Of a stretch of 64,000 nucleotides of DNA, positions 1-64,000 are shown in pieces (position 1 is the first letter of the stretch; the number at the start of each line of letters is the position of its first letter). The DNA is from Oceaniferula flava. GTDB taxonomy: Bacteria > Verrucomicrobiota > Verrucomicrobiia > Verrucomicrobiales > Akkermansiaceae. Location: contig NZ_JAFBGL010000005.1 in the NCBI RefSeq assembly GCF_016811075.1, positions 124,001-188,000 on the forward strand, given 5' to 3'. The notes below the pieces were generated by a model. That model had not been told where the DNA came from, did not search any database, and was given only the letters and a program-made list of their open reading frames with translations. The translations under genes were made by a program, and so were the position numbers.

Positions 1-168
1 AACTGGAAAGGAGTAGGGGGAGCAGTAGCCGGAGAATAAGGTGTTTGGGATGCATGGTGATAATGTGGAAATGATGTTGAAGATCGGAGCGTGTGGGGAC
101 AGGCTGTAATGGAAAAATGGACAGGTGAAAAACCTTTTTAACTCGGCGCGATAGGCTAGGTTTTCCGC

Positions 169-1842
169 ATGGGTGACATTGAAATTGCACAGAAGAATAA
201 AATGGAACGGATCGCCGCCCTGGCGAAGGAAAAGCTAGGTATCAGCGAAGAGCACCTCGAGCCATACGGACATTACAAAGCGAAGATTTCACTCGATTAT
301 CTGGAAACTCTGAAGGAACGACCTGATGGGAAACTGATCCTCGTCACCGCCATTTCACCCACACCCGCAGGGGAAGGCAAAACCACCACCAGCGTGGGCC
401 TCACCGATGCCTTGAACCGGATCGGCAAAAAAGCCGCCGTCTGCCTGCGTGAGCCGTCGCTCGGCCCTTGCTTCGGCATGAAAGGTGGCGCCGCCGGCGG
501 TGGCTACGCCCAGGTGGTGCCGATGGAGGATATCAACCTGCACTTCACCGGCGACTTCCACGCCATCGGACTGGCAAACAATTTGCTCGCCGCCATGGTC
601 GATAATCACATCCACCACGGTAATAGCCTGGCCATTGATCAACGCCGCGTGGTCTGGCGTCGGGTGGTGGATATGAACGATCGCGCACTACGCGAAATCA
701 CCGTCGCTCTGGGTGGCATGAGCAATGGGTTCCCACGCACCGATGGCTTTGATATCGTGGTGGCTTCCGAGGTGATGGCGATCTTTTGCCTGGCCACATC
801 CCTCGGGGAGCTCAAGGAGCGCCTGGGCAATATCATCGTCGGTTATACCCGAAAAAGAGAACCGATCCGCGCGCGTGAACTCAATGCCCACGGAGCCATG
901 ACCGTGCTGCTCAAGGATGCCTTTCAGCCGAACCTCGTGCAGACGCTCGAGGGGAACATGGCCTTCATTCACGGAGGACCCTTTGCCAACATTGCGCACG
1001 GCTGCAACTCCGTGATCGCCACCCAGTCGGCGCTGAAGTTGGCCGACTACGTGGTCACCGAAGCCGGCTTTGGCGCTGACCTAGGAGCGGAAAAATTCAT
1101 CGATATCAAGTGCCGCAAGTCCGGCCTGAAGCCCGACGCCTCGGTGGTGGTCGCGACTATCAGGGCCTTGAAATACCACGGCGGCGCCGATGTCAAAGAG
1201 CTTGAGCAGGAGAACTTGGACGCTCTCGAAAAGGGTATCAAAAACCTCGAGCGCCACGTGCGCAACGTGCGCGAGCACTGGGGGCTTCCGTGCGTTGTGG
1301 CGATCAACCGATTCAGTGCCGACACCCAGGCGGAGATCGACCTGCTGCGTCAAAAGCTCGGCCACCTGCAAGTGGAGGTCGTGCTCGCAGAACATTGGGC
1401 GAAAGGTGGAGCGGGTGCCGAAGAGCTCGCCCACGCGGTGGTGGATACCATCGACAAATGCCCCGCCAGTTTCCAACTCACCTACGAGGACGATCTGCCG
1501 CTGTGGCAGAAAATGGAGACCCTCGCGAAGAAGATTTACTCCGCCAGTGAAGTGGTCGCCGACACCAAAATTCGCGCCCAGGTCAAACGTCTTCAGGACG
1601 CCGGCTTTGGCGACTACCCGATCTGTGTGGCCAAAACCCAATACTCCTTCTCCACCGATGCCAAGTTGTTAGGTGCGCCCGAAGACCACGTGGTGAAAGT
1701 CCGCGAAGTCCGCCTCGCTGCCGGTGCCGAATTTGTCATCATGATCTGCGGCGACATCATGACCATGCCCGGCCTACCCAAAGTCCCCGCCGCCGAACGC
1801 ATCGATCTCGACGAGAACGGCACCGTGGTCGGGCTGTTTTAG
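169..1842 (+). CDS. fhs: Formate--tetrahydrofolate ligase
   Basis: This cytoplasmic enzyme joins formate to tetrahydrofolate using ATP, giving 10-formyl-THF for purine and formyl-Met-tRNA synthesis. The 557-residue product has the normal bacterial length. The family's nucleotide-binding loop [10 protein letters not shown] lies at residues 65-74, and the conserved stretches around [20 protein letters not shown] and [13 protein letters not shown] follow. The ATG at 169 gives the expected N-terminus; the 168 bases before it show no gene and no riboswitch that I recognise. A hairpin-rich repeat begins four bases after the stop. The gene stands alone, with no other folate gene adjacent. Confidence 0.97.
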
Positions 1843-1845
1843 AAA

Positions 1846-1917
1846 GAACGGAGCGTGGACATTCCTGTTCACATCTTGCTAGGCCAGTCGGCGGACAGGA
1901 ATGTCCGCCCTCCGTTC
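1846..1917. repeat. REP-like double-hairpin element after fhs
   Basis: This 72-base segment is bounded by 8-base inverted ends, GAACGGAG at 1846-1853 and CTCCGTTC at 1910-1917. Inside are two hairpins. Bases 1855-1872 have arms GTGGACA/TGTTCAC around TTCC. Bases 1891-1908 have arms GCGGACA/TGTCCGC around GGAA. The two hairpins are also inverted copies of each other, so the whole can form a cruciform or a paired stem. It begins right after the fhs stop codon and could end that transcript, though no T-run follows. I see one copy in this window. Confidence 0.6.
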
Positions 1918-1971
1918 GAATGGGGGAGTTTGTTTTGGAAAGATGGAGCCGCTGTGTGTAGTAATGTTCTT

Positions 1972-3189
1972 ATGATACTTCGTTCTATTTCCCTGTTGCG
2001 ATCGCGCACGGTCGTGGCGCTGTTTGGTTTTTTTGCGGTGATTGGCTTTGGTCAGGCGGCGGAGAAGAAGCCGTTGAAGGTGTTTGTGCTGGTCGGGCAG
2101 TCGAACATGCAGGGGCATGCGCGGGTGACGACTTTGGAGCATTTGGCGATGGACGCGAAGTCGGTGCCGATGCTGAAATCGATTCAAAACGACGACGGCT
2201 CGGCCCGCGTGTTTGAGGATGTGCGGATGGCGTATTTATCGTCGAAAGGTCTGAAAACCGGGCCGCTGACCACAGGTTTCGGCGGGGATGAAACCAAGAT
2301 CGGGCCGGAGCTCACCTTTGGCATCACCATGCGGGAGAAACTCGCCGAGCCGATTTTGATCATCAAGGCGGCTTGGGGCGGCAAGAGCTTGAATACAGAT
2401 TTTCGGCCTCCGAGCGCGGGGCCATATGTTTTGAATGAGACGCAGCTGGAGAAGTTTCAGAAGCAGGGGAAAGACCTGGCGAAGCTGAAGGCAGAGAAGC
2501 AAAAAGCCACGGGACATTATTACCGACTCACATTGCAGCATGTGAAAACGGTGCTGGCCGATATTTCCAAGGTCTATCCTGATTACGATGCCGATCAGGG
2601 CTATCAACTGAGTGGTCTGGTGTGGTTCCAAGGGTGGAATGATCTGGTGGCAAACGATGTCTATCCGAACCGATCCAAGGCTGGCGGCTATGATGAATAC
2701 ACCGATCTGCTTCAGCACCTGATCCGCGATTTCAGAAAGGATCTTGCCGCGCCGAAACTTCCAGTGGTGATTGGGGTGTTAGGTGTGGGTGGTCCCACGG
2801 AAAAATATGGGCCTGAGCAAAAACGCCACCAAGCGATGCACCAACATTTCCGCGATGCCATGGCCGCCGCGGCCAAGGGAGCGGAGTTTAAAGGTAATGT
2901 CACGGCGGTGCTCACCGAGAACTACTGGGACATGGAACTCGATGCCCTCAGCAAGCGCGACGCGAAGCTGGGCAGGGAGGTGAAAAAAATCCAGAAGGAG
3001 AAAAAGCTGAACGGCAAGGAGGCGAAGGCGCTGAAGCAGACGATGCGCGAGAAGGAATTCACTGCTCGCGAGTTAGAGAGCTTGAAAAAAGGAATCTCTA
3101 ACGGCGGCTACCACTACCTGGGATCCGCAAAGATTCTGGGAGGCATCGGGCAGGGGTTTGCCGAGGCGATGCTGGAGATGGTGGAGTGA
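1972..3189 (+). CDS. Sialate O-acetylesterase-like (SASA/SGNH) secreted esterase
   Basis: This is a predicted secreted carbohydrate esterase of the SASA (CE6-like, DUF303) family, which removes acetyl groups from polysaccharides or sialic acids. From the ATG at 1972 a hydrophobic signal sequence runs through about residue 28 and ends near GQAA. The SGNH block I motif VLVGQSNMQGHA, which carries the nucleophile serine, follows. A second conserved block (WFQGWND) lies in the middle, and a histidine in YHYLGSAK near the C-terminus is the likely catalytic one. A charged Lys/Glu-rich stretch interrupts the C-terminal third (KKIQKEKKLNGKEAKALKQ). The frame stays open upstream to 1855, but that part overlaps the repeat and lacks a signal peptide, so I chose 1972. 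The substrate cannot be told. Confidence 0.85.
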   Translation: MILRSISLLRSRTVVALFGFFAVIGFGQAAEKKPLKVFVLVGQSNMQGHARVTTLEHLAMDAKSVPMLKSIQNDDGSARVFEDVRMAYLSSKGLKTGPLTTGFGGDETKIGPELTFGITMREKLAEPILIIKAAWGGKSLNTDFRPPSAGPYVLNETQLEKFQKQGKDLAKLKAEKQKATGHYYRLTLQHVKTVLADISKVYPDYDADQGYQLSGLVWFQGWNDLVANDVYPNRSKAGGYDEYTDLLQHLIRDFRKDLAAPKLPVVIGVLGVGGPTEKYGPEQKRHQAMHQHFRDAMAAAAKGAEFKGNVTAVLTENYWDMELDALSKRDAKLGREVKKIQKEKKLNGKEAKALKQTMREKEFTARELESLKKGISNGGYHYLGSAKILGGIGQGFAEAMLEMVE

Positions 3190-3190
3190 C

Positions 3191-3292
3191 TTTTTTTTGA
3201 GACAGAATTAACAGAATTTTTCAGAATTAGATTTGGCTGCATGCGTATCAAAATCCTGCTCATTCTGAAAATTCTGTCCAGCGCCACAGGCA
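3191..3292. repeat. Dispersed intergenic repeat, copy A
   Basis: This roughly 100-base element starts TTTTTTTTGAGACAGAATT and ends GCGCCACAGGCAT. It is similar over its length to the reverse complement of bases 57060-57150. Shared blocks are GAGACAGAATTnACAGAATTT at one end and CCAGnGCCACAGGCA at the other. Within the copy, GACAGAATTAACAGAATTTT is opposed by ATTCTGAAAATTCTGTC, so it can fold on itself. It lies just after the stop of the SASA esterase gene and may act as its 3' end. No coding potential is visible. Confidence 0.75.
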
Positions 3293-3317
3293 TCAACCCC
3301 AGCGCACTTGAGAGATG

Positions 3318-3527
3318 TTACCCGGAAATGGTGAAGCCGATTTTGACGGTCACTTGGAAATGGGCGACCTGTTGGTTGTCGATGTGGCCGCGGGTTTCCA
3401 CGACTTCGAACCAGCGCATGTTGCGCACGCTTTCAGCGGCTTTGGCGATGGCGTTCTTGATGGCGTCATCGGAGGAAACGGTGGATGAGCCTACGAGTTC
3501 GATTTTTTTGTAGATATGATCAGACAT
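3318..3527 (-). CDS. Dodecin family flavin-binding protein
   Basis: This small 69-residue protein matches the dodecin fold in size and pattern. It opens with a YKKIELVGSS-type first strand, continues with a DDAIKNAIAKAAESVRNMRWFEVVETRG helix and strand, and closes with a VAHFQVTVKIGF final strand. The tryptophan in the RWFEV segment is the residue that stacks on the flavin in this family. Dodecins form hollow dodecamers that store or buffer riboflavin or FMN in the cytoplasm. It is transcribed toward the dispersed repeat and lies head to head with the small gene that follows. Confidence 0.9.
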   Translation of the reverse strand: MSDHIYKKIELVGSSTVSSDDAIKNAIAKAAESVRNMRWFEVVETRGHIDNQQVAHFQVTVKIGFTISG

Positions 3528-3647
3528 ACTTAGAGTCTATCATGGGATGAAGGTTTTGCCAGAAACGATCTGCTGGAAGTGGGGGAGGCAGAAAGTTTGC
3601 ACTGTATTTTCACTTCACAGCTTCCTGAGCTGGTGCATGGTGAGGGC

Positions 3648-3929
3648 ATGCCGTCAAGGGGTCGTCATCAAAGTTCATCGAGCGAATGCCTGCGGGCGAT
3701 TCGCAAGATCGAGGCGATGCCAGGTGTCACCGGTGTGATCATTGGTCGGTCCTACGGAGGGAAGTCGTTAGGCAAGCAGGGGAAAACCGGAGCCATCCGC
3801 GTGCAGCGAGAAGTTTCCGGCGGACTGAAGGCGGTGACGCAGAGCTCGAAGGGACTGCAGGAGCTTTTTATCCGCACTGTGGAAGGTGCGGCGAAGGATG
3901 TTTGGGAAGCGATCGAGCAGGGTGCTTGA
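3648..3929 (+). CDS. Small conserved protein, resembles DUF2103
   Basis: This frame encodes about 94 residues from the ATG at 3648; a GTG at 3579 would add 23 residues. The order of features recalls the DUF2103 family of small putative metal-binding proteins. There is an N-terminal His/Ser-rich start (RGRHQSSSSE), then RAIRKIEAMPGVTGVIIGRSYGG, a basic GKQGKTGAIRVQREVSGGLKA stretch and a KGLQELFIRT end. I recall that family pattern rather than having compared it here, so the match is tentative. It converges with ispG, 21 bases away, with no evident terminator between. Its function is unknown. Confidence 0.6.
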   Translation: MPSRGRHQSSSSECLRAIRKIEAMPGVTGVIIGRSYGGKSLGKQGKTGAIRVQREVSGGLKAVTQSSKGLQELFIRTVEGAAKDVWEAIEQGA

Positions 3930-3950
3930 CACACCGTGCTGGGCGCGCCC

Positions 3951-5732
3951 TTAGGCCACAGGTGCCTCGATCCATTTGTCGTGCTCTTTGATCAGATCGA
4001 TCAAGCGGTCCACGGCCTCGGCCTCGGGGATGTTGAACTTCACGGCCTGTTTGCCAACGTAGAGGTTAATCTTGCTGGGGGCGCCACCGACATAGCCGAA
4101 ATCGGCGTCGGCCATTTCGCCAGGTCCGTTGACGATACAGCCCATGACAGCGATGCGAACTCCTTTGAGGTGACCGGTGGCAGCGCGGATCTTCTGCGTG
4201 GTTTCCTGTAGGTTGAAGAGGGTTCTACCGCAGGATGGGCAGGCGACGTAATCGGTCTTGAAAATGCGCGAGCCGGCAGCCTGGAGGATGTTGTAGGAGA
4301 GACGCAGCGATTGTCCGGGTGCCTGTTCGCCCTGCACCAGAATCGCATCGCCAATGCCATCGCAGAGCAGCGAACCAATGTTCCGCGCAGCGGTGATCAG
4401 GGTGTTGATGAAGTCGGCGTTGGCGTCATTACTGGGCGTGAGGGTGTCCTTCAGCAGGATGGGATGATGGGCGGCGAGCTTGGATGCCAACAGGCGGAAT
4501 GCGTGGATGACTGCGGCATCGTGGCAGCCATCGGCCACGGTGACCAGCTGGGGTGTTTTCATCTGGTTAATCAGCTGAATGGAAGCGGTGTCCCAAGGGT
4601 CGACCTCATGAACCACGGAATCCTCCAGGACGATTTCCGGAGTGAAGTCGCCCAGCTTATCGATCTTATGCGCTAGCGCGTCCCACTTTTCGCGCGAGGT
4701 GAAGACGCGGATGGTGTTATCGCAACCGAGCTTGTGACCATTGATTTCCAGCTCGTGGCTGTGGCGGCGTTCGTAAGAGAAGGGATTGTAGGAAAGTGTG
4801 CCTCGCTGGCTGCCGGTGGGATCGACTGGGAGGTGGGACTTTTCAATGTTGGCAATGATCGCCTTGGCCACCGGGATCTCGTGGATGGCGTCCTCGGTGA
4901 GGGAGACTCGGATGGTGTCGCCCACGCCATCGGCTAACAGCGATCCGATACCGATGGCCGACTTGATCCGACCATCTTCGCCATCGCCAGCTTCGGTGAC
5001 GCCGAGGTGGATGGGGTAGTTCCAGTCCGGTCCCTCATTTTCCAGGCGGGCAACCAACAGGCGGTAGGCCTCGATCATGACTTTTGGGTTGGATGCCTTC
5101 ATCGAGAAACAGAAATTGTGGTAGTCGAGATCGCGGGCGATGCGGGCGAACTCAAACGCGCTCTCACACATGCCGAGTGGCGTGTCGCCGTAGCGGTTCA
5201 TGATGCGATCGGAAAGTGAGCCGTGGTTGGTGCCGATGCGCATCGCGCGGCCAAGCTCCTTGCAGAGCTCCACCAAGGGAGCGAAGTCTTCGCGGATACG
5301 CTCTAACTCCTCCGCGTATTGCTCATCGGTGTATTCGCGGATTTCGAACTTTTTCTTATCGGCGTAGTTGCCGGGATTGACGCGGATTTTCTCCACCCAC
5401 TTGGCGGCTTCGAAGGCTGCGTCGGGTTTGAAATGGATGTCAGCGACCAGGGGCACATCGCAGCCGGCGGCACGGACTCCATCGCGGATGTTTTCCAAAT
5501 TTTCCGCATACTTCTTGGTCTGCGCGGTGATTCGGACAATTTCGCAACCGGCCTCGGCCAGATCGAGCACCTGTTTCACGCAGGCCTCGGTGTCGCGGGT
5601 GTCCGAAGTGATCATCGACTGCACCCTGATGGGGTTATCACCACCGATGCCGACATTGCCGACCATGATTTCGCGGGTCTTGCGGCGTGAATAGGCAAAG
5701 TAGTCGGGGCAGTAATGCAAGTCGGTGGACAT
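3951..5732 (-). CDS. ispG: 4-hydroxy-3-methylbut-2-en-1-yl diphosphate synthase (long form)
   Basis: IspG reduces methylerythritol cyclodiphosphate to HMBPP in the MEP pathway of isoprenoid synthesis, using a [4Fe-4S] cluster. The N-terminal TIM barrel starts with TREIMVGNVGIGGDNPIRVQ. The C-terminal cluster domain has CPSCGRT (Cys498, Cys501) and GCIVNGPGE (Cys532, Glu539). At 593 residues it is far longer than the roughly 370-residue E. coli type. It belongs to the long form with an extra domain (roughly residues 280-470) inserted between barrel and cluster domain, as in plants, Chlamydiae and Bacteroidetes. It is transcribed alone, and the P-type ATPase gene upstream is 107 bases away. Confidence 0.97.
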   Translation of the reverse strand: MSTDLHYCPDYFAYSRRKTREIMVGNVGIGGDNPIRVQSMITSDTRDTEACVKQVLDLAEAGCEIVRITAQTKKYAENLENIRDGVRAAGCDVPLVADIHFKPDAAFEAAKWVEKIRVNPGNYADKKKFEIREYTDEQYAEELERIREDFAPLVELCKELGRAMRIGTNHGSLSDRIMNRYGDTPLGMCESAFEFARIARDLDYHNFCFSMKASNPKVMIEAYRLLVARLENEGPDWNYPIHLGVTEAGDGEDGRIKSAIGIGSLLADGVGDTIRVSLTEDAIHEIPVAKAIIANIEKSHLPVDPTGSQRGTLSYNPFSYERRHSHELEINGHKLGCDNTIRVFTSREKWDALAHKIDKLGDFTPEIVLEDSVVHEVDPWDTASIQLINQMKTPQLVTVADGCHDAAVIHAFRLLASKLAAHHPILLKDTLTPSNDANADFINTLITAARNIGSLLCDGIGDAILVQGEQAPGQSLRLSYNILQAAGSRIFKTDYVACPSCGRTLFNLQETTQKIRAATGHLKGVRIAVMGCIVNGPGEMADADFGYVGGAPSKINLYVGKQAVKFNIPEAEAVDRLIDLIKEHDKWIEAPVA

Positions 5733-5839
5733 GGGGGAGAGAATCAGGAATCAGGCGGAAAGAGTCAAGATAAGTGTCCTTAAAGCGGGAGGAAAGGATG
5801 GTTTCCAGCCACGGACTCTTTCTGTCGCTGCGGTCCGGA

Positions 5840-8521
5840 TCATGCTGGTTGTCTGAGCTTCTGCAGGCGCAGGCGGATTTGCTTCTCGGTTTCCACGATC
5901 AATAAGAGCACGATACCTACTCCGACGATGATCAAGCCATCGACAAATGGCACGGCGGCGGTGCCGAAAACTGATTGAAGTGGAGGTAGATAGGTGATTA
6001 CGAACTGCGCCACGGTGATGACGATGACCGTGGCCCATACCATTTTCGTGCCGCGGACCAGCTGCCAGGTGAGCGAGGTGCCGTAAATGTTCCGAATGAA
6101 GAAGAGGTGGAAAATCTCCATCACGACGAGGGTGTTGAGCGCGATTGTCCGTGCCAGTTCCAAGGAGTAGCCCCGATCGATGGCGTAGGTATACATGCCA
6201 AAGACGCCAGCTAGAAATAGTCCGGCGACAAGCACAATATGCCACGCGAGGGCGCCATCCAACAGCGGCTCATTTCTGCAGCGAGGTTTGCGATGCATGG
6301 TCCCGACCTCGGTGGGCTCGAATGCCAGGGCAATGCCGAGCGTGACTCCGGTGATCAGATTGGCCCAGAGGATTTGCACAGCGGTGATCGGCAGCGACAT
6401 CCCCAAGAGCAGAGCGGCGACGATGGTCATGGCCTCGCCGGCATTGGTCGGCAGGGTCCAGCTGATCACCTTTTTAATATTGTCATAGACGGTGCGACCC
6501 TCGCGGACGGCAGCGGTGATGGAGGAAAAATTATCATCGGCGAGAATCAGCTCGGCGGCTTCCTTGGCGGCTTCGCTGCCGCTGACACCCATGGCGATGC
6601 CTGCGTCAGCCCGTTTCAGGGCAGGGGCGTCATTGACCCCGTCTCCGGTCATTGCGACCGTGAGATCGTGCGATTGCAAGGCCATCACCAAGCGTAGTTT
6701 GTGCTCGGGGCTGGTGCGGGCGAAGATGTTCGTATCGATGACTGCTCTCGCCAGCTCGGCGTCATCCATGGCCTCGAGATCGGCTCCGGTGAGGACGTGG
6801 TCCGGATTTTTTAAACCGATTTGTTTACCGATTGCTGCAGCGGTTCCGCGGTGGTCACCGGTGATCATTTTGACAGCGATCCCCGCACTGTGGCATTCCG
6901 CGACGGCTGCGGCGGATTGCTCGCGTGGTGGGTCCATTAATCCGACAAGCCCCAGGAGCACCAGCCCATTTCCAACATCGGAAAAAACCAGCTCTGTTAG
7001 CTCCGTGGGAACCGGCTTCACTGCGATGGCTAGAACGCGCTGCCCGAGTGCCGCAATTTCCTCGGCCTTTTCCAGCCAATAGGGGCCGTCCAATGGGGAA
7101 ACCTGATCTCTTTCACTGCGTTGATATTGGCACATGGCCAAGATGCGTTCGGGCGCACCTTTCACTGAGATGAGAGCATCGTTATCGTGCTGATCTAAGG
7201 TGGCCATGAAGCGATGTTTGGCATCAAATGGAATGATGTCAGAGCGCGTCCATGAGCTGCTATCGGCAGTTGTTTTGGCGGATAAGGCAAGGAGTGCGCC
7301 TTCCATCGGATCTCCCTCGATGGTCCAGCCGTTTTCGTTTTCTTGCAACGAAGCATCATTGCACAATGCGGCCGATCGACCTAATTCTCGAAGGATCTCG
7401 TGCTCGTCAGCGGTGACGGTTTCCCCGTCTAGTTTGATGCGACCGTGTGGCTCGTAACCGTTTCCTTCGATGGTGAACAGGTGCTGTGAGGTCACCACAG
7501 AGGCGACCATCATTTCATTCCGTGTGAGAGTGCCTGTCTTGTCGGTGCAGATCACGGAGACGGAGCCGATGGTTTCGATGGCTGGAAGTCGGCGGACGAT
7601 GGCATTCCGTTTCGCCATGGCCTGCACGCCCACGGCTAGAGTGATGGTAAGAACGGCGGGTAGCCCCTCGGGGATGGCGGCCACGGAGAGGCCGACCACG
7701 GACATGAACAGCTCGGCAAAGTCGAAGTGAGCGATAAAATATCCGTAGGCAAGCAACACTCCGCCGAGCAGTAGGATCAACACGGTGAGCCACTTCGCAA
7801 AGAGGCTCATCTGGCGGACAAGCGGGGTGGTGAGGGTTTCGACCTCGGATAACATGCCGCTGATCTGTCCGATTTCTGTTTCGCCCGCAGTTGCTACAAC
7901 GACTCCTTTCCCAGTGCCACTGGTCACCAGCGTGCCACTGAATGCCATGCAGTGGCGGTCTCCCAGGGCGGCGTCTTCTGGAACTCGGTGGGTGGATTTT
8001 TCTACGGCTAGGGACTCGCCTGTGAGGATGGACTCCTGGACTTGGAGTCGGCGGGCATCGAGTAGGCGTAGGTCGGCGGGAACTTTATCGCCAGCTTCTA
8101 ACAAAACGATATCTCCAACCACAAGGCTCTCGCCATCGACACTGCGCCGAAGCCCATTCCGGATCACCGATGCGTGCAGGGCGAGCATGCGGTGAATGGC
8201 ATCCATCGCCTTCTCGGCCTTGCCTTCCTGAATGAAACCGATGGTGGCATTGGCAATGACCACGGCCAGGATGACCAAGGTATCAATGCTGTGTCCGAGT
8301 GCGGCGGTGATGATTGCCGCTCCCAGCAGGACGTAGATCAGGATGTTGTGAAAATGCAGGAAAAAGCGTACCAGTGGGCTGTGCTTGGGGGCTGCGGGCA
8401 GTCGGTTCGGGCCATGCTCACGGAGCCTCGCCTCCGCCTCATCGTGGCTGAGTCCATCGGCGCTAGTGTTGAGTTTTTCCAGAACCTCTTTCTCGGATTG
8501 ATGATGCCAGTTAGAATCCAT
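5840..8521 (-). CDS. P-type cation-transporting ATPase (PacL/CtpF-like, P2 type)
   Basis: This 893-residue membrane pump has the full P-type order. There is a cation-ATPase N domain (NTSADGLSHDEAEARLREHG), TGES of the actuator domain near residue 167 and the phosphorylation motif DKTGTLT with Asp327. MTGDGVNDAP and about ten membrane spans complete it. PEGL near residues 284-287 in M4 is as in Ca2+ pumps. In M6, however, the SERCA aspartate is replaced: the segment reads WANLITGVTLGIALAFEP, with Gly where SERCA has Asp800. The ion is therefore uncertain; bacterial CtpF-like pumps look similar. I chose the ATG at 8521, four bases after the stop of the upstream dehydrogenase, over a TTG at 8542. 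The two genes are probably co-transcribed. Confidence 0.93.
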   Translation of the reverse strand: MDSNWHHQSEKEVLEKLNTSADGLSHDEAEARLREHGPNRLPAAPKHSPLVRFFLHFHNILIYVLLGAAIITAALGHSIDTLVILAVVIANATIGFIQEGKAEKAMDAIHRMLALHASVIRNGLRRSVDGESLVVGDIVLLEAGDKVPADLRLLDARRLQVQESILTGESLAVEKSTHRVPEDAALGDRHCMAFSGTLVTSGTGKGVVVATAGETEIGQISGMLSEVETLTTPLVRQMSLFAKWLTVLILLLGGVLLAYGYFIAHFDFAELFMSVVGLSVAAIPEGLPAVLTITLAVGVQAMAKRNAIVRRLPAIETIGSVSVICTDKTGTLTRNEMMVASVVTSQHLFTIEGNGYEPHGRIKLDGETVTADEHEILRELGRSAALCNDASLQENENGWTIEGDPMEGALLALSAKTTADSSSWTRSDIIPFDAKHRFMATLDQHDNDALISVKGAPERILAMCQYQRSERDQVSPLDGPYWLEKAEEIAALGQRVLAIAVKPVPTELTELVFSDVGNGLVLLGLVGLMDPPREQSAAAVAECHSAGIAVKMITGDHRGTAAAIGKQIGLKNPDHVLTGADLEAMDDAELARAVIDTNIFARTSPEHKLRLVMALQSHDLTVAMTGDGVNDAPALKRADAGIAMGVSGSEAAKEAAELILADDNFSSITAAVREGRTVYDNIKKVISWTLPTNAGEAMTIVAALLLGMSLPITAVQILWANLITGVTLGIALAFEPTEVGTMHRKPRCRNEPLLDGALAWHIVLVAGLFLAGVFGMYTYAIDRGYSLELARTIALNTLVVMEIFHLFFIRNIYGTSLTWQLVRGTKMVWATVIVITVAQFVITYLPPLQSVFGTAAVPFVDGLIIVGVGIVLLLIVETEKQIRLRLQKLRQPA

Positions 8522-8525
8522 GATG

Positions 8526-9602
8526 TTACGGGGTGATGGCAATTTTCAGGACTCCGTCTCGTTGATTGGCAAACAGGTCATAGGCTTCCTCAATCTGATC
8601 CAGACCGTAGCGATGGGTGACCAGGGGGCCGAAATCAATGCGCTCCGACTCGATGGTATTCATCAGCCGGCGCATCCGTTCTTTCCCTCCGGGGCACAAG
8701 GAGGTGACGATTTTGTGATCGCCCAGGCCGGCGTGAAATGATTCCAGCGGAATGGTGAGATCTTCGGAGTAAACACCCAGACTGGACAGGGTGCCACCTG
8801 GCTTGAGGATCTTGAGGCAGCTTTCGAAGGTCGATTGCAAACCGAGCGCCTCGATCGCAACATCCACGCCACGCCCCTTGGTGATGCGCATGATTTCTTC
8901 CACGGGGTCGACGCTGTTGAAGTCGATCACCTCATCGGCGCCGAAGCGTTTGGAAATTTTCATCCGTGCCGGTAAGGAATCGACCGTGATGATGGTGGTG
9001 GCTCCGCGCAGTTTCGCTCCAGCGGTGGCGCAGAGTCCAATCGGCCCCTGTGCGAAAATGGCCACGGTGTCGCCAATCTGAATATTTCCAGACTCCGCAC
9101 CGGCAAAACCGGTCGACATAATATCCGGGCACATGAGCACTTGCTCGTCGGTTAGGCTGTCGGGAATAGGAGCCAGATTCGTCATGGCATCGGGCACTAA
9201 CACATATTCAGCCTGAGTGCCGTCGATGGTATTTCCAAAACGCCAACCACCTAACGGTTTTAACCCGTGGGCTGCACTTTGACCGTCTTGAGAGCTCAAT
9301 CCATCGAGGCAGGCATTCGAGTAACCGCTGGGGCAGATGGCTCCGGCAATCACGCGCTCACCTTCGTGGTAGCCCAGAACGTTCCGGCCTAACTTTTCAA
9401 TCACCCCGACAGGTTCATGACCAATAGTGAGTCCCTTGGCTACAGGGTATTCGCCTTTCAGAATGTGGACGTCAGTGCCACAAATCGTGGTCGTGGTGAT
9501 GCGGATCAGGGCATCGTTTGCGCCCACATCGGGCACAGGTTTTTCATCGAGGACGATTCTTCCTGGTTCGACAAAGATAGCGGCTTTCATGGGGGTGGAC
9601 AT
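8526..9602 (-). CDS. Zinc-dependent secondary alcohol dehydrogenase
   Basis: This medium-chain dehydrogenase (358 residues) probably oxidises or reduces a secondary alcohol or ketone with NAD(P). Catalytic zinc ligands are visible as Cys41 in TICGTD, His62-Glu63 in IGHEP and an Asp in CPDIMSTGF near residue 155. The region usually holding four structural-zinc cysteines reads CPSGYSNACLDGLSSQDG, with only two cysteines. The following GWRFGNTIDGTQAEY and DIMSTGFAGAE resemble the Clostridium beijerinckii/Thermoanaerobacter secondary ADH group, which lacks the structural zinc. A Rossmann domain follows (AQGPIGLCATAGAKLRGA). It is the first gene of a pair with the P-type ATPase. Confidence 0.92.
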   Translation of the reverse strand: MSTPMKAAIFVEPGRIVLDEKPVPDVGANDALIRITTTTICGTDVHILKGEYPVAKGLTIGHEPVGVIEKLGRNVLGYHEGERVIAGAICPSGYSNACLDGLSSQDGQSAAHGLKPLGGWRFGNTIDGTQAEYVLVPDAMTNLAPIPDSLTDEQVLMCPDIMSTGFAGAESGNIQIGDTVAIFAQGPIGLCATAGAKLRGATTIITVDSLPARMKISKRFGADEVIDFNSVDPVEEIMRITKGRGVDVAIEALGLQSTFESCLKILKPGGTLSSLGVYSEDLTIPLESFHAGLGDHKIVTSLCPGGKERMRRLMNTIESERIDFGPLVTHRYGLDQIEEAYDLFANQRDGVLKIAITP

Positions 9603-9704
9603 TGGGTGATAGAGGTTGGTTGTTCTCTATCATACGTCTCTGACCATGAATGGACTACGCGTATCTTGCGCAACACTGCGCATAAACGCGGGTGCTGTTA
9701 TTTG

Positions 9705-9722
9705 GTGGCAGAAATCTGCCAC
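9705..9722 (-). terminator. Short hairpin after galE
   Basis: A perfect 8-base inverted repeat, GTGGCAGA/TCTGCCAC with a two-base gap, lies about 35 bases beyond the galE stop. It may help end the galE transcript, but there is no clear T-run on that strand, so the call is weak. Confidence 0.35.
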
Positions 9723-9755
9723 TGGTTGGACTTGGGGACGAGTTTTCGCCTGATG

Positions 9756-10754
9756 TTAGTCCTGGGTGTCGCCGTAGCCGTCAGGGTGGCTTTGGTGCCA
9801 TTTCCAGGCGGTGGCGATGTTGGACTCGATGTCCATGTATTGCGGCTCCCAGCCGAGCTCGGTGCGGGCCTTGGTGTTATCGGCGTAGAGCGATGGAGGG
9901 TCGCCCTCGCGACGAGCGGCTTCTTCGGCTGGCACGGGCAGACCGCTGACTTTTTCCACCGCGTCGAGAATTTCTCTGACGGAGGTGGGTTTGCCGGTGC
10001 CGAGGTTGTAGTCGACAAATTTGTTAGGCTCGGCGAGCTGATCAAAAACGGAGATGTGAGCGCGGGCGAGATCGTCGACGTGGATGTAGTCGCGCAGGCA
10101 GGTGCCGTCGGGCGTCGGGTAATCGGTGCCGAAGATTTTCAGCGCACCACGTTGACCTGTGGCGGCGGCGATGGCCAGAGGGATGAGGTGGGTTTCCGGT
10201 GCGTGGTCTTCACCGATGCTGCCGTCCTCGGCGGCGCCGGAGGCATTGAAGTAGCGGAACACAGCAGAGGATATCTCGCCAGTGTGAGCGAGGTCCTTGA
10301 GGATGTGTTCGACGTGAAGTTTGGTGGTGCCGTAGGGATTGATGGGGGACTGGGGGGTGTCTTCCACAATCGGCAGCTCGTCCGGTTCGCCGTAGGTGGC
10401 GCAGGTGGAGGAAAAGACGAATTTTTTCACTCCGGCATCGGTCATGGCGAGCAGGAGCTGAATGGTGTTGCCGACATTGTTCTCGTAGTATTTCAGCGGA
10501 TCGGTGACCGACTCTCCGACGTAGGCGAAGGCGGCGAAGTGCATCACGAGGTCGATTTTTTCCTCAAGGAGGATTTTCGCCACAGCGCTGCGATTACCGA
10601 GGTCCTCGTTATAAAAGGTGACGTCGTCCGAGATGGCGGAGCGGTGACCGAAAACGAGATTATCCAGAACCAAGGCGCGATGACCGGCGGCCTGGAGCTG
10701 TTTGACACAGTGGCTGCCGATGTAGCCGGCGCCTCCTACAACAAGAACATTCAT
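9756..10754 (-). CDS. galE: UDP-glucose 4-epimerase
   Basis: GalE interconverts UDP-glucose and UDP-galactose with tightly bound NAD, supplying galactosyl units for surface polysaccharide or feeding galactose into glycolysis. The 332-residue protein starts with the nucleotide-binding GGAGYIGSH (residues 7-15). It has the SSTCATYGEP strand (residues 115-124) and the catalytic YGTTK with Tyr141 and Lys145, followed by the substrate-binding region RYFNASGA. Its length is normal. It is divergent from the peptidase gene at 10818, and its upstream region carries a short A/T-rich repeat. Confidence 0.96.
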   Translation of the reverse strand: MNVLVVGGAGYIGSHCVKQLQAAGHRALVLDNLVFGHRSAISDDVTFYNEDLGNRSAVAKILLEEKIDLVMHFAAFAYVGESVTDPLKYYENNVGNTIQLLLAMTDAGVKKFVFSSTCATYGEPDELPIVEDTPQSPINPYGTTKLHVEHILKDLAHTGEISSAVFRYFNASGAAEDGSIGEDHAPETHLIPLAIAAATGQRGALKIFGTDYPTPDGTCLRDYIHVDDLARAHISVFDQLAEPNKFVDYNLGTGKPTSVREILDAVEKVSGLPVPAEEAARREGDPPSLYADNTKARTELGWEPQYMDIESNIATAWKWHQSHPDGYGDTQD

Positions 10755-10769
10755 GCCGGCAGGCTATGA

Positions 10770-10800
10770 TTTCAATTTGAAGTTTCAAGTTGCAAGTTCG
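10770..10800. repeat. Short direct-word repeat (AAGTTTCAAGTTGCAAGTT)
   Basis: The galE/peptidase intergenic region contains a run built from the word (T)CAAGTT/GAAGTT. Its reverse complement shares ACTTGAAACTT with the run before rpoC at 47398-47435. This kind of degenerate word repeat recurs at several gene borders in this window. Confidence 0.4.
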
Positions 10801-10817
10801 CGTATTACATTGCCGGC

Positions 10818-11588
10818 GTGAGCATTGATGTGCAGGCATACTTGGAGGAATTCCATCGCGAGGCGAGCGCCCGTGGATTTGTGGGCGAGGTGATGGCGGA
10901 GGTGGCTGGATATAATATACCCGCCTATTCGAAACAGGCTGAGGGCAAGGAGCTGGTGTATCTTTCCGCAGGTTGCCACGGCGATGAGCCCTCGGGTGTG
11001 CATGCGATGTTAGAACTGCTGCAGGAGGGGGCGTTTGACGATCGCTTCAGCTGGCTGGTTTGCCCTCTGTTAAACCCAACAGGATTGGCCGCCGGAACGC
11101 GTGAAAATGCGGAGGGACTGGATCTTAATAGGGACTATCTGAAAAAGCAGAGCGCCGAGGTTCGGGGGCATGTCGCGTGGCTTGAGCGGCAGCAGGTGCC
11201 GTCGCTTTTAGTCTCTCTCCACGAAGATTGGGAGAGCACAGGGTTCTATCTGTATGAGATTCAGAAACATGTCTGCCGTAGCACCGCCAAGGCCATCCTC
11301 GAAGCGGCGTCCGAAGTTATCATCACGGAACCGAGTCCCATCATCGACGACCACGCTGTCCGCGAACCGGGTTGGATTTTCCACCAACCACAGGCGGATT
11401 TCCCCGATCAGTGGCCGGAGGCGATCTTCATGGCAGAGCGTGGTGCGACCGTTTCCTACACGCTCGAAACACCGAGTTCGCGTCCTCTCAAGGATCGTGT
11501 CCGCTGTCACAAGCTGACCGTGCTGCGCGCGATTGATGAATTGCGGTTGACGCAAGGGGGCGCGGCTGAGTCTAATTGCCCAGAATGA
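10818..11588 (+). CDS. M14-family zinc carboxypeptidase-like protein
   Basis: This 256-residue cytoplasmic protein belongs to the M14/AstE-AspA fold (metallocarboxypeptidase, MpaA-like or acyl-amino-acid deacylase). Zinc ligands are visible: His54 and Glu57 in AGCHGDEPSG, and His135 in VSLHEDWES. A substrate-binding segment LDLNRDY lies at residues 101-107, and the likely catalytic Glu is in YTLETPSSRP near residue 220. The start is a GTG at 10818; no better ATG exists. Its stop overlaps the ruvA start (ATGA), so the two genes are translationally coupled. The substrate cannot be told from sequence; small peptides or murein peptides are possible. Confidence 0.82.
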   Translation: MSIDVQAYLEEFHREASARGFVGEVMAEVAGYNIPAYSKQAEGKELVYLSAGCHGDEPSGVHAMLELLQEGAFDDRFSWLVCPLLNPTGLAAGTRENAEGLDLNRDYLKKQSAEVRGHVAWLERQQVPSLLVSLHEDWESTGFYLYEIQKHVCRSTAKAILEAASEVIITEPSPIIDDHAVREPGWIFHQPQADFPDQWPEAIFMAERGATVSYTLETPSSRPLKDRVRCHKLTVLRAIDELRLTQGGAAESNCPE

Positions 11589-12181
11589 TCGCAAGAATTC
11601 GAGGGAAGGTGTTAGAGGCACTGCCGGGTCGACTGGTGGTGGACGTCAATGGAGTCGGCTACATGCTGACGGTATCGCTCAGCACCTATGACTCCATCAA
11701 TCCGGTGGAAGGCACCGAGGTCGATCTGCGCACGCATCTGCACATTCGCGAGCAGGCGCACACGTTGTATGGATTTGCCTCGGCGGCGGAAAAGGATTTG
11801 TTTCTCCTCCTGATCGAGCGTGTCACGGGGATCGGGCCGGCCATTGGCATGGCGGTGCTCAGTGGTATGCCGGTGGATCATTTCAAAAACTGCGTGGTCA
11901 ATGGCGATGCCGCGGCACTTTCCCAAATCAAGGGGCTCGGTAAAAAAACTGCCGAGCGCATCATTCTCGAACTCAAGGATAAGGTGGGAGTGGCGGAAGC
12001 CTGGCAGGCTGCCAGTGGCGACGCGGTGCCCAGTGCCGCTATCGATGCCGAATCCGCTCTGATCGGTCTCGGCTACAAACAAGCCGAAGCCCGCAAGGTG
12101 GTGGCTTCCGTGGCGAAGCTGAAACCCTCCGCACCGACCGAAGACCTGCTCCGCGACGCCCTGCGCATGCTGAATTCCTAG
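11585..12181 (+). CDS. ruvA: Holliday junction branch migration protein RuvA
   Basis: RuvA binds four-way DNA junctions and recruits the RuvB motor during recombination repair. The product has the three usual domains. An OB fold comes first (MIARIRGKVLEALPGRLVVDVNGVGY). Two helix-hairpin-helix motifs follow (LLIERVTGIGPAIGMAVLSG and LSQIKGLGKKTAERIILELKD). A C-terminal UBA-like domain (ESALIGLGYKQAEARKVV) contacts RuvB. I chose the ATG at 11585, which overlaps the upstream stop, rather than a TTG at 11576. At 198 residues its length is typical. ruvB and ruvC are not next to it. Confidence 0.97.
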   Translation: MIARIRGKVLEALPGRLVVDVNGVGYMLTVSLSTYDSINPVEGTEVDLRTHLHIREQAHTLYGFASAAEKDLFLLLIERVTGIGPAIGMAVLSGMPVDHFKNCVVNGDAAALSQIKGLGKKTAERIILELKDKVGVAEAWQAASGDAVPSAAIDAESALIGLGYKQAEARKVVASVAKLKPSAPTEDLLRDALRMLNS

Positions 12182-12301
12182 GTGTCGAGTCGTCGCCAGA
12201 CGCATTTTTCTGGTCAGTCCCAGCTTGCTTGCGTAATTTGCACGGGCATGCAGCCCTGTGGCGATCTGGGATCTGCAATTCTGCCCGGAGTCGCTTTGGG
12301 C

Positions 12302-12330
12302 TTGATCCTACTATCACTTACCACTAATTC
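12302..12330 (+). promoter_or_regulatory. Candidate sigma-70 promoter for pdhA
   Basis: TTGATC (12302-12307) and TAATTC (12325-12330) are separated by 17 bases, about 40 bases before the pdhA start. This is a fair match to a housekeeping promoter in a 190-base gap that holds no gene. Confidence 0.4.
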
Positions 12331-12371
12331 GTCCCAGCCAACCTTCTCGCTACACAATCTCAAGATACACC

Positions 12372-13448
12372 ATGATGGATTCACCACCTTCCCTGCTCGA
12401 TTTCTCCCAGTCCAAGGTCAACAAGGACCTTTCCAATGATGACAAGATTGCCTTCTACCGTCACATGGTGCGCATCCGCCGATTTGAGCAGACAGCGCTG
12501 AAGTTCTATAACGGTGGGAAAATGGGAGGTTTCCTCCATCTTTACATCGGTCAGGAAGCGGTCGCCTGTGGCACGATTTCCCTCTGTGGAGACAACGATC
12601 ACGTCATCACCGCCTACCGCTGCCACGGCCACGCGCTGATGGTTGGCATGGACATGAACGAATGCATGGCCGAGCTCTACGGTAAAGCCACTGGCTCCGC
12701 CAAAGGTAAGGGCGGATCGATGCACTTGTTCGCACCGGACAAGAATTTCTGGGGTGGCCACGGCATCGTCGGTGGTCAGACACCTCTCGGTCTCGGCCTT
12801 GCCTACGGCCTGAAGTATAAGGGTCTCGAAGGTTGCTGCCTCTGCTACATGGGTGATGGCGCCGTCAACCAAGGTGCTTTCCACGAATCTCTCAACCTCG
12901 CAGCCCTGTTCAAGATCCCGGTCGTTTATATTATCGAAAACAACGGCTACTCCATGGGAACCAGCCAGAAACGCTCCAGCGCTTACAAGGACTGCCTTGC
13001 CCAACGTGCCGAAGCCTACGACATGGATTGGGACGTGGTGAATGGGGAAGACCTCTACGAAGTCCGTGCCAAAACCCACATCGCCATGGAACGCGCTCGC
13101 AAGGAGAGCAAGCCCACCGTGCTGGAGATCTCCACTTACCGTTACTACGGTCACTCCGTCGCCGATGCGAATGCCAAGAAATACCGCACACCGGACGAGA
13201 TTGAAAAATACAAAACCTACCACGATCCCATCCGTCTTTGGCGCCGCCGCCTGATTGAGGAAGCTGTCTTCACAGACGTCGAAGCCGACGCCATCGACAA
13301 AGAGGCCAAGCAAGCCGCCACCGAGGCCGCTAAGTTCGCCGATGAATCACCGGCGCCGACTGTCGAGTCCATCTTCGAAGACGTCTATTGGGAAACCGAT
13401 AACAACACCGAGGCCAGCAAGATCGGCCGTCACTTCTTTAACGACTAA
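12372..13448 (+). CDS. pdhA: Pyruvate dehydrogenase E1 component, alpha subunit
   Basis: This is the thiamine-diphosphate-binding half of the alpha2beta2 E1, which decarboxylates pyruvate and transfers the acetyl group to E2. At 358 residues it shows MVRIRRFEQTALKFYNGGKMGGFLHLYIGQEA, typical of E1alpha. The ThDP/Mg motif begins GDGAVNQGAFHESLNLA and continues to VVYIIENNGYSMGT. The phosphorylation-loop-like YRYYGHSVAD follows. It heads the cluster pdhA-pdhB-lipoprotein-pdhC. The E3 gene (lpd) is not in this window, so E3 must come from elsewhere and may be shared with the 2-oxoglutarate complex at 32-37 kb. Confidence 0.96.
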   Translation: MMDSPPSLLDFSQSKVNKDLSNDDKIAFYRHMVRIRRFEQTALKFYNGGKMGGFLHLYIGQEAVACGTISLCGDNDHVITAYRCHGHALMVGMDMNECMAELYGKATGSAKGKGGSMHLFAPDKNFWGGHGIVGGQTPLGLGLAYGLKYKGLEGCCLCYMGDGAVNQGAFHESLNLAALFKIPVVYIIENNGYSMGTSQKRSSAYKDCLAQRAEAYDMDWDVVNGEDLYEVRAKTHIAMERARKESKPTVLEISTYRYYGHSVADANAKKYRTPDEIEKYKTYHDPIRLWRRRLIEEAVFTDVEADAIDKEAKQAATEAAKFADESPAPTVESIFEDVYWETDNNTEASKIGRHFFND

Positions 13449-13494
13449 GCAGTGCTGTAAACTCAAACTCTGACACACTAACAAACTTTTTCTC

Positions 13495-14478
13495 ATGCGC
13501 GAAATTTTATACCGCCACGCCATCCGTGAAGCCCTCGACGAAGAACTTGCTCGCGACGAAAACGTCGTCATCATGGGCGAGGAAGTCGCCGAATACAACG
13601 GAGCTTACAAAGTCACCGAAGGACTCTGGGACAAGTGGGGCGACAAACGTATTGTCGATACTCCCATCTCCGAAGCCGGCTTCATTGGCATGGGCCTCGG
13701 AGCATCCATGTTAGGCGTTCGTCCTGTCATGGAGCTGATGTTCTGGTCGTTCCACTCCGTGGCCTTCGATCAGCTGGTGAACAACGCCGCCAACGTGCGA
13801 TACATGTCTGGTGGGCTTTGCAACTGCCCGATCGTGATGCGTGGCCCAGCCAACGGCGGAACTGCTGTTGGTGCCACCCACTCCCACACACCGGAAGGTC
13901 TCTTCGCCGCATTCCCCGGCCTGAAAGTTTGCTCTCCTGCGACTCCAGCCGATGCCAAAGGTCTGATGAAAACCGCCATCCGTGACAACGATCCTGTTTA
14001 CGTCATGGAAAATACTCTTCTCTACGGAACCAAAGGCCACGTGCCAGATCCTGCCGACGGCGATCACTTGGTGCCACTTGGAAAAGCGGATATCAAACGC
14101 GAAGGTTCCGATGTTTCCCTGATCGCCCACGGTCGCAGCGTGCTGCGTGCCCTGGAAGCGGCCGAAACGCTGCAGTCCGAGCACGGCATCAATTGCGAAG
14201 TGTTGGATCTGCGTTCCATCCGTCCGCTCGATCAGCAGGCCATCATCGACACGGTGATGAAAACAAACCGCGCGGTATTGGTGGACGAGAGCAAGCCATT
14301 CTGTGGTGTCTCCGCTCAGATCACCACGCTGATCCAGGAACATGCCTTCGATCACCTCGACGCTCCGGTGAAACGCGTCTGCACCCTCGATGCCCCCGCG
14401 ATCTACTCGCCGCATATCGAAGACGAGCAGCTGCCGAACCCCAAGCGCATCGTTGATCAGGTGCTGACCATCGCCTAA
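13495..14478 (+). CDS. pdhB: Pyruvate dehydrogenase E1 component, beta subunit
   Basis: This is the partner of the alpha subunit and completes the ThDP site and the docking surface for E2. The 327-residue product starts REILYRHAIREALDEELARDENV and has the glutamate-bearing MGEEVAEYNGAYKVTEGL. HSHTPEGLFAAFPGLKV and a transketolase C-terminal domain (LDLRSIRPLDQQAIIDTV) follow. It begins 46 bases after pdhA. The ATG follows an A/C/T-rich leader without a clear Shine-Dalgarno sequence, as for several strongly expressed genes here. Confidence 0.96.
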   Translation: MREILYRHAIREALDEELARDENVVIMGEEVAEYNGAYKVTEGLWDKWGDKRIVDTPISEAGFIGMGLGASMLGVRPVMELMFWSFHSVAFDQLVNNAANVRYMSGGLCNCPIVMRGPANGGTAVGATHSHTPEGLFAAFPGLKVCSPATPADAKGLMKTAIRDNDPVYVMENTLLYGTKGHVPDPADGDHLVPLGKADIKREGSDVSLIAHGRSVLRALEAAETLQSEHGINCEVLDLRSIRPLDQQAIIDTVMKTNRAVLVDESKPFCGVSAQITTLIQEHAFDHLDAPVKRVCTLDAPAIYSPHIEDEQLPNPKRIVDQVLTIA

Positions 14479-14557
14479 GCCACGAGTCGCAGAGCTCTGA
14501 TTTATTCCCCTTTTTTCATTGCACTGACTCACCTAACGCCTAAACTTTTTTCTGATC

Positions 14558-14914
14558 ATGAAAACTACGTTCCAACTTATCGCACTCGCTCTGCTTTCCC
14601 TCGCATTCTCATCCTGCTGTGGCCTCCTCCCATGTGGTGGATCGCTCACTGCTGAGAAGGAAGTGACCACATTCACCGAAACTGAGCGCACTGTTTACAC
14701 GGGTAAATCATCCTACGTGGTGACTGACCGTGTGCCACAAACTCACACGGAGGAAGTCTCCATCTGCTGCAACAAGTGCGGATCCAGCTTCTGCCCTAAG
14801 CCTGAGTGCTGCGGTATCGTCAGCAAGGCTGTTCTCGCCCGCGCCACCGCTCAAGGCGGCACCGGTGAGCCACAAATCGGCCTGATCCCTACCATGAAAA
14901 CTCTCGCGGAGTAA
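14558..14914 (+). CDS. Small cysteine-rich lipoprotein between pdhB and pdhC
   Basis: I do not recognise this 118-residue protein. It has a lipoprotein signal (MKTTFQLIALALLSLAFSSC, lipidated Cys20), which places it in the cell envelope. The mature part is short, Thr-rich and then strikingly cysteine-rich. The segment ICCNKCGSSFCPKPECCG (about residues 68-85) has seven cysteines in CC-x2-C-x4-C-x4-CC spacing, suggesting a metal site or disulfide knot. It lies 79 bases after pdhB and is followed 31 bases later by a strong terminator, so it is probably the last gene of the pdhAB transcript. A link to pyruvate oxidation is not obvious. Confidence 0.7.
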   Translation: MKTTFQLIALALLSLAFSSCCGLLPCGGSLTAEKEVTTFTETERTVYTGKSSYVVTDRVPQTHTEEVSICCNKCGSSFCPKPECCGIVSKAVLARATAQGGTGEPQIGLIPTMKTLAE

Positions 14915-14945
14915 TTCGCTTAGCTAATCATCCTTCATTTTTTAT

Positions 14946-14981
14946 CGGCCGTGACTCGTTTTGAGTCACGGCCGTTTTTTT
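14946..14981 (+). terminator. Rho-independent terminator after the pdhAB-lipoprotein transcript
   Basis: A perfect 12-base stem, CGGCCGTGACTC/GAGTCACGGCCG (14946-14957 and 14963-14974), has a 5-base loop and is followed by seven T residues. It separates pdhAB and the lipoprotein gene from pdhC, which must then have its own promoter or be reached by readthrough. Confidence 0.93.
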
Positions 14982-15117
14982 GTCACTGGGAAGAGAATGA
15001 TCCCGCCGCAGTGCTTGGGAATCCGCCTCAGGTGACGAATGCTAAATTCAAACCATAATCAGCTTGCCCAATCGGCGATGATCACCGATTAATTCGGCAA
15101 GCCAAAGACTTCTTCCT

Positions 15118-16461
15118 ATGCCTATCAATATTGAAATGCCTAAACTCTCCGATACGATGACGGAGGGGACTCTCGTCCGCTGGAACAAACAAGTTGGAGA
15201 TGAAATTGAAATAGGCGATGTCATCGCCGAAGTCGAAACCGATAAAGCCACCATGGAAATGGAGGCATTTGACGAAGGCACGCTGACCGAAATCCGCATT
15301 CAAGCCGGTGACAAAGCCCCCGTGGGTGCCGTGCTCGGAATTCTCACCGAAGAAGGTGAAGAAGCCGGATCGTCCGCTCCCGCTCAAGAATCAGCTCCCG
15401 AGCCAGCCGCTGATGCACCTGCCAGCCAGGAATCCGCTGCCGCATCGGCCCCGGCCGCCGGTCAGCAGTCAGCACCCGCTGCAAGCACCGACGATTCAGG
15501 AAAACGCATCAAAGCCTCACCACTGGCACGCAAGATTGCTGCCGACAAAGGAGTCGACCTCGCCAGCCTCAGCGGCTCAGGCCCTGCCGGCAGAATTGTC
15601 AAAGCCGACGTAGAAGCTGCTGCCTCCGGGTCTGCAAGCAAAGCGACCTCACCACTTTCCGCCGCCGCCAATGCTCTGGCAGCCAGCGCCAAGTCTCAAG
15701 CAACGCAGTCAGCCGCACCGGCTGCTGCTCCTGCCCCTCAAGCGACGGCCATCGCGCCGACCGTGGCTGCCGAGGACCAAACAATCGAGCTCAGCTCCAT
15801 GCGCCGCATCATTGCGGATCGCCTGCTGACATCCAAGACCACCATTCCTCACTTCTACCTGCACGTCGAAGCGGACACCGCTCCTCTGATGACGCTTCGC
15901 AAACAAGTGAACGCCCAGGCAGAACAAACTCACGGCAACAAGTACAGCGTCAACGATTTCGTCCTCAAGGCAGTGATCAATGCGCTGCAGGCCGTGCCTG
16001 AAGTGAACGCCTCCTTCAATGGCGACAGCATCGTGCAGTTTGCCAAGATCGGCATCTCCGTAGCCGTGGCCGTGGACGATGGTTTGGTCACTCCCGTGGT
16101 CAAAGACGCTGCCAGCAAGTCGATGATGCAGATTTCCCAAGAGGTCAAGGATCTCGCTGTTCGTGCACGCGACAAGAAACTCAAGCCAAACGAATTCGAC
16201 GGCGGAACCATCACCGTTTCCAACCTCGGTGCTTGGGGAATCGAGAGCTTCGATGCCATCATCAACCCACCACAAGCTGCCATCCTCAGCGTGGGCGCCA
16301 TCGTGCAGAAGCCTGTGGTGAAAGACGGAGCAATCGTTCCCGGTCAGCGTATGAACATCGGCCTGAGCTGCGATCACCGCGTGGTCGATGGCGCAGTGGG
16401 TGCCAAGTTCCTCAATGAAGTTAAAAAACTCATCGAGAACCCGGCCCTGATGCTCGTTTAA
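15118..16461 (+). CDS. pdhC: Pyruvate dehydrogenase E2 (dihydrolipoamide acetyltransferase)
   Basis: E2 forms the core of the pyruvate dehydrogenase complex and passes the acetyl group from lipoate to CoA. One lipoyl domain is present with the lipoylated Lys43 in ETDKATMEME. An Ala/Pro/Ser-rich swinging linker follows (about 84-128). A clear E3/E1-binding domain is at 131-166 (ASPLARKIAADKGVDL, then GSGPAGRIVKADVE). A second flexible linker leads to the catalytic domain, ending with DHRVVDGAVG (His420, Asp424). Length is 447. It is cut off from pdhAB by a terminator, and no Shine-Dalgarno sequence is visible before the ATG. Confidence 0.96.
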   Translation: MPINIEMPKLSDTMTEGTLVRWNKQVGDEIEIGDVIAEVETDKATMEMEAFDEGTLTEIRIQAGDKAPVGAVLGILTEEGEEAGSSAPAQESAPEPAADAPASQESAAASAPAAGQQSAPAASTDDSGKRIKASPLARKIAADKGVDLASLSGSGPAGRIVKADVEAAASGSASKATSPLSAAANALAASAKSQATQSAAPAAAPAPQATAIAPTVAAEDQTIELSSMRRIIADRLLTSKTTIPHFYLHVEADTAPLMTLRKQVNAQAEQTHGNKYSVNDFVLKAVINALQAVPEVNASFNGDSIVQFAKIGISVAVAVDDGLVTPVVKDAASKSMMQISQEVKDLAVRARDKKLKPNEFDGGTITVSNLGAWGIESFDAIINPPQAAILSVGAIVQKPVVKDGAIVPGQRMNIGLSCDHRVVDGAVGAKFLNEVKKLIENPALMLV

Positions 16462-16577
16462 TCGAGCCTGCCTCACGCAAAGTCTTCTATCCTCTGCCCT
16501 GCGGAGGAGGAAGCCAACCAAGCTAGTGCGCGTGGACGAGATTCCCCTTGTCCACGGCCAGCTCAAACACTCCGACC

Positions 16578-17237
16578 ATGTCCCCAAGCCAAGCCCTCAT
16601 CACTGGCGGCGAGGGGGACTTGGCCAAGGCCATCCGCTCGTCTCTTGAGCGGGCCGACATCAAGGTGCTCGCTCCAGGGCGGAACGAGCTCGATGTGACT
16701 CGCAGCGACTCCGTCAAACGTTACCTTTCTGAAGCAGGAGAAATTGATTTGTTAGTCTGCAATGCCGGGCTCACAATTGATCGGCCCTTGCTGAAAATGA
16801 CCGAAGCCGATTGGGCGGAAGTCATGGCAGTGAACCTCACTGGATCGTTTCGCTGCGCCCGCGAAGTTTCGCGTGGTATGATCAAGCGCCGCTGTGGGCA
16901 CATCATTTTCATCTCCAGCTTTTCCGCCGTCCACCCGCCACAGGGGCAGGCGAACTATGCCGCGGCGAAGTCTGCCTTACTTGGGTTGATGAAATCCATG
17001 GCGCAGGAATTGGGACCGCGAAATATCCGGGTGAACGCCATCCTTCCTGGGTTTTTGCCTACGAAGATGACCAGTGCACTGCCAGCGCAGGTGGTGCGGA
17101 ACGCCGAGAAAAAACATGTGCTCGGTCGGTTCAACAGTGCCGAAGCGGTGGCTAATTTCATCAGCTTCCTCCACCAGCAGCTGCCACATACCTCCGGGCA
17201 GGTGTTCAACTTGGATAGTCGCATCTTATCTTCATGA
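16578..17237 (+). CDS. Short-chain dehydrogenase/reductase, FabG-like
   Basis: This SDR-family oxidoreductase has 219 residues from the ATG at 16578; a TTG at 16548 is less likely. The cofactor loop reads ITGGEGDLAKAI, which replaces the usual GxG with DLA. CNAGLTIDRPLLKM, the catalytic serine in IFISSFSA and the YAAAK Tyr/Lys pair are all present, followed by NIRVNAILPGFLPTKM. It resembles 3-oxoacyl-ACP reductases, but the substrate cannot be assigned. It lies between pdhC and the cysteine dioxygenase gene, on the same strand and with gaps of about 90-115 bases. Confidence 0.85.
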   Translation: MSPSQALITGGEGDLAKAIRSSLERADIKVLAPGRNELDVTRSDSVKRYLSEAGEIDLLVCNAGLTIDRPLLKMTEADWAEVMAVNLTGSFRCAREVSRGMIKRRCGHIIFISSFSAVHPPQGQANYAAAKSALLGLMKSMAQELGPRNIRVNAILPGFLPTKMTSALPAQVVRNAEKKHVLGRFNSAEAVANFISFLHQQLPHTSGQVFNLDSRILSS

Positions 17238-17325
17238 GTGGATTTAATACTGACTAACTTGGGTTCTTTAATCATTAGTAGTTTACTCTTGTTTACGGAG
17301 TCCAAGAGTGGTTATTTTGCCGCCA

Positions 17326-17877
17326 ATGATGACGGTCACGTTCCCAGAGAAGCTTCAACCACTGATTGATTACTTGGCACAGGTGAAACATCGACCGGAT
17401 ATGGAGGTGCTTCGTCAGCACATGTTAGAGGCTGATGTGACTGCCGAGGACATGGGGGAGTTCGTTCAATACAATGCCTCTGGTTATCGTCGCAATATGG
17501 TGTTCGAGAGTGACGCCGTGGAGTTGCTTTGCCTTTGTTGGAAAAGTGGCCAGCGCAGCCCTATTCACGACCACGCAAGCTCAGTCTGTGGCGTGAAAAT
17601 TATCGAAGGCACGGGCACAGAGACCGTCTTCGAAAGGACACCGAGCGGCTACATCAAAGCCGTCAGCTCGGAAGATTATTCTTATGGCCAGGTGCTTGTT
17701 TCCGAAGATGCCGACATCCATCAGGTGGCTAATTTGCAATCCACCGATCAAGATTTGGTCACCTTGCACATCTACTCGCCGCCTCTGCGTAGCATGAAAA
17801 CGTGGATGATTGATTCGCCAAAGACAAAGATCTACGAACCGATCAACGAAGGCCACATTGATGGCTGCGGCATTTAG
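17326..17877 (+). CDS. Cysteine dioxygenase
   Basis: This cupin enzyme oxidises L-cysteine to cysteine sulfinate with O2 and non-haem iron. From the ATG at 17326 (183 residues) the iron ligands are His81 and His83 in SPIHDHASS and His132 in DADIHQVAN. The residues that form the thioether cofactor in animal enzymes are both present: Cys88 in SSVCGVKI and Tyr150 in LHIYSPP. Many bacterial homologues have Gly instead of this Cys. A GTG at 17308 would add six residues. The next gene, a putative sulfate/sulfite exporter, starts five bases after the stop, which suggests a cysteine-disposal pair. Confidence 0.93.
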   Translation: MMTVTFPEKLQPLIDYLAQVKHRPDMEVLRQHMLEADVTAEDMGEFVQYNASGYRRNMVFESDAVELLCLCWKSGQRSPIHDHASSVCGVKIIEGTGTETVFERTPSGYIKAVSSEDYSYGQVLVSEDADIHQVANLQSTDQDLVTLHIYSPPLRSMKTWMIDSPKTKIYEPINEGHIDGCGI

Positions 17878-17882
17878 CTCAG

Positions 17883-19088
17883 ATGGCATTAGTCGGAGAA
17901 AAGCCGGTGGCTGCGCCGAACAGGCCAAGCCTGTATGACCAGTTGGAGAGCGGCGGTTTTGCTTCGCTGGCCTCGATGGAAGGGGCGTGGACCGATTGGC
18001 CAGCTGAGGAGTCCAACTCCAAAACTGGCAGCAAGAGTAACGCCTGGGTAGGATTACTCGCAGCGCTGGCAGTGACCGCGCTGGGCTGGTGGATGCACAC
18101 GCTGCCATTTGCTCCGTTTACATTCGAAGGCGCGACCTTGGAACACCCGCTAGGGGTTTCGGTGTTAGCTATTTTGCTAGGTATGTTGGTTGCCAACGTC
18201 ATTCCGGTCAACCGTGTCCGCGAAGGATGCCAATGGATCACCGCTTGGTGCATTCCTGCGGCAGTGGTCTGCCTGGGCGCGAATATGGATTTACGAGCTC
18301 TGGGAGGCATCGGAGTGGGTTTGTTCGCTTTGGTGATCGGGCTGATGCTAGTGGCCATTGCAGTGGCTTATACCACTGGGAAATGGTTCGGCATGAGCAG
18401 TCGGGCTGCTTATCTGTTAGGAATTGGAACTGCCGTCTGCGGCAGCAGCGCGATCCTTGCCACGGCACCCGTATGTGCCGCCGACGATGAAGACGTGGTG
18501 GTCACCGTTGGCGTGGTGAATTTGGTCGGCCTTCTTGCGATGTTCACCTGTGTTATGAGCCTGTGGGTGATGCCCGTTAGTGCGGAGCTTTTTGGTGCTT
18601 GGACTGGTGCGACGATTCATGCGGTGCCGCAGGTGATCGCTGCCGGTGAAAGCCATGGCTCGGATGCTGCGGTGATGGCGACCTTGGTAAAATTAACACG
18701 AGTGACCTTGCTCGCTCCGGTGGTCTTGCTCACTGCTCTGGCTGTCACTTCTCGGGGGGCTGGCGCAGGTTCTCAGAAACGCCAACAGCTGTGGCGCTAC
18801 ATCCCTTGGTTTGTCTGGGGTTTTGTGGCACTGGCTGCCGTGCGCGCTCTTGGCTGGTTGCCGGTGTTGGAGTTTTCTCCAGATCAGGCAGGCGTGGTTC
18901 GAATGCCTCTGAGCGATTTGCTGGGCAGCGTATCCAAGTGGCTACTAGCACTCTCAATGGGCGCCATTGGCTTGCAGGTGCACTTAAAGCCGATGCTGAA
19001 ATCGGGAGCCAAGGCGCTGGGTGTGGGCGTCATCACCTGGGTGGTTATGAGCGCTGTGGCCTTGCTGCTTTTGCCGCTGCTATTTTGA
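17883..19088 (+). CDS. UPF0324 (YeiH-type) putative sulfate exporter
   Basis: This inner-membrane protein of 401 residues has about ten spans and a soluble N-terminal extension of some 45 residues. It carries the family signature around GIGTAVCGSSAILATAPV and later GAWTGATIHAVPQVIAAGE. Members next to taurine or cysteine degradation genes (TauZ-like) are thought to export sulfite or sulfate. Here it directly follows cysteine dioxygenase, so export of sulfur oxyanions from cysteine breakdown is a reasonable inference. Its last nine bases overlap the convergent cinA gene. Confidence 0.88.
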   Translation: MALVGEKPVAAPNRPSLYDQLESGGFASLASMEGAWTDWPAEESNSKTGSKSNAWVGLLAALAVTALGWWMHTLPFAPFTFEGATLEHPLGVSVLAILLGMLVANVIPVNRVREGCQWITAWCIPAAVVCLGANMDLRALGGIGVGLFALVIGLMLVAIAVAYTTGKWFGMSSRAAYLLGIGTAVCGSSAILATAPVCAADDEDVVVTVGVVNLVGLLAMFTCVMSLWVMPVSAELFGAWTGATIHAVPQVIAAGESHGSDAAVMATLVKLTRVTLLAPVVLLTALAVTSRGAGAGSQKRQQLWRYIPWFVWGFVALAAVRALGWLPVLEFSPDQAGVVRMPLSDLLGSVSKWLLALSMGAIGLQVHLKPMLKSGAKALGVGVITWVVMSAVALLLLPLLF

Positions 19089-20318
19089 ATTGGCAAGCAG
19101 CTCTCTGCGCAGGAAATCTAGAACGGTCTGGCTGACCACCTGCTTAAAGACTTCGCGACCACGGTTGTGGCAGCGGTGCACGGCGTAACTTTTGCCTGCG
19201 ATGGCAATACCGATCCACACGGTGCCCACCGGTTTGTCCTCCGTGCCACCCGTCGGCCCGGCAATGCCGGTGACCGAGGCGGCGATATCCGCGCCGGACG
19301 ATTTCAACGCGCCTTCAGCCATGGCGATGGCGACTTCTTCGCTGACCGCGCCGTGGCGTTCGATGACGTCGGCGGGAACACCCAACATCTCGACCTTGGC
19401 CTCATTGGCATAGGTGACGAAGCCGTGGGTGAATACCTGCGAGGCGCCGGAAACGTCGGTGACGCGGCTGGCGATCCGACCTCCGGTGCAGCTCTCGGCG
19501 AGTGCGAGTTTCTTGCCCTGCTCGCTGAGCAGGCGCACCAGCACCTGTTCGAGGTTTTCATCACAGGCGCTGAAGCATTGTTCTGGAAAAGCAGCCTGGG
19601 CAATGCTGGCGGCCTTGCGAACGGCCTCGGCTTTTCCGATCAATCGAAGGTCCACTTCGGCTGGCCGGGCGCAGTAACCAATTTCCAAGCCTTCGATGGC
19701 ATTGAGTTGCACGTCAAGGTCCTGATGGAAGTCGCTTTCGCCGACGCCGGTGCACCGCAGCACCTGCATTTGATAATCTCCCGAGACTCCAGCCAAGGCA
19801 CGCAGGCGAGGCAGCACCTCGGCGCGGAACATGGGGCGAAGTTCGTTCGGTGGTCCAGGGAGTAAAAAGAGGGCGCATAGGCGATCGCCACTCATACGCG
19901 GCGGCGCATAGATGCCGGGGGCAGTGCCGTTGGGGTTGGGGAGGATGTCGGCGCCTACCGGGTTGAGCGCTTGCTTTTTATTCGACTCCGCCATCGGCCG
20001 ACCACGTGATGCGAAGAAGGCTTCGAGCGAGCGCAATGCGGCCTCATCCGTGATCAGATCCACGCCGAGAACTTCCGCTGCGGCTTCGCGGCTAATATCA
20101 TCGCTGGTGGGGCCGAGGCCGCCGGTGATGATGACCGCATCGCTGCGTTCCATCGCCTCGCCCAGAGCGGTGATGATGGCCTCACCATCCGGGACCGTGG
20201 TCTGCCGCTGGACACGTAGCCCCAGTCCTAACAATTCCATGCCCATCCACGCGCCGTGGGTGTTCAGGGTCGTTCCCAGCAGAAGCTCGCTGCCGGTGTT
20301 GATGATCTCGATATTCAC
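19080..20318 (-). CDS. cinA: CinA-like protein (nicotinamide-nucleotide amidase family)
   Basis: This two-domain protein of 412 residues has an N-terminal MoaB/Mog-like domain (INTGSELLLGTTLNTHGAWM, then VIITGGLGPTSDDISREAAA), the COG1058 ADP-ribose pyrophosphatase-type unit. The C-terminal CinA amidase domain (LALAESCTGGRIASRVTDVSG, then GIAGPTGG) deamidates NMN in pyridine-nucleotide salvage. The full-length arrangement is common in bacteria. It lies 44 bases downstream of pyrE on the same strand, so both nucleotide genes are probably one transcript. Confidence 0.95.
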   Translation of the reverse strand: MNIEIINTGSELLLGTTLNTHGAWMGMELLGLGLRVQRQTTVPDGEAIITALGEAMERSDAVIITGGLGPTSDDISREAAAEVLGVDLITDEAALRSLEAFFASRGRPMAESNKKQALNPVGADILPNPNGTAPGIYAPPRMSGDRLCALFLLPGPPNELRPMFRAEVLPRLRALAGVSGDYQMQVLRCTGVGESDFHQDLDVQLNAIEGLEIGYCARPAEVDLRLIGKAEAVRKAASIAQAAFPEQCFSACDENLEQVLVRLLSEQGKKLALAESCTGGRIASRVTDVSGASQVFTHGFVTYANEAKVEMLGVPADVIERHGAVSEEVAIAMAEGALKSSGADIAASVTGIAGPTGGTEDKPVGTVWIGIAIAGKSYAVHRCHNRGREVFKQVVSQTVLDFLRRELLANSK

Positions 20319-20362
20319 AGCGATGCGTTCTGATGGATTATGGAATCTTGGAAAGGGGAAAC

Positions 20363-20929
20363 CTAGTCCAGCAGGGTGCTGCGGGAGAAAAGGGAAACCA
20401 CTGGGATACCACGAGCTTCGATGGCTTCGCGGCCACCTTCTTCGCGATCGACCAGAACCAGAGCGAATGCAATCTTGGCGCCGGAGGCTTCAAGCACATC
20501 GGCCGCTTTCAGGGTGGATCCGCCGGTGGTGATGACGTCATCGACGATGACGATGGTATCGCCTTGATTGAAGTTCCCTTCGATTTGCTTACCCTTGCCG
20601 TGGCCTTTGGGTTCCTTGCGCACGGTGAACACCTGGAGCGGTTTTTCATCGCTGGCAGAGGTCATGCCGACGGCCAGAGAGATCGGGTCGGCACCTAGGG
20701 TCATGCCGCCGATGGAGTTGGCTTCGACGCCGCGTTCGCTGAGTTCGGCCTTCACAGTGTCCCAGCCGAGCTTGCCAATCAAGGTGGCTCCGACCGGATC
20801 CATGGCGGTGACCCGGCAGTCGATATACAGATCGGACTTTTTCCCGGAGGCGAGTGTGAATTCGCCGGTGCGGACGGATTTTTCAAGAAGGATGGATTTC
20901 AGTTGAGCTCGGATATCGTCGTTGGCCAT
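20363..20929 (-). CDS. pyrE: Orotate phosphoribosyltransferase
   Basis: PyrE makes orotidine monophosphate from orotate and PRPP in pyrimidine synthesis. From the ATG at 20929 (188 residues) it has FTLASGKKSDLYIDCR and the PRPP-binding loop IVIVDDVITTGGSTLKAA, followed by ALVLVDREEGGREAIEARGI. A longer frame exists upstream to 21025, but its extra residues do not look like this family. It is the first gene of a pair with cinA. The roughly 200 bases upstream contain only degenerate words such as CTGAATCCTGAATAC. Confidence 0.96.
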   Translation of the reverse strand: MANDDIRAQLKSILLEKSVRTGEFTLASGKKSDLYIDCRVTAMDPVGATLIGKLGWDTVKAELSERGVEANSIGGMTLGADPISLAVGMTSASDEKPLQVFTVRKEPKGHGKGKQIEGNFNQGDTIVIVDDVITTGGSTLKAADVLEASGAKIAFALVLVDREEGGREAIEARGIPVVSLFSRSTLLD

Positions 20930-21128
20930 GCCCCCTTTTAAGCACTGAATCCTGAATACTTCCAACTGAATACGCCCGACAGGGCCAAAAAAAATACTGC
21001 CAGGAACTGCGGCAATGACGGACAAACTGTGGCTGCTACCTTTCGGTCCTGACCAAATTCATCTGCCGGCACTCCACAGCCCTGACAGCGAGGGGTTCTT
21101 AATCTCTCTGCGCAGGATTGCAAGAGGT

Positions 21129-21449
21129 TTATGCAGGATCTGGCGTCTTACCGTTGCGCGAAATGGCCTCACCGGTGCGTGTCAGCTGGCCGAGGAATAG
21201 CACGGAAGCCGAGGCGAGAAAAATGCCGCCGGTGAGCAGGCCGATACCGCAGAACCAGTCGGCTCCCGAAAATAGCCAAGTGATGGCAGAAACGGCCATC
21301 ACGCCGAGACCCGTCAGGGCTAGGCCAATGATCAGGCCGTAGCTGAAAACGGTGACGGCCGGTCCGGCGAGACGCTGAGACCAGAGGGTGGCAAATTCGG
21401 CTGCGGTCGGTTTGAGATCGGCGGAAGTGGTTGTGCTTGGTTCATTCAT
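21129..21449 (-). CDS. Small two-span membrane protein, last gene of the polyamine/DUF350 operon
   Basis: I do not recognise this 106-residue protein. It has a polar N-terminus of about 28 residues and then two hydrophobic segments (about 31-57 and 63-86), so it is probably an inner-membrane protein with both ends in the cytoplasm. The C-terminal tail is short and basic. It lies 65 bases downstream of the AdoMet decarboxylase gene on the same strand and is the presumed end of the operon starting at queA. Confidence 0.65.
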   Translation of the reverse strand: MNEPSTTTSADLKPTAAEFATLWSQRLAGPAVTVFSYGLIIGLALTGLGVMAVSAITWLFSGADWFCGIGLLTGGIFLASASVLFLGQLTRTGEAISRNGKTPDPA

Positions 21450-21514
21450 AACGAGGCGGAGAATGGCTCCACTGCGTGAAAAGATGATGAACCGAGGGTG
21501 AAAAGACGGTGAAA

Positions 21515-21913
21515 TCAGTGTGGCACTGAAGCCGTCTCAAGTGCCGGTGGTCGGCGCTCCAGCCGTGTGAGGGTGTGTTTCCCCGGCTTGAAGGCGTCGA
21601 GCAGCTGAGTGGTGATGTTTTCCGCAATCTCCGGCAGACCACAGGTGAAGACATCGAGTGCCGCGTAGCCGTGTTCCGGCCAAGTGTGGATGGCGATGTG
21701 GCTTTCCGCGATGACCACCACGCCGCTCAGTCCGTGCGGGTTGAACTGGTGCAGCACAGTCTCCACCACGGTAGCTCCCGCCTGCCGCGCCGCTTGTTCG
21801 AGAGTCTGCTTGAGCAGGGGAAGTTCGGTGAGCAGCGCCGGTGCACAGTCGGCACACTCCAGAAGGTAATGGACTCCGGGGGCTGGATGCGAGGACGCTG
21901 CGGTGGGGGACAT
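21515..21913 (-). CDS. speH: S-adenosylmethionine decarboxylase proenzyme (SpeH type)
   Basis: This enzyme makes decarboxylated AdoMet, the aminopropyl donor for spermidine. The 132-residue proenzyme belongs to the short class used by many bacteria and archaea. It self-cleaves between Glu70 and Ser71 in [15 protein letters not shown], and the serine becomes the pyruvoyl cofactor. The downstream LDVFTCG cysteine (Cys91) is also conserved. An extra C-terminal tail of about 20 residues follows the core. It lies nine bases after the K+ channel gene and in the same operon as an aminopropyltransferase, so both steps of spermidine synthesis from putrescine are present. Confidence 0.95.
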
Positions 21914-21922
21914 GGGGGGAGT

Positions 21923-23011
21923 TTAAGCGATCAGAGAATTTTCGAAAGCGACAAAATGCTGCCGTTTTTCCGTGAGGACAAAAAGTTGGTCGTCCGGTTC
22001 GATGACCACCGATTTGGCCGGGTTCAGCATGCTTTCGTCGCCACGTTTGATACCGATGATTTGCAGCTCCTCGGGGCTGTCCAAGGCGGCTTTTTGCAGC
22101 TCGAAGATTGGTTTGCCCTTGAGTTTGGTATCGAAGATATAGAGCTGGCTGCCGACTTTGTTCGACAGCAGTTGGGAAAAGACACCGTGCAACCCGGGGT
22201 GGAGAAATTCCTGCACCAGGATGCGATCGCAGATGCCCTCGGTGGCCACCGCGCTATCGATGCTGGAGTGGCTGACCATGCGCAGGCTTCGCTCATTAAC
22301 CAGCTCTGCCACCGTGTTGATGCTGCTGCCGGTTTCTTCTTCGATGTGTTCGATGATGGAACCGATGGCGTAGGTGCAGGCATCGCTGGCTGCGCTGTGG
22401 GCGTCTTTGGCGAGGATGAATGCGCCGGATGCCAGCCGAATGTTCGCCCGCTCGAGAGCCAGGTCATCGGTGGGGTCTCCCTTGACGAACTCGATCCCTT
22501 CCTTGCGCATGGTGTGCGAGATTTCCTCGATGCTATTGCAGAGTAACACGATGGGGGTGTCACGGTGTTTCGGCGTCGCGCGGATCTCCTGCACGATCTG
22601 CAGGACTTTGGTCTCTGAGGGGCAGTGGCAGATGATGATGTGGTTTTTCATTTTACAAGGGGCTAGTCCTTTACGTTTACGGGCGGTGAAATCAATGAGG
22701 GCCTCGGCAAGGCTTCCTAACAGGTAACCGATCAGGCCAATGCCGAGGATGAAGCAGGGGTAAGCGATGAAGAAGCGACCGATGAACGACTGCGGGTAAT
22801 AATCGCCATAGCCGACCGTGGTCATGGTGACCATCGCCCACCAGATAGAGTCGGTGAGAGTGAGCTCGGTCTGGATATCGCGCTCGGCGTAATAAAAGCC
22901 GATACCGAAGATGAGGTTGAGTAAAAACGCGCCCGAAAGAGCGATGCAGATACGCCCTAACAGAGATATTTTCCCCAGTTGGAGCAAGCGGCGCAGAATA
23001 ATGAAGAGCAT
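21923..23011 (-). CDS. Potassium channel with RCK/TrkA domains
   Basis: This 362-residue inner-membrane protein has two spans around a pore helix and the K+ selectivity filter TVGYGD (residues 65-70). A cytoplasmic RCK part follows that starts KNHIIICHCPSETKVLQIV and ends in a TrkA-C-like segment (IGIKRGDESMLNPAKSVVIEPDDQLFVL). This is the MthK/Kch type of ligand-gated channel. The Rossmann glycine motif is degenerate (CHCPSE in place of GxGxxG), so nucleotide binding is unsure. It sits inside the polyamine operon, whose products are known blockers of K+ channels in other systems; that functional link is my inference. Confidence 0.92.
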   Translation of the reverse strand: MLFIILRRLLQLGKISLLGRICIALSGAFLLNLIFGIGFYYAERDIQTELTLTDSIWWAMVTMTTVGYGDYYPQSFIGRFFIAYPCFILGIGLIGYLLGSLAEALIDFTARKRKGLAPCKMKNHIIICHCPSETKVLQIVQEIRATPKHRDTPIVLLCNSIEEISHTMRKEGIEFVKGDPTDDLALERANIRLASGAFILAKDAHSAASDACTYAIGSIIEHIEEETGSSINTVAELVNERSLRMVSHSSIDSAVATEGICDRILVQEFLHPGLHGVFSQLLSNKVGSQLYIFDTKLKGKPIFELQKAALDSPEELQIIGIKRGDESMLNPAKSVVIEPDDQLFVLTEKRQHFVAFENSLIA

Positions 23012-23036
23012 GGCATCGGTCGCGGTTAGAGATCGC

Positions 23037-23828
23037 TTAGTCCAAGTTCCACGGCTGTTGCCAGATCGGCTTGTCCCAGCCGGGCAGGGGCACGGGGATG
23101 TCGTAATTGTGTCGGTCTTTCAGCGGATACCACGCTTGCAGGTTGCTGTGGATCTCGACATCGGACGGATGGAGCTCGCGCAGCAGCATGAATCCTTGCT
23201 CGGCGATGTCGTCTAACACCTCTTCTCCGGAGATCGTGCCGCCTTCGTGATGATCATCTGGATACGCCAAGTCGATGGGTTTGATCGCACTGTTGCAGAT
23301 TTCTAAAATCTCATCCCAGAGGTTGCCGGAGTTCATTTCCAGCGGCCAGTAGGTATTGCCTCCGGCCAAGCGATCTTCCTGGACGAACTGGCAGTAAACC
23401 ATCTCCACGGCACTGCCGCCGAGGTGTTCGATGATGGGGATGCGGAGATCCTCCCAGCGCTCGTCGTCGAGGAAGCGCTCCCAGGCCGCGGTGGAATTGA
23501 AATTTCCAAACTCGGCAAAGGCGAACTCACCCTCGGCCAGATCGACGGCGGAGAAAAGATCGAAGTAGGTAAGCAGGGTGCGGTAGCGCGCGGCGAAAGC
23601 GGTGGCCTTGGCCTTGCCTTTCTCGGTGAGCACGTAGTGATGCTTGTCGTTGATCTCGACCAGCTCCTTCACCTGCAGCCAGGTGAGGCTCGACTGCAGA
23701 TACGCCTCATCGTTGGGCAGCAGCACATCGTAGCTGCGGTTCTCCTTCTGCATCAAGGTGAGCAGAAAGGTGCCTGCGAAGGTTTTGATTTCCTCCGGTG
23801 AGATGGAAAAGTGAATGACGGAATACAT
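23037..23828 (-). CDS. Uncharacterised protein with N-terminal winged-helix-like region
   Basis: I do not recognise this 263-residue soluble protein. The first roughly 85 residues look like a helix-turn-helix or winged helix (LTWLQVKELVEINDKHHYVL, then TEKGKAKATAFAARYRTLL). The rest is acidic and aromatic (FAEFGNFNSTAAWERF, then YCQFVQEDRLAGGNTYWPLE). It ends in a Trp/Pro-rich tail (PLPGWDKPIWQQPWNLD). There is no signal peptide or membrane segment. It lies between the DUF350 protein (9 bases upstream) and the K+ channel (25 bases downstream), so it is probably a cytoplasmic partner of the membrane proteins around it rather than a free DNA-binding regulator. Confidence 0.72.
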   Translation of the reverse strand: MYSVIHFSISPEEIKTFAGTFLLTLMQKENRSYDVLLPNDEAYLQSSLTWLQVKELVEINDKHHYVLTEKGKAKATAFAARYRTLLTYFDLFSAVDLAEGEFAFAEFGNFNSTAAWERFLDDERWEDLRIPIIEHLGGSAVEMVYCQFVQEDRLAGGNTYWPLEMNSGNLWDEILEICNSAIKPIDLAYPDDHHEGGTISGEEVLDDIAEQGFMLLRELHPSDVEIHSNLQAWYPLKDRHNYDIPVPLPGWDKPIWQQPWNLD

Positions 23829-23837
23829 GGGGGATGC

Positions 23838-24734
23838 TTAGAAAAAGGCGCCTTGAATGAGGAGGGAGACACCCACGGCGGTGGAGACCTCGATCAGTGC
23901 GGCGCCCCAGTTTTGGTCCTGGTGGATCTCATCATCAAGATGGGCGCCGGAGAGCAGCAACTTGTCCATAACCACCCGCGTGATGATCAGCAGGAAGGCG
24001 GAGACGACTCCCCAGATGGCGAGTGCGATCAGGCTGTCGTAGCTTTTGACAAAGAAACCAAGCAGCAGACCGAATGCCACCAAGCTGCCACCCAGAGCCA
24101 CGCCCGCAGCGGCATTGTCGCGCTCGATCTCTGCGTGGAGATCGAAGCGGGTGCATTTCTGATAGATGAAGCAGAAGACAAATAACAAGGCCTGGGTGAT
24201 GGCAAACCAGACAAGGGCGGCGCCCAGCTCGGCCACGAAGGTGCCGGACTCTTCATCGCCTAACACCGCGCGGATTACCAGGGCGGTGGCGATGTAGGAA
24301 CCGGCCTGAGCCGCTCCCATGCCGATGTTGCGATCGGTGACGAGTTCCTTTTTGTTGGAAAACTTGGGAAAGAGCACCTTGTCGTTAAAGACGCGGGAAA
24401 CCAGCAGAAGGATGCAGGCGATGCCGGACCAGACGGCGGTGCTTCCGAGGTCGAGCAGCCATGCATTTTCATCCGCCTCCAGCACCTTGAGGCTGGCAGG
24501 TGCGGTGAGGATGCCGTGGATGACGAGGCAGAGGGAGAGCAGGAATCCGGCGAAGGAAACGGCGACCGCTTTGTTGTCCTCTTTGGTGAGCTGATCGTTC
24601 AGCGAGTAGCCGGCGCAGGCTTGGTTCACCAGCTTGGCCAGCCAGAGGATGACGGCGGCGACGATGAGGTAAACGGCCACCCGCCAGTCGGCGAGGTCAC
24701 TGAGCGGGGAGAAATCGAATGCGTTATCGAACAT
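23838..24734 (-). CDS. DUF350 multi-span membrane protein (YjfL-like)
   Basis: This 298-residue integral membrane protein has about eight hydrophobic segments arranged as a tandem DUF350 unit. Each half has a VAAGVALGGSLVAFGLLLGF-type glycine-rich span. Shorter relatives such as E. coli YjfL carry one unit. The function of the family is not established. It often occurs with polyamine-modifying enzymes, PspA-like proteins and ion channels. Here the neighbours are a lipoprotein gene, an unknown soluble protein, a K+ channel and both spermidine-synthesis enzymes. Confidence 0.85.
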   Translation of the reverse strand: MFDNAFDFSPLSDLADWRVAVYLIVAAVILWLAKLVNQACAGYSLNDQLTKEDNKAVAVSFAGFLLSLCLVIHGILTAPASLKVLEADENAWLLDLGSTAVWSGIACILLLVSRVFNDKVLFPKFSNKKELVTDRNIGMGAAQAGSYIATALVIRAVLGDEESGTFVAELGAALVWFAITQALLFVFCFIYQKCTRFDLHAEIERDNAAAGVALGGSLVAFGLLLGFFVKSYDSLIALAIWGVVSAFLLIITRVVMDKLLLSGAHLDDEIHQDQNWGAALIEVSTAVGVSLLIQGAFF

Positions 24735-24757
24735 GGGATGTGAATGTTAGGGGGAGA

Positions 24758-25600
24758 TTATTTTCCGCCGCCGAAGGAGCTGCGTGAGCGGGATGAGGAG
24801 GAACTGCCGAAGCGTGAGGATGAGCTCGAGGATCGTGAGCCGAAGCCTTTGCGGCTGGTCAGAGTCTTGGACGGGTTGCGTTTTTGAAAACTCTTCTGGC
24901 TACTGGTCGGGTTCTTCAGTGGCGCCTTGATTTTGGTGGCGGTTTTGTTGAAGTTGGGCGACTTGATAGGCTTCGCCACGGCCGGCTTGCTGCTGGCGGT
25001 AACATTTTTGCTGTAGGGCTGGGCCTTGTGGTGATTGGCGTATGCCGCCTGCGATCTGGGCGCGTAGTTGGAGTAGCCGCCGGGGTAGTTATTGTATCCC
25101 CAGGAGGAGTAATAGGGGCGGTGCGAGCTGATCAGGTAGCTCCACAGCAGCACATCAGTCATCGAAGTGCGGTGATGGTAGTAGTGATTGTTGCCGTAAA
25201 TGTGCTCATTGCCGTGGGTTTGCACGGTGACTTGTTTCTCGCCCTCTTGCTCGAACTGGATCACGCAGAGCTCCTGTTCCTCGCCTGCCTCCGCACTTAA
25301 TTCGGTGGTCAGCGAGAAGCCGTGCTGGCCGCCGTCATTGATCTCGGTGACCTTGATGTAGTCCACCTTGTTGTCCTCATTGAGGTCGAGATTGTTGACC
25401 GTGTTACCTTTTTCGTTGAGCTTCTCTTCGAACTCCTTGGCTGTTTTTACCTTGGTCGCGAGATCGGTGACCGCTTGCAGGTTCAGTCCATCCGCTGCGG
25501 TGTGCACGATGGTGGTGACGTATTCGGTGTTGTTCCTGCCGCAACCGGTGAGAAGGAGGGCGGCGGCAGCCAGGGGGAGAATGAGGAGTCGGTGAAGCAT
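24758..25600 (-). CDS. Lipoprotein with Ser/Arg/Gly-rich tail
   Basis: This 280-residue protein has a lipoprotein signal peptide (MLHRLLILPLAAAALLLTGC, Cys20). A folded region follows (about 25-150) with an EF-hand-like acidic stretch LDLNEDNKVDYIKV. A Tyr/His/Asn-rich middle is next, and a basic low-complexity C-terminus ends in repeated SSSSRFGSSS-like and SRSRSSFGGG segments. I do not know its function. The Ser/Gly/Arg tail recalls DUF1190 lipoproteins (YgiB/YjfM), whose genes also sit near DUF350 and polyamine-ligase genes in enterobacteria; whether they are related cannot be settled here. It lies 17 bases after the aminopropyltransferase gene. Confidence 0.75.
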   Translation of the reverse strand: MLHRLLILPLAAAALLLTGCGRNNTEYVTTIVHTAADGLNLQAVTDLATKVKTAKEFEEKLNEKGNTVNNLDLNEDNKVDYIKVTEINDGGQHGFSLTTELSAEAGEEQELCVIQFEQEGEKQVTVQTHGNEHIYGNNHYYHHRTSMTDVLLWSYLISSHRPYYSSWGYNNYPGGYSNYAPRSQAAYANHHKAQPYSKNVTASSKPAVAKPIKSPNFNKTATKIKAPLKNPTSSQKSFQKRNPSKTLTSRKGFGSRSSSSSSRFGSSSSSRSRSSFGGGK

Positions 25601-25617
25601 CGTGGGAGTAGCGGTTG

Positions 25618-27279
25618 TTAGTAGTTCCAGCCTTGTAGGTAATACTCTAAGACTGAGGGTCGGGTCAATGTTGAGATGGTTTCGTGAGCTGTGTCGAGCG
25701 ATCCTTTGCCAAAATAGAGACTTGCGCGGATGAGGTCGGGTGTGAGGTAGCGGAGATCTTGGGGGAGTTCATCGACTTTGGAAAGCCTCTGACGGAGTTC
25801 AGGCTCGGATTGTGTGCCTTGATGCGCGGCGATCCACCACCCCCACTCACCGAAGGACGGCACGTGGTCGTGATAGGGGATGGCGCTGTATCCGGCGGCT
25901 CTGAGTGTGCGGCCGATGCATAAAAATGCCTCCTTAGCCCGATACGGTGAGGTGGACTGCTGGACGATCACGCCGTCGGCATTGAGTTTGCTTTTGAGCG
26001 CTTGGTAGAATGGCAGGCTGTAGAGCTTGGCCAGATCTGGGCTGGAGGGGTCGGGGAAATCGAGGATGATGCAATCGAAGCTTCCCGTCGCCTGCTGCAC
26101 GTAGGCGATGGCGTCCAGATTGATCACTTGCAGTTCTGGCGAGTGAGGATTTCCCGGTTGAATGGTGCGGCGTTGGTGGGGGAGTTCCAGTTGGTATGGG
26201 CCGTCTGAAGTGATCGCCTGGTTGGAAATCGTCTGCACGCGCGCGTCGGTCAGGCTGCCTTCGTTGATGCCGACGAGATCCGCTTGCTCGGCCGCGAGCC
26301 GAGTCATTTCCGGGTCGAGATCCACTAAGACAATCTCTTCGACGTCTGGATACTTGAGGAGCTCGCGCACCGCCAAACCGTCGCCACCACCGAGCACGAG
26401 GATGCGCTTTCGGTGGGTCAGCAGCTGCATCGGCGGGTGCACTAACATTTCGTGGTAGATAAACTCATCGGTGGACGAGAATTGAATGTGGCCGTTGATG
26501 TAGCAGCGCAGGTTGGAGTTCTTGTCTTTGGTGAGAACAATGTGCTGATACTGGGTGCTCTCGGAGAAGATGACGCGATCGAGATAGAGCTGCTGCTCGG
26601 CGTGCAGCGACCAGCGGTGCGACTTCGCCACACCCACTCCAAGCGCACCAGTCGTCACCACAATCCCCGCCAAGATGAGTGCCGGGTGTCGAGTTTGTTT
26701 GCGAAAGAAAAACCAGCAGAGCAAAGTCGCGGCCACGGTGAGAAATGCCAGAATGTATGCCGTCTGGTGCAGGGAGAAAAATTTCGGCAATACAAAGATC
26801 CATAGCAAGCCGCCCGCCAGTGCGCCGATGTAGTCCATTTTCAACACCCGTGCGAGGTTGTTCCGGATGTCCTCCGAATAACCCTCATTGATCCGAGTGA
26901 TCAGGGGGATTTCAAAGCCGATGAGTAGCCCAATCACACTGATCAGCGAGTAGTGCACCAGTCCGAACTGATAGGGAGCGTAGGAAAAGGCCAGCAGCAT
27001 CAGCAGCGGACCAAAGCCGCCCAACAAGGCTAACAACAACTGCGACCCCAACATCGCCGAAACCACCCGCCGCGCCGGAATAAAGCGCTGCACCTCCGCG
27101 CCCATGCCCATGCAGAACAGCATGATGGCAATCACCACAGCCCACTGCTGCACGCTGTTGCCGAGCAAGTCGGAGGCAATCCTTGAAAAAGTGTATTCGT
27201 AAGCCAGGCCGCAGCCGCCCATGACGAAGATCACCGCGCCGAGAATCCAGCCTTGGGTTTTGTTAGGGGTGGGGGTCAT
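25618..27279 (-). CDS. speE: Membrane-anchored polyamine aminopropyltransferase (spermidine synthase)
   Basis: This 553-residue protein has an N-terminal membrane domain of about seven spans (residues 12-215) fused to a spermidine synthase domain. The synthase part shows DEFIYHEMLVHPPM (271-284), the dcAdoMet-binding VLGGGDGLAVREL (GGGDG 297-301), VLVDLDPEMTRLA and DCIILDFPDPSSPDLAKLYS. It transfers an aminopropyl group from decarboxylated AdoMet to a polyamine, probably putrescine. The membrane half sets it apart from the roughly 280-residue cytosolic form and fits the membrane theme of its operon. The matching decarboxylase gene lies five genes downstream. It begins six bases after queA. 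Confidence 0.93.
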   Translation of the reverse strand: MTPTPNKTQGWILGAVIFVMGGCGLAYEYTFSRIASDLLGNSVQQWAVVIAIMLFCMGMGAEVQRFIPARRVVSAMLGSQLLLALLGGFGPLLMLLAFSYAPYQFGLVHYSLISVIGLLIGFEIPLITRINEGYSEDIRNNLARVLKMDYIGALAGGLLWIFVLPKFFSLHQTAYILAFLTVAATLLCWFFFRKQTRHPALILAGIVVTTGALGVGVAKSHRWSLHAEQQLYLDRVIFSESTQYQHIVLTKDKNSNLRCYINGHIQFSSTDEFIYHEMLVHPPMQLLTHRKRILVLGGGDGLAVRELLKYPDVEEIVLVDLDPEMTRLAAEQADLVGINEGSLTDARVQTISNQAITSDGPYQLELPHQRRTIQPGNPHSPELQVINLDAIAYVQQATGSFDCIILDFPDPSSPDLAKLYSLPFYQALKSKLNADGVIVQQSTSPYRAKEAFLCIGRTLRAAGYSAIPYHDHVPSFGEWGWWIAAHQGTQSEPELRQRLSKVDELPQDLRYLTPDLIRASLYFGKGSLDTAHETISTLTRPSVLEYYLQGWNY

Positions 27280-27285
27280 GGGGCG

Positions 27286-28278
27286 TTAAAGGATGAGCAT
27301 GCAGTCGCCGTAGGAAAAGAAGCGGTATTTTTCACGCACTGCTTCCTCGTAGGCAGAAAGAATGAGGTCTCGGTTGGCAAAGGCGGAGACCAGCATGATG
27401 AGGGTGCTCTGGGGGAGGTGGAAGTTGGTGAGCAGCACATCGACCACTTTGAAATTGTAGGGCGGGTTGATGAAGATGTCTGTTTCGCCGCTGGTTGCTG
27501 TTAGTTCGATTGGATGCAAATCCTTTGCCAGGGATTCGAGCACGCGGGTGCAGGTGGTGCCGGTGGAGACGACTCGACCCGTCTGCTTCGCAGCGTTGAT
27601 GCGGTCGGCGCTTTCCTGGCTGAGATGGAATCGTTCCGAGTGCATTTCGTGGTCCTTGACGAACTCCGCTTTCACCGGGCGGAAGGTGCCAACACCGACG
27701 TGGAGTGTTAGGAATGTGTGGTTGAGCTTGGCGAGGATCTCTGGAGTGAAGTGCAGGCCGGCGGTGGGAGCGGCGATGGCGCCTTCTTCGCGGGCGAAGG
27801 TGGTCTGGTAGCGATCGCGGTCTTCCACGTCGCTCTCGCGGTTCATGTAGTGGGGCAGGGCGAGGCGGCCGTGGGTTTCTTCGTCGACCGCTTGGTTCCA
27901 GCGGATGATACGGTTGCCACTTTCCAAGATGCTCTCGACAGTGCCGGTGGCGTCGCCAATTTCCACCGTGCGTCCCGGCTTCATCTTTTTCCCGGGGCGC
28001 ACCAGGCATTCCCAGACGAGTTCGGAAATCTTGTGGGTGCAGACGAGTTCGATCTTCCCATCGTTGGAAAAAAAGCGGGCGGGGGTGACTTTGGTATCGT
28101 TGAGCACCAGCAAGTCATTGGGCTGAAGATACTCCGTGATGTCGGTGAACATGCGGTGTTCGATTTTTCCAGAGTCGCGGTGGATGACCATCATGCGCGA
28201 GGCTGCGCGATCGTCGAGCGGTCGGTCGGCGATGAGTTCATCGGGCAGGTGGTAGTCGAAGTCGGTGGTTCGGAGCAC
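27286..28278 (-). CDS. queA: tRNA preQ1(34) S-adenosylmethionine ribosyltransferase-isomerase
   Basis: QueA transfers and isomerises the ribose of AdoMet onto preQ1 in the wobble position of tRNAs, a step in queuosine synthesis. The 330-residue product begins TTDFDYHLPDELIADRPLDDR. It contains LVLNDTKVTPARFF, a PTAGLHFTPEIL motif, and TSGETDIFINPPYNFKVVD. It is the first gene of the minus-strand operon that continues into the aminopropyltransferase. Both this enzyme and the AdoMet decarboxylase use AdoMet for something other than methylation. Confidence 0.96.
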   Translation of the reverse strand: MLRTTDFDYHLPDELIADRPLDDRAASRMMVIHRDSGKIEHRMFTDITEYLQPNDLLVLNDTKVTPARFFSNDGKIELVCTHKISELVWECLVRPGKKMKPGRTVEIGDATGTVESILESGNRIIRWNQAVDEETHGRLALPHYMNRESDVEDRDRYQTTFAREEGAIAAPTAGLHFTPEILAKLNHTFLTLHVGVGTFRPVKAEFVKDHEMHSERFHLSQESADRINAAKQTGRVVSTGTTCTRVLESLAKDLHPIELTATSGETDIFINPPYNFKVVDVLLTNFHLPQSTLIMLVSAFANRDLILSAYEEAVREKYRFFSYGDCMLIL

Positions 28279-28289
28279 GTCTGCTTATT

Positions 28290-28386
28290 AAGTGGCAATC
28301 GATAAACTTCAAATACCAAACGCGAAATCCGAAATGTCTCGCTGTCGGCATTTTGGTATTTGGTATTTAACATTTCGAGTTTAGAA
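28290..28386. repeat. Inverted A/T-rich word repeat between queA and the glycosidase/glycosyltransferase gene
   Basis: The arm AAACTTCAAATACCAAAC...GAAATG (from about 28306) faces CATTTTGGTATTTGGTATTT...CATTTCGAGTTT, giving an imperfect inverted repeat about 80 bases long. It is made of repeated words such as AATACCAAA and CGAAAT. It fills the divergent gap between two genes and may overlap their promoters. Confidence 0.5.
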
Positions 28387-28409
28387 AATACCTCGTGCCT
28401 CGAGAGAAC

Positions 28410-30587
28410 ATGCAGCGCTTGCAAGTGGACGGGAAATTTTTCCGTGCAGGAGGTCGGCGAGTGTTCTTGAAGATGGTGACCTACGGGCCTTTTCCGGAGC
28501 CGCTGCCCGAGCATCTGGCACAGCCACTTCCTGAGCTGCAGAGGATTCGGCAGGCGGGATTTAATGCGATTCGACTCTACCACGAACCGGATCTGGCGCT
28601 GTTGGGCGCCGCGGCCGAGGCGGGGCTCTGGGTCTTTGCCGGTTTGTCCTGGGACCAGGGGCGGGATTTTATTTCGCAGCCGTCGCTGCTGGCGGAGGCC
28701 CGACTGAAACTCGATCATGGTTTGAAAAGTTGGGGGCAACACCCGGCGCTGGCCGGTCTCCTGGTGGGCAACGAGATCCCTGCCGACATGGTCCGCTGGA
28801 TGGGGGTGAACAAGGTCCGCCGAGTGATTGAGCAGCTCATTGAGCAGGCTAGGGCGGTGCAGCCGGACCGGCTCTACGGCTATGCCAGTTTCCCGACCAC
28901 GGAATTCCTCGAACCTTCGAATGCGGACTTCACCGCGATGAATGTCTATCTGGAGCAGCGCGAGCAGTTCGCCGCCTACTTGCCGCGCCTGCACAATGTC
29001 GCAGGAGATCGTCCGGTGCTGCTCAGTGAGTTCGGCTTGGACACACGCCGCGGCGGTGAAGACCGGCAGAGTGAGGTTCTGCAGTGGGCATTCGATGAAT
29101 CGCTCAGTGCGGGCATGGCGGGACTGACGATTTATTCTTGGAGCGATTGCTGGCTGAATGGTCAGCGAGTGATGACCGATTGGGACTTCGGCTTGACCGA
29201 TCGACAAGGGCGCGAGAAGCCAGCCTTCCATGCCCTGGCAGCCAAGTTGCCATCAATCCAACAACCGGAAGACGGATTGAATGTGGCCGACGGGCCGATG
29301 TTTTCCGTGGTGGTCTGCACTTACAATGGTGCGCACCGTATGCACCGCTGCCTCGCGGCTCTAACGGCAATGACCTACCCTCATTATGAAATCATCGTGG
29401 TCGACGACGGTTCAGACGATGATCTCGAACAGGTGGTCGCTGAGTATGATCAGGTCCGTTTAATTTCCATCGAACACGGAGGTTTGAGTGTGGCTCGTAA
29501 CGTGGGGGCGAAAGCAGCCCGGGGAGAGATTATTGCTTACACCGATGACGATTGTGAACCGGACGCCGCCTGGCTGACGTGGTTGGCCCATGCCTTTGGT
29601 AAACATGGTTGGGACGCCTGTGGGGGACCGAATTTACCTCCGGAGCCAGCGGCTGAGGGGCATGGTGAGGAACGTTTGGATGAAGCGGTGGTGGCCTCGG
29701 CGCCTGGAGCGCCATCGCATGTTTTATTAGGCGATCAACAGGCCGAGCATTTACCGGGGTGTAATTTGGTGGTGAAAAAAGACGCCTTTGTCACGATCGG
29801 TGGATTTGACGGCAATTACCGGGTGGCTGGCGATGATGTCGACTTCTGCTGGCGACTAAGTAAAGCAGGCTTTCGCATGGGGTTTCACGGTGCTGCCTTT
29901 GTCTGGCACCGACGGCGAACCTCGCTGTGGCGGTATTTCAAGCAGCAGTATGGCTACGGTAAGGCGGAGGCTTTGCTGATGCGCGATCATCCGGAGCGAT
30001 TTCGTAGAGCTGGTGGCGCACGCTGGCAGGGGCATGTCTATGCCGGAGGTGCAATGTGTGCCGACCAAGGGAGTGTGATCTATCACGGCCCGATGGGCAC
30101 CGCTGGCTACCAGCAGCTGGTCCTGACGATGCAGCCGCAACGCCCCTTGCGCGATGGCTACTGCTCTCGGAAAGCTCGACGTCGGCTGGCTCTCGCCGAG
30201 AATATTCAACCTTGGATTCGAAGTTTCTCGCGCTGGTGGTTCAGTTTGGGCTGGCGGTCGAGTTTGGAAAAGGTGCCGAAGCGCAAGTCATTCATTCTGG
30301 TCGATAGCATGGAGACCTTCAATGAGTATGAATCGAAATGGTGGAGTGCGTCCAGCGTGTCGCGCATAGAGGTGCTGGAAGAGTTGACTCATGACGGCTG
30401 GTGCACGCTGGAAAATGATAGCGACTGGGATCTGGAGCGTAACGGACTGCGACTTCTGCTCGCTGAGGAGGTGCTGGATGATGGTCGGATCTTCCTGGCG
30501 CGCATGGAGTGCAGCGCGAGTAGTCGGGGTCGACTGCCTGCTGACTTTACGGGGCGATTGGAGTCGCTGGGACTGACTCGTATTTAA
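28410..30587 (+). CDS. Glycosidase-like / family 2 glycosyltransferase fusion
   Basis: This 725-residue protein combines two carbohydrate domains. The first roughly 285 residues look like a GH2/GH5-type TIM barrel. They include GNE at 120-122 (acid/base) and LLSEFG with Glu207 (nucleophile), then IYSWSDCWLNGQ. From about residue 297 a GT2 domain starts SVVVCTYNGAHRMHRCL. It has DDGS (332-335), a TDDDCEPD metal motif (379-381), CNLVVKKDAFVTIGGFD and a GDDVDFCWRLSKAG acceptor region. A C-terminal part of about 150 residues is not recognised. No signal peptide or clear membrane span is present. I chose the ATG at 28410, where GAGAG lies just upstream; a GTG at 28395 is possible. It probably builds or trims an exopolysaccharide. 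Confidence 0.85.
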   Translation: MQRLQVDGKFFRAGGRRVFLKMVTYGPFPEPLPEHLAQPLPELQRIRQAGFNAIRLYHEPDLALLGAAAEAGLWVFAGLSWDQGRDFISQPSLLAEARLKLDHGLKSWGQHPALAGLLVGNEIPADMVRWMGVNKVRRVIEQLIEQARAVQPDRLYGYASFPTTEFLEPSNADFTAMNVYLEQREQFAAYLPRLHNVAGDRPVLLSEFGLDTRRGGEDRQSEVLQWAFDESLSAGMAGLTIYSWSDCWLNGQRVMTDWDFGLTDRQGREKPAFHALAAKLPSIQQPEDGLNVADGPMFSVVVCTYNGAHRMHRCLAALTAMTYPHYEIIVVDDGSDDDLEQVVAEYDQVRLISIEHGGLSVARNVGAKAARGEIIAYTDDDCEPDAAWLTWLAHAFGKHGWDACGGPNLPPEPAAEGHGEERLDEAVVASAPGAPSHVLLGDQQAEHLPGCNLVVKKDAFVTIGGFDGNYRVAGDDVDFCWRLSKAGFRMGFHGAAFVWHRRRTSLWRYFKQQYGYGKAEALLMRDHPERFRRAGGARWQGHVYAGGAMCADQGSVIYHGPMGTAGYQQLVLTMQPQRPLRDGYCSRKARRRLALAENIQPWIRSFSRWWFSLGWRSSLEKVPKRKSFILVDSMETFNEYESKWWSASSVSRIEVLEELTHDGWCTLENDSDWDLERNGLRLLLAEEVLDDGRIFLARMECSASSRGRLPADFTGRLESLGLTRI

Positions 30588-30591
30588 CGCC

Positions 30592-30619
30592 TTGGGTGGA
30601 TTTTCACTGGCGTTATAAT
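30592..30619 (+). promoter_or_regulatory. Candidate promoter before the small Ala-rich gene
   Basis: A perfect -10 hexamer TATAAT (30614-30619) has TTGGGT (30592-30597) 16 bases before it. A hairpin, CATGGATT/AATCCATG at 30639-30671, lies in the leader between this promoter and the start codon and could affect translation or transcript stability. Confidence 0.5.
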
Positions 30620-30750
30620 CAACATGGACGATTGTAACCATGGATTGGAAATAGCTGTGTTTTAATCCATGTATCGAAATAAGGCTTGGCTGGGGTATCC
30701 GGCGGGTTCTTATGAAACTAACAGAAAACGAAAAATCAAACAACAAAACC

Positions 30751-31116
30751 ATGGAAACCAACAAACATAACGACAATCACGATCAAGAATGCGATGCCAA
30801 ACGTCACTTTGAGTCCTGCTCGGAGGCGTTTCAATCGGCCAAGGATGATGCTACGGAAAAAGCCAAAGAGGCAGCCCCCAAGATTAAAGGGGCAATCTCA
30901 GATGCCGTGCATGATGCGGCCTACGGAGCGGCTTACGGTGCATTTTTCGCCAGTGCCTTTGCCAATGAGTTCCTGCCACAGTCCGTCAAAGATGGACTGG
31001 CGAAGGGCGCGGCGGCAGGACGTGATGCCGCCGATAAGATGCGCGAGCGCGCCAAGGCCAGTGCCGAAGCTGCTCCCAACGATGGCGGCACCATTGAATT
31101 GCCGGCTCAAGCTTAG
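30751..31116 (+). CDS. Small alanine-rich helical protein of unknown function
   Basis: This 121-residue soluble protein has a charged N-terminus (NKHNDNHDQECDAKRHFESC), then an Ala/Lys/Asp-rich helical body. A hydrophobic Ala/Gly patch (AAYGAAYGAFFASAFANEFL, roughly residues 64-83) could insert in or lie on a membrane. The ATG at 30751 sits after an A-rich leader ending AAACC, like other genes here; an ATG at 30712 would add 13 residues. The composition is like small stress or membrane-associated proteins, but I cannot name a family. It has its own candidate promoter. Confidence 0.6.
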   Translation: METNKHNDNHDQECDAKRHFESCSEAFQSAKDDATEKAKEAAPKIKGAISDAVHDAAYGAAYGAFFASAFANEFLPQSVKDGLAKGAAAGRDAADKMRERAKASAEAAPNDGGTIELPAQA

Positions 31117-31165
31117 GCGGTGATTTTTTTTCGGAAATATGTAATAGGTCCCAATTCGTGACGTA

Positions 31166-31280
31166 ATTACAGGCGACGAAAGTTGTGTATTCGTCGTGTT
31201 TCGATCTCCCGGTGAAATTCCGGATATCGTATGTGTGTATGGTCGGTGTCCTGATACGTCAGGGCACCGATCGTTTTTTT
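31166..31280 (+). ncRNA. Candidate small structured RNA
   Basis: This intergenic stretch can form three successive hairpins. The first is GACGAA/TTCGTC (about 31174-31197). The second is a nested CGAT-CCGG/CCGG-ATCG (about 31202-31229). The third is a terminator stem at 31241-31273 followed by T7. There is no open frame of note. It may be an independent small RNA or the structured 3' end of the Ala-rich gene's mRNA. I found no convincing promoter directly in front of it. Confidence 0.4.
31241..31280 (+). terminator. Rho-independent terminator
   Basis: The 14-base arms GGTCGGTGTCCTGA and TCAGGGCACCGATC flank a TACG loop and are followed by seven T residues (31274-31280). G-U pairs account for the few mismatches. 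It ends plus-strand transcription coming from the small Ala-rich gene or from the candidate small RNA. Confidence 0.85.
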
Positions 31281-31323
31281 ACCCAGGTGTCTACGCTAGG
31301 AGCCGGTTCGGCCGGGCTTCTTC

Positions 31324-32256
31324 TTAATCCTTGCGGGTCAATTCCACGAAGACCTCCTCCAGTGTTGATTTCTGGCGGTGCAGGGTGCGCATCGGCCAGC
31401 CGTATTGGCTTGCTATGTTGGCAATGCGTTCGCGGGTGTCAGTGCCGGAGTCCACCAGCACGGAGAACTTGGACCACTCATCACTGGTGGTTTCGGTGAT
31501 GACTTTTTTGACGTGTTCGAGTCGTCCAATTGCGCCGGCGGCCGTCTCGGCATCGGCGAGCAGCTCCACGGTGATTTTTCCTGCGGTGCGCATGTTATGT
31601 ACCAGTTCGGCCGGCGAGCCGGTGGCTTTGATTTTGCCTTCATCGATAATGATGACGTGATCGCAGGTCATTTCCACCTCATGGAGAATGTGGGTGGAAA
31701 CCAGAATCGTATGCGTTTCTCCCAGTCGCTTGATCAGGTTACGGATTGAGCGGATTTGGTTGGGGTCGAGCCCATTGGTCGGTTCGTCGAGGATCAGCAG
31801 GTCCGGTTTGTGCACCAGGGCATCGGCGAGGCCGACCCGTTGACGGTATCCTTTGGAGAGCGTTTTGATCATTTTCCGGCGCACGTGGGTCAGGCCGCAG
31901 AGGTCCATGGCTTCGGCAATGTTGGTGCGTGCCTGCTTGCCTTTAAGTCCTTTGATCTGAGCGCGGTATTTGAGGTATTCGCGCACCCGCATGTCGTCAT
32001 AAAGTGGCACGTTCTCCGGCATGTAGCCGATGTTGCGGCGGGCTTTGAGCGACTGCCTGAAGATGTCGTAGCCGGCGATATTCGCGCTCCCGGACGAAGG
32101 TGGGAGGTAGCCGGTAAGCATCCGGAGCGTGGTGGTTTTTCCCGCGCCGTTAGGCCCGAGGAATCCAACAATTTTTCCGGCGCCAACCTCGAAAGTGAGG
32201 TCGTTGACAGCGGTGTGTCTTCCGTAGCGTTTGCTGAGGTTGCGGACGTCGATCAT
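31324..32256 (-). CDS. ABC transporter ATP-binding protein (GldA/NatA-like)
   Basis: This 310-residue ATPase subunit has Walker A GPNGAGKTTT, the signature LSKGYRQRVGLADAL and Walker B DLLILDEPTNGLDP. The switch histidine is in ILVSTHILHEVE. The C-terminal extension of about 90 residues (TVELLADAETAAGAIGRLEH) is as in the ABC-2 class, which powers export of lipids, polysaccharides or drugs or works in gliding-type systems. The expected permease gene does not follow: 3' of it lie the terminator and candidate RNA. The start at 32256 gives the standard MIDVRNLSKRYG opening; an extension to 32352 is open but unlike the family. Confidence 0.93.
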   Translation of the reverse strand: MIDVRNLSKRYGRHTAVNDLTFEVGAGKIVGFLGPNGAGKTTTLRMLTGYLPPSSGSANIAGYDIFRQSLKARRNIGYMPENVPLYDDMRVREYLKYRAQIKGLKGKQARTNIAEAMDLCGLTHVRRKMIKTLSKGYRQRVGLADALVHKPDLLILDEPTNGLDPNQIRSIRNLIKRLGETHTILVSTHILHEVEMTCDHVIIIDEGKIKATGSPAELVHNMRTAGKITVELLADAETAAGAIGRLEHVKKVITETTSDEWSKFSVLVDSGTDTRERIANIASQYGWPMRTLHRQKSTLEEVFVELTRKD

Positions 32257-32316
32257 AAAAGGTGATGCAAAGGATTGAGAAAATAGGGAAATAGTGAGAA
32301 AAAAACGCCTTGCGCG

Positions 32317-32345
32317 TTGACTCTTGGGGGGCGTGCCATTACTTA
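32317..32345 (+). promoter_or_regulatory. Candidate promoter for sucAB
   Basis: TTGACT (32317-32322) and TACTTA (32340-32345) are 17 bases apart and lie about 70 bases before sucA, in the divergent gap with the ABC ATPase gene. Confidence 0.5.
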
Positions 32346-32415
32346 GGCCCAAGTTTCAGCGCACACCAAGCACGAAAAACTCACCACACCGCGAAAGCAT
32401 CATTTTTTTCCACTT

Positions 32416-35187
32416 ATGAAATCGTCCGTTTCCTCTCGTTTTAACGCTGAATTGCTGGAGCAAAATTATAACCAATGGTGCGAAGACCCACAGTCAGTCA
32501 GTTCTGATTGGTGCGCATTTTTCGAAGGCTTTGAACTTGGCCATACTCAGCTGAAAAAGAAGGCAGATGCTGCCGGAGTCGCTGCACCTGTTGGGGATAC
32601 TGTTAGCGAGCACTCTTTGAATTTCCGCGGTAAGGTTGTTAGCCTTGTCTACAACTACCGCACCCTCGGCCACACTCAGGCCCATCTGAACCCACTGGAC
32701 GAAGGTGGCGCACGCAATCCACGTCTCGAGCTGTCTCAGTTCGGTCTGGACGATAGCGATCTCGATCGTGAAGTCTCCACCCAGTTTTTCCGCACCGGGC
32801 AGACAATGAAGCTGCGCGATATGGTCGAAGCACTTGAGGAGACCTATTCCGGATACATTGGCTTCGAGTTCATGCACATCCACAACACGGAGGTTCGCAA
32901 TTGGATTCGTGCTCGCATTGAGCAGCGCTTCCAGACCCAGCCACGGATGAAAATCGATAAGGCACAGGTGCTGCGTTGGTTATTGGAGTCCCAGCTTTTC
33001 GAGTCGTTTATTGCGAAGAAGTTCCTCGGTGAAAAACGCTTCTCCCTCGAGGGCGGTGAAGGTGCCATGGTGGTGCTGAATACCATCCTTGAACAGTGTC
33101 CTACCGCTGGCGTGATGGAGATCGAGATGGGCATGGCCCACCGCGGTCGTCTGAACGTGCTGCGCAACTTCTTGCGCAAGTCGTTGACCACACTGCTTTA
33201 CGAATTCACACCGAACTACGTGCCAGACCTGGTGGCCGGTGACGGCGACGTCAAATACCACCTCGGATACGAAGGTTTCCGCGAGCTGCCAGAGGGCGAG
33301 ATCCGCGTCAGCCTCGCTGCCAACCCCAGCCACCTGGAAGCGGTGAATGCTGTGGTGGAAGGTAAAGCCCGCGCTCGCCAGCGCATGATTGGCGATGATG
33401 GAGCCAAGAGCGATCGCACCAAGGTGCTGCCCATCCTGCTTCACGGTGACGCCGCCTTTGCGGGTCAGGGGCCTGTCGCAGAAGTCTTGAACCTTTCCCA
33501 GCTGCCCGGCTACCGCACCGGCGGCACCATCCACCTGATCATCAACAATCAGATCGGCTTCACCACCATGCCGGAAGATGCCCGCTCGTCGGACTACGCA
33601 ACGGACGTGGCAAAAATGATCGAGGCTCCCATCATTCACGTCAATGGTGAGGAACCCACCGAGCTGGCTTGGGCTGCGATCACAGCGCTTGAGTTCAGAC
33701 AACGTTTCGGTCGCGATGTGGTGATCGATATGTATTGCTACCGTCGCCACGGCCACAACGAGGCTGACCAGGCTGCGTTCACCCAGCCGCACATTTACAA
33801 GAAAGTCGACGCCCGCAAGCCGATTGGCGACCTTTACAAAGCCCGCGTGGTGCAAGAGGGCGCTCTGTCTCAGCAGGAGGCCGATGGTATCCAGAGCGAG
33901 ATCGAAGAAGCTCTCGAAGCGGGTTACCAGAGAATGGTCAAGCACATGGATGCCGGTGATCGCACCGTCTTCAGTGGTTCCACCGCGGAGCCTCAGCCAT
34001 CTTACTCACACGCACCGGTTCCCACCGGTATCACCCGTGAGGCTCTGCAACACGTCGGCAAAGTGCTCACCACCATCCCCGAAGGATTCAATCTTCACAA
34101 CACCCTGGCCAAGCGCTTTATTCCTCGTCGGAAAGAGGCGTTGGAAAAAGGAACTCACTTCGACTGGGCCTTCGCCGAGTCACTGGCATGGGGATCGCTG
34201 CTGATGGAGGGGAATCCTGTTCGCCTTTCCGGTCAGGACGTTCGCCGTGGCACCTTTAGTCACCGTCACGCCGTGTTCTATGATTCGGAAACCCGCGAGC
34301 GCTACATTCCTCTCACCCACGTTTCTGACGACCAAGCGAAGTTCTGCGTTTACAACAGTCTGCTTTCCGAAGCCGCTGTCTTAGGTTTCGACTACGGTTA
34401 CTCGCTCGGCTGCACCAACATGTTGATCATGTGGGAAGCTCAGTTCGGCGATTTCGCCAACGGTGCTCAGGTCATCATCGATCAGTTTATCTCCTCCGCC
34501 GAATCTAAATGGCAGACACCGAGCAGCATGGTGATGTTGCTTCCTCATGGTTACGAAGGCATGGGGCCAGAACACTCCAGCGCCCGTCTCGAGCGCTTCC
34601 TTCAGCTCTGTGCCGAGAAGAACATGCAGGTGGCCAACCTAACCACTCCAGCCCAGTATTTCCACATTCTCCGTCGCCAGAAAAAACGGAGCTTCCGCAA
34701 GCCGCTGGTGCTGATGACTCCCAAGAGTCTGCTGACCCGTCCGGAAGCCGTGTCCACCGAGGCCGACTTCCTCGAGGGCGCATGCTTCCAAGAAATCCTT
34801 CCCGACATCAAGGACTTCGACAAGCCGGAGGACATCGAACGCGTCGTCTTCTGCACCGGCAAGGTCTTCTATGATTTGGCGGAATACCGCGACGAGAAGG
34901 AGATCGATAACACCGCGATCATTCGTATCGAGCAACTCTACCCGTTTAACGACCAGATGCTCGAGCTCATCCTCAGCCAGTATCCCAATGCCAAGAAGTG
35001 GGTATGGGCCCAGGAAGAGCCTAAGAACATGGGGGCATGGAGCTACATCGTGCCGCGCCTCCAGGAAATCCTCGAAGGTCACATCCGCTACGCAGGTCGC
35101 AAACCATCATCCAGCCCCGCAGCTGGCTCCAAGGCAATGCACAAGCGCGAACAGCTCATGCTGATCGAGCAGGCTTTCGAAGTTTAA
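32416..35187 (+). CDS. sucA: 2-oxoglutarate dehydrogenase E1 component
   Basis: This ThDP enzyme of the TCA cycle decarboxylates 2-oxoglutarate and hands succinyl to E2. The 923-residue product starts with the E2-docking N-terminal motif (NAELLEQNYNQWCEDPQSV). It has the SFIAKKFLGEKRFSLEGGE and AHRGRLNVLRNFL active-site segments, ThDP-binding HGDAAFAGQGPVAE and NNQIGFTT, and the transketolase-type VRLSGQDVRRGTFSHRHAV. The normal length and conserved blocks indicate a working enzyme. It is followed 35 bases later by its E2 gene; no lpd gene is present. Confidence 0.97.
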   Translation: MKSSVSSRFNAELLEQNYNQWCEDPQSVSSDWCAFFEGFELGHTQLKKKADAAGVAAPVGDTVSEHSLNFRGKVVSLVYNYRTLGHTQAHLNPLDEGGARNPRLELSQFGLDDSDLDREVSTQFFRTGQTMKLRDMVEALEETYSGYIGFEFMHIHNTEVRNWIRARIEQRFQTQPRMKIDKAQVLRWLLESQLFESFIAKKFLGEKRFSLEGGEGAMVVLNTILEQCPTAGVMEIEMGMAHRGRLNVLRNFLRKSLTTLLYEFTPNYVPDLVAGDGDVKYHLGYEGFRELPEGEIRVSLAANPSHLEAVNAVVEGKARARQRMIGDDGAKSDRTKVLPILLHGDAAFAGQGPVAEVLNLSQLPGYRTGGTIHLIINNQIGFTTMPEDARSSDYATDVAKMIEAPIIHVNGEEPTELAWAAITALEFRQRFGRDVVIDMYCYRRHGHNEADQAAFTQPHIYKKVDARKPIGDLYKARVVQEGALSQQEADGIQSEIEEALEAGYQRMVKHMDAGDRTVFSGSTAEPQPSYSHAPVPTGITREALQHVGKVLTTIPEGFNLHNTLAKRFIPRRKEALEKGTHFDWAFAESLAWGSLLMEGNPVRLSGQDVRRGTFSHRHAVFYDSETRERYIPLTHVSDDQAKFCVYNSLLSEAAVLGFDYGYSLGCTNMLIMWEAQFGDFANGAQVIIDQFISSAESKWQTPSSMVMLLPHGYEGMGPEHSSARLERFLQLCAEKNMQVANLTTPAQYFHILRRQKKRSFRKPLVLMTPKSLLTRPEAVSTEADFLEGACFQEILPDIKDFDKPEDIERVVFCTGKVFYDLAEYRDEKEIDNTAIIRIEQLYPFNDQMLELILSQYPNAKKWVWAQEEPKNMGAWSYIVPRLQEILEGHIRYAGRKPSSSPAAGSKAMHKREQLMLIEQAFEV

Positions 35188-35222
35188 TATCTCACCACAC
35201 CACCTAACCACTATCATTTCCC

Positions 35223-36668
35223 ATGGCTACTGAAGTCAAGATACCCAACGTCGGAGAGTCCATTACCTCCGCCAATGTCGCACGCTGGCACAAACAAGAC
35301 GGCGAATCTGTTAATAAAGGCGATACCGTTCTCACGATTGAGACCGATAAGGTGTCCAATGACCTCGAGGCCGACGCCGCAGGCACGCTGAAGATTCTCG
35401 TGCCGGAAGGCGAAGAAGTCGCGATCGGCACCGTGGTGGCACAGATCGAAGAAGGTGCCGCAGCTCCTCAAGAGTCGGCTCCAGAAAGCTCTGCACCAGC
35501 TGTCAGCGATCCTGCTCCAGCCAGCTCGGCGGACGAGGGAAAGGTGATCGAGATCAAAGTTCCCGCCGTTGGTGAGTCCATCACTTCCGCCAGCGTTGGT
35601 CGCTGGCATGTTTCCAACGGAGCCGCCGTCGCCAAAGGGGACAGCTTGGTCACCTTGGAGACCGATAAGATTTCCAACGAACTCGAAGCCGATGATAACG
35701 GCGTGCTCGAGATCATCGTGGCTGAAGGCGAAGAGGTCGATATCGGCACACTCATCGCAAAGTTGATCGTGGGTGCCGCACCGGCAGCCAGTTCCGAGTC
35801 CGCTCCCGCACCAGCTGCTGAAGCACCCGCCGCTAAACCGACACCGGCTGCAGCTCCTGCTCCGGCAGCCGCGCCATCCGCACCGGCACAGCCTGCGAGC
35901 TCGAAACCCGATCTCTCGGTGGTCCCTGACGCTCCAGAGCGTGCAGGCCAAGCGCAAAGCGAGGACAACGGTCGCACCACACGTAAGAAGATGTCGATGC
36001 TGCGTCGCAAGATCGCCAGCCACCTGGTCAACGCCCAGCAAACCGCCGCCATCCTGACCACCTTCAACGAGGTGGACATGTCCGCCGTGATGAAGCTGCG
36101 CAAAGAGGTACAGGAAGAGTTTGTCAAAAAACACGGCTGCAAGCTCGGTTTCATGTCGTTTTTCGTCAAAGCCACCGTGCAGGCGCTGAAGGATGTTCCC
36201 GGTATCAATGCTCGCATCGACGGCACTGACATCATCGAAAATAATTTCTACGACGTCGGCGTCGCCATCGGCACCGAAAAAGGTCTCGTGGTTCCGGTTC
36301 TCCGCGATTGCGATCAGAAAGGCTTCGCCGAGATCGAACAGGATATCCTCGATTACGCGATGAAAGCAAAGGAGGGTAAGATCGAACTCGCCGACCTTCA
36401 GGGTGGTGTCTTCACCATCTCCAACGGCGGTGTCTACGGCTCCCTGCTGAGCACTCCGATCCTGAACCCGCCACAAAGTGGCATCCTCGGCATGCACACC
36501 ATCCAGCAGCGTCCAATGGCGGTGAATGGTGAAGTGGTCATCCTGCCGATGATGTATCTTGCCCTGAGCTACGACCACCGCTTGGTGGATGGCAAAGAGG
36601 CGGTGACCTTCCTGCTTCGGATCAAGGACTGCCTTGAGAATCCGAGCCGCATGATGCTTGAAATGTAA
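35223..36668 (+). CDS. sucB: 2-oxoglutarate dehydrogenase E2 (dihydrolipoamide succinyltransferase), two lipoyl domains
   Basis: E2 transfers succinyl from lipoate to CoA and forms the complex core. Two N-terminal lipoyl domains are seen, with lysines Lys43 (ETDKVSND) and Lys149 (ETDKISNE), separated by an Ala/Pro/Ser linker. The catalytic domain contains [44 protein letters not shown] and YDHRLVDG (His452, Asp456). Between the second lipoyl domain and the core (about 180-255) I see only Ala/Pro linker and [18 protein letters not shown]; the E3-binding domain normal for bacteria is missing, as in animal DLST. Two lipoyl domains are also unusual for SucB. The length of 481 residues rules out a simple deletion of the core. 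Confidence 0.95.
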
Positions 36669-36680
36669 GCCGGCAACCGG

Positions 36681-36750
36681 CGGTATTCAGTTCTCAGTTT
36701 GAGGTCTTCAGACTGTCCAATCCGCAGGGTTGGCATGGCGCTGAATACCG
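36681..36750. repeat. Inverted repeat CGGTATTCAG...CTGAATACCG
   Basis: Perfect 10-base arms at 36681-36690 and 36741-36750 lie in the gap between sucB and the DUF368 gene. A further CTGAATAC word follows at about 36762. The same CTGAATAC/GTATTCAG words occur upstream of pyrE (about 20945-20972). The arms could form a cruciform, but the 50-base gap makes a terminator role unlikely. Confidence 0.5.
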
Positions 36751-36774
36751 GACAACTTTGCACTGAATACAGAC

Positions 36775-37692
36775 ATGGAATATTTCTACACCTTCCTCAA
36801 GGGTTTTGCTATGGGGGCCGCGAATGTGGTCCCAGGCGTCTCGGGCGGCACCATTGCGTTCATTACCGGGATTTACCAGCGCCTGTTGGACTCGCTCAAG
36901 GCCTTCGATGTTCGGGCGCTGAGGATGTTGATGAAGATGGACATCGGCGGCTTTGCCAAACATGTCGACCTCGGTTTCCTGATTTCGCTCGGCCTCGGCG
37001 TGCTTGCGAGCATCGTTACCCTCGCGAAAATCCTCAAGGATGCCTATGCCAGTAGTCCGGTGCTGGTAGATGCCTTTTTCTTCGGTCTGATCCTCGCATC
37101 GATCTTCTCCGTGGGGAAGATGGTGAAAAAGTGGCGACCGTTCGAGATTGTCGCTCTGCTGCTAGGTTGTGGCATCGCAGTTTGGCTCGCCTTTCTGGAG
37201 CCGGCGGCAGAAAATAAAAACCTCGGTTATCTCATGGTCTGCGGAGCGGCTGGCATGTGCAGCATGATCATTCCCGGTATTTCCGGCTCGTTTATTCTCC
37301 TGTTGATGGGGAATTACAAACTGATCATTCTCAATGCGGTCAACGATTTGCGCGCCCTGAAGTTTGCCGAGTCCCTGCCTATTCTCATTCCAGTCGGAAT
37401 CGGTGCCGTGCTGGGGCTGGTGGTTCTCTCCCGGGTGCTCAGCTGGCTGTTTAAAAAATACCACGATACCGCCGTCGCTCTGATTACGGGTTTCGTGGCA
37501 GGCTCTCTGGTGATTATTTGGCCGTGGAAATCGATTGCCGAATCCGTCGTCATCGATGGCAAGGTCAAGGTAATCGCGTGGCACCGGGAGCTACCTGACC
37601 TCATGCTGGCGAACACCTGGGTGGCCGTGGCTTGGTTGGTAGGGGGCATTGCTCTCATTGCCGTCACCGAAAAGCTGGCGAGCAAAGGTTAG
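36775..37692 (+). CDS. DUF368 polyprenyl-phosphate translocase (PopT-like)
   Basis: This 305-residue membrane protein has about eight spans and shows the DUF368 signature near the start, FLKGFAMGAANVVPGVSGGT, with a second inverted-repeat-like motif IIPGISGSFILLLMG near the middle. DUF368 proteins have been reported to recycle undecaprenyl phosphate to the inner face of the membrane during cell-wall and surface-polymer synthesis. The ATG at 36775 follows the inverted repeat. It is not obviously linked in function to the sucAB genes before it and probably has its own promoter. Confidence 0.9.
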   Translation: MEYFYTFLKGFAMGAANVVPGVSGGTIAFITGIYQRLLDSLKAFDVRALRMLMKMDIGGFAKHVDLGFLISLGLGVLASIVTLAKILKDAYASSPVLVDAFFFGLILASIFSVGKMVKKWRPFEIVALLLGCGIAVWLAFLEPAAENKNLGYLMVCGAAGMCSMIIPGISGSFILLLMGNYKLIILNAVNDLRALKFAESLPILIPVGIGAVLGLVVLSRVLSWLFKKYHDTAVALITGFVAGSLVIIWPWKSIAESVVIDGKVKVIAWHRELPDLMLANTWVAVAWLVGGIALIAVTEKLASKG

Positions 37693-38030
37693 TTAGGGGA
37701 GGGGGCAGAGATCGGGTCAGCTTATGCAGATCAGTTTTTAGAGCCCGAAAGAGACCCAAAATCGGCAAAAACAATGCATTCAGCACATTCCCTTGGTAAT
37801 TCTCAACAATCAACCCCGATTAAAAGCGTGCTGAAATCCCCTGTATTTCAATGTGATCCAGAAAAATGCAGAAAAGGGTGAGATTTTTTTTGACAGAAGT
37901 CCGCTCTCTGCTAGCTTGCCGCCCGCTTTCCCACGGTAAGTCTTGTGGAGACGCTGAATACAATCTCAGGAAACGAGTTTGACATCAGGGTTTTTCAGGT
38001 GAATCAAGGGGAGGCATCTTAGGGCTAAAT
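37693..38030. other. Gene-free region before tRNA-Thr
   Basis: This 338-base stretch between the DUF368 gene and tRNA-Thr has no credible open frame. It is more A/T-rich than its surroundings and holds a good sigma-70 promoter at 37890-37917. The roughly 110-base leader after that promoter is probably removed when the tRNA is processed. Confidence 0.6.
37890..37917 (+). promoter_or_regulatory. Promoter for the tRNA-Thr/tuf transcript
   Basis: A consensus -35 TTGACA (37890-37895) is 16 bases from TAGCTT (37912-37917), which has a TG-type extended -10 (TGCTAGCTT). A run of eight T lies just before the -35, as an UP-like element. This is the strongest promoter match I see in the window, fitting the very highly expressed genes that follow. 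Confidence 0.7.
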
Positions 38031-38105
<75 letters not shown>

Positions 38106-38202
38106 GCTTAAAAAATCACCGATTCCCCCGCTTCATAAGTGGACGGCGTCACCACAAAGAAAACCAGCGGCCCGCAAGGGCAAACAAACCAAAGAAAATA
38201 CC

Positions 38203-39387
38203 ATGGCTAAAGAAGCATTCGAAAGATCCAAGCCACACGTTAACGTCGGCACCATCGGCCACGTTGACCACGGCAAAACCACTCTCACAGCAGCTATCAC
38301 CAACATCCTTGCTGAAGCAAGCGGTGGCGAAGCTAAGGCATATGATGAAATCGACGCTGCTCCTGAAGAGCGCGAGCGCGGTATCACCATTTCCACTGCT
38401 CACGTTGAGTACGAAACAGAAAACCGTCACTACGCTCACGTTGACTGCCCAGGTCACGCTGACTACGTTAAAAACATGATCACCGGTGCCGCTCAAATGG
38501 ACGGTGGTATTCTCGTTGTTTCCGCTGCTGATGGCCCAATGCCACAGACACGTGAGCACATCCTTCTTGCTCGTCAGGTCGGTGTCCCAGCTCTCGTTGT
38601 GTTCATGAACAAGACTGACCAAGTCGACGACGAGGAACTCCTCGAGCTCGTTGAAATGGAAATCCGTGAACTCCTCAGCGCATACGAATTCCCTGGTGAC
38701 GACATCCCAGTCATCAAAGGTTCCGCTCTTAAAGCTCTCGAAGGTGATGCTGACCACAAAGCAAACATCCTTAAGCTCATGGAAGCTGTCGACAGCTACA
38801 TTCCTGAGCCAGAACGTCCAGTTGACCAAGACTTCCTCATGCCTATCGAGGACGTGTTCTCCATTGAAGGTCGCGGCACCGTCGCTACCGGTCGTGTTGA
38901 GCGCGGTATCGTTAAGAAAATGGAAGAGGTTGAAATCGTCGGTATCCGCGACACTCAAACCACCACCGTTACTGACATCGAAATGTTCCGTAAGTTGCTC
39001 GACGAAGGTCGTGCCGGTGACAACGTTGGTCTCCTTATGCGTGGTCTTAAGAAAGACGACCTCGAGCGTGGTCAGGTTATCGCCAAAAAAGGCAGCGTGA
39101 CTCCTCACACCCAGTTCAAAGGTGAGATCTACGTTCTCTCCAAGGATGAAGGTGGCCGTCACACTCCTTTCTTCAGTAACTACCGTCCTCAGTTCTACTT
39201 CCGCACCACCGACGTGACTGGCAGCATCAAGCTTCCAGAAGGCGTCGAAATGGTCATGCCTGGCGACAACGTCGAGCTGGAAGTGACTCTCATCACACCA
39301 ATCGCCATGGATCAAGCTGACAAGTTCGCTATCCGTGAAGGTGGCCGCACCGTGGGTGCTGGTCGTGTCGGTGAGATCATCGCCTAA
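38203..39387 (+). CDS. tuf: Translation elongation factor Tu
   Basis: EF-Tu carries aminoacyl-tRNA to the ribosome. The 394-residue product has the GTPase motifs [17 protein letters not shown] and NKTDQVDD, and the full three-domain length. Codon use is strongly biased (CTC/CTT for Leu, CGT for Arg, GCT for Ala) compared with neighbouring metabolic genes, as expected for very high expression. The ATG follows an A-rich leader ending AATACC with no Shine-Dalgarno sequence. Confidence 0.99.
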
Positions 39388-39446
39388 CACACTTAAGTCT
39401 GACTGTCTCACCCTGAGGTAGTCAGATTGCCGAAAGGCTGGTTTTC

Positions 39447-39480
39447 AGGGGCACTTCGGCTCGAACGTCGAAGTGCCCCT
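39447..39480 (+). promoter_or_regulatory. Strong hairpin between tuf and tRNA-Trp
   Basis: A perfect 12-base stem, AGGGGCACTTCG/CGAAGTGCCCCT with a 10-base loop, has no T-run after it. It probably marks a processing or transcript-stabilising site between tuf and tRNA-Trp rather than a full terminator. Confidence 0.55.
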
Positions 39481-39550
39481 CAATCGCCTAAAGCACTCTC
39501 AATCTCGAATCGGATCTCTCGGTTCACTTTAAAAAAGCTAACAGCACCAA

Positions 39551-39625
39551 AGGGAAGTAGTTCAATGGTAGAGCGTCGGTTTCCAAAACCGAAAGTTGCA
39601 GGTTCGAGTCCTGTCTTCCCTGCCA
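39551..39625 (+). tRNA. tRNA-Trp (CCA)
   Basis: The acceptor stem AGGGAAG/CTTCCCT, D arm AGTTCAATGGTAGAGC, anticodon stem TCGGT/ACCGA with loop TTCCAAA and T arm GCAGGTTCGAGTCCTGT form a normal cloverleaf. The anticodon CCA is at 39583-39585. G73 and an encoded CCA end follow. It stands between tuf and secE. Confidence 0.97.
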
Positions 39626-39687
39626 GCTTTTTTAAACAGCGTCACAATTAACTTCGCCCGTCTTCGGGCAACCCATTACACCGCAGT

Positions 39688-39915
39688 ATGTTCAGGAAAA
39701 TCGCCACCTTCATTCACGAAGTCAAAGCCGAACTCCGCAAGGCCTCCTGGCCCTGGGATAACGATCCCAAAGCCAAGGGATTCCAGAAATACAAAGAGTT
39801 GGTCGATTCCACTCTCGTCGTACTCGTTGCTATGATCCTCCTCGCAGGATTTGTTTCTCTTTTTGACGTGATCGCCACCAAGGTCATCGGACTCTTGACC
39901 GGCCTCGGTCACTAA
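39688..39915 (+). CDS. secE: Preprotein translocase subunit SecE
   Basis: This 75-residue subunit of the SecYEG channel is of the short, single-span type. It has an amphipathic N-terminus (FIHEVKAELRKASWPWDND) with the conserved K-A-E-L-x-K-x-x-W-P pattern, and one C-terminal transmembrane helix (LVVLVAMILLAGFVSLFDVI). It is followed by nusG, the normal order. Confidence 0.96.
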   Translation: MFRKIATFIHEVKAELRKASWPWDNDPKAKGFQKYKELVDSTLVVLVAMILLAGFVSLFDVIATKVIGLLTGLGH

Positions 39916-40003
39916 TCACTCGCCGCTCCGGTCTGGCTGCCACTTGTTCTGGCGCAACGGAGCTACTCACTTTCTTTTTCCTACTTCCCTCAACTCCAAT
40001 CTT

Positions 40004-40573
40004 ATGCCTGCCATCCCAGAAGCCCGCAAACAGTGGTTCGTCGTCCACGTTCTCTCCGGTCAAGAGCAGAAGGTGCGCGACCGCATTAAGCGCCTTGTCG
40101 AGTCCGAGGAAATGGGCGACTATATCTTCGAAGTCCTCGTTCCCCAGGAGCGTGTCGAAGAAAACCGCAAAGGTAAAAAAATCGAAACCAAACGCAAGTT
40201 CTTCCCTGGCTACATCATCGTCAACATGAAGCTCTTTGCTGAAGATAACAGCCTCGTTGAAAAAACGTGGTACTTCATCAAGGAAATGGACGGCGTCATC
40301 GGATTCGCCGGAACCAAGGACAAACCCATCCCCATGCGTCAGCGTGAGGTCGATGGCATGCTTGGTCAAATCAAAGAGCGCGAGGAAAGCGTTCGCCCGG
40401 CCATCAGCTTCGACACTGGCGACAGCGTCAAGGTTGGCGACGGTCCTTTCGAGGGCCAGACCGGCATCATCGAGGAAATCGACCACGAAACTGGCAAACT
40501 CCTCGTTTCCGTGACCATCTTCGGTCGCTCCACACCAGTCGAGCTCGAAGCTTGGCAGGTTGAAAAAGGCTAA
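40004..40573 (+). CDS. nusG: Transcription termination/antitermination factor NusG
   Basis: NusG binds the RNA polymerase clamp and links it to Rho or to the ribosome. From the ATG at 40004 (189 residues) there is an NGN domain (KQWFVVHVLSGQEQKVRDRI, then RKFFPGYIIVNM) and a C-terminal KOW domain (GDSVKVGDGPFEGQTGIIEE). A frame extension back to 39944 is not family-like. It is 88 bases after secE and begins the stretch leading to the ribosomal protein genes. Confidence 0.97.
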   Translation: MPAIPEARKQWFVVHVLSGQEQKVRDRIKRLVESEEMGDYIFEVLVPQERVEENRKGKKIETKRKFFPGYIIVNMKLFAEDNSLVEKTWYFIKEMDGVIGFAGTKDKPIPMRQREVDGMLGQIKEREESVRPAISFDTGDSVKVGDGPFEGQTGIIEEIDHETGKLLVSVTIFGRSTPVELEAWQVEKG

Positions 40574-40657
40574 GGCCACTGCATCCACTCTCTTAATGTC
40601 GCCGTGAATAACGGAATCATTTAACCATAACCAAAGAACCAACAACCAAGCATCACC

Positions 40658-41086
40658 ATGGCCAAGGAAGTAAAACAAGTCCTCAAACTGCAAATTCAAG
40701 CAGGTCAAGCCAACCCGTCTCCACCCGTAGGTCCCGCCCTCGGTCAAGCCGGTGTTAACATCATGCAGTTCTGTAAGGACTTCAACGCTGCTACTCAAAA
40801 GCAGGCTGGAGATCTCCTTCCCACCGTCATCACGGTGTTCAAGGACGCATCCTTCACCTTCATCACCAAGCAGCCACCAGCAGCTGTGCTTCTCAAGAAA
40901 GCCGCCAAGATCGCTTCCGGTTCCGGCACTCCCAACACCGTGTCCTGCGGCAGCATCTCCAAAGAGCAGCTGATGGAAGTGGTGGAAGCCAAGATCTCCG
41001 ATCTCAACACCAACGATCCAGAGCAAGCCGCCAAGATCCTTGCCGGCACCGCCCGCCAAATGGGCCTCGAAATCACAGGGATGTAA
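40658..41086 (+). CDS. rplK: 50S ribosomal protein L11
   Basis: L11 forms the GTPase-associated centre of the 50S subunit with L10 and L7/L12. The 142-residue product has the typical [22 protein letters not shown]-terminal segment (shown in part) and the RNA-binding C-terminal domain ending IKDLNT-like [20 protein letters not shown]. It starts at an ATG after an A/C-rich leader with no Shine-Dalgarno sequence. A stem (GAAGAGGC/GCCTCTTC, 41093-41113) lies just after its stop. Confidence 0.98.
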
Positions 41087-41092
41087 TCCGTC

Positions 41093-41113
41093 GAAGAGGC
41101 AATTTGCCTCTTC
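41093..41113 (+). promoter_or_regulatory. Hairpin in the rplK-rplA gap
   Basis: The arms GAAGAGGC and GCCTCTTC are separated by AATTT. They are followed within 20 bases by a second small stem GGCGGTT/GAACCGCC. In the 124-base gap before rplA these may be a processing signal or an autoregulatory L1 site; no T-run makes a terminator unlikely. Confidence 0.4.
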
Positions 41114-41210
41114 TTCTTCACTCTCTCAAGGCGGTTCTGAACCGCCGCTACACAACCCGCAGGAGGGCTGATCCATCCAGGGTCGGCTCGACCGCACTGC
41201 AAACAAAACA

Positions 41211-41909
41211 ATGAGCAAAAAAAGCAAACGCTACCAGAAGGCGGCTGAACTTGTCGATATCGACAAGCAATACGGCCTCGAAGACGCAGTGGGACTGATC
41301 AAGAAGTTCCCTGCACCCAAGTTTGACCCCACCGTCACTCTTTCTTTCAAACTCGGCGTCGATCCTCGTAAGAGTGATCAGATGGTCCGTGGCTCCGTTG
41401 CCCTGCCACACGGCACCGGTAAGCAAGTCAAGGTCGTCGTATTCGCCACCGGTGATGCCGCCAAGGCCGCTGAAGCCGCAGGTGCTGACGAAGTCGGCAT
41501 GGAAGATCTGATCAAGAAAGTGCAAGAAGGCTTCACCGATTTCGATGCTGCCATCGCCACTCCAGATGCCATGCTCGAAGTTCGTAAGATCGCCCGTGTT
41601 CTCGGACCACGCGGTCTGATGCCTAACCCGAAAACAGGCACCGTCACCGAAGACACCGCTGCCGCAGTGAATGCTGTGAAAGCTGGTCGCATCGACTACA
41701 AACTCGACAAAAACGGCAACATCGCCGCGGCTGTCGGTAAAGCATCCTTCAGCGAAGCTCAACTGACCGAAAACACCAACGCTCTCCTCGACAGCGTGGT
41801 GAAGGCCAAGCCTGCTTCTGCCAAAGGTAACTACATCGAAAACGTCACCCTTTCCGCCAGCATGTGCCCGGGTGTGGCTCTCGATTCCTCCCTCTACGCA
41901 ATCAACTAA
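41211..41909 (+). CDS. rplA: 50S ribosomal protein L1
   Basis: L1 builds the mobile L1 stalk near the E site and in many bacteria represses its own operon. The 232-residue product begins KKSKRYQKAAELVDIDKQYG. It contains DQMVRGSVALPHGTGKQVKV, the conserved VLGPRGLMPNPKTGTV and the C-terminal GNYIENVTLSASMCPGV. Length and motifs are normal. rplJ starts 21 bases after the stop. Confidence 0.98.
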   Translation: MSKKSKRYQKAAELVDIDKQYGLEDAVGLIKKFPAPKFDPTVTLSFKLGVDPRKSDQMVRGSVALPHGTGKQVKVVVFATGDAAKAAEAAGADEVGMEDLIKKVQEGFTDFDAAIATPDAMLEVRKIARVLGPRGLMPNPKTGTVTEDTAAAVNAVKAGRIDYKLDKNGNIAAAVGKASFSEAQLTENTNALLDSVVKAKPASAKGNYIENVTLSASMCPGVALDSSLYAIN

Positions 41910-41930
41910 CCTACCAAGGAGAAACGACTA

Positions 41931-42440
41931 ATGAATCCTGATAAAAAATACATCATCGATGAGCTCTTCGAGCGCGTTGACAATTCCCCGTTCGTCCTCG
42001 TGGTTGATTACACCGGCATGACCGTGCCTGAGTTCGATGAACTTCGCACCCGTCTTTCCGAAAACGGCTCTGAGTGCCATGTTGCAAAAAACAGCTACAT
42101 GCGCAAAGCTCTCGAGAACGCCAACCTTCCCGACATCAGCGATCAGCTGCTCGGCCAAACAGCCTTCGTCACCGGTGAATCCGATGTCTGCGGCGCGGCC
42201 AAGACTCTGAAGAACTTCGTCAAGGAGTTCAACCGCCCTGAAGTCAAGACCGGCATCCTCGACGGCGACGTCCTTGAGCCAGCTCAAATCACTGCCCTTG
42301 CCGACCTTCCATCACGCGAAGTCCTGCTTGGTCAACTTCTCGCAGTTATCAACGCACCGGCTACCCAGCTGGCCCGCGTGCTCAACGAGCCTGCTACATC
42401 GCTGGCCCGTGTTATCCAAGCGAAACACAGCGAGGACTAA
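41931..42440 (+). CDS. rplJ: 50S ribosomal protein L10
   Basis: L10 anchors the L7/L12 stalk to the ribosome. The 169-residue protein has an N-terminal RNA-binding part (SPFVLVVDYTGMTVPEFDEL, then HVAKNSYMRKALE) and a C-terminal helix that binds L7/L12 dimers (QLARVLNEPATSLARVIQAK). It has one of the few clear Shine-Dalgarno sequences here (AAGGAG in front of the ATG). The usual L10 leader structure would have to overlap the end of rplA, since the gap is only 21 bases. Confidence 0.97.
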   Translation: MNPDKKYIIDELFERVDNSPFVLVVDYTGMTVPEFDELRTRLSENGSECHVAKNSYMRKALENANLPDISDQLLGQTAFVTGESDVCGAAKTLKNFVKEFNRPEVKTGILDGDVLEPAQITALADLPSREVLLGQLLAVINAPATQLARVLNEPATSLARVIQAKHSED

Positions 42441-42639
42441 TTTTCAGTGCCAGGCGGTGCAAATCGACTGGCTTAACTGATCGCTTCTATAGCAAACCAA
42501 ACAATCTGAACGGATGGCGTTCACCCCCTCCAGGGAAGCGCCTGATCAAAATAAGGTTCCCACGTCGGATCTTAGGCATAAGAGCTGAAATGTCCGGAAG
42601 CTCCGGGCGCGACGTAACCAACAAAAGGAGAAAAATAAA
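42441..42639 (+). other. Long rplJ-rplL gap
   Basis: These 199 bases have no credible gene. They hold a small stem TCCGGA/TCCGGG at 42593-42607 and a strong AAAAGGAG Shine-Dalgarno just before rplL. The strong ribosome-binding site fits the need for about four L7/L12 copies per L10. Confidence 0.5.
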
Positions 42640-43020
42640 ATGGCTGACTTATCAAAACTAGCTGAAGAACTGGGCAAACTCACCGTGCTTGAAGCCGCTG
42701 AGCTTGTAAAATCCCTCGAAGAAGAGTGGGGCGTTTCCGCCGCCGCTCCTGCTGCAGTTGCAGTTGCCGCCGGTGGTGGTGATGCAGGTGCTCCAGCCGA
42801 GGAAAAAACTGAATTCGACGTCGTGCTTGCTGAAGCCGGTGGTAACAAGATCGCTGTCATTAAGGCAGTGCGCGAAGTTGCTAGCGGACTCGGACTTGCA
42901 GATGCCAAGAAGCTCGTCGAGAGTGCTCCCACTCCCGTGCTTGAAGCCGCATCGAAAGAAGACGCTGAAGCAGCTAAGGCCAAGCTTGAAGAAGCTGGTG
43001 CCAAGATTGAGCTCAAGTAG
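42640..43020 (+). CDS. rplL: 50S ribosomal protein L7/L12
   Basis: L7/L12 dimers form the flexible stalk that recruits translation GTPases. The 126-residue product has the N-terminal dimerisation helices ([20 protein letters not shown]), an Ala/Gly-rich hinge ([19 protein letters not shown]) and the C-terminal factor-binding domain ([20 protein letters not shown], then KKLVE). It has a strong Shine-Dalgarno sequence, consistent with excess synthesis. Confidence 0.98.
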
Positions 43021-43416
43021 TCCGCTACTTGTGCCTGCCTAGACTAGTTCTAAGCAAACCAAAGCTTTCTTTGTGTGTGGTGCCTCTGCCCACCAATGTG
43101 GAACAAGCGCCACACACAAGTCAGCTACCCCAAAAAAAGACAAAAACCGCATCCACGCGCGGTATTCAGGTATGACTGCCAAGGTCAACCACGGCGGCAA
43201 AACCTCCGCAGGCATACTTGAAACCCGCTCGTGAATCGCCAGGGAAGACGTTCCCCGGACATTCACTACAACCTAACAATCTGAAGCAATCAAGCTAACT
43301 ACGGAACCCGGACTGGAAACAGTGCGGGTAATTCTGCCTAAGCGTGGAACGTTTAAATTAGCCGATTCTCAGGTTGTCATTACAAGCCAAACACCAGCTC
43401 ATACCCACTAACTATT
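43021..43416 (+). other. Gene-free rplL-rpoB region
   Basis: This 396-base interval has no credible open frame. Near its start is a strong hairpin (43069-43120). The rest has no clear promoter and ends in an A/C-rich leader before rpoB. In E. coli the same interval holds an attenuator and an RNase III site, and the length and hairpin here suggest a similar control point. Confidence 0.6.
43069..43120 (+). promoter_or_regulatory. Hairpin between rplL and rpoB (attenuator or RNase III site)
   Basis: The arms GTGTGTGGTGC (43073-43083) and GCGCCACACAC (43107-43117) pair over 11 bases with one G-U. They are extended by CTT/AAG and enclose a 23-base loop. A C/A-rich tail follows without a T-run. 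Its position fits a partial terminator or processing site that lowers rpoBC relative to ribosomal protein mRNA. Confidence 0.6.
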
Positions 43417-46400
43417 ATGGCCGAACGACGCTACTACGGAACGATCGAAGAAGTTATCGAACCACCCAACTTGATTGAAGTTCAGAGCAAATCCTACGAG
43501 GACTTTTTGCAAGAGGACATCCCAGCTTCCCAGCGCGAGGACACCGGACTTCAAGCCGTCTTCCGAGAGATCTTCCCAATCAAAAGTTACGACGAGGCGA
43601 TCACCCTCGAATTCATTTCCTATGACATGGAGGAGCCAAAGGCCACGGCCCTTCAGTCCCTGCAGACCGGTGAGACCTTCAGCGCCGCCCTTTACGTGAC
43701 TTTCAAACTGAAAGACGAAACCGGCACCAAGAAAGAGCGTGTTTACATGGGCGAAATGCCTATGATGACCCGTCGCGGCACCTTCGTCATCAACGGCGCC
43801 GAGCGTGTCATCGTTTCCCAGCTGCACCGTTCACCCGGTATCTGCTTTGAAACATCCACTCACTTGAATGGTAAGCTTCTCCATTCCTTCCGCATCATTC
43901 CCGATCGCGGATCCTGGCTTGAAACGCAGTTCGATACCAACGATCTGCTCTACGTCTATCTCGACCGTCGCCGCCGCCGTCGGAAATTCCTCGCCACCAC
44001 CTTCCTTCGCGCCATGGGATGGCCGACCGATCGTGACCTCTGCGAGCAGTTCTACAACATCGAGAAACTCAACCTCAAGAAGATCGTCAAGGACAACGAT
44101 GAAGAGGAACTCGCTCAGAAGGTGACCTTCGAGGACATCTTGGACGGCGAAGTCGTCATCGTGAAGGCTTACGAGCCAATGACCATCGGTAACGTCAACC
44201 AACTCATCGAGCTGGGCTACAAGGACGTTGAGGTGATCGATTCCCGCGAAGACGAAATCCTGCTCAAGTCCCTGAAAAAGGACCCGGCACACGATGAAGA
44301 GTCCGCCCTGAAAGACATCTACCGCAAGCTTCGCCCGGGTGATCCGCCGACCACCACCAACTCTAAGGCCCTGCTTGAGCGTCTCTTCTTCGATGAAAAA
44401 CGCTACGATCTGACCCGCGTCGGTCGTTACAAGATCAACCAAAAGCTGAAGCTGGACGTCGACTCCAACGCCCGGGTCATGGTGCCTGAGGATTTCCTCG
44501 GCGCTGTCAAATACCTCCTTCGCGTGAAGAAAGGTGAGGGTGTGCTGGATGATATTGATCACCTTGGCTCCCGCCGTGTGCGTGCCGTCGGTGAACTTCT
44601 GGGTAACCAGTGCCGTGTTGGTCTTGCCCGCACCGAGCGTCTGGTCAAGGAGCGCATGACCCTCTTCGATGTGAACCTCGAAGGCATGACTCCTCAGAAG
44701 CTGATCAACCCGAAGGCACTCAGCGCTGTGATCCGCGACTTCTTCGGTCGTTCCCAGCTGTCCCAGTTCATGGACCAGACCAACCCTCTGGCCGAGCTGA
44801 CTCACAAACGCCGTCTGTCCGCTCTCGGACCGGGAGGTTTGAACCGCGATCGTGCCGGATTCGAGGTGCGAGACGTTCACACATCCCACTACGGCCGTAT
44901 CTGCCCGATTGAGACTCCCGAGGGTCCCAATATTGGTCTGATCAACTCCCTCTGCACCTACGCCCGCATTAACGAGTTTGGTTTCATTGAGACTCCATAC
45001 CGCCAGGTCAAGGACGGCAAGGTGACCAACCAGATTGAGTATGTCACAGCCGATCAGGAAGAAGAATTCCTCATCGCCCAGGCGAACAACCCAATCGATG
45101 ACAAAGGGAATTTCCTCACCGAGAAGATCACCGCCCGTGAAAAAGGCGAGTTCATCGAGGTGGATCCTACCACCGTGCAATACATGGACGTGTCACCGAA
45201 GCAGCTCGTCTCCGTGGCTGCCGGGATCATTCCTTTCCTGGAGCACGATGATGCCAACCGTGCTCTGATGGGTGCCAACATGCAGCGCCAGGGCGTGCCG
45301 CTTCTGATTTCCGATGCCCCACTGGTGGGAACCGGACTGGAAGCCAAGGCCGCCGCTGACTCACGTGCTGTGGTCACTGCTGAGGCCGACGGCATCATCG
45401 CCGCCGCCACTGCCGAAATCATCATCACCACCAAGGATGGCGAACTGCCCGTTTCTGACGAGAAGTTCCTCTCCGACATCAACTCGGTGAAGAGCAACCC
45501 AGCGAAAGGCACCTTCGTCTATCCGCTGCGTAAGTTCATGCGCTCGAATGCCGGCACCTGCCTGAACCAGAAGCCAATTCTGAAAAAAGGCACTAAGGTG
45601 AAGGTCGGCGACGTGCTCGCTGACGGCCCCAACACCGAAGGCGGTGAACTCGCTCTGGGACGTAACGTTCTGGTCGCGTTCATGCCATGGAACGGATACA
45701 ACTTCGAGGATGCCATCGTCATCTCCGAGAAGGTGGTGAAAGAGGACATCTACACCTCCATCCACATCTCCGAGTTCGAGTGCGCTGCCCGTGACACCAA
45801 ACTGGGACCTGAGGAAATCACCCGTGATATCCCCAACGTCGGTGATGAAGCTCTGAAGAACCTGGACCACGACGGAATCATCCGCGTCGGTGCCGAGGTC
45901 AAGCCTGGCGACATCCTCGTTGGTAAGATCACACCGAAGTCCGAGACCGAACTCGCCCCTGAGGAACGCCTGCTGCGCGCCATCTTCGGTGAGAAAGCCG
46001 CGGACGTGAAGGACACCTCACTGCGTGTGCCATCCGGTTGTGTCGGTATCGTTCAAGACATTCGCGTGGTCACCCACGGTCTCGCCCGCAAGCGCGAGAA
46101 CGAGCTTGATCCAGTGAAGCTGAAGAAGCAGGTCAAGAAGATCAACGACGACTATAAGAAGAAGAAGGACCACCTCACTGAGCAGCTCACCGAGAAGCTC
46201 TCTGACATCCTTCTCGGGGAGAAAATCCCGCTTGATGTGGTCAACGCCCAGTCCGGTGAGATCATCATCCCTGCGAACCGTAAGATCACCAAGACGCTTC
46301 TTCGTAAGCTCGCCGCGATCTACGATCACATCGAAATCGATCCTTCTCCGATCCGTAACAAGATCCTGGAAATCATCTCCTCCTTCGAAAGCCGCTTCGG

Positions 46401-47358
46401 CGAGCTGGACACCGATCGCGAACGCCGCCTCGACCAACTTGAGAGTGGTGACGAAATCGATCCAGGTGCGATCAAGGAAGTGAAGGTCTTCGTCGCCGCC
46501 AAGCGTAAGCTCAGCGTCGGTGATAAGATGGCCGGTCGTCACGGTAACAAAGGGGTGGTTGCTACCATCGTTCCTGAAGAGGACATGCCTTTCCTGAGCG
46601 ACGGAACGCCCGTTGAAATCTGCCTGAACCCACTCGGTGTGCCATCTCGGATGAACGTCGGTCAGGTTCTTGAAACCCACCTCGGTGTGGCTGCCAAGGC
46701 CCTCGGATTCACCGTCGCGACTCCTATTTTCGACGGTATCCCCGAAGCCGAAATCTGGAAGTTCATGAGCAAGGCCAAGAAGGTCGACGGCGTGAAATAC
46801 GTCGGCGACAACGGCGAGCTCCGCGAACGCAAGCCCGGTGAGAAGGAAAGCAATGGTTACACCTGGATCGGTGACGGTCAGGACGGAACCATCGCTGGTA
46901 AGTCCACTCTTTACGATGGTCGCACCGGTGAAGCCTTCCAGAACCCCGTTGTGGTCGGTATGATCTACATGCTGAAACTCGGTCACTTGGTCGCGGATAA
47001 AATCCACGCCCGTGCCGTTGGTCCCTACTCCCTCGTCACCCAGCAGCCGCTCGGTGGTAAGGCACAATACGGTGGTCAGCGATTCGGTGAGATGGAGGTC
47101 TGGGCCCTCGAAGCCTACGGCGCCGCCTACACCCTGCAGGAGATCCTCACCGTTAAGTCGGATGATGTTCAAGGCCGCACACGCATCTACGAAGCCATCG
47201 TTAAAGGCGATAACAACCTGGAGGCTGGCACTCCGGAGTCGTTCAACGTTCTCATGAAGGAAATGCAGTCCCTCTGCCTCGACGTCCGCCCAGGAACGGG
47301 TGGCCAACCGAAGAAAGGTGGCGGAGCTGACTTCTCCCTCGATGACCTCACACTCTAA
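43417..47358 (+). CDS. rpoB: RNA polymerase beta subunit
   Basis: This is the beta subunit of RNA polymerase, 1313 residues. Conserved regions include the rifampicin-binding segment ([20 protein letters not shown], then [10 protein letters not shown]), [40 protein letters not shown] and the C-terminal [20 protein letters not shown]. The drug-contact residues seen (Asp, His, Arg, Ser) match the E. coli wild type. The ATG has no Shine-Dalgarno sequence before it. rpoC follows 82 bases later. Confidence 0.99.
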
Positions 47359-47397
47359 CCGCAGTAACAAACAACAACCGTCGCGTAAGCGGCGGCT

Positions 47398-47435
47398 CAC
47401 ACTTGAAACTTAAAACTTAAATCTTAAATCTTATT
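47398..47435. repeat. Word repeat (ACTTGAAACTTAAAACTTAA) before rpoC
   Basis: The rpoB-rpoC gap ends in repeated (T/C)TTGAAACTTAAAACTTAAATCTT words, just before the rpoC ATG. The run shares ACTTGAAACTT with the reverse strand of the galE upstream repeat. It is A/T-rich and unstructured, so it may serve as a ribosome-friendly leader. Confidence 0.4.
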
Positions 47436-47440
47436 ATAAT

Positions 47441-50400
47441 ATGAGCGTTGAAAATAATCTGCGTGAACTCTTCGGGGTCAATGAAAAGCCTGAACAGTTC
47501 GATCACGTCGCTATCACCGTGGCCTCTCCGGACATCATCCGTAGCTGGTCCAGTGGCGAAGTGCTCAACCCTGAAACCATTAACTACCGGACCTTCAAGC
47601 CTGAGAAAGGCGGTCTGTTCTGCGAACGCATCTTCGGTCCCACCCGTGACTGGGAGTGTGCTTGCGGTAAATACAAGCGTATCAAACACAAAGGCGTGGT
47701 CTGTGACCGCTGCGGTGTGGAAGTGACCCTGTCCCGCGTTCGTCGTGAGCGCATGGGCCACATCGAGCTCGCTGTGCCTGTTTCCCACATTTGGTTCTAC
47801 AAGTGTATGCCATCCCGCATCGGCCTGATCCTCGATCTCGCCGCCCGTCAGCTGGAGCGCATCATTTACTACGAGGACTACGTGGTGACCGACGTCGGAA
47901 GCTCCGAGCTCCAGCTTGGTCAGCTTCTCAGCGAACACGAACTCTTCGATGCCGAGGACGCCTACGGTGAAGGAAACTTCACCGCCGAAATGGGTGCCGA
48001 AGCTCTGCAGTCACTGCTCAGCCAGGTGAAACTCGCCGAACTGACCGTGCAGCTGGAAGAGGAAATGCTGAACACCCGCTCGAAGCAGACTAAGAAGAAA
48101 CTCGCCAAGCGTATCAAGCTGGCCCGTGGCTTCGATCAGTCCAACACTCGCCCCGAGTGGATGGTCATGAACGTGCTTCCTGTGATCCCGCCCGATCTTC
48201 GTCCGCTGGTGCCACTGGAAGGTGGTCGCTTCGCGACTTCCGATCTGAACGACCTCTACCGTCGTGTCATCAACCGGAACAACCGACTGAAGAACCTGCT
48301 GAAACTCAAGACCCCTGACGTCATCATCCGTAACGAGAAGCGCATGCTGCAGGAAGCTGTGGACGCCCTCTTTGATAACGGTCGTCACGGCCGCGCCGTC
48401 ACCGGTGCGGGTAACCGTGCACTGAAGTCGCTTTCCGACATGCTGAAAGGTAAGGGTGGACGTTTCCGTCAGAACCTTCTCGGTAAGCGGGTCGATTACT
48501 CCGGCCGTTCCGTGATTGTGATTGGACCTGAGCTGAAGCTTGGCCAGTGTGGTCTTCCCAAGAAGATGGCACTCACCTTGTTTGAGCCCTTCATCATCCG
48601 CCGCTTGAAAGAGCTCGGCTACTGCCACACCGTGCGTAGTGCCAAGAAGATGATCGACCGCAAGACCACCGAGGTCTGGGACATCCTTGAAGAGGTGACC
48701 AAAGGCCACCCGGTGATGCTGAACCGTGCTCCTACTCTGCACCGTTTGTCCATCCAGGCATTCGAGCCTGTGCTGATCGAGGGTTCCGCGCTCCGTGTGC
48801 ACCCGCTGGTTTGTACTGCTTACAATGCTGACTTCGATGGTGACCAGATGGCTGTGCACGTGCCACTTTCCGTGGAAGCACAGATGGAAGCCCGCCAGCT
48901 GATGCTTGCGCCTAACAACATCTTCTCACCTGCCTCCGGTAAGCCGATCACGGTTCCTTCCCAGGATATCATTCTCGGTTCCTACTACCTCACCTACGCA
49001 CGTCAGCTGACGGCGAAGGAACTTGAGGCGCAGAAGGAAGTGCACCTGCCGCTGTTCGAAAACACCACCGAGGTGGAATACGCCATTGCTTCACGCAAGG
49101 TGGGCTACCACGACTGGATTCGTCTGCGTAACCCGGATTACCAAGGTGGTGAAAAACCTTACGGTGAGTCGGAGCCTAAAATCATCCGCACCACACCTGG
49201 TCGTGTTCGTTTCAATGAAATCTGGCCATCCGGTCTTGGTTTCATCAACTTCAACGTTGGTAAGAAACAAATCGGTGACATCATCTGGCGCTGCTACCAA
49301 GTGGCAGGTCAGGCCGGCACCGTGCTGGTTCTGGACGATCTCAAGAGCCTCGGTTTCAAAGAAGCTACCCGTTCCGGAATTTCCATTGGTATCATCGACA
49401 TGGTGGTGCCTGAGGAGAAAGTCGGCGAGCTTGAGAAAGCTTACGCGGAAGTGGAAAAAGTCACCAAGCAATACCGTAACGGTGTCATCACTGACAACGA
49501 GCGCTATCAGCAGGTGATCGATATTTGGACCCACGCTTCCGACAACATCGCGGATGCCCTCTACCGTAAACTGGAACACAACGAAGGCGACAAGCTCGTC
49601 AACCCACTGTTCCTGATGGTTGACTCCGGTGCTCGTGGTAACAAGCAGCAGATTAAGCAGCTCTCCGGTATGCGCGGTCTGATGGCCAAACCGTCCGGTG
49701 ACATTATCGAACGCCCAATTACGTCCAACTTCCGTGAAGGTCTGTCGGTGCTGGAATACTTCATTTCCACCCACGGTGCGCGTAAAGGTCTTGCCGATAC
49801 CGCTCTGAAGACAGCTGACTCCGGTTACATGACCCGTAAGCTGGTGGATGTTTCCCAGGATGTGATCATCTATGAGGAAGACTGTGGCACCGTCAACGGT
49901 ATCACCGCCATCCCAATCATCGAGAACGATGAGGAAGCCGCTTCCCTGGCATCACGTATCTACGGTCGTGTTTCCGGTGAAAAAGTGGTCGATCCCGTTA
50001 GCGGTGACGTCGTCCTGAAAGTCGGTCAGATGATCGGCGAGAAGGAAGCGAACAAGATTGAGGAACTCGGCTTCGAGCGTCTGAAGATCCGTTCCACTCT
50101 GACCTGTGAGGCTGATCGTGGTTGCTGTCAAAAGTGCTACGGCCTGAACCTCGCGTCCGGTAAACTCGCCAAGATCGGTGAAGCGGTCGGCATCGTCGCC
50201 GCCCAGTCCATCGGTGAGCCCGGAACGCAGCTGACCATGCGAACCTTCCACGTGGGTGGTGTGGCATCGTCCTCCTTCAAACAGCCTATCATCAAAGCAA
50301 AGAACTCCGGTATCGTTGCTTACAAGGATGTGCGCGCCGTTAAGGATGCCGATGGCAACTTCGTTTCCCTCAGCAAAAAAGGTGAAATCACCATCAAGAA

Positions 50401-51637
50401 CAAGGATGGCCTCGTGCTTGAATCCTACAGCTTGGTGATGGGTTCCGCGATCTCCATCCCAGATGGTGAGAAAGTGAAAAAGGGTCAGACCTTCGTCACT
50501 TGGGATCCATACAACGTGCCAATTCTCACGGAAAAAGCCGGTAAGGTTGAATTCCGCGACATGATCAAAGGCATCACCGTTCAGTCGGAAACCGATAAGG
50601 AAACCGGCAAGAAGGGTATGGTGGTCACTGAGCACAAAGAGGACTTGCACCCGCAGGTTGTCATCGTGGACAAAGATTCCGGTGAAGTGGTTGCCAGCGC
50701 ATCCATCCCTGTCGGCGCTCACCTTTCCGTCAAGGAAGGTCAAGCCGTCAAAGGTGGTGCTCAACTTGCCAGAACACCTCGTAAGATCGCCAAGACTGGT
50801 GATATTACCGGGGGTCTGCCACGTATTGCCGAGCTCTTCGAAGCCCGTCGCCCGAAAGAGGCTTGCACCATCGCCAAGATCGACGGTGAAGTTTCCTACG
50901 GACCAAACGTGCGTGGTAAGAAGAAGGTCATCGTCACCGACATGGAGACCGGCGAACATGCCGATCACCTGGTGCCCATGGGCAAACACATCATCGTCGG
51001 AGAAGGCGAAACCGTCCGCCGTGGTGACCAGATCACTGAGGGCCCAGTTTCACCTGACGACCTGCTCGAAGCCTGTGGTGCGCAAGCACTGCAAGAGCAC
51101 CTTACCAACGAGGTGCAGCGCGTTTACCGTCTGCAGGGTGTGGAGATCAATGACAAGCACATTGAAATCGTCATCCGCCAGATGCTGCGCAAGGTGAAGA
51201 TCACCGAGCCAGGCGATACCGAATTCCTCTGGGGCGATCAAATCGACCGCACCACCTTCAAGAAGGAAAACGAATCCGTGGTTGCCCAAGGTGGTAAAGC
51301 GGCTGAGTCCGAGCCAGTGCTTCTGGGTATCACCAAAGCCTCTCTCGAGACCGAGTCGTTCATCTCTGCGGCTTCCTTCCAGGACACCACACGGGTGCTG
51401 ACCGATGCCTCCACCGTTGGACGTGTCGATCACCTCCGCGGCTTCAAGGAGAACGTCATCATGGGTCACCTGATCCCAGCCGGAACCGGCTTCCATCAGC
51501 ACCGTGACACCAAGATCGAGTTCACCGTTGAAGAACCAGAGCCTGTGAAGGCTGAGCCAGAAGAAGGTGCCGAAGGCGCTGTTGATGGCGAAGTGGCACC
51601 AGTCACTGACGGTCCTTCCGAGGAAGCCAGCGCTTAA
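47441..51637 (+). CDS. rpoC: RNA polymerase beta' subunit
   Basis: This is the catalytic beta' subunit, 1398 residues. It has the N-terminal zinc site ([20 protein letters not shown]), the active-centre Mg loop [12 protein letters not shown] and the second zinc site ([13 protein letters not shown]). The trigger-loop and bridge-helix region [18 protein letters not shown] is present, and the protein ends in an acidic low-complexity tail ([20 protein letters not shown]). The normal order of motifs is kept. A strong terminator follows. Confidence 0.99.
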
Positions 51638-51657
51638 TCGCTGACGTCAATATTCTC

Positions 51658-51692
51658 AAGCCCGGTAGCGCAATGCGTTGCCGGGCTTTTTT
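51658..51692 (+). terminator. Rho-independent terminator after rpoC
   Basis: AAGCCCGG (51658-51665) and CCGGGCTT (51681-51688) form the stem, and the T-run is at 51687-51692. It ends the tuf-rpoC block. The 150 bases after it before the sulfatase start contain nothing else that I recognise. Confidence 0.88.
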
Positions 51693-51850
51693 GTGCCCAG
51701 ATGCTGCTGGGTAGCGACCGATGTTGGCAGCTACGGCGGAGGAATTTTTCCAAGCATAGGCATCAAAGCGAGCTAGTGCTGGGTATCGGGCGGCGGTGGT
51801 TTTTTCCACCTTGACGGATGCGCACTGGGAGAGATAGCTCAGGGTATTCT

Positions 51851-54061
51851 ATGGTTCATTATCTCAGATCCGGCATCTTTTTGCTTCTCTCCGTCTGCCT
51901 CATTCACTCCGCCCTGGCCGCTCCGGCGAAGGCAGGCAAGGCACCGAATGTGATTTATATTTTGGTCGATGACATGGGCTACTCCGATCTCGGCTGCTAC
52001 GGCGGCGAAATCGAGACTCCGAACATCGACAGCTTGGCCAAGGCGGGGGTGAAGTTTCGGCATTTTTACAATGCGTCGAAATGTGAAACCTCGCGCACGG
52101 CATTGATGTCCGGCCTCTATCACGGGCGGGGCTACAATGCCACCGGCGGTGCGACCTTGGCCGAGGCTGTGAAGTCGGCTGGCTATCGCACCTACGGTGT
52201 GGGTAAATGGCACCTTGGCACCGGCGACCTGATTCCGGTCAAGCAAGGTTTCGACCACTTTTACGGATTCTACGCCGGTTACTCTAACTTTTTCCCGAAG
52301 GGGATCGGTAAGAAATCGATCAAGCGGGATGCTGCTGCGGCGAATGATTTTGTCTCGGCCTATCCAGACAAGCATTTTGCCATCACCTCGGAGCATGTCA
52401 GCAGTCAGAAAACCTTTCCCAAAGACTACTATCTCACCGATGCCTTGGGGGATAATGCGGTCGCTTTCATCAAGCACTCGGTCAAGCAACATGCGGATCA
52501 ACCGTTTTTCATGTATCTCGCCTTCAATGCGCCCCACACGCCGCTGCAGGCACCGAAGAAGTTGATCAACAAATACCGCAACAAGTATTCCGCCGGCTGG
52601 GATAAGATGCGGGAGAAAAAATGGCAGCGGCAGAAGGAGCTGGGCTTGATCGATCCGGCCTGGAAACTTCCGGCCCTGCGCGATGATATCCCGCAGTGGG
52701 AGAGTTTGACGAAGGTGCAGCAAGACCTGGAGCAGCACCGCCGCGCCGTGTATGCCGCGATGATTGATTCGGTGGATCAGAACGTCGGTAAAGTGCTCAA
52801 GCAGCTGGCGGACAGTGGCATCGATGAGAACACCCTGGTGGTTTTCACCAGCGACAACGGGGCCCAAGCATTTGACAACACACCGAACCGCAAGGTGGAG
52901 CCCTCGGCAGAAAATTCACGCTGGAGCATGGGGCCTGCTTGGGCGGCCTACAGCAACGCTCCCTTCCGCTACTACAAACAATCGCAGCACCAGGGTGGCA
53001 TTTGCGCTCCCTTCGTCGCTCGCTGGCCCGCGAAGATTGCGGCGGGCACCCTCACCGATCAGCCGGGGCACGTGGTGGATATCATGGCGACCTTGGTGGA
53101 CATTGCCGATGTTGATTATGCGGCACTGAAGAAAAATGATGGCACCGCGGTGCCTCCGATGGACGGCAAGAGCCTACTGCCTATTTTCGAAGGGAAATCC
53201 CGGCCAAAACCCGACTTCTGGGGCTTCGAGTTTGGCAACAGCGAGTTTGCCGTGATTCAGGGCGACTGGAAACTGGTCGCTTTCAGCAGCAGTCCGTGGC
53301 GTTTGTATAACCTCAAAGATGATCGCACCGAAACGAACAACCTCCGCTGGGAGCACCCGGAGAAAGTCACCGAGCTGGCCGCTCTTTATGATCAATGGGG
53401 GAAGGACACCTTCGGCAATTCCAAGCGGACCTACGCGAACCGAGATACCCGCAAACAACTGAACCAAGAGCTACGCTACGCCAAGGTGCTCAAGGGTGGT
53501 TTGTATCAGAACCCAAGTGTCGACATCACCCTGAGCAACATCGGCCCAGGCGCTGCGGCGAGCATGAATGATCACTGGGAGTTCTACCTGACGCAGACAT
53601 CCGCCGCAGGTTTGGCCGGATCATCCGACAGTGTCACCCTAGCGCATAAGGCGATGGTCGGAGATGGCAAACTGATCGCTCAAGTGGAAACCATGAGCAA
53701 GATGGCCGCCAAAGGGCAGGCCGGGATCATGCTGCGTGCGACCGCTGACACGGGGAGCGCAATGGTCATGTTGGGGGTCACTCCGACTGGGGAGCTTGTG
53801 CAATCGGTGCGCACTCGATCCAAGGCATCGCTCAGCTCGGACACGCTAGCCAAAGGATTGAAGTTACCGGTTTTCCTGAAACTCAAGCGTCAGGGGAATG
53901 TTTTCACCCCCTCGTATTCCGCCGATGGCATGACGTGGACTGATCTGAAACCGCTCCAGCTGTCGATGCCTCGTGAGCTTTTAGGTGGGGTCGCCACTTT
54001 CTCCGGAAGCACCGACCAGCGAGCCACTGCGATCTTTCGCGAGTGGCAGATGGGCCAATAG
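51851..54061 (+). CDS. Secreted sulfatase with C-terminal beta-sandwich domain
   Basis: This exported enzyme of the alkaline-phosphatase/sulfatase family probably removes sulfate from algal or host polysaccharides. From the ATG at 51851 (736 residues) there is a signal peptide (MVHYLRSGIFLLLSVCLIHS). Metal ligands Asp40/Asp41 lie in ILVDDMGYSDLG. The sulfatase site is KCETSRTALMSGLYHGRG with Cys78 as the formylglycine precursor, and VGKWHLG and TSDNGA are also present. The motif C-E-T-S-R departs from C-x-P/A-x-R. Residues after about 560 form a DUF1349/ConA-like sandwich (AGIMLRATADTGSAMVMLGV, then YSADGMTWTDL), probably for binding sugar. No sulfatase-maturing enzyme is nearby. Confidence 0.92.
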   Translation: MVHYLRSGIFLLLSVCLIHSALAAPAKAGKAPNVIYILVDDMGYSDLGCYGGEIETPNIDSLAKAGVKFRHFYNASKCETSRTALMSGLYHGRGYNATGGATLAEAVKSAGYRTYGVGKWHLGTGDLIPVKQGFDHFYGFYAGYSNFFPKGIGKKSIKRDAAAANDFVSAYPDKHFAITSEHVSSQKTFPKDYYLTDALGDNAVAFIKHSVKQHADQPFFMYLAFNAPHTPLQAPKKLINKYRNKYSAGWDKMREKKWQRQKELGLIDPAWKLPALRDDIPQWESLTKVQQDLEQHRRAVYAAMIDSVDQNVGKVLKQLADSGIDENTLVVFTSDNGAQAFDNTPNRKVEPSAENSRWSMGPAWAAYSNAPFRYYKQSQHQGGICAPFVARWPAKIAAGTLTDQPGHVVDIMATLVDIADVDYAALKKNDGTAVPPMDGKSLLPIFEGKSRPKPDFWGFEFGNSEFAVIQGDWKLVAFSSSPWRLYNLKDDRTETNNLRWEHPEKVTELAALYDQWGKDTFGNSKRTYANRDTRKQLNQELRYAKVLKGGLYQNPSVDITLSNIGPGAAASMNDHWEFYLTQTSAAGLAGSSDSVTLAHKAMVGDGKLIAQVETMSKMAAKGQAGIMLRATADTGSAMVMLGVTPTGELVQSVRTRSKASLSSDTLAKGLKLPVFLKLKRQGNVFTPSYSADGMTWTDLKPLQLSMPRELLGGVATFSGSTDQRATAIFREWQMGQ

Positions 54062-54106
54062 TGGATCTTCCATGGCAATCGTGATGCTTTGTGCTAGGAT
54101 GCTTTC

Positions 54107-54892
54107 ATGAAAGCATTTTTGAAAAGTATCGCATTGTTAGGACTCTTCGTCGTTTCGGCTAAAGCCGCTGAGATCACGGAAAAAACCATCGTCTACCAAG
54201 AAGGGGAGACGCAGCTGGAAGGTTACGCTGCGCTGCCGAAAGAGGCGGAGGGAAAGCTGCCGGTGATCGTGGTGGTGCACCAGTGGATGGGGCTGACCGA
54301 CTATGAAAAGATGCGCTGTCAGCAGCTTGCCAAGCTGGGGTATCTCGCCTTCGCCGTGGACATCTACGGTCAGGGCGTGCGGCCATCCAGCATGTCCGAA
54401 GCTGGGGCCCAAGCAGGGAAATACAAATCGGACCGTGCGCTCTACCGGAAACGTCTGAACGCAGGCCTCGCTGAGGCGCTGAAACAACCCCAGGCAGACC
54501 CTGACAAGGTGGTAGCCATTGGTTACTGCTTTGGCGGCACCGGCGTGATTGAACTGGCGCGCAGCGGTGCTGAAATTGGTGGTGTGGTTAGTTTCCATGG
54601 CGGGCTCGATTCTCCGACGCCTGCCGATGGAGCCAAGATTAAAGCCCGGGTGTTAGCCCTGCATGGCGCGGACGACCCCCATGTCAAAGCCGCCGACCTC
54701 GCTGCCTTTGAGGAGGAAATGCGGAAGCATGAGGTCGATTGGGAGCTGGTGAAATACGGTGGTGCGGTGCACGCCTTCACTCAGAAAATGGCAGGCAATG
54801 ATCCCAGTAAAGGGGCTGCCTATGATGCACGGGCCGATCAACGGAGCTGGCAACAGCTGATGACCTTCCTCGGCCAGGTCTTTGGTCAGTAA
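54107..54892 (+). CDS. Exported dienelactone hydrolase family protein
   Basis: This 261-residue alpha/beta hydrolase has a signal peptide (MKAFLKSIALLGLFVVSAKA). The catalytic triad is visible as Cys141 in GYCFGG, Asp190 in HGADDPH and His222 in GGAVHAFT. A nucleophilic cysteine is the mark of dienelactone hydrolases. A periplasmic location is unusual for aromatic-ring pathways, so another ester substrate is likely. It follows the sulfatase by 45 bases and may be co-transcribed. The gene end is two bases from the convergent acetyltransferase gene. Confidence 0.88.
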   Translation: MKAFLKSIALLGLFVVSAKAAEITEKTIVYQEGETQLEGYAALPKEAEGKLPVIVVVHQWMGLTDYEKMRCQQLAKLGYLAFAVDIYGQGVRPSSMSEAGAQAGKYKSDRALYRKRLNAGLAEALKQPQADPDKVVAIGYCFGGTGVIELARSGAEIGGVVSFHGGLDSPTPADGAKIKARVLALHGADDPHVKAADLAAFEEEMRKHEVDWELVKYGGAVHAFTQKMAGNDPSKGAAYDARADQRSWQQLMTFLGQVFGQ

Positions 54893-54894
54893 GG

Positions 54895-55392
54895 TTAGGA
54901 AGATGACGATCGTTCGGGGTCAAAAAGGGTGAAGCCCCGAGATCGGTAGTTGGCGAGGGCACGTTGGTGGTCGTCACTGCAGGTGTGTAACCAGACACGC
55001 TTCGTGCCGGGAAGATCCCAGGCAGCCTCGATGGCAGAGTCTAACAACGCTCCGCCCAGCCCCTTGCCGATGAAGTCAGGCAGCAGGCCAAAGTAAACAA
55101 TTTCCACATTGCCCCCGTCCTGCTGCTCGAACTCGAAGAACCCGGCATCCTGTGTCCCGACTCGCCCCACGAAGGTTTTGACCACTGGCTTGTAGACGTG
55201 GCTTTTCCAGTCGCTCTCCGACCACACCAAACGATCGGTCCACTGCCACGGGCCACCCACCTCAATGTAAAACTGGCGATTGACCTCCGGCTGCGGAGGA
55301 TCAACGGCACGCACGGAAAAACCCTCCGGTAATGGTCCGGCTGGAGCGGGGGGAGGGGTGAGCATTTCCAGATAGTAGATGGTTTCAGGCAT
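54895..55392 (-). CDS. GNAT family N-acetyltransferase
   Basis: This 165-residue acetyltransferase has the acetyl-CoA loop FGLLPDFIGKGLGGALLDSA. A GNAT fold pattern of strands follows, ending with VWLHTCSDDHQRALANYRSR and GFTLF. The target molecule is not predictable. It is the only minus-strand gene between 51 and 63 kb and converges with the hydrolase gene. Confidence 0.85.
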   Translation of the reverse strand: MPETIYYLEMLTPPPAPAGPLPEGFSVRAVDPPQPEVNRQFYIEVGGPWQWTDRLVWSESDWKSHVYKPVVKTFVGRVGTQDAGFFEFEQQDGGNVEIVYFGLLPDFIGKGLGGALLDSAIEAAWDLPGTKRVWLHTCSDDHQRALANYRSRGFTLFDPERSSSS

Positions 55393-55651
55393 GGATGTGG
55401 CTGCAAAGTGGTCGAGTCATCATTGCCGCTTTTTTCATCTAAGTGGAAGTGTTTTTCTTAGTATTCAGTGAAGGAGTGCACTGTGTTCTAGGCGATCTTG
55501 TTCGAAAGATTACCCCAACCTGAGAACTTGTCGCTACCATCCATGGACGTTCACATTCATCACGACTCTATCATGACCTTGGTCGGTCAGGCACAGCTCG
55601 TTGTGCACAGTTCGACCAGTGATGATCTGTATCGAACCAAGCTAACAAGAC

Positions 55652-56209
55652 ATGAAAATCCACATCATCCCATTTGCCGTGCTCTCCTACCTAATGATGC
55701 CGTCTGTGAACGCAGCGGTCACGATTACCTTCAGTGAATTGAATGGCCATGTCGTGGCAACAACCAGTGGCTCGCTCGTAGCAGAAACGGAGAGCGTTTC
55801 ATCTTCCGGCTACATAGGCACGACCTTACAGACCAGTGCTGATGAGTTTTACGGCGTGCAAGACCATATTGCTAGAGGCGTGTTTGGTGAGGTGGAGAGT
55901 GGTATGCCTGTGGCACTGCCCCAGGCTAATTACTTCAGTGGCGATACCTTTGGCTTCGATTCCAGCGGAGTGCTTTTTTACAAGGAAGCATGGGATAGTG
56001 GTGATACTCTTAGCCCTGTCTCCTCTCAGTGGATCTGGATCTCCACCACCTTGGAGGAGTTGTTTGCTGGTGCTGCTCCATACGATGCCACCCTTGTCTG
56101 GTCGGATGATACAGGGGAGCAAATCTACTTTGTGGCGGTGCCTGAACCCCCCGTCAGCCTTTTCTGTGTCGCGGCTGGGGCGTTCCTTTGTCGGCGTCGC
56201 AGAAGCTAG
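55652..56209 (+). CDS. PEP-CTERM sorted exported protein
   Basis: This 185-residue exported protein has an N-terminal signal peptide (MKIHIIPFAVLSYLMMPSVN). A beta-rich Ser/Thr/Gly body lacks cysteines until the tail. The C-terminus is a PEP-CTERM sorting signal: VPEPPVSLFCVAAGAFLCRR, then RR. In other bacteria this signal directs the protein through EpsH/exosortase to the surface or the exopolysaccharide matrix. The exosortase gene is not in this window. The body has no family that I recognise. About 260 bases before it contain no other gene. Confidence 0.75.
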   Translation: MKIHIIPFAVLSYLMMPSVNAAVTITFSELNGHVVATTSGSLVAETESVSSSGYIGTTLQTSADEFYGVQDHIARGVFGEVESGMPVALPQANYFSGDTFGFDSSGVLFYKEAWDSGDTLSPVSSQWIWISTTLEELFAGAAPYDATLVWSDDTGEQIYFVAVPEPPVSLFCVAAGAFLCRRRRS

Positions 56210-56321
56210 TGGAGTCCGTATGGAATCATGCTGGTGATGCTCTTGAGACCATCCGAGGCGGGGTTCCGAATATTTTTCAACATTTTGGGGAATAGATCTG
56301 AGAGTCGTGTATCCTAAGGGC

Positions 56322-57041
56322 ATGAAACTCGTACACACGACACTCGCCCTGCTCGCCACCGGCACCTCCCTCTTCGCCGACGAGCTGCAGGACCAGCTGG
56401 ATGCCCGCAAAAGCAACTTTGAAAAGAAGGCCTCCGAAGAAAAGATCACCGAATACAACAAGGGGATCAAGGCTGTTCAGGATTCTGGCCTGATGGAGAA
56501 GGCTTTGAAAAAAGGCGACACCGCACCGGATTTCACCCTGAAAAATGCCGTGGGTAAGGAGGTGACACTTTCCAATCTGCTGAAAGACGGCCCGGTGGTG
56601 ATGACCTGGTATCGTGGGTCATGGTGCCCGTATTGCAACATCGCGCTGCAATCCTATCAGAAAAACCTGCCGAAGTTTGCAGAAGCCGGTGCCCAGTTCA
56701 TCGCGCTCACTCCCGAGCTTCCGGACAACTCACTGCCTACGAAAAAGAAATTCTCCCTCGAGTTCGAGGTGCTGACCGATCTCAACAACCAGGTGGCTGA
56801 GAAATTCAACATCGTCTTCAAAATGACCCCGTGGGTGAAAGATGCCATGGAGTCCTTCGCCGGACTGAATAAATACAACGGCGAGGAATACGATTCTGCG
56901 ACCCTGCCACTTAGCGCCACTTACATCATCACTCCCGATCGTAAAATCGCCTACGCCTTCCTCGATGCAGAATACCGTAATCGTGCCACTCCAGAGATGA
57001 TTCTCAAAGAGCTAGCCAAGCTGAAAAAGGCAGGGGAATAG
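56322..57041 (+). CDS. Exported AhpC/TSA-type peroxiredoxin-like protein
   Basis: This 239-residue thioredoxin-fold protein has a short signal peptide (MKLVHTTLALLATGTSLFAD). A helical N-terminal part is followed by the AhpC/TSA domain from GDTAPDFTLKNAVGKEVTLS. The redox site is RGSWCPYCN with Cys102 and Cys105, a CxxC in place of the lone peroxidatic Cys of typical AhpC, as in BCP/PrxQ-related and thioredoxin-like reductants. It is likely to reduce peroxides or disulfides in the periplasm. A GTG 15 bases upstream gives a longer but less likely start. The dispersed repeat copy B follows 18 bases later. Confidence 0.85.
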   Translation: MKLVHTTLALLATGTSLFADELQDQLDARKSNFEKKASEEKITEYNKGIKAVQDSGLMEKALKKGDTAPDFTLKNAVGKEVTLSNLLKDGPVVMTWYRGSWCPYCNIALQSYQKNLPKFAEAGAQFIALTPELPDNSLPTKKKFSLEFEVLTDLNNQVAEKFNIVFKMTPWVKDAMESFAGLNKYNGEEYDSATLPLSATYIITPDRKIAYAFLDAEYRNRATPEMILKELAKLKKAGE

Positions 57042-57059
57042 ATTTCCTGTCTGGTGCTG

Positions 57060-57150
57060 TGCCTGTGGCACTGGAGAGAATGAACAGAATTTTTTGACTT
57101 AGCATATTCAGCTTAATGTTGAGAAATTCTGTGAATTCTGTCTCAAAAAA
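57060..57150. repeat. Dispersed intergenic repeat, copy B (inverted relative to copy A)
   Basis: The reverse complement of this segment aligns with 3191-3292. Both have TTTTTTGAGACAGAATT at one end, an inner TCAAAA...TTCATTCT block and GCCACAGGCA at the other. Copy B lies between the peroxiredoxin and selO genes. Like copy A it contains opposed ACAGAATTTTTT and AAATTCTGT words. Some 91 bases are clearly shared, with a few small gaps. Confidence 0.75.
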
Positions 57151-57176
57151 CTAAGGAGTCGTTCATACTCTCCGCG

Positions 57177-58631
57177 ATGAGCGACTCGACCATTCCCTTC
57201 GACAATAGCTACGCCCGGCTCTCCGACCGGTTCTACGTGCGGCAGAATCCCGCGCAGGTGCCGGAACCGGCCCTGGTCAAAGTGAACCACAGTCTGGCCA
57301 CCGAGCTGGGGATCGACCCGAGCTGGCTGGAGTCGGCTGATGGCTTGGGGATGCTGTCGGGAAATCAGGTGCCGGAGGGTGCCGAACCTCTTGCCCAGGT
57401 CTATGCCGGGCACCAATTCGGTGGCTACTCACCCCAGCTAGGCGATGGTCGGGCGATTTTGTTAGGTGAGGTGGTCGATGCCTCTGGGACTCGTCGCGAC
57501 ATCCAACTCAAGGGTTCTGGACGGACCGCATTTTCACGTGGCGGCGACGGTAAGGCCGCGCTTGGCCCGGTGCTCAGAGAGTATCTGCTGAGTGAGGCGA
57601 TGCATGCGCTTGGCGTGCCGACCACTCGAGCGCTGGCAGCCGTGACCACAGGCGAAACCGTGCTGCGCCAAGACGGTCCGCTAACAGGCGGTATCTTCAC
57701 CCGCGTGGCCGCCAGCCACATTCGCGTGGGAACGTTTCAGTATTTTTATGCCCAGCAGGAAATCGATGCCGTTAGAGAGCTGGCCGACTACTCCTTGTCG
57801 CGCCATTTTCCAGAAACCTCCGACGATCTGGAACCGTATCTCAGCCTATTCAAGCGGGTGCTGCGTTCGCAGGCCGAACTGATCGCTCAGTGGATGTCGT
57901 TAGGTTTCATCCATGGCGTGATGAACACCGATAACACGGCGATCTCTGGCGAAACCATTGACTACGGCCCCTGCGCCTTCATGGATGAATTCCATCCGCA
58001 GTGCGTGTTCAGTTCCATCGATTCCGGCGGTCGCTACGCCTGGGGAAATCAGCCGAATATCGGGCTGTGGAACCTGAGTCGTTTCGCCGAAACCTTGGTG
58101 CCGTTGATCGATCGGGACCAGGAGCGGGCGATTGAAAAAGTCGAGTCCGCACTCGCCGAGTTCCCTGAGTATTTTGCCGAACAATACACCGCCAGGTTCC
58201 GGGCCAAATTCGCCCTACCGTCCGATGCGGATGACGCTTTGATCAAAAGCGCTCTCGGCCTGCTAGCCAACCAGCAGGTGGATTTCACACTGTTCTTCCG
58301 TCGCCTGACTCAGGTGGCCGCCGGAGCTGAGGTGGAACCTTTGGCGGGTCTATTCTCCGATCAGGTGCAGTTTGTCCGCTGGTTCGATCGCTGGAAAGAG
58401 ACCTTCGATGTGTCTCAGTTAGATTCCATGCGCGCAGCCAATCCGGTGCTGATTGCTCGCAACCATCGGGTGGAAGAAGCGATCCAAGCCGGTTACCGGG
58501 GTGACTTCGCCCCCTTTGAGCGACTGCACCGTGCTCTGCAAAACCCCTTTAGCGATCAGCAGGAGTTTGCCGACTTGGAGCAGCCGCCCAGTCCTGAGGA
58601 GAAAGTGCGCGAGACATTCTGCGGCACTTGA
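57177..58631 (+). CDS. selO: Protein adenylyltransferase SelO (YdiU)
   Basis: SelO is a pseudokinase-fold enzyme that transfers AMP from ATP to Ser/Thr/Tyr of other proteins. The 484-residue protein begins with FDNSYARLSDRFYVRQNPAQ. It has YAGHQFGGYSPQLGDGRAIL, the DIQLKGSGRTAFSRGGDGKA nucleotide-binding region, TTGETVLR and the catalytic GVMNTDNTAISGETIDYGP. It ends TFCGT, where the Cys matches the C-terminal redox position that is selenocysteine in animals. The ATG at 57177 lies 27 bases after the repeat. Confidence 0.95.
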   Translation: MSDSTIPFDNSYARLSDRFYVRQNPAQVPEPALVKVNHSLATELGIDPSWLESADGLGMLSGNQVPEGAEPLAQVYAGHQFGGYSPQLGDGRAILLGEVVDASGTRRDIQLKGSGRTAFSRGGDGKAALGPVLREYLLSEAMHALGVPTTRALAAVTTGETVLRQDGPLTGGIFTRVAASHIRVGTFQYFYAQQEIDAVRELADYSLSRHFPETSDDLEPYLSLFKRVLRSQAELIAQWMSLGFIHGVMNTDNTAISGETIDYGPCAFMDEFHPQCVFSSIDSGGRYAWGNQPNIGLWNLSRFAETLVPLIDRDQERAIEKVESALAEFPEYFAEQYTARFRAKFALPSDADDALIKSALGLLANQQVDFTLFFRRLTQVAAGAEVEPLAGLFSDQVQFVRWFDRWKETFDVSQLDSMRAANPVLIARNHRVEEAIQAGYRGDFAPFERLHRALQNPFSDQQEFADLEQPPSPEEKVRETFCGT

Positions 58632-58739
58632 TTCGACTAGCGGTGATTTTCTTAATGAGTTTGTTAGGTAATGGACCGCTAATAGATGGCAAGTGGCCAT
58701 TAGCGTGGATGTTGTTAGTTGATTATACACAGCGTCCGT

Positions 58740-60659
58740 ATGAAAAAATACATCAACACGCTTGCGCTCTCAGCCATCGCCGCCACGGCCTATGCTGAAG
58801 AGCCTGATGCCCGACTGGATCCCACCGTGGTGAAGGCCGAGGAAGAACAGTCTCTCGTCGGAAAACCGGACACTTCGGTAACGGCAAAGGATTTGGAACT
58901 TATCAAGCCAGCCGATCTGGATGATATCTTTCAGAAATCACCTGGTGTCACCGTCAATGGTGGCCGAGCTCAAGCTCAGCAGATTTTTGTCAATGGCTGG
59001 GAGTCAACTTCCTTGAATGTAACCATCGATGGTGCAGGGCAGGGGAATATTTACCACCACGCAGGGAGTGTCGTCGTAGAGCCTGAACTGCTCAAGAGTG
59101 TGGACGTTTTCGCCGGTGCGGGCTCTGCCTTGAATGGTTTTGGCGCTCTGGGCGGTGCGATTCAGTTTGAGACGAAGAATGCCTACGACCTTCTGGACGA
59201 GGGCCAAGACTTCGGAGGCATGAGTAAAGCGGTTTACTACTCGAATGGTGAAGGTTTCAAGCTTTCCCAATCCTTTTACGGTCGTTTGGGAAGTAACTGG
59301 GCTTATTTGCTTTCAGCCGGTTACACCGATCGCGATGACTATAAGGATGGCAATGGTGATACCGTTGATCTGACTGCTTATGAGTCTGAAAGTGTCCTGC
59401 TGAAATTCTCGGGTCGATTCGATGGTGGCCACAGTTTGGACATCGGTCTGGAGCGCGTGTTCAGCGATACCCTTTCCTACGATCGCCTCAATGTCAGTGA
59501 AGATTTCCTGACAGGAAGTGGTCGTCCTACAGGTCTGCTTCAGAACGTCGAGGTTCTGCGTGAAGCTCTGACTTTCAAGTATGGTTACAATCCTGAAAAT
59601 CAGGACCTCATCGACCTGCAAGCACGTGCTAGTTTCTCACGCCAAGAGTTCAACCGCACGGAGGAAAACTATTACGCCCATCTTGAGACGCTGGATCTGG
59701 ATCTGCGGAACACATCTCAATTCGGATCCTTCAAGACGACATATGGGGTGCAGTATCGTCATGTTGAGAGCGACATCAATGTGCCTTACCTCATTCTTCC
59801 TCCATACGATTCCGTTAAGGGTGGTGAAGAGGAAGACGTTGTCGGTTTCTACATTCAGAACGAGTGGCAACTGAGCGAGCAATTTGTGCTCAGCTTTGGT
59901 GGTCGATACGACTACTACGATTTCACCGATGTGGAAGGTCAGAACTACGACTCTGGAAAATTCAGCCCGAACGCAGCGTTGACGTGGCAGGCGACTGATT
60001 GCCTCTCCTTCACTGGTGGCTATGCCGAAGCCTATCGAGGTGCCGGTATTCGTGAGTCTTTCCTCACCGCACCTTATCCAGAAGGAGTGGAAGGTGAAGA
60101 AGCTGAGACCGTGAAGTTGTCATTCAACTATAGCGCAGATCGCTTCTTCGCGACTGGATCGATTTATAAACAGAAAATCGATAACTATCTCTCTCCGATT
60201 CCTGCTTATGACGATGTGGACGATCTCGAAGTTGAGGGCTATGACCTAACCGTTGGCTATCGCGAAGGTGGTTTTCAAGCTTCTGTGGGAGTGGCCCACG
60301 CTGAGCCTGACGTGAAGAACTCACCGTGGTTGGATAACTACGGCATGGTGGTGGCTGGCCGTCGCTGGATCGGTGAAGTGAGCTACGCCCATGAGGAAAG
60401 CGGTCTAACGTTCGGTTGGAATGTGGAATACCGTCAGGCAGTGGACGAAGAGGCTACACCTTACGTTGCCAAGAAAGATTCCTACATGGTGCACAATGCG
60501 TTTGTGAGCTGGGATGTGCAAAGCATCGAGGGACTGAGTCTGTCACTCAATATCGATAATGTTTTTGATGAAGATTACCAAGCACACACGATCTTCATTC
60601 CATCAGGTCTTGCCAGCCCTGGGCGTGAGATTCGCGTTGGAGCGACTTATGAATTCTAA
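58740..60659 (+). CDS. TonB-dependent outer-membrane receptor
   Basis: This 639-residue outer-membrane protein imports a substrate such as an iron chelate, vitamin or sugar with energy from TonB. It has a signal peptide (MKKYINTLALSAIAATAYAE) and a plug domain from DLELIKPADLDDIFQKSPGV with GALGGAIQFETKN. A beta-barrel follows and ends SPGREIRVGATYEF, with the typical C-terminal Phe. The segment from the ATG at 58740 fits the signal; a start at 58719 is also open. No TonB box or substrate-specific neighbour gives away the ligand. A terminator follows. Confidence 0.92.
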   Translation: MKKYINTLALSAIAATAYAEEPDARLDPTVVKAEEEQSLVGKPDTSVTAKDLELIKPADLDDIFQKSPGVTVNGGRAQAQQIFVNGWESTSLNVTIDGAGQGNIYHHAGSVVVEPELLKSVDVFAGAGSALNGFGALGGAIQFETKNAYDLLDEGQDFGGMSKAVYYSNGEGFKLSQSFYGRLGSNWAYLLSAGYTDRDDYKDGNGDTVDLTAYESESVLLKFSGRFDGGHSLDIGLERVFSDTLSYDRLNVSEDFLTGSGRPTGLLQNVEVLREALTFKYGYNPENQDLIDLQARASFSRQEFNRTEENYYAHLETLDLDLRNTSQFGSFKTTYGVQYRHVESDINVPYLILPPYDSVKGGEEEDVVGFYIQNEWQLSEQFVLSFGGRYDYYDFTDVEGQNYDSGKFSPNAALTWQATDCLSFTGGYAEAYRGAGIRESFLTAPYPEGVEGEEAETVKLSFNYSADRFFATGSIYKQKIDNYLSPIPAYDDVDDLEVEGYDLTVGYREGGFQASVGVAHAEPDVKNSPWLDNYGMVVAGRRWIGEVSYAHEESGLTFGWNVEYRQAVDEEATPYVAKKDSYMVHNAFVSWDVQSIEGLSLSLNIDNVFDEDYQAHTIFIPSGLASPGREIRVGATYEF

Positions 60660-60684
60660 GAGCCCGGATAGCATCTGAATCACC

Positions 60685-60719
60685 AAGCCGATCTCGCGCA
60701 TTGCGAGGTCGGCTTTTTT
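60685..60719 (+). terminator. Rho-independent terminator after the TonB receptor gene
   Basis: A 13-base stem, AAGCCGATCTCGC/GCGAGGTCGGCTT (60685-60697 and 60703-60715), has a 5-base loop and one G-U. It is followed by T residues to 60719. Confidence 0.9.
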
Positions 60720-60801
60720 GTTGGGCCCCTGCCTCTGGGATTCGCGATTTGCCAAGTGATCCAGAATGCGTTATACACGCCCAGAGCGAATCGATTTCAC
60801 C

Positions 60802-62214
60802 ATGGGGAAAAATTTATATCAAAAGGTCTGGGATGAACACTCTGTGGGCAGCTTGGCAGACGGCAGAACGCAGCTTTTTATCGGCTCACACCTGATCCAC
60901 GAGGTCACCAGCCCACAGGCATTTGGCATGCTGCGCGACCTCGGACTCACTGTGAAATATCCGCACCGCACCTTTGCCACGGTTGATCACATCGTTCCCA
61001 CCGATAACCAACAGCGGCCCTTTTCCGATCCTCTGGCCGATGCCATGATTTCCGAACTGCGGAAAAATGTGGAGGAGTTTGATATCACCTACTTTGACCT
61101 CGCATCCGGCATGCAGGGCATCGTTCACATCGTTGGCCCTGAGCAGGGGATTACCCAGCCGGGAACGACCATTGTTTGTGGCGACTCTCACACGGCCACG
61201 CATGGTGCCTTTGGTGCGATTGCATTTGGCATCGGCACGACTCAGGTCCGCGATGTTCTAGCTACCCAGACGATTGCCATGGAGAAGCTCAAGGTTCGCC
61301 GGATCAATGTTGAGGGCGAACTACTTCCCGGTGTCTATGCCAAGGACGTGGCACTGCATATCATTCGCCTGTTAGGAGCTAACGGCGGCATCGGCTATGC
61401 CTATGAATACGGTGGTTCTGTCTTTGATCAATTCACCATGGAAGAGCGCATGACGGTGTGCAACATGTCCATCGAGGGGGGCGCACGTTGCGGCTATGTG
61501 AACCCGGATCAGACGACCTTTGATTACCTCGCCAATCGTCCCTATTCTCCTAACGACAGCCAATGGCCTGAAACGGTGAAACGCTGGAGTGCCTATGCCT
61601 CTGACCCGGATGCCGACTACGAAGATGTGGTCAATATCAAGGCGGAAGACATTGAGCCGACGGTCACCTGGGGGATTTCTCCTGACCATGGTATCGCGAT
61701 TTCGGAGACCATTCCAGATCCCGCCGAGGCGAAGACCGAAGGCGAAAAAGCTACCATTGACGAGGCCTTGGAATACATGAAACTTCCGGCCGGAGCTCCG
61801 ATCAAGGGGACGCCAATTGATGTCGCTTTCATCGGCTCGTGCACCAACGGGCGGATCTCCGATTTCCGTGAGGTCGCGCAGTATTTGAAAGGCAGAAAGG
61901 TGGCCGATGGCATCACGGCTCTCGCGGTGCCTGGTTCACAAATTACCGCTGCCATTTGTCAGAAAGAAGGCATCGACCAAATCTTCATCGATGCCGGGTT
62001 TGAGTGGCGCGCCGCTGGTTGCTCGATGTGTCTCGCGATGAACCCGGATAAATTGAAGGGTGATCAACTCTGCGCCTCTTCATCGAACCGTAACTTCAAA
62101 GGGCGGCAGGGAAGCTCGACTGGGCGGACCGTTTTGATGAGTCCCCTGATGGTGGCTGCCGCTGCCATTGAAGGCCGAGTGGCCGACGCCCGTGAGGTAT
62201 TCACGGTGAACTAA
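60802..62214 (+). CDS. leuC: 3-isopropylmalate dehydratase large subunit
   Basis: LeuC with LeuD isomerises 2-isopropylmalate to 3-isopropylmalate in leucine synthesis. From the ATG at 60802 (470 residues) it shows the normal opening [15 protein letters not shown], the substrate loop [20 protein letters not shown] and the [4Fe-4S] cysteines. These are Cys347 ([10 protein letters not shown]), Cys407 and Cys410 ([11 protein letters not shown]). Upstream frame to 60766 is open but not family-like. The gene is separated from leuD by a DUF2059 gene. Confidence 0.97.
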
Positions 62215-62246
62215 TATTTTTAATCCACATACCCCCGCAATCCATT

Positions 62247-62732
62247 ATGAAAACACTGCTACTCGTCCTCGCCAGCCTGCTGCCCCTGACCTCTGCCATG
62301 GCGCAGGATAAGGCTGAAGCTCAATCGCCCGCCTTGCAGCTCATGGCGTTGATCAACATTGAAGAAACGATGTTAGACACCTCCAAGGTGGCGTTCACTC
62401 CCTTCCTCAATCAGCTGAAAACGCAAGGGTTTCCTGAGGCTGGTGTCAAGGAGGTCGGTGAGGCTGCCGATGTGTATTTCCAACAAGTCGCTCGTGATCC
62501 GGATTTGAAAGCCGAGATGGTGAAGCTCTATGAAAAAGAATTCACCCAGGAGGAACTCTCCCAACTGGTGGATTTCTACAACAGCGATCTGGGGAAAAAA
62601 TCCCTCGAGGTCATGCCCGCTCTGATGTCGTCTGGGGCCAAGTTGGGCGAAAAGTATGCCCAGAAGTATGCAGAGAACTTCAAGGTTGAGCTGCAGCGCA
62701 TCATGCAAAAATACCAGCCTGCCGGAGAGTAG
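62247..62732 (+). CDS. DUF2059 exported protein between leuC and leuD
   Basis: This 161-residue protein has a signal peptide (MKTLLLVLASLLPLTSAMAQ) and one helical DUF2059 domain, with the family segment KLYEKEFTQEELSQLVDFYN followed by GKKSLEVMPAL. DUF2059 proteins are periplasmic and of unknown function. It lies 32 bases after leuC and 36 bases before leuD on the same strand, an odd place for an envelope protein. It may simply use the leu promoter. Confidence 0.85.
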   Translation: MKTLLLVLASLLPLTSAMAQDKAEAQSPALQLMALINIEETMLDTSKVAFTPFLNQLKTQGFPEAGVKEVGEAADVYFQQVARDPDLKAEMVKLYEKEFTQEELSQLVDFYNSDLGKKSLEVMPALMSSGAKLGEKYAQKYAENFKVELQRIMQKYQPAGE

Positions 62733-62768
62733 GCGGAGCAGTAAATCACTTTTTAATTTCCTAACATC

Positions 62769-63365
62769 ATGTCCATTCAAGCTATCAAACAAGTTGCCGG
62801 AACTGCCGTTTTTGTTCCGGGTGCAGATATTGATACCGATCGCATCATCCCGGCACGCTTCTTGAAATGCGTGACCTTTGATGATCTTGCCGAAGGTCTG
62901 TTTTATGATGTCAGGTTTGACTCCGAAGGAAACTCGGTGGGCCATCCACTGGACGATCCCAAGTTTGCAGGAGCATCGATCATGCTGGCCGGACCGAACT
63001 TCGGCTGTGGCTCCTCGCGCGAGCACGCACCACAGTCGATCTATCGATCCGGTTTCCGAGCCATGATTGCGGAGAGCTTTGCGGAAATTTTCTTTGGCAA
63101 CTCGACTGGTATCGGCATGCCCTGTGTCTGTTCCACGGCCGAACAAATCGCAGCGCTGACCAAGGCGGTGGAGGCCGATCCTTCGACTGAGGTGAAGCTT
63201 GATTTGGAAAAGATGGAGGTCAGTTATGCTGATGAAACTTTTGCCGTGACCATGCCCGAGTCGGCTCGTGAAGCCCTGCTTTCGGCCCGCTGGGATCCGA
63301 TTGGTGAGTTGCTGGGCAATGCCGAGGCCATCGAGGCTCGTGCCGAGGCCCTGCCTTACGTTTAA
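62769..63365 (+). CDS. leuD: 3-isopropylmalate dehydratase small subunit
   Basis: The 198-residue small subunit shapes the substrate pocket of isopropylmalate isomerase. It shows VPGADIDTDRIIPARFLKCV and GPNFGCGSSREHAPQS, which define the family. It is 36 bases after the DUF2059 gene. The gene for 3-isopropylmalate dehydrogenase (leuB) is not seen here. Confidence 0.97.
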   Translation: MSIQAIKQVAGTAVFVPGADIDTDRIIPARFLKCVTFDDLAEGLFYDVRFDSEGNSVGHPLDDPKFAGASIMLAGPNFGCGSSREHAPQSIYRSGFRAMIAESFAEIFFGNSTGIGMPCVCSTAEQIAALTKAVEADPSTEVKLDLEKMEVSYADETFAVTMPESAREALLSARWDPIGELLGNAEAIEARAEALPYV

Positions 63366-63414
63366 CTGGCGCTTTGCCGTGGCATCCTAACGCAATCTGG
63401 GTTATAGCTTGGCT

Positions 63415-64000
63415 ATGCCTAGTGATAAAGTGCGTGCCGATCACTCACCGGATGCAATCCGTCGGCGGATTAGCTCTGACCCTGATCATAGTTATCTGCG
63501 CGACTTTGTCTATGGAGCCATCGATGGTGCGGTTACTACCTTCGCCGTGGTGGCATCGGTGGCTGCTGCAGGTTTGTCGAATGGCATCGTTATTGTCATG
63601 GGCCTGGCGAACCTCTTGGCCGATGGCTTTTCCATGGCGGCTGGAAATTACCTCGGCACCCGCGCGGAAGTGGAAACCCGGGAGAAACGCCGCCGTGACG
63701 AGGAGGATCAAATCCAGTCCCACCCAGAGTGGGAACGCGACGAGATAAGGCAGATTTTTGCCCTCAAGGGTTTTGAGGGTAAGATGCTAGACGATATTGT
63801 GGAGGTGATCACTTCTGATGACAAACGCTGGGTCGATACGATGATCACCGAGGAGTTTGGCTTATCGCTGCACACGCCATCGCCGTGGAAGGCAGCCGGA
63901 GTGACTTACCTTGCGTTTATCTTGATCGGGATGATCCCTCTGCTTAGCTACGTGATGGGCTACATTCACCCTGGGCTGTTAGTTGAAGAGCCTTTTTATG
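63415..64000 (+). CDS. VIT1/CCC1 family Fe/Mn transporter (3' end cut off by the window)
   Basis: An open frame starts at the ATG at 63415 and runs to the window end without a stop (195 residues seen). It opens with a basic segment and then DFVYGAIDGAVTTFAVVASV. NLLADGFSMAAGNYLGTRAE, the VIT1-family first spans and metal-binding Met/Glu region, is next. A soluble acidic helical loop follows (EVETREKRRRDEEDQIQSHP, then ITSDDKRWVDTMITEEFGL) before the next span (VTYLAFILIGMIPLLSYVMG). These proteins export or store Fe2+ or Mn2+. It lies 50 bases after leuD. Confidence 0.88.
   Translation, partial: MPSDKVRADHSPDAIRRRISSDPDHSYLRDFVYGAIDGAVTTFAVVASVAAAGLSNGIVIVMGLANLLADGFSMAAGNYLGTRAEVETREKRRRDEEDQIQSHPEWERDEIRQIFALKGFEGKMLDDIVEVITSDDKRWVDTMITEEFGLSLHTPSPWKAAGVTYLAFILIGMIPLLSYVMGYIHPGLLVEEPFY

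Follow-up and report, generated by a model that had tools for sequence, protein, structure and literature searches.

The window, the 64,000-nucleotide stretch of the Oceaniferula flava genome that was analysed here, carries six adjacent genes that form a cassette flanked by queA and p106, both of which belong to the genomic backbone. They encode a membrane-fused aminopropyltransferase (the SpeE fusion), a lipoprotein, an 8TM DUF350 protein, a 263-aa protein (p263), a K+ channel and AdoMet decarboxylase (SpeD). The cassette represents a compact version, without PspA, of an envelope system that occurs in multiple phyla and is, judged from the available text of section 19 of the published survey, a variant of the PspA/polyamine operons described there (PMC11237479). 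It is tentatively proposed, at somewhat less than even confidence, that the membrane transferase of this cassette aminopropylates an acceptor in the envelope, most likely the C-terminal Lys of the lipoprotein.

Gene content and borders of the cassette

Seven ORFs lie on the minus strand downstream of queA, at window positions 21129-27279 (Table 1). The intergenic gaps measure 6 bases (queA-speE), 17 (speE-lipoprotein), 23 (lipoprotein-DUF350), 9 (DUF350-p263), 25 (p263-channel), 9 (channel-speD), 65 (speD-p106) and 199 (p106-pyrE). ORFs, strand and the spacing of 6-65 bases behind queA are thus as the first-pass annotation had given them. The 263-aa protein, the 106-aa protein and the lipoprotein matched no family above the cut-off in the family-model search.

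Table 1. Features of the cassette and its borders in the window.
Feature	Position	Strand	Basis
SpeE fusion (membrane-fused aminopropyltransferase), 553 aa, 7 TM helices + aminopropyltransferase domain	25618..27279	-	NF002956
Lipoprotein, 280 aa, lipobox LTGC, D-x-N-x-D-x-x-x-D stretch, Ser/Arg/Gly tail	24758..25600	-	homologues at 40/45 p263 loci
Conserved C-terminal Gly-Lys codons of the lipoprotein; proposed acceptor site	24761..24766	-	GK end at 35/35 loci with DUF350, 0/7 without
Tandem DUF350 (YjfL-like) membrane protein, 298 aa	23838..24734	-	PF03994 in two stretches, E 1.4e-58
p263, acidic soluble protein, winged-helix-like N-terminus	23037..23828	-	without own Pfam model
2TM K+ channel with RCK domain, filter TVGYGD	21923..23011	-	Ion_trans_2 and Slo-like RCK matches
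AdoMet decarboxylase, class 1b (E70-S71 processing site, H76, C91)	21515..21913	-	AdoMet_dc / TIGR03330
p106, 106-aa two-span protein, backbone neighbour outside the system	21129..21449	-	same-genus homologues without DUF350
queA, cassette border, outside the cassette	27286..28278	-	family matches and neighbourhoods in relatives
Terminator-like stem with T-run, downstream of p106	20996..21016	-	consensus match only

The p263 family was found at 45 named loci, which together bear 15 phylum labels. The lipoprotein accompanied p263 at 40 of these loci, DUF350 at 35, the transferase at 30 (one weak) and speD at 20, several of the contigs ending early. CesT and PspA were each present at 20/45, the fuller form of the operon being extended by CesT, PspA and AAA+ genes; all three are absent from the compact clade of the window, where a search of ten stretches from seven distinct places gave no CesT or PspA match at E<=1. 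The order of the six cassette genes recurs across phyla, and its conservation at loci with 15 phylum labels makes the cassette more than a chance run. In a set of 288 genomes from the order, p263 was present in 13/14 genomes with the fusion subtype of the window and in 0/20 with the higher-scoring subtype (Fisher p 1.5e-8, uncorrected for kinship).

The reading of all seven genes as a single envelope system was borne out by conserved neighbourhoods for six of them and failed for the 106-aa protein. With regard to the refuting condition set in the first-pass annotation, p263 keeps company with DUF350 and the transferase at most of its loci, and the 106-aa protein has its homologues away from DUF350. 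Homologues of p106 occur in 9/13 same-genus genomes, all nine without DUF350; they were located near queA in L115, L116, L119, L121 and L123 and adjoin pyrE-cinA in L119, L120 and L121. Because it keeps its place close to queA in genomes of the genus that have no DUF350, p106 is regarded as a backbone neighbour belonging to the surroundings of queA and pyrE-cinA, and a seven-gene unit was rejected. p106 is one instance of a short-gap neighbour of the kind expected if the seven genes were a chance run without shared function; against the conserved six-gene order and the subtype association such a reading is extremely improbable, and for the six-gene set it was ruled out by the neighbourhood counts.

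Membrane aminopropyltransferase and AdoMet decarboxylase

The fusion scored 574.8 bits against the NF002956 model 'polyamine aminopropyltransferase' (cut-off 472). A hydropathy scan revealed seven hydrophobic segments, and the AF2 model (mean pLDDT 84) displays seven long helices plus a transferase domain, with a Foldseek match to 3anx (E 8.4e-17). The dcAdoMet-site and catalytic Asp positions are invariant in 28/28 sequences and so is the acceptor-side signature D-F-P-D-P, whereas the solved relatives that were compared carry D-L-T-D-P, D-G-S-D-P or D-L-A-D-P. A second acceptor-side stretch, V-P-S-F-G-E-W-G-W, resembles H-I-P-S-Y-A-D-I-W-G-W of a plant thermospermine synthase, so that this stretch alone is no argument against a polyamine acceptor. 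The loop charges of the fusion give no clear topology, with a weak lean towards one opposite to that of a cytosolic transferase domain. PADLOC gave a match of the transferase to mad2 and two weak matches besides, none of which was read as defence.

Among SpeD homologues the catalytic S, H and C are present in 21/21 and E in 19/21; the corresponding T. maritima residues are S63/H68/C83 in the available portion of PMC10407285. The window SpeD has the catalytic Ser/His/Cys of AdoMet decarboxylase, as in the canonical spermidine module (SpeD + SpeE).

Lipoprotein tails and the comparison with DUF1190

A Cys behind a hydrophobic stretch was identified in 34/42 lipoprotein rows, and the other eight have a hydrophobic N-terminus without Cys. 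Tails with GFG were observed in 41/42. The C-terminus reads GK at 35/35 loci with DUF350 and at 0/7 without it (33/33 and 0/7 after removal of near-copies), and at 31/31 loci with speE. In four GK rows (L059, L060, L090, L092) the available stretch holds no fusion at E<1e-6, so GK tracks DUF350 more closely than the transferase; L089 offers just 752 bases upstream of the lipoprotein. Carriers of the system include Pelagicoccus sp. (L062), with a GK-ending lipoprotein, and Roseibacillus ishigakijimensis (L058), where the contig begins at DUF350. Mapped onto the tree, the match between GK and DUF350 comes down to 4 changes and 2 supported independent pairs (sign test p 0.5), and it is not independent of phylogeny. 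Few proteins of the remaining operon families end in Lys, the highest counts being 3/12 for AAA+ and 4/20 for CesT.

These tails were compared with those of DUF1190 lipoproteins from the yjf and ygi operons. YjfC and YgiC are annotated as peptide--spermidine ligases (E. coli yjfIJKLMC, ygiBC; see also Pederick 2023). The survey covered 12 plasmid places chosen for spread, from a pool of 107 records matching YgiB and 10 matching YjfM, and two E. coli proteins; it includes near relatives (Salmonella and E. coli YjfM share the same end), and the L181 and L185 proteins were read from unannotated ORFs. Of these 14 proteins 11 end in GG and 3 in GS, and 13/14 contain GFG or GYG. A spermidine-ligase gene lies beside 13/14 (in pieces at L185); none was detected in the 5.6 kb available around L177 (Photobacterium, ending GG). 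The DUF1190 core could not be aligned with the cassette lipoprotein core (hhalign probability 0.9%).

The link to the yjf operon made in the first-pass annotation is right at the level of the system: the available part of section 19 treats yjf-type and PspA/polyamine operons together and places a K+ channel and AdoMet decarboxylase in operons related to the yjf type (PMC11237479), and the two lipoprotein families share a tail grammar. Features in common are DUF350, which is present in yjf, and a tail-rich lipoprotein that follows the GGFG...GG grammar (yjf, ygiBC). The yjf/ygi operons employ a ligase where the window has a transferase and AdoMet decarboxylase, the yjf DUF350 is single and not tandem, and the tail ends in GG/GS in DUF1190 but in GK in the window family. 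No ATP-grasp glutathionylspermidine-synthase-like ligase was found among the cassette proteins of the window, and its seven proteins gave no Pfam match to DUF1190 or YjfK/DUF2491.

Relation to CesT/Tir-PspA operons

A second group of CesT/Tir-PspA operons, as described in the accessible text of Ravi et al. 2024 (PMC11237479, section 19), shares with the window a 7TM-spermidine-synthase-like fusion, the tandem YjfL 8TM DUF350 protein and a lipoprotein, which in that group is of the Ctha_1186 type. Compared with that group (PMC11237479, same portion), the window operon lacks CesT, PspA, AAA+ and DUF4178 and adds p263, the K+ channel and AdoMet decarboxylase. The accessible part of section 19 describes no p263-like protein, and 'Verrucomicrob' is absent from the main text as accessed. 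Neither the CesT/Tir-PspA dyad nor DUF4178 was matched in Pfam among the seven window proteins, and a DUF4178-type profile had no match among the ORFs from 59 stretches surrounding such operons. PspA may act in trans: a divergent PspA-like protein, below the family cut-off, is encoded elsewhere in the genome of the window, and one is also present elsewhere in 9/11 other genomes tested, the sole match in G040 and G181 being that of the operon itself.

The order also contains class A operons (L166-L170, L172), which combine DUF4178, a half DUF350, the fusion, an amine oxidase and speD in that sequence, with speD in 3/7 loci read. At six loci their fusions share the active-site stretches GGGDGLA / DFPDP / VPSFGEWG with the window subtype, yet they constitute a separate clade (SH-aLRT 99), and p263 is present in 0/20 class A genomes. 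The seven class A loci read gave no match to the cassette lipoprotein family, and the four proteins checked showed no conserved C-terminal Lys; for both reasons the lipoprotein Lys cannot be the universal acceptor.

p263, the DUF350 protein and the K+ channel

The p263 profile gave 45 matches in a search of genome contigs, where the single sequence gave none, and Pfam contains no model dedicated to this family. Only 3 matches were obtained over 387 genomes of the phylum, which marks the family as patchy; a further match in G151 (E 2e-4, one stop, no partner genes) was left out of the counts. No p263 match was detected on plasmids, by sequence among solved structures at E<=1, among viral predicted structures at E<=0.001 or with the model in Foldseek at E<=0.001. 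Profile comparison did not identify p263 as the counterpart of YjfK (probability 1%) and gave no sequence support for a DUF4178 counterpart.

The winged-helix-like start previously noted for p263 fits both the model, whose best hit is a PadR-like protein (Z 6.9, rmsd 3.1, 85 aligned), and weak HTH_45 matches in 7/43 homologues at E<=0.01. These are the grounds for considering p263 a PadR/MarR/DtxR-like transcription regulator of the operon. This role is improbable, given that the Z score lies in the range of common arrangements, that the gene sits in mid-operon and that a basic DNA-contacting helix is lacking: net charge of the whole protein is negative in 43/43 (mean -28.6), and helix 39-53, the recognition helix as the model is read, is positive in 0/43. 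For the DUF350 protein, 7 of 8 expected segments were recovered in a hydropathy scan. The channel filter TVGYGD is invariant in 25/25.

Proposed mechanism and alternative explanations

According to the first-pass annotation the enzymes make spermidine. This is contradicted at the family level, as bacterial membrane-transferase fusions of this kind are reported to be uninvolved in spermidine/spermine synthesis (PMC12803844, citing Li 2019, in the text available), and the fusion of the window presumably belongs to exactly that set. Clusters of AdoMetDC with a membrane-SpdSyn-like fusion, the same enzyme kind as in the window, are likewise described as uninvolved in spermidine synthesis (PMC12803844, PMC11237479, both in part). 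Moreover, no putrescine-forming decarboxylase of three ODC/ADC-type families was found above cut-off in the genome apart from one protein that reads as diaminopimelate decarboxylase. A genuine local spermidine operon, with its product acting on the channel or membrane, would accord with the intact catalytic positions of both enzymes, with fusion and speD each being the sole above-cut-off copy in the genome and with the partial resemblance of the acceptor side to thermospermine synthase; weighed against the family report and the lack of such a decarboxylase match, it is unlikely. The membrane enzyme probably makes no free spermidine and instead attaches a moiety resembling spermidine to a target in the envelope. 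Li et al. 2019 (Biochem J 476:2579) are said to have left the acceptor of AdoMetDC-linked fusions open; here, the lipoprotein end is proposed.

In the proposed mechanism SpeD, on the basis of its family and catalytic residues, would produce decarboxylated AdoMet, which the membrane-anchored transferase would use on an envelope acceptor without formation of free spermidine. This step is suggested by the non-spermidine report for the family (PMC12803844, available text) together with the distinct acceptor-side signature. The most likely acceptor would be the invariant Lys at the end of the lipoprotein tail, which is perhaps the aminopropylated residue. Since the aminobutyl side chain of Lys plus an aminopropyl group gives the spermidine skeleton, the modified tail would resemble a DUF1190 lipoprotein to whose Gly-Gly end a YjfC/YgiC-type ligase could have joined spermidine. 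Within the membrane, DUF350 may then act on the tagged tail or serve as its sensor, with p263 as a putative cytosolic acidic adaptor and the K+ channel as the presumed effector. By analogy, it is conceivable, though rather doubtful, that two unrelated lipoproteins reach the same polyamine-tipped tail, one through an ATP-grasp ligase and spermidine on DUF1190 Gly-Gly and the other through an encoded Lys extended with dcAdoMet. Against the lipoprotein as acceptor, it is exported, yet a domain using dcAdoMet is expected in the cytosol.

The same envelope system might instead have a transferase acting on a membrane lipid or other small acceptor, in which case GK would serve docking to DUF350 or sorting by it. 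GK could be a recognition or sorting signal, as it follows DUF350 (35/35) more closely than the fusion; the fusion of the transferase to seven TM helices and its presence in class A operons that lack a match to this lipoprotein point the same way. A lipid acceptor would leave unexplained the difference between the Lys end of this tail and the Gly-Gly/Ser end of DUF1190 tails, where the ligase adjoins 13/14, and is considered possible but less probable than modification of the lipoprotein Lys. A likeness to that preferred reaction is seen in diatom silaffins, whose lysines carry aminopropyl units on their side chains according to the part of PMC3820600 available. Silaffins are eukaryotic, modified at internal lysines and involved in silica deposition (PMC3820600, same part), whereas the cassette Lys is C-terminal. 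Literature searched by wording yielded no report of lysine aminopropylation, and the portions available on DUF350, YjfL, YjfC and YgiB/YgiC contained no statement on tail ends.

Significance

p263 is a new conserved partner of the system, and the last residue of a lipoprotein from the same operon provides a single testable acceptor candidate. If the proposal is true, it would identify what the AdoMetDC-linked membrane fusions of this subtype modify, and the reaction would be a bacterial lysine aminopropylation. One shared tail chemistry would then connect two branches of the PspA/DUF350 envelope systems.

Gene content and borders of the cassette

The first-pass annotation had placed seven ORFs in one run on the minus strand downstream of queA, and their positions were confirmed, with successive gaps from queA through the last gene of 6, 17, 23, 9, 25, 9 and 65 bases. 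Pfam/NCBIfam searches assigned a membrane-fused polyamine aminopropyltransferase (speE fusion; NF002956, scoring 574.8 bits where the cut-off is 472), a tandem DUF350 protein, an RCK-domain K+ channel and a class 1b AdoMet decarboxylase (SpeD), and no family scored above cut-off for the lipoprotein, the 263-residue protein (p263) or the 106-residue two-span protein (p106). The fusion and SpeD each occur above cut-off once in the genome, both in the cassette. The proposal that p106 is a system member failed, as 9 of 13 genomes from the same genus encode a homologue (overall, 11 of 58 relatives with the window's genome counted) and DUF350 occurs in none of the 13. In five same-genus loci (L115, L116, L119, L121, L123) p106 lies close to queA, mostly with 1-2 genes intervening, and it adjoins pyrE-cinA in three (L119, L120, L121). 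Because the congeners keep p106 near queA without DUF350, the six genes from speE to speD form a cassette between queA and p106, which either this species has gained or its congeners have lost; p106 is a neighbour outside it. A terminator-like site is located 3' of p106, so p106 may still be co-transcribed with the cassette.

Distribution of p263 and operon forms

A profile search of genomes found the p263 family at 45 loci, and the rows of its tree carry 15 phylum labels, with five rows unlabelled. Purpose-built profiles detected the lipoprotein at 40 and DUF350 at 35 of these loci, the fusion at 30 (weak at L090, 5e-4; in pieces at L075 and L093), the channel at 24, speD, CesT and PspA at 20 each and AAA+ at 13, all of which are lower bounds as several contigs end early. 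The DUF350 and fusion counts bear out the earlier reading of p263 as part of one system. In same-order relatives, Pfam identified CesT/CesT_Tir_1, PspA_IM30 and an AAA + AAA_lid_6 ATPase in the operon, the fullest order being speE - lipoprotein - DUF350 - p263 - channel - CesT - PspA - speD - AAA+. Three Chloracidobacterium/Blastocatellia loci (L084, L087, L088) contain the lipoprotein and p263 as a pair alone, with lipoproteins ending RRN rather than Gly-Lys, and a radical SAM/BATS gene follows the pair in L084 and L088.

Above-cut-off fusions were found in 34 of 288 genomes of the order, 20 at >=657 bits and 14 with a best score <=585 bits. p263 is present in 13 of the 14 lower-scoring genomes (the exception is G034) versus none of the 20 higher-scoring ones (Fisher p 1.5e-8, uncorrected for kinship). 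A weak p263 match in genome G151 was rejected, having an internal stop and no partner genes. Seven fusion loci other than the p263-type operons (class B, which includes the window) were examined, and six (L166-L170, L172) share another form (class A). Besides the fusion it has a ~635-aa DUF4178 protein and a ~520-aa amine oxidase, both identified by Pfam at the two loci run and by place and length at the other four; half a DUF350 is carried by five of the six and speD by three. The seventh locus, L171, holds the second fusion of genome G131. These seven fusions and 28 class B fusions fall into separate clades (SH-aLRT 99). Among 59 stretches around class B operons (the 45 p263 loci and 14 more, several being identical places and L051 having DUF350 only), a DUF4178-type profile gave no match and the amine-oxidase profile one, at L078.

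The window's p263 clade comprises eight rows (support 100/99), six labelled Verrucomicrobiota, with the window and genome G022 unlabelled. CesT, PspA and AAA+ gave no match even at E<=1 in ten stretches from members of the clade, which represent seven distinct places apart from the window, nor were they found by Pfam in the seven window proteins, so the core of the system is able to do without the operon's own PspA. A divergent PspA-like protein, separate from the operon PspA, is encoded elsewhere in 10 of 12 tested genomes of the order; the copy in the window's genome scores under the family cut-off.

Coordinates of individual features in the window and at related loci
Feature	Location	Coordinates	Observation
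730-aa ORF	window, + strand	28395-30587	divergent from queA; homologues adjoin queA in five same-genus loci; reads as a glycoside-hydrolase-like plus glycosyltransferase protein
PADLOC mad2 (MADS) match	window, speE fusion	25618-27279	matches the transferase domain at 1.7e-12; probably reflects only a shared methyltransferase-type fold
Divergent PspA-like protein	L053 (G000:C6)	2398-3042	with equivalents in other genomes; open frames of ~250-285 aa
p263 in two ORFs	L071, Deltaproteobacteria MAG	8986-9801	frameshift, assembly error or decaying gene
Lipoprotein, PspA, p263	L095, Mucilaginibacter	7277-9741	DUF350, transferase and speD absent from examined stretch
MliC-like gene	L092, Haliotispira	9768-10214	downstream of p263
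Response regulator	L059, Nitrospinia MAG	11045-11446	between PspA and speD

Features of the cassette proteins

In the transferase, a domain of the spermidine-synthase type is joined to seven TM helices, and Y275, H276, G297-D300, D320, D322, D389, D407 and D410 are invariant in all 28 class B sequences. D-F-P-D-P occurs in 28/28 class B and 6/7 other fusion rows (D-L-P-D-P in L171), whereas four solved relatives have D-L-T-D-P (two), D-G-S-D-P and D-L-A-D-P at this position. A second stretch, V-P-S-F-G-E-W-G, is near-invariant in the 28, is carried by the same six class A rows and is close to that of plant thermospermine synthase (H-I-P-S-Y-A-D-I-W-G-W). SpeD retains the Ser, His and Cys residues that a passage of PMC10407285 names in the T. 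maritima enzyme, and the channel filter TVGYGD is invariant (25/25). A lipobox is present in the window lipoprotein, as is a D-x-N-x-D-x-x-x-D stretch (D72 in 42/42, D76 in 39/42, D80 in 42/42) whose likeness to an EF-hand loop is by eye only. In 34 of 42 family members a Cys follows a hydrophobic stretch; the other eight (L059, L071, L075, L079, L085, L086, L089, L090) begin with a hydrophobic segment that lacks a lipobox-like Cys and look like a membrane-anchored version of the same tail protein, so that the sequences support the label "lipoprotein" for the window and most, not all, relatives. The predicted p263 structure (pLDDT 90, pTM 0.86) has a winged-helix-like N-terminus (best Z 6.9), and the strong acidity of the protein argues against DNA binding.

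The lipoprotein end as a putative aminopropyl acceptor

The lipoprotein tail is a variable Ser/Arg/Gly sequence, and in 35 of the 42 rows (40 loci plus L038 and the window) its last two residues are Gly-Lys. DUF350 accompanies all 35 at their loci; four (L059, L060, L090, L092) lack a fusion at E<1e-6 in the examined stretch. The remaining seven end in Arg, Asn or His, and DUF350 and speE are absent from their examined stretches, which for L089 reach only 752 bases upstream of the lipoprotein. Removal of near-copies leaves 33 and 7 rows. On the tree each trait changes four times with two supported independent pairs, and the association is therefore not significant alone. Elsewhere in the operon, C-terminal Lys is uncommon, occurring in 3/21 SpeD, 4/20 CesT, 2/20 PspA and 3/12 AAA+ proteins and less often in the remaining families. 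E. coli YjfM (beside the DUF350 protein YjfL and YjfC) and YgiB (beside YgiC) both terminate in Gly-Gly, and among 14 lipoproteins of their DUF1190 family 11 end in Gly-Gly, three in Gly-Ser and none in Lys. A YjfC/YgiC-type ligase gene adjoins 13 of these 14 genes (twice in E. coli, at all eight annotated plasmid loci, and at L176, L181 and, in pieces, L185); none was found in the examined stretch of L177. Both families share a GFG-type tail motif (GFG in 41/42 lipoproteins; GFG or GYG in 13/14 DUF1190 proteins), but their cores do not align (probability 0.9%).

In glutathione, the C-terminal Gly is the residue to which glutathionylspermidine synthetase attaches spermidine. Both YgiC and YjfC carry the annotation of peptide-spermidine ligases and have also been reported as such, so by analogy the adjacent Gly-Gly ends would be natural targets. 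The window cassette contains no ligase. Its tail has an added terminal Lys, the operon would provide decarboxylated AdoMet and a membrane aminopropyltransferase, and an aminopropyl unit on this Lys would yield a spermidine skeleton. Gene content, sequence conservation and tail ends are observed, while the activity, the acceptor, the membrane side and what DUF350, p263 and the channel each do are putative. Aminopropyl units on lysines are described for diatom silaffins in a passage of PMC3820600. Weak points of a terminal-Lys acceptor are the small phylogenetic sample, the absence of such a lipoprotein from the class A loci examined, and the topology of the transferase. Its loop charges (mean K+R of 1.3, 2.4, 1.9 and 3.0 in even and 1.0, 0.2 and 0.9 in odd loops, and 2.5 in the linker preceding the transferase domain) lean weakly toward an outside transferase domain.

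The first-pass annotation had the cassette enzymes make spermidine. According to a passage in section 4 of PMC12803844 (citing Li 2019), experiments showed that the bacterial counterparts of a fungal fusion between a membrane protein and a transferase take no part in spermidine or spermine synthesis, and the architecture of the window transferase suggests that it belongs to this set. The Orn/Arg decarboxylase-fold family has one match in the window's genome, which reads as a diaminopimelate decarboxylase; OKR_DC_1 gave one match there under cut-off (23 of 27 bits) and PvlArgDC none.

A terminal-lysine acceptor was not found in the literature searched. Passages in section 19 of PMC11237479 describe operons in which CesT-PspA accompanies a 7TM fusion, 8TM DUF350 and a lipoprotein, and further operons with a K+ channel plus a ligase or AdoMet decarboxylase; p263 is not mentioned in these passages. 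The window cassette is a variant of these operons: features of both groups are combined in it, p263 is an addition and the PspA arm is missing. For such operons the same source suggests a role in monitoring polyamines or the aminopropylation of other substrates.
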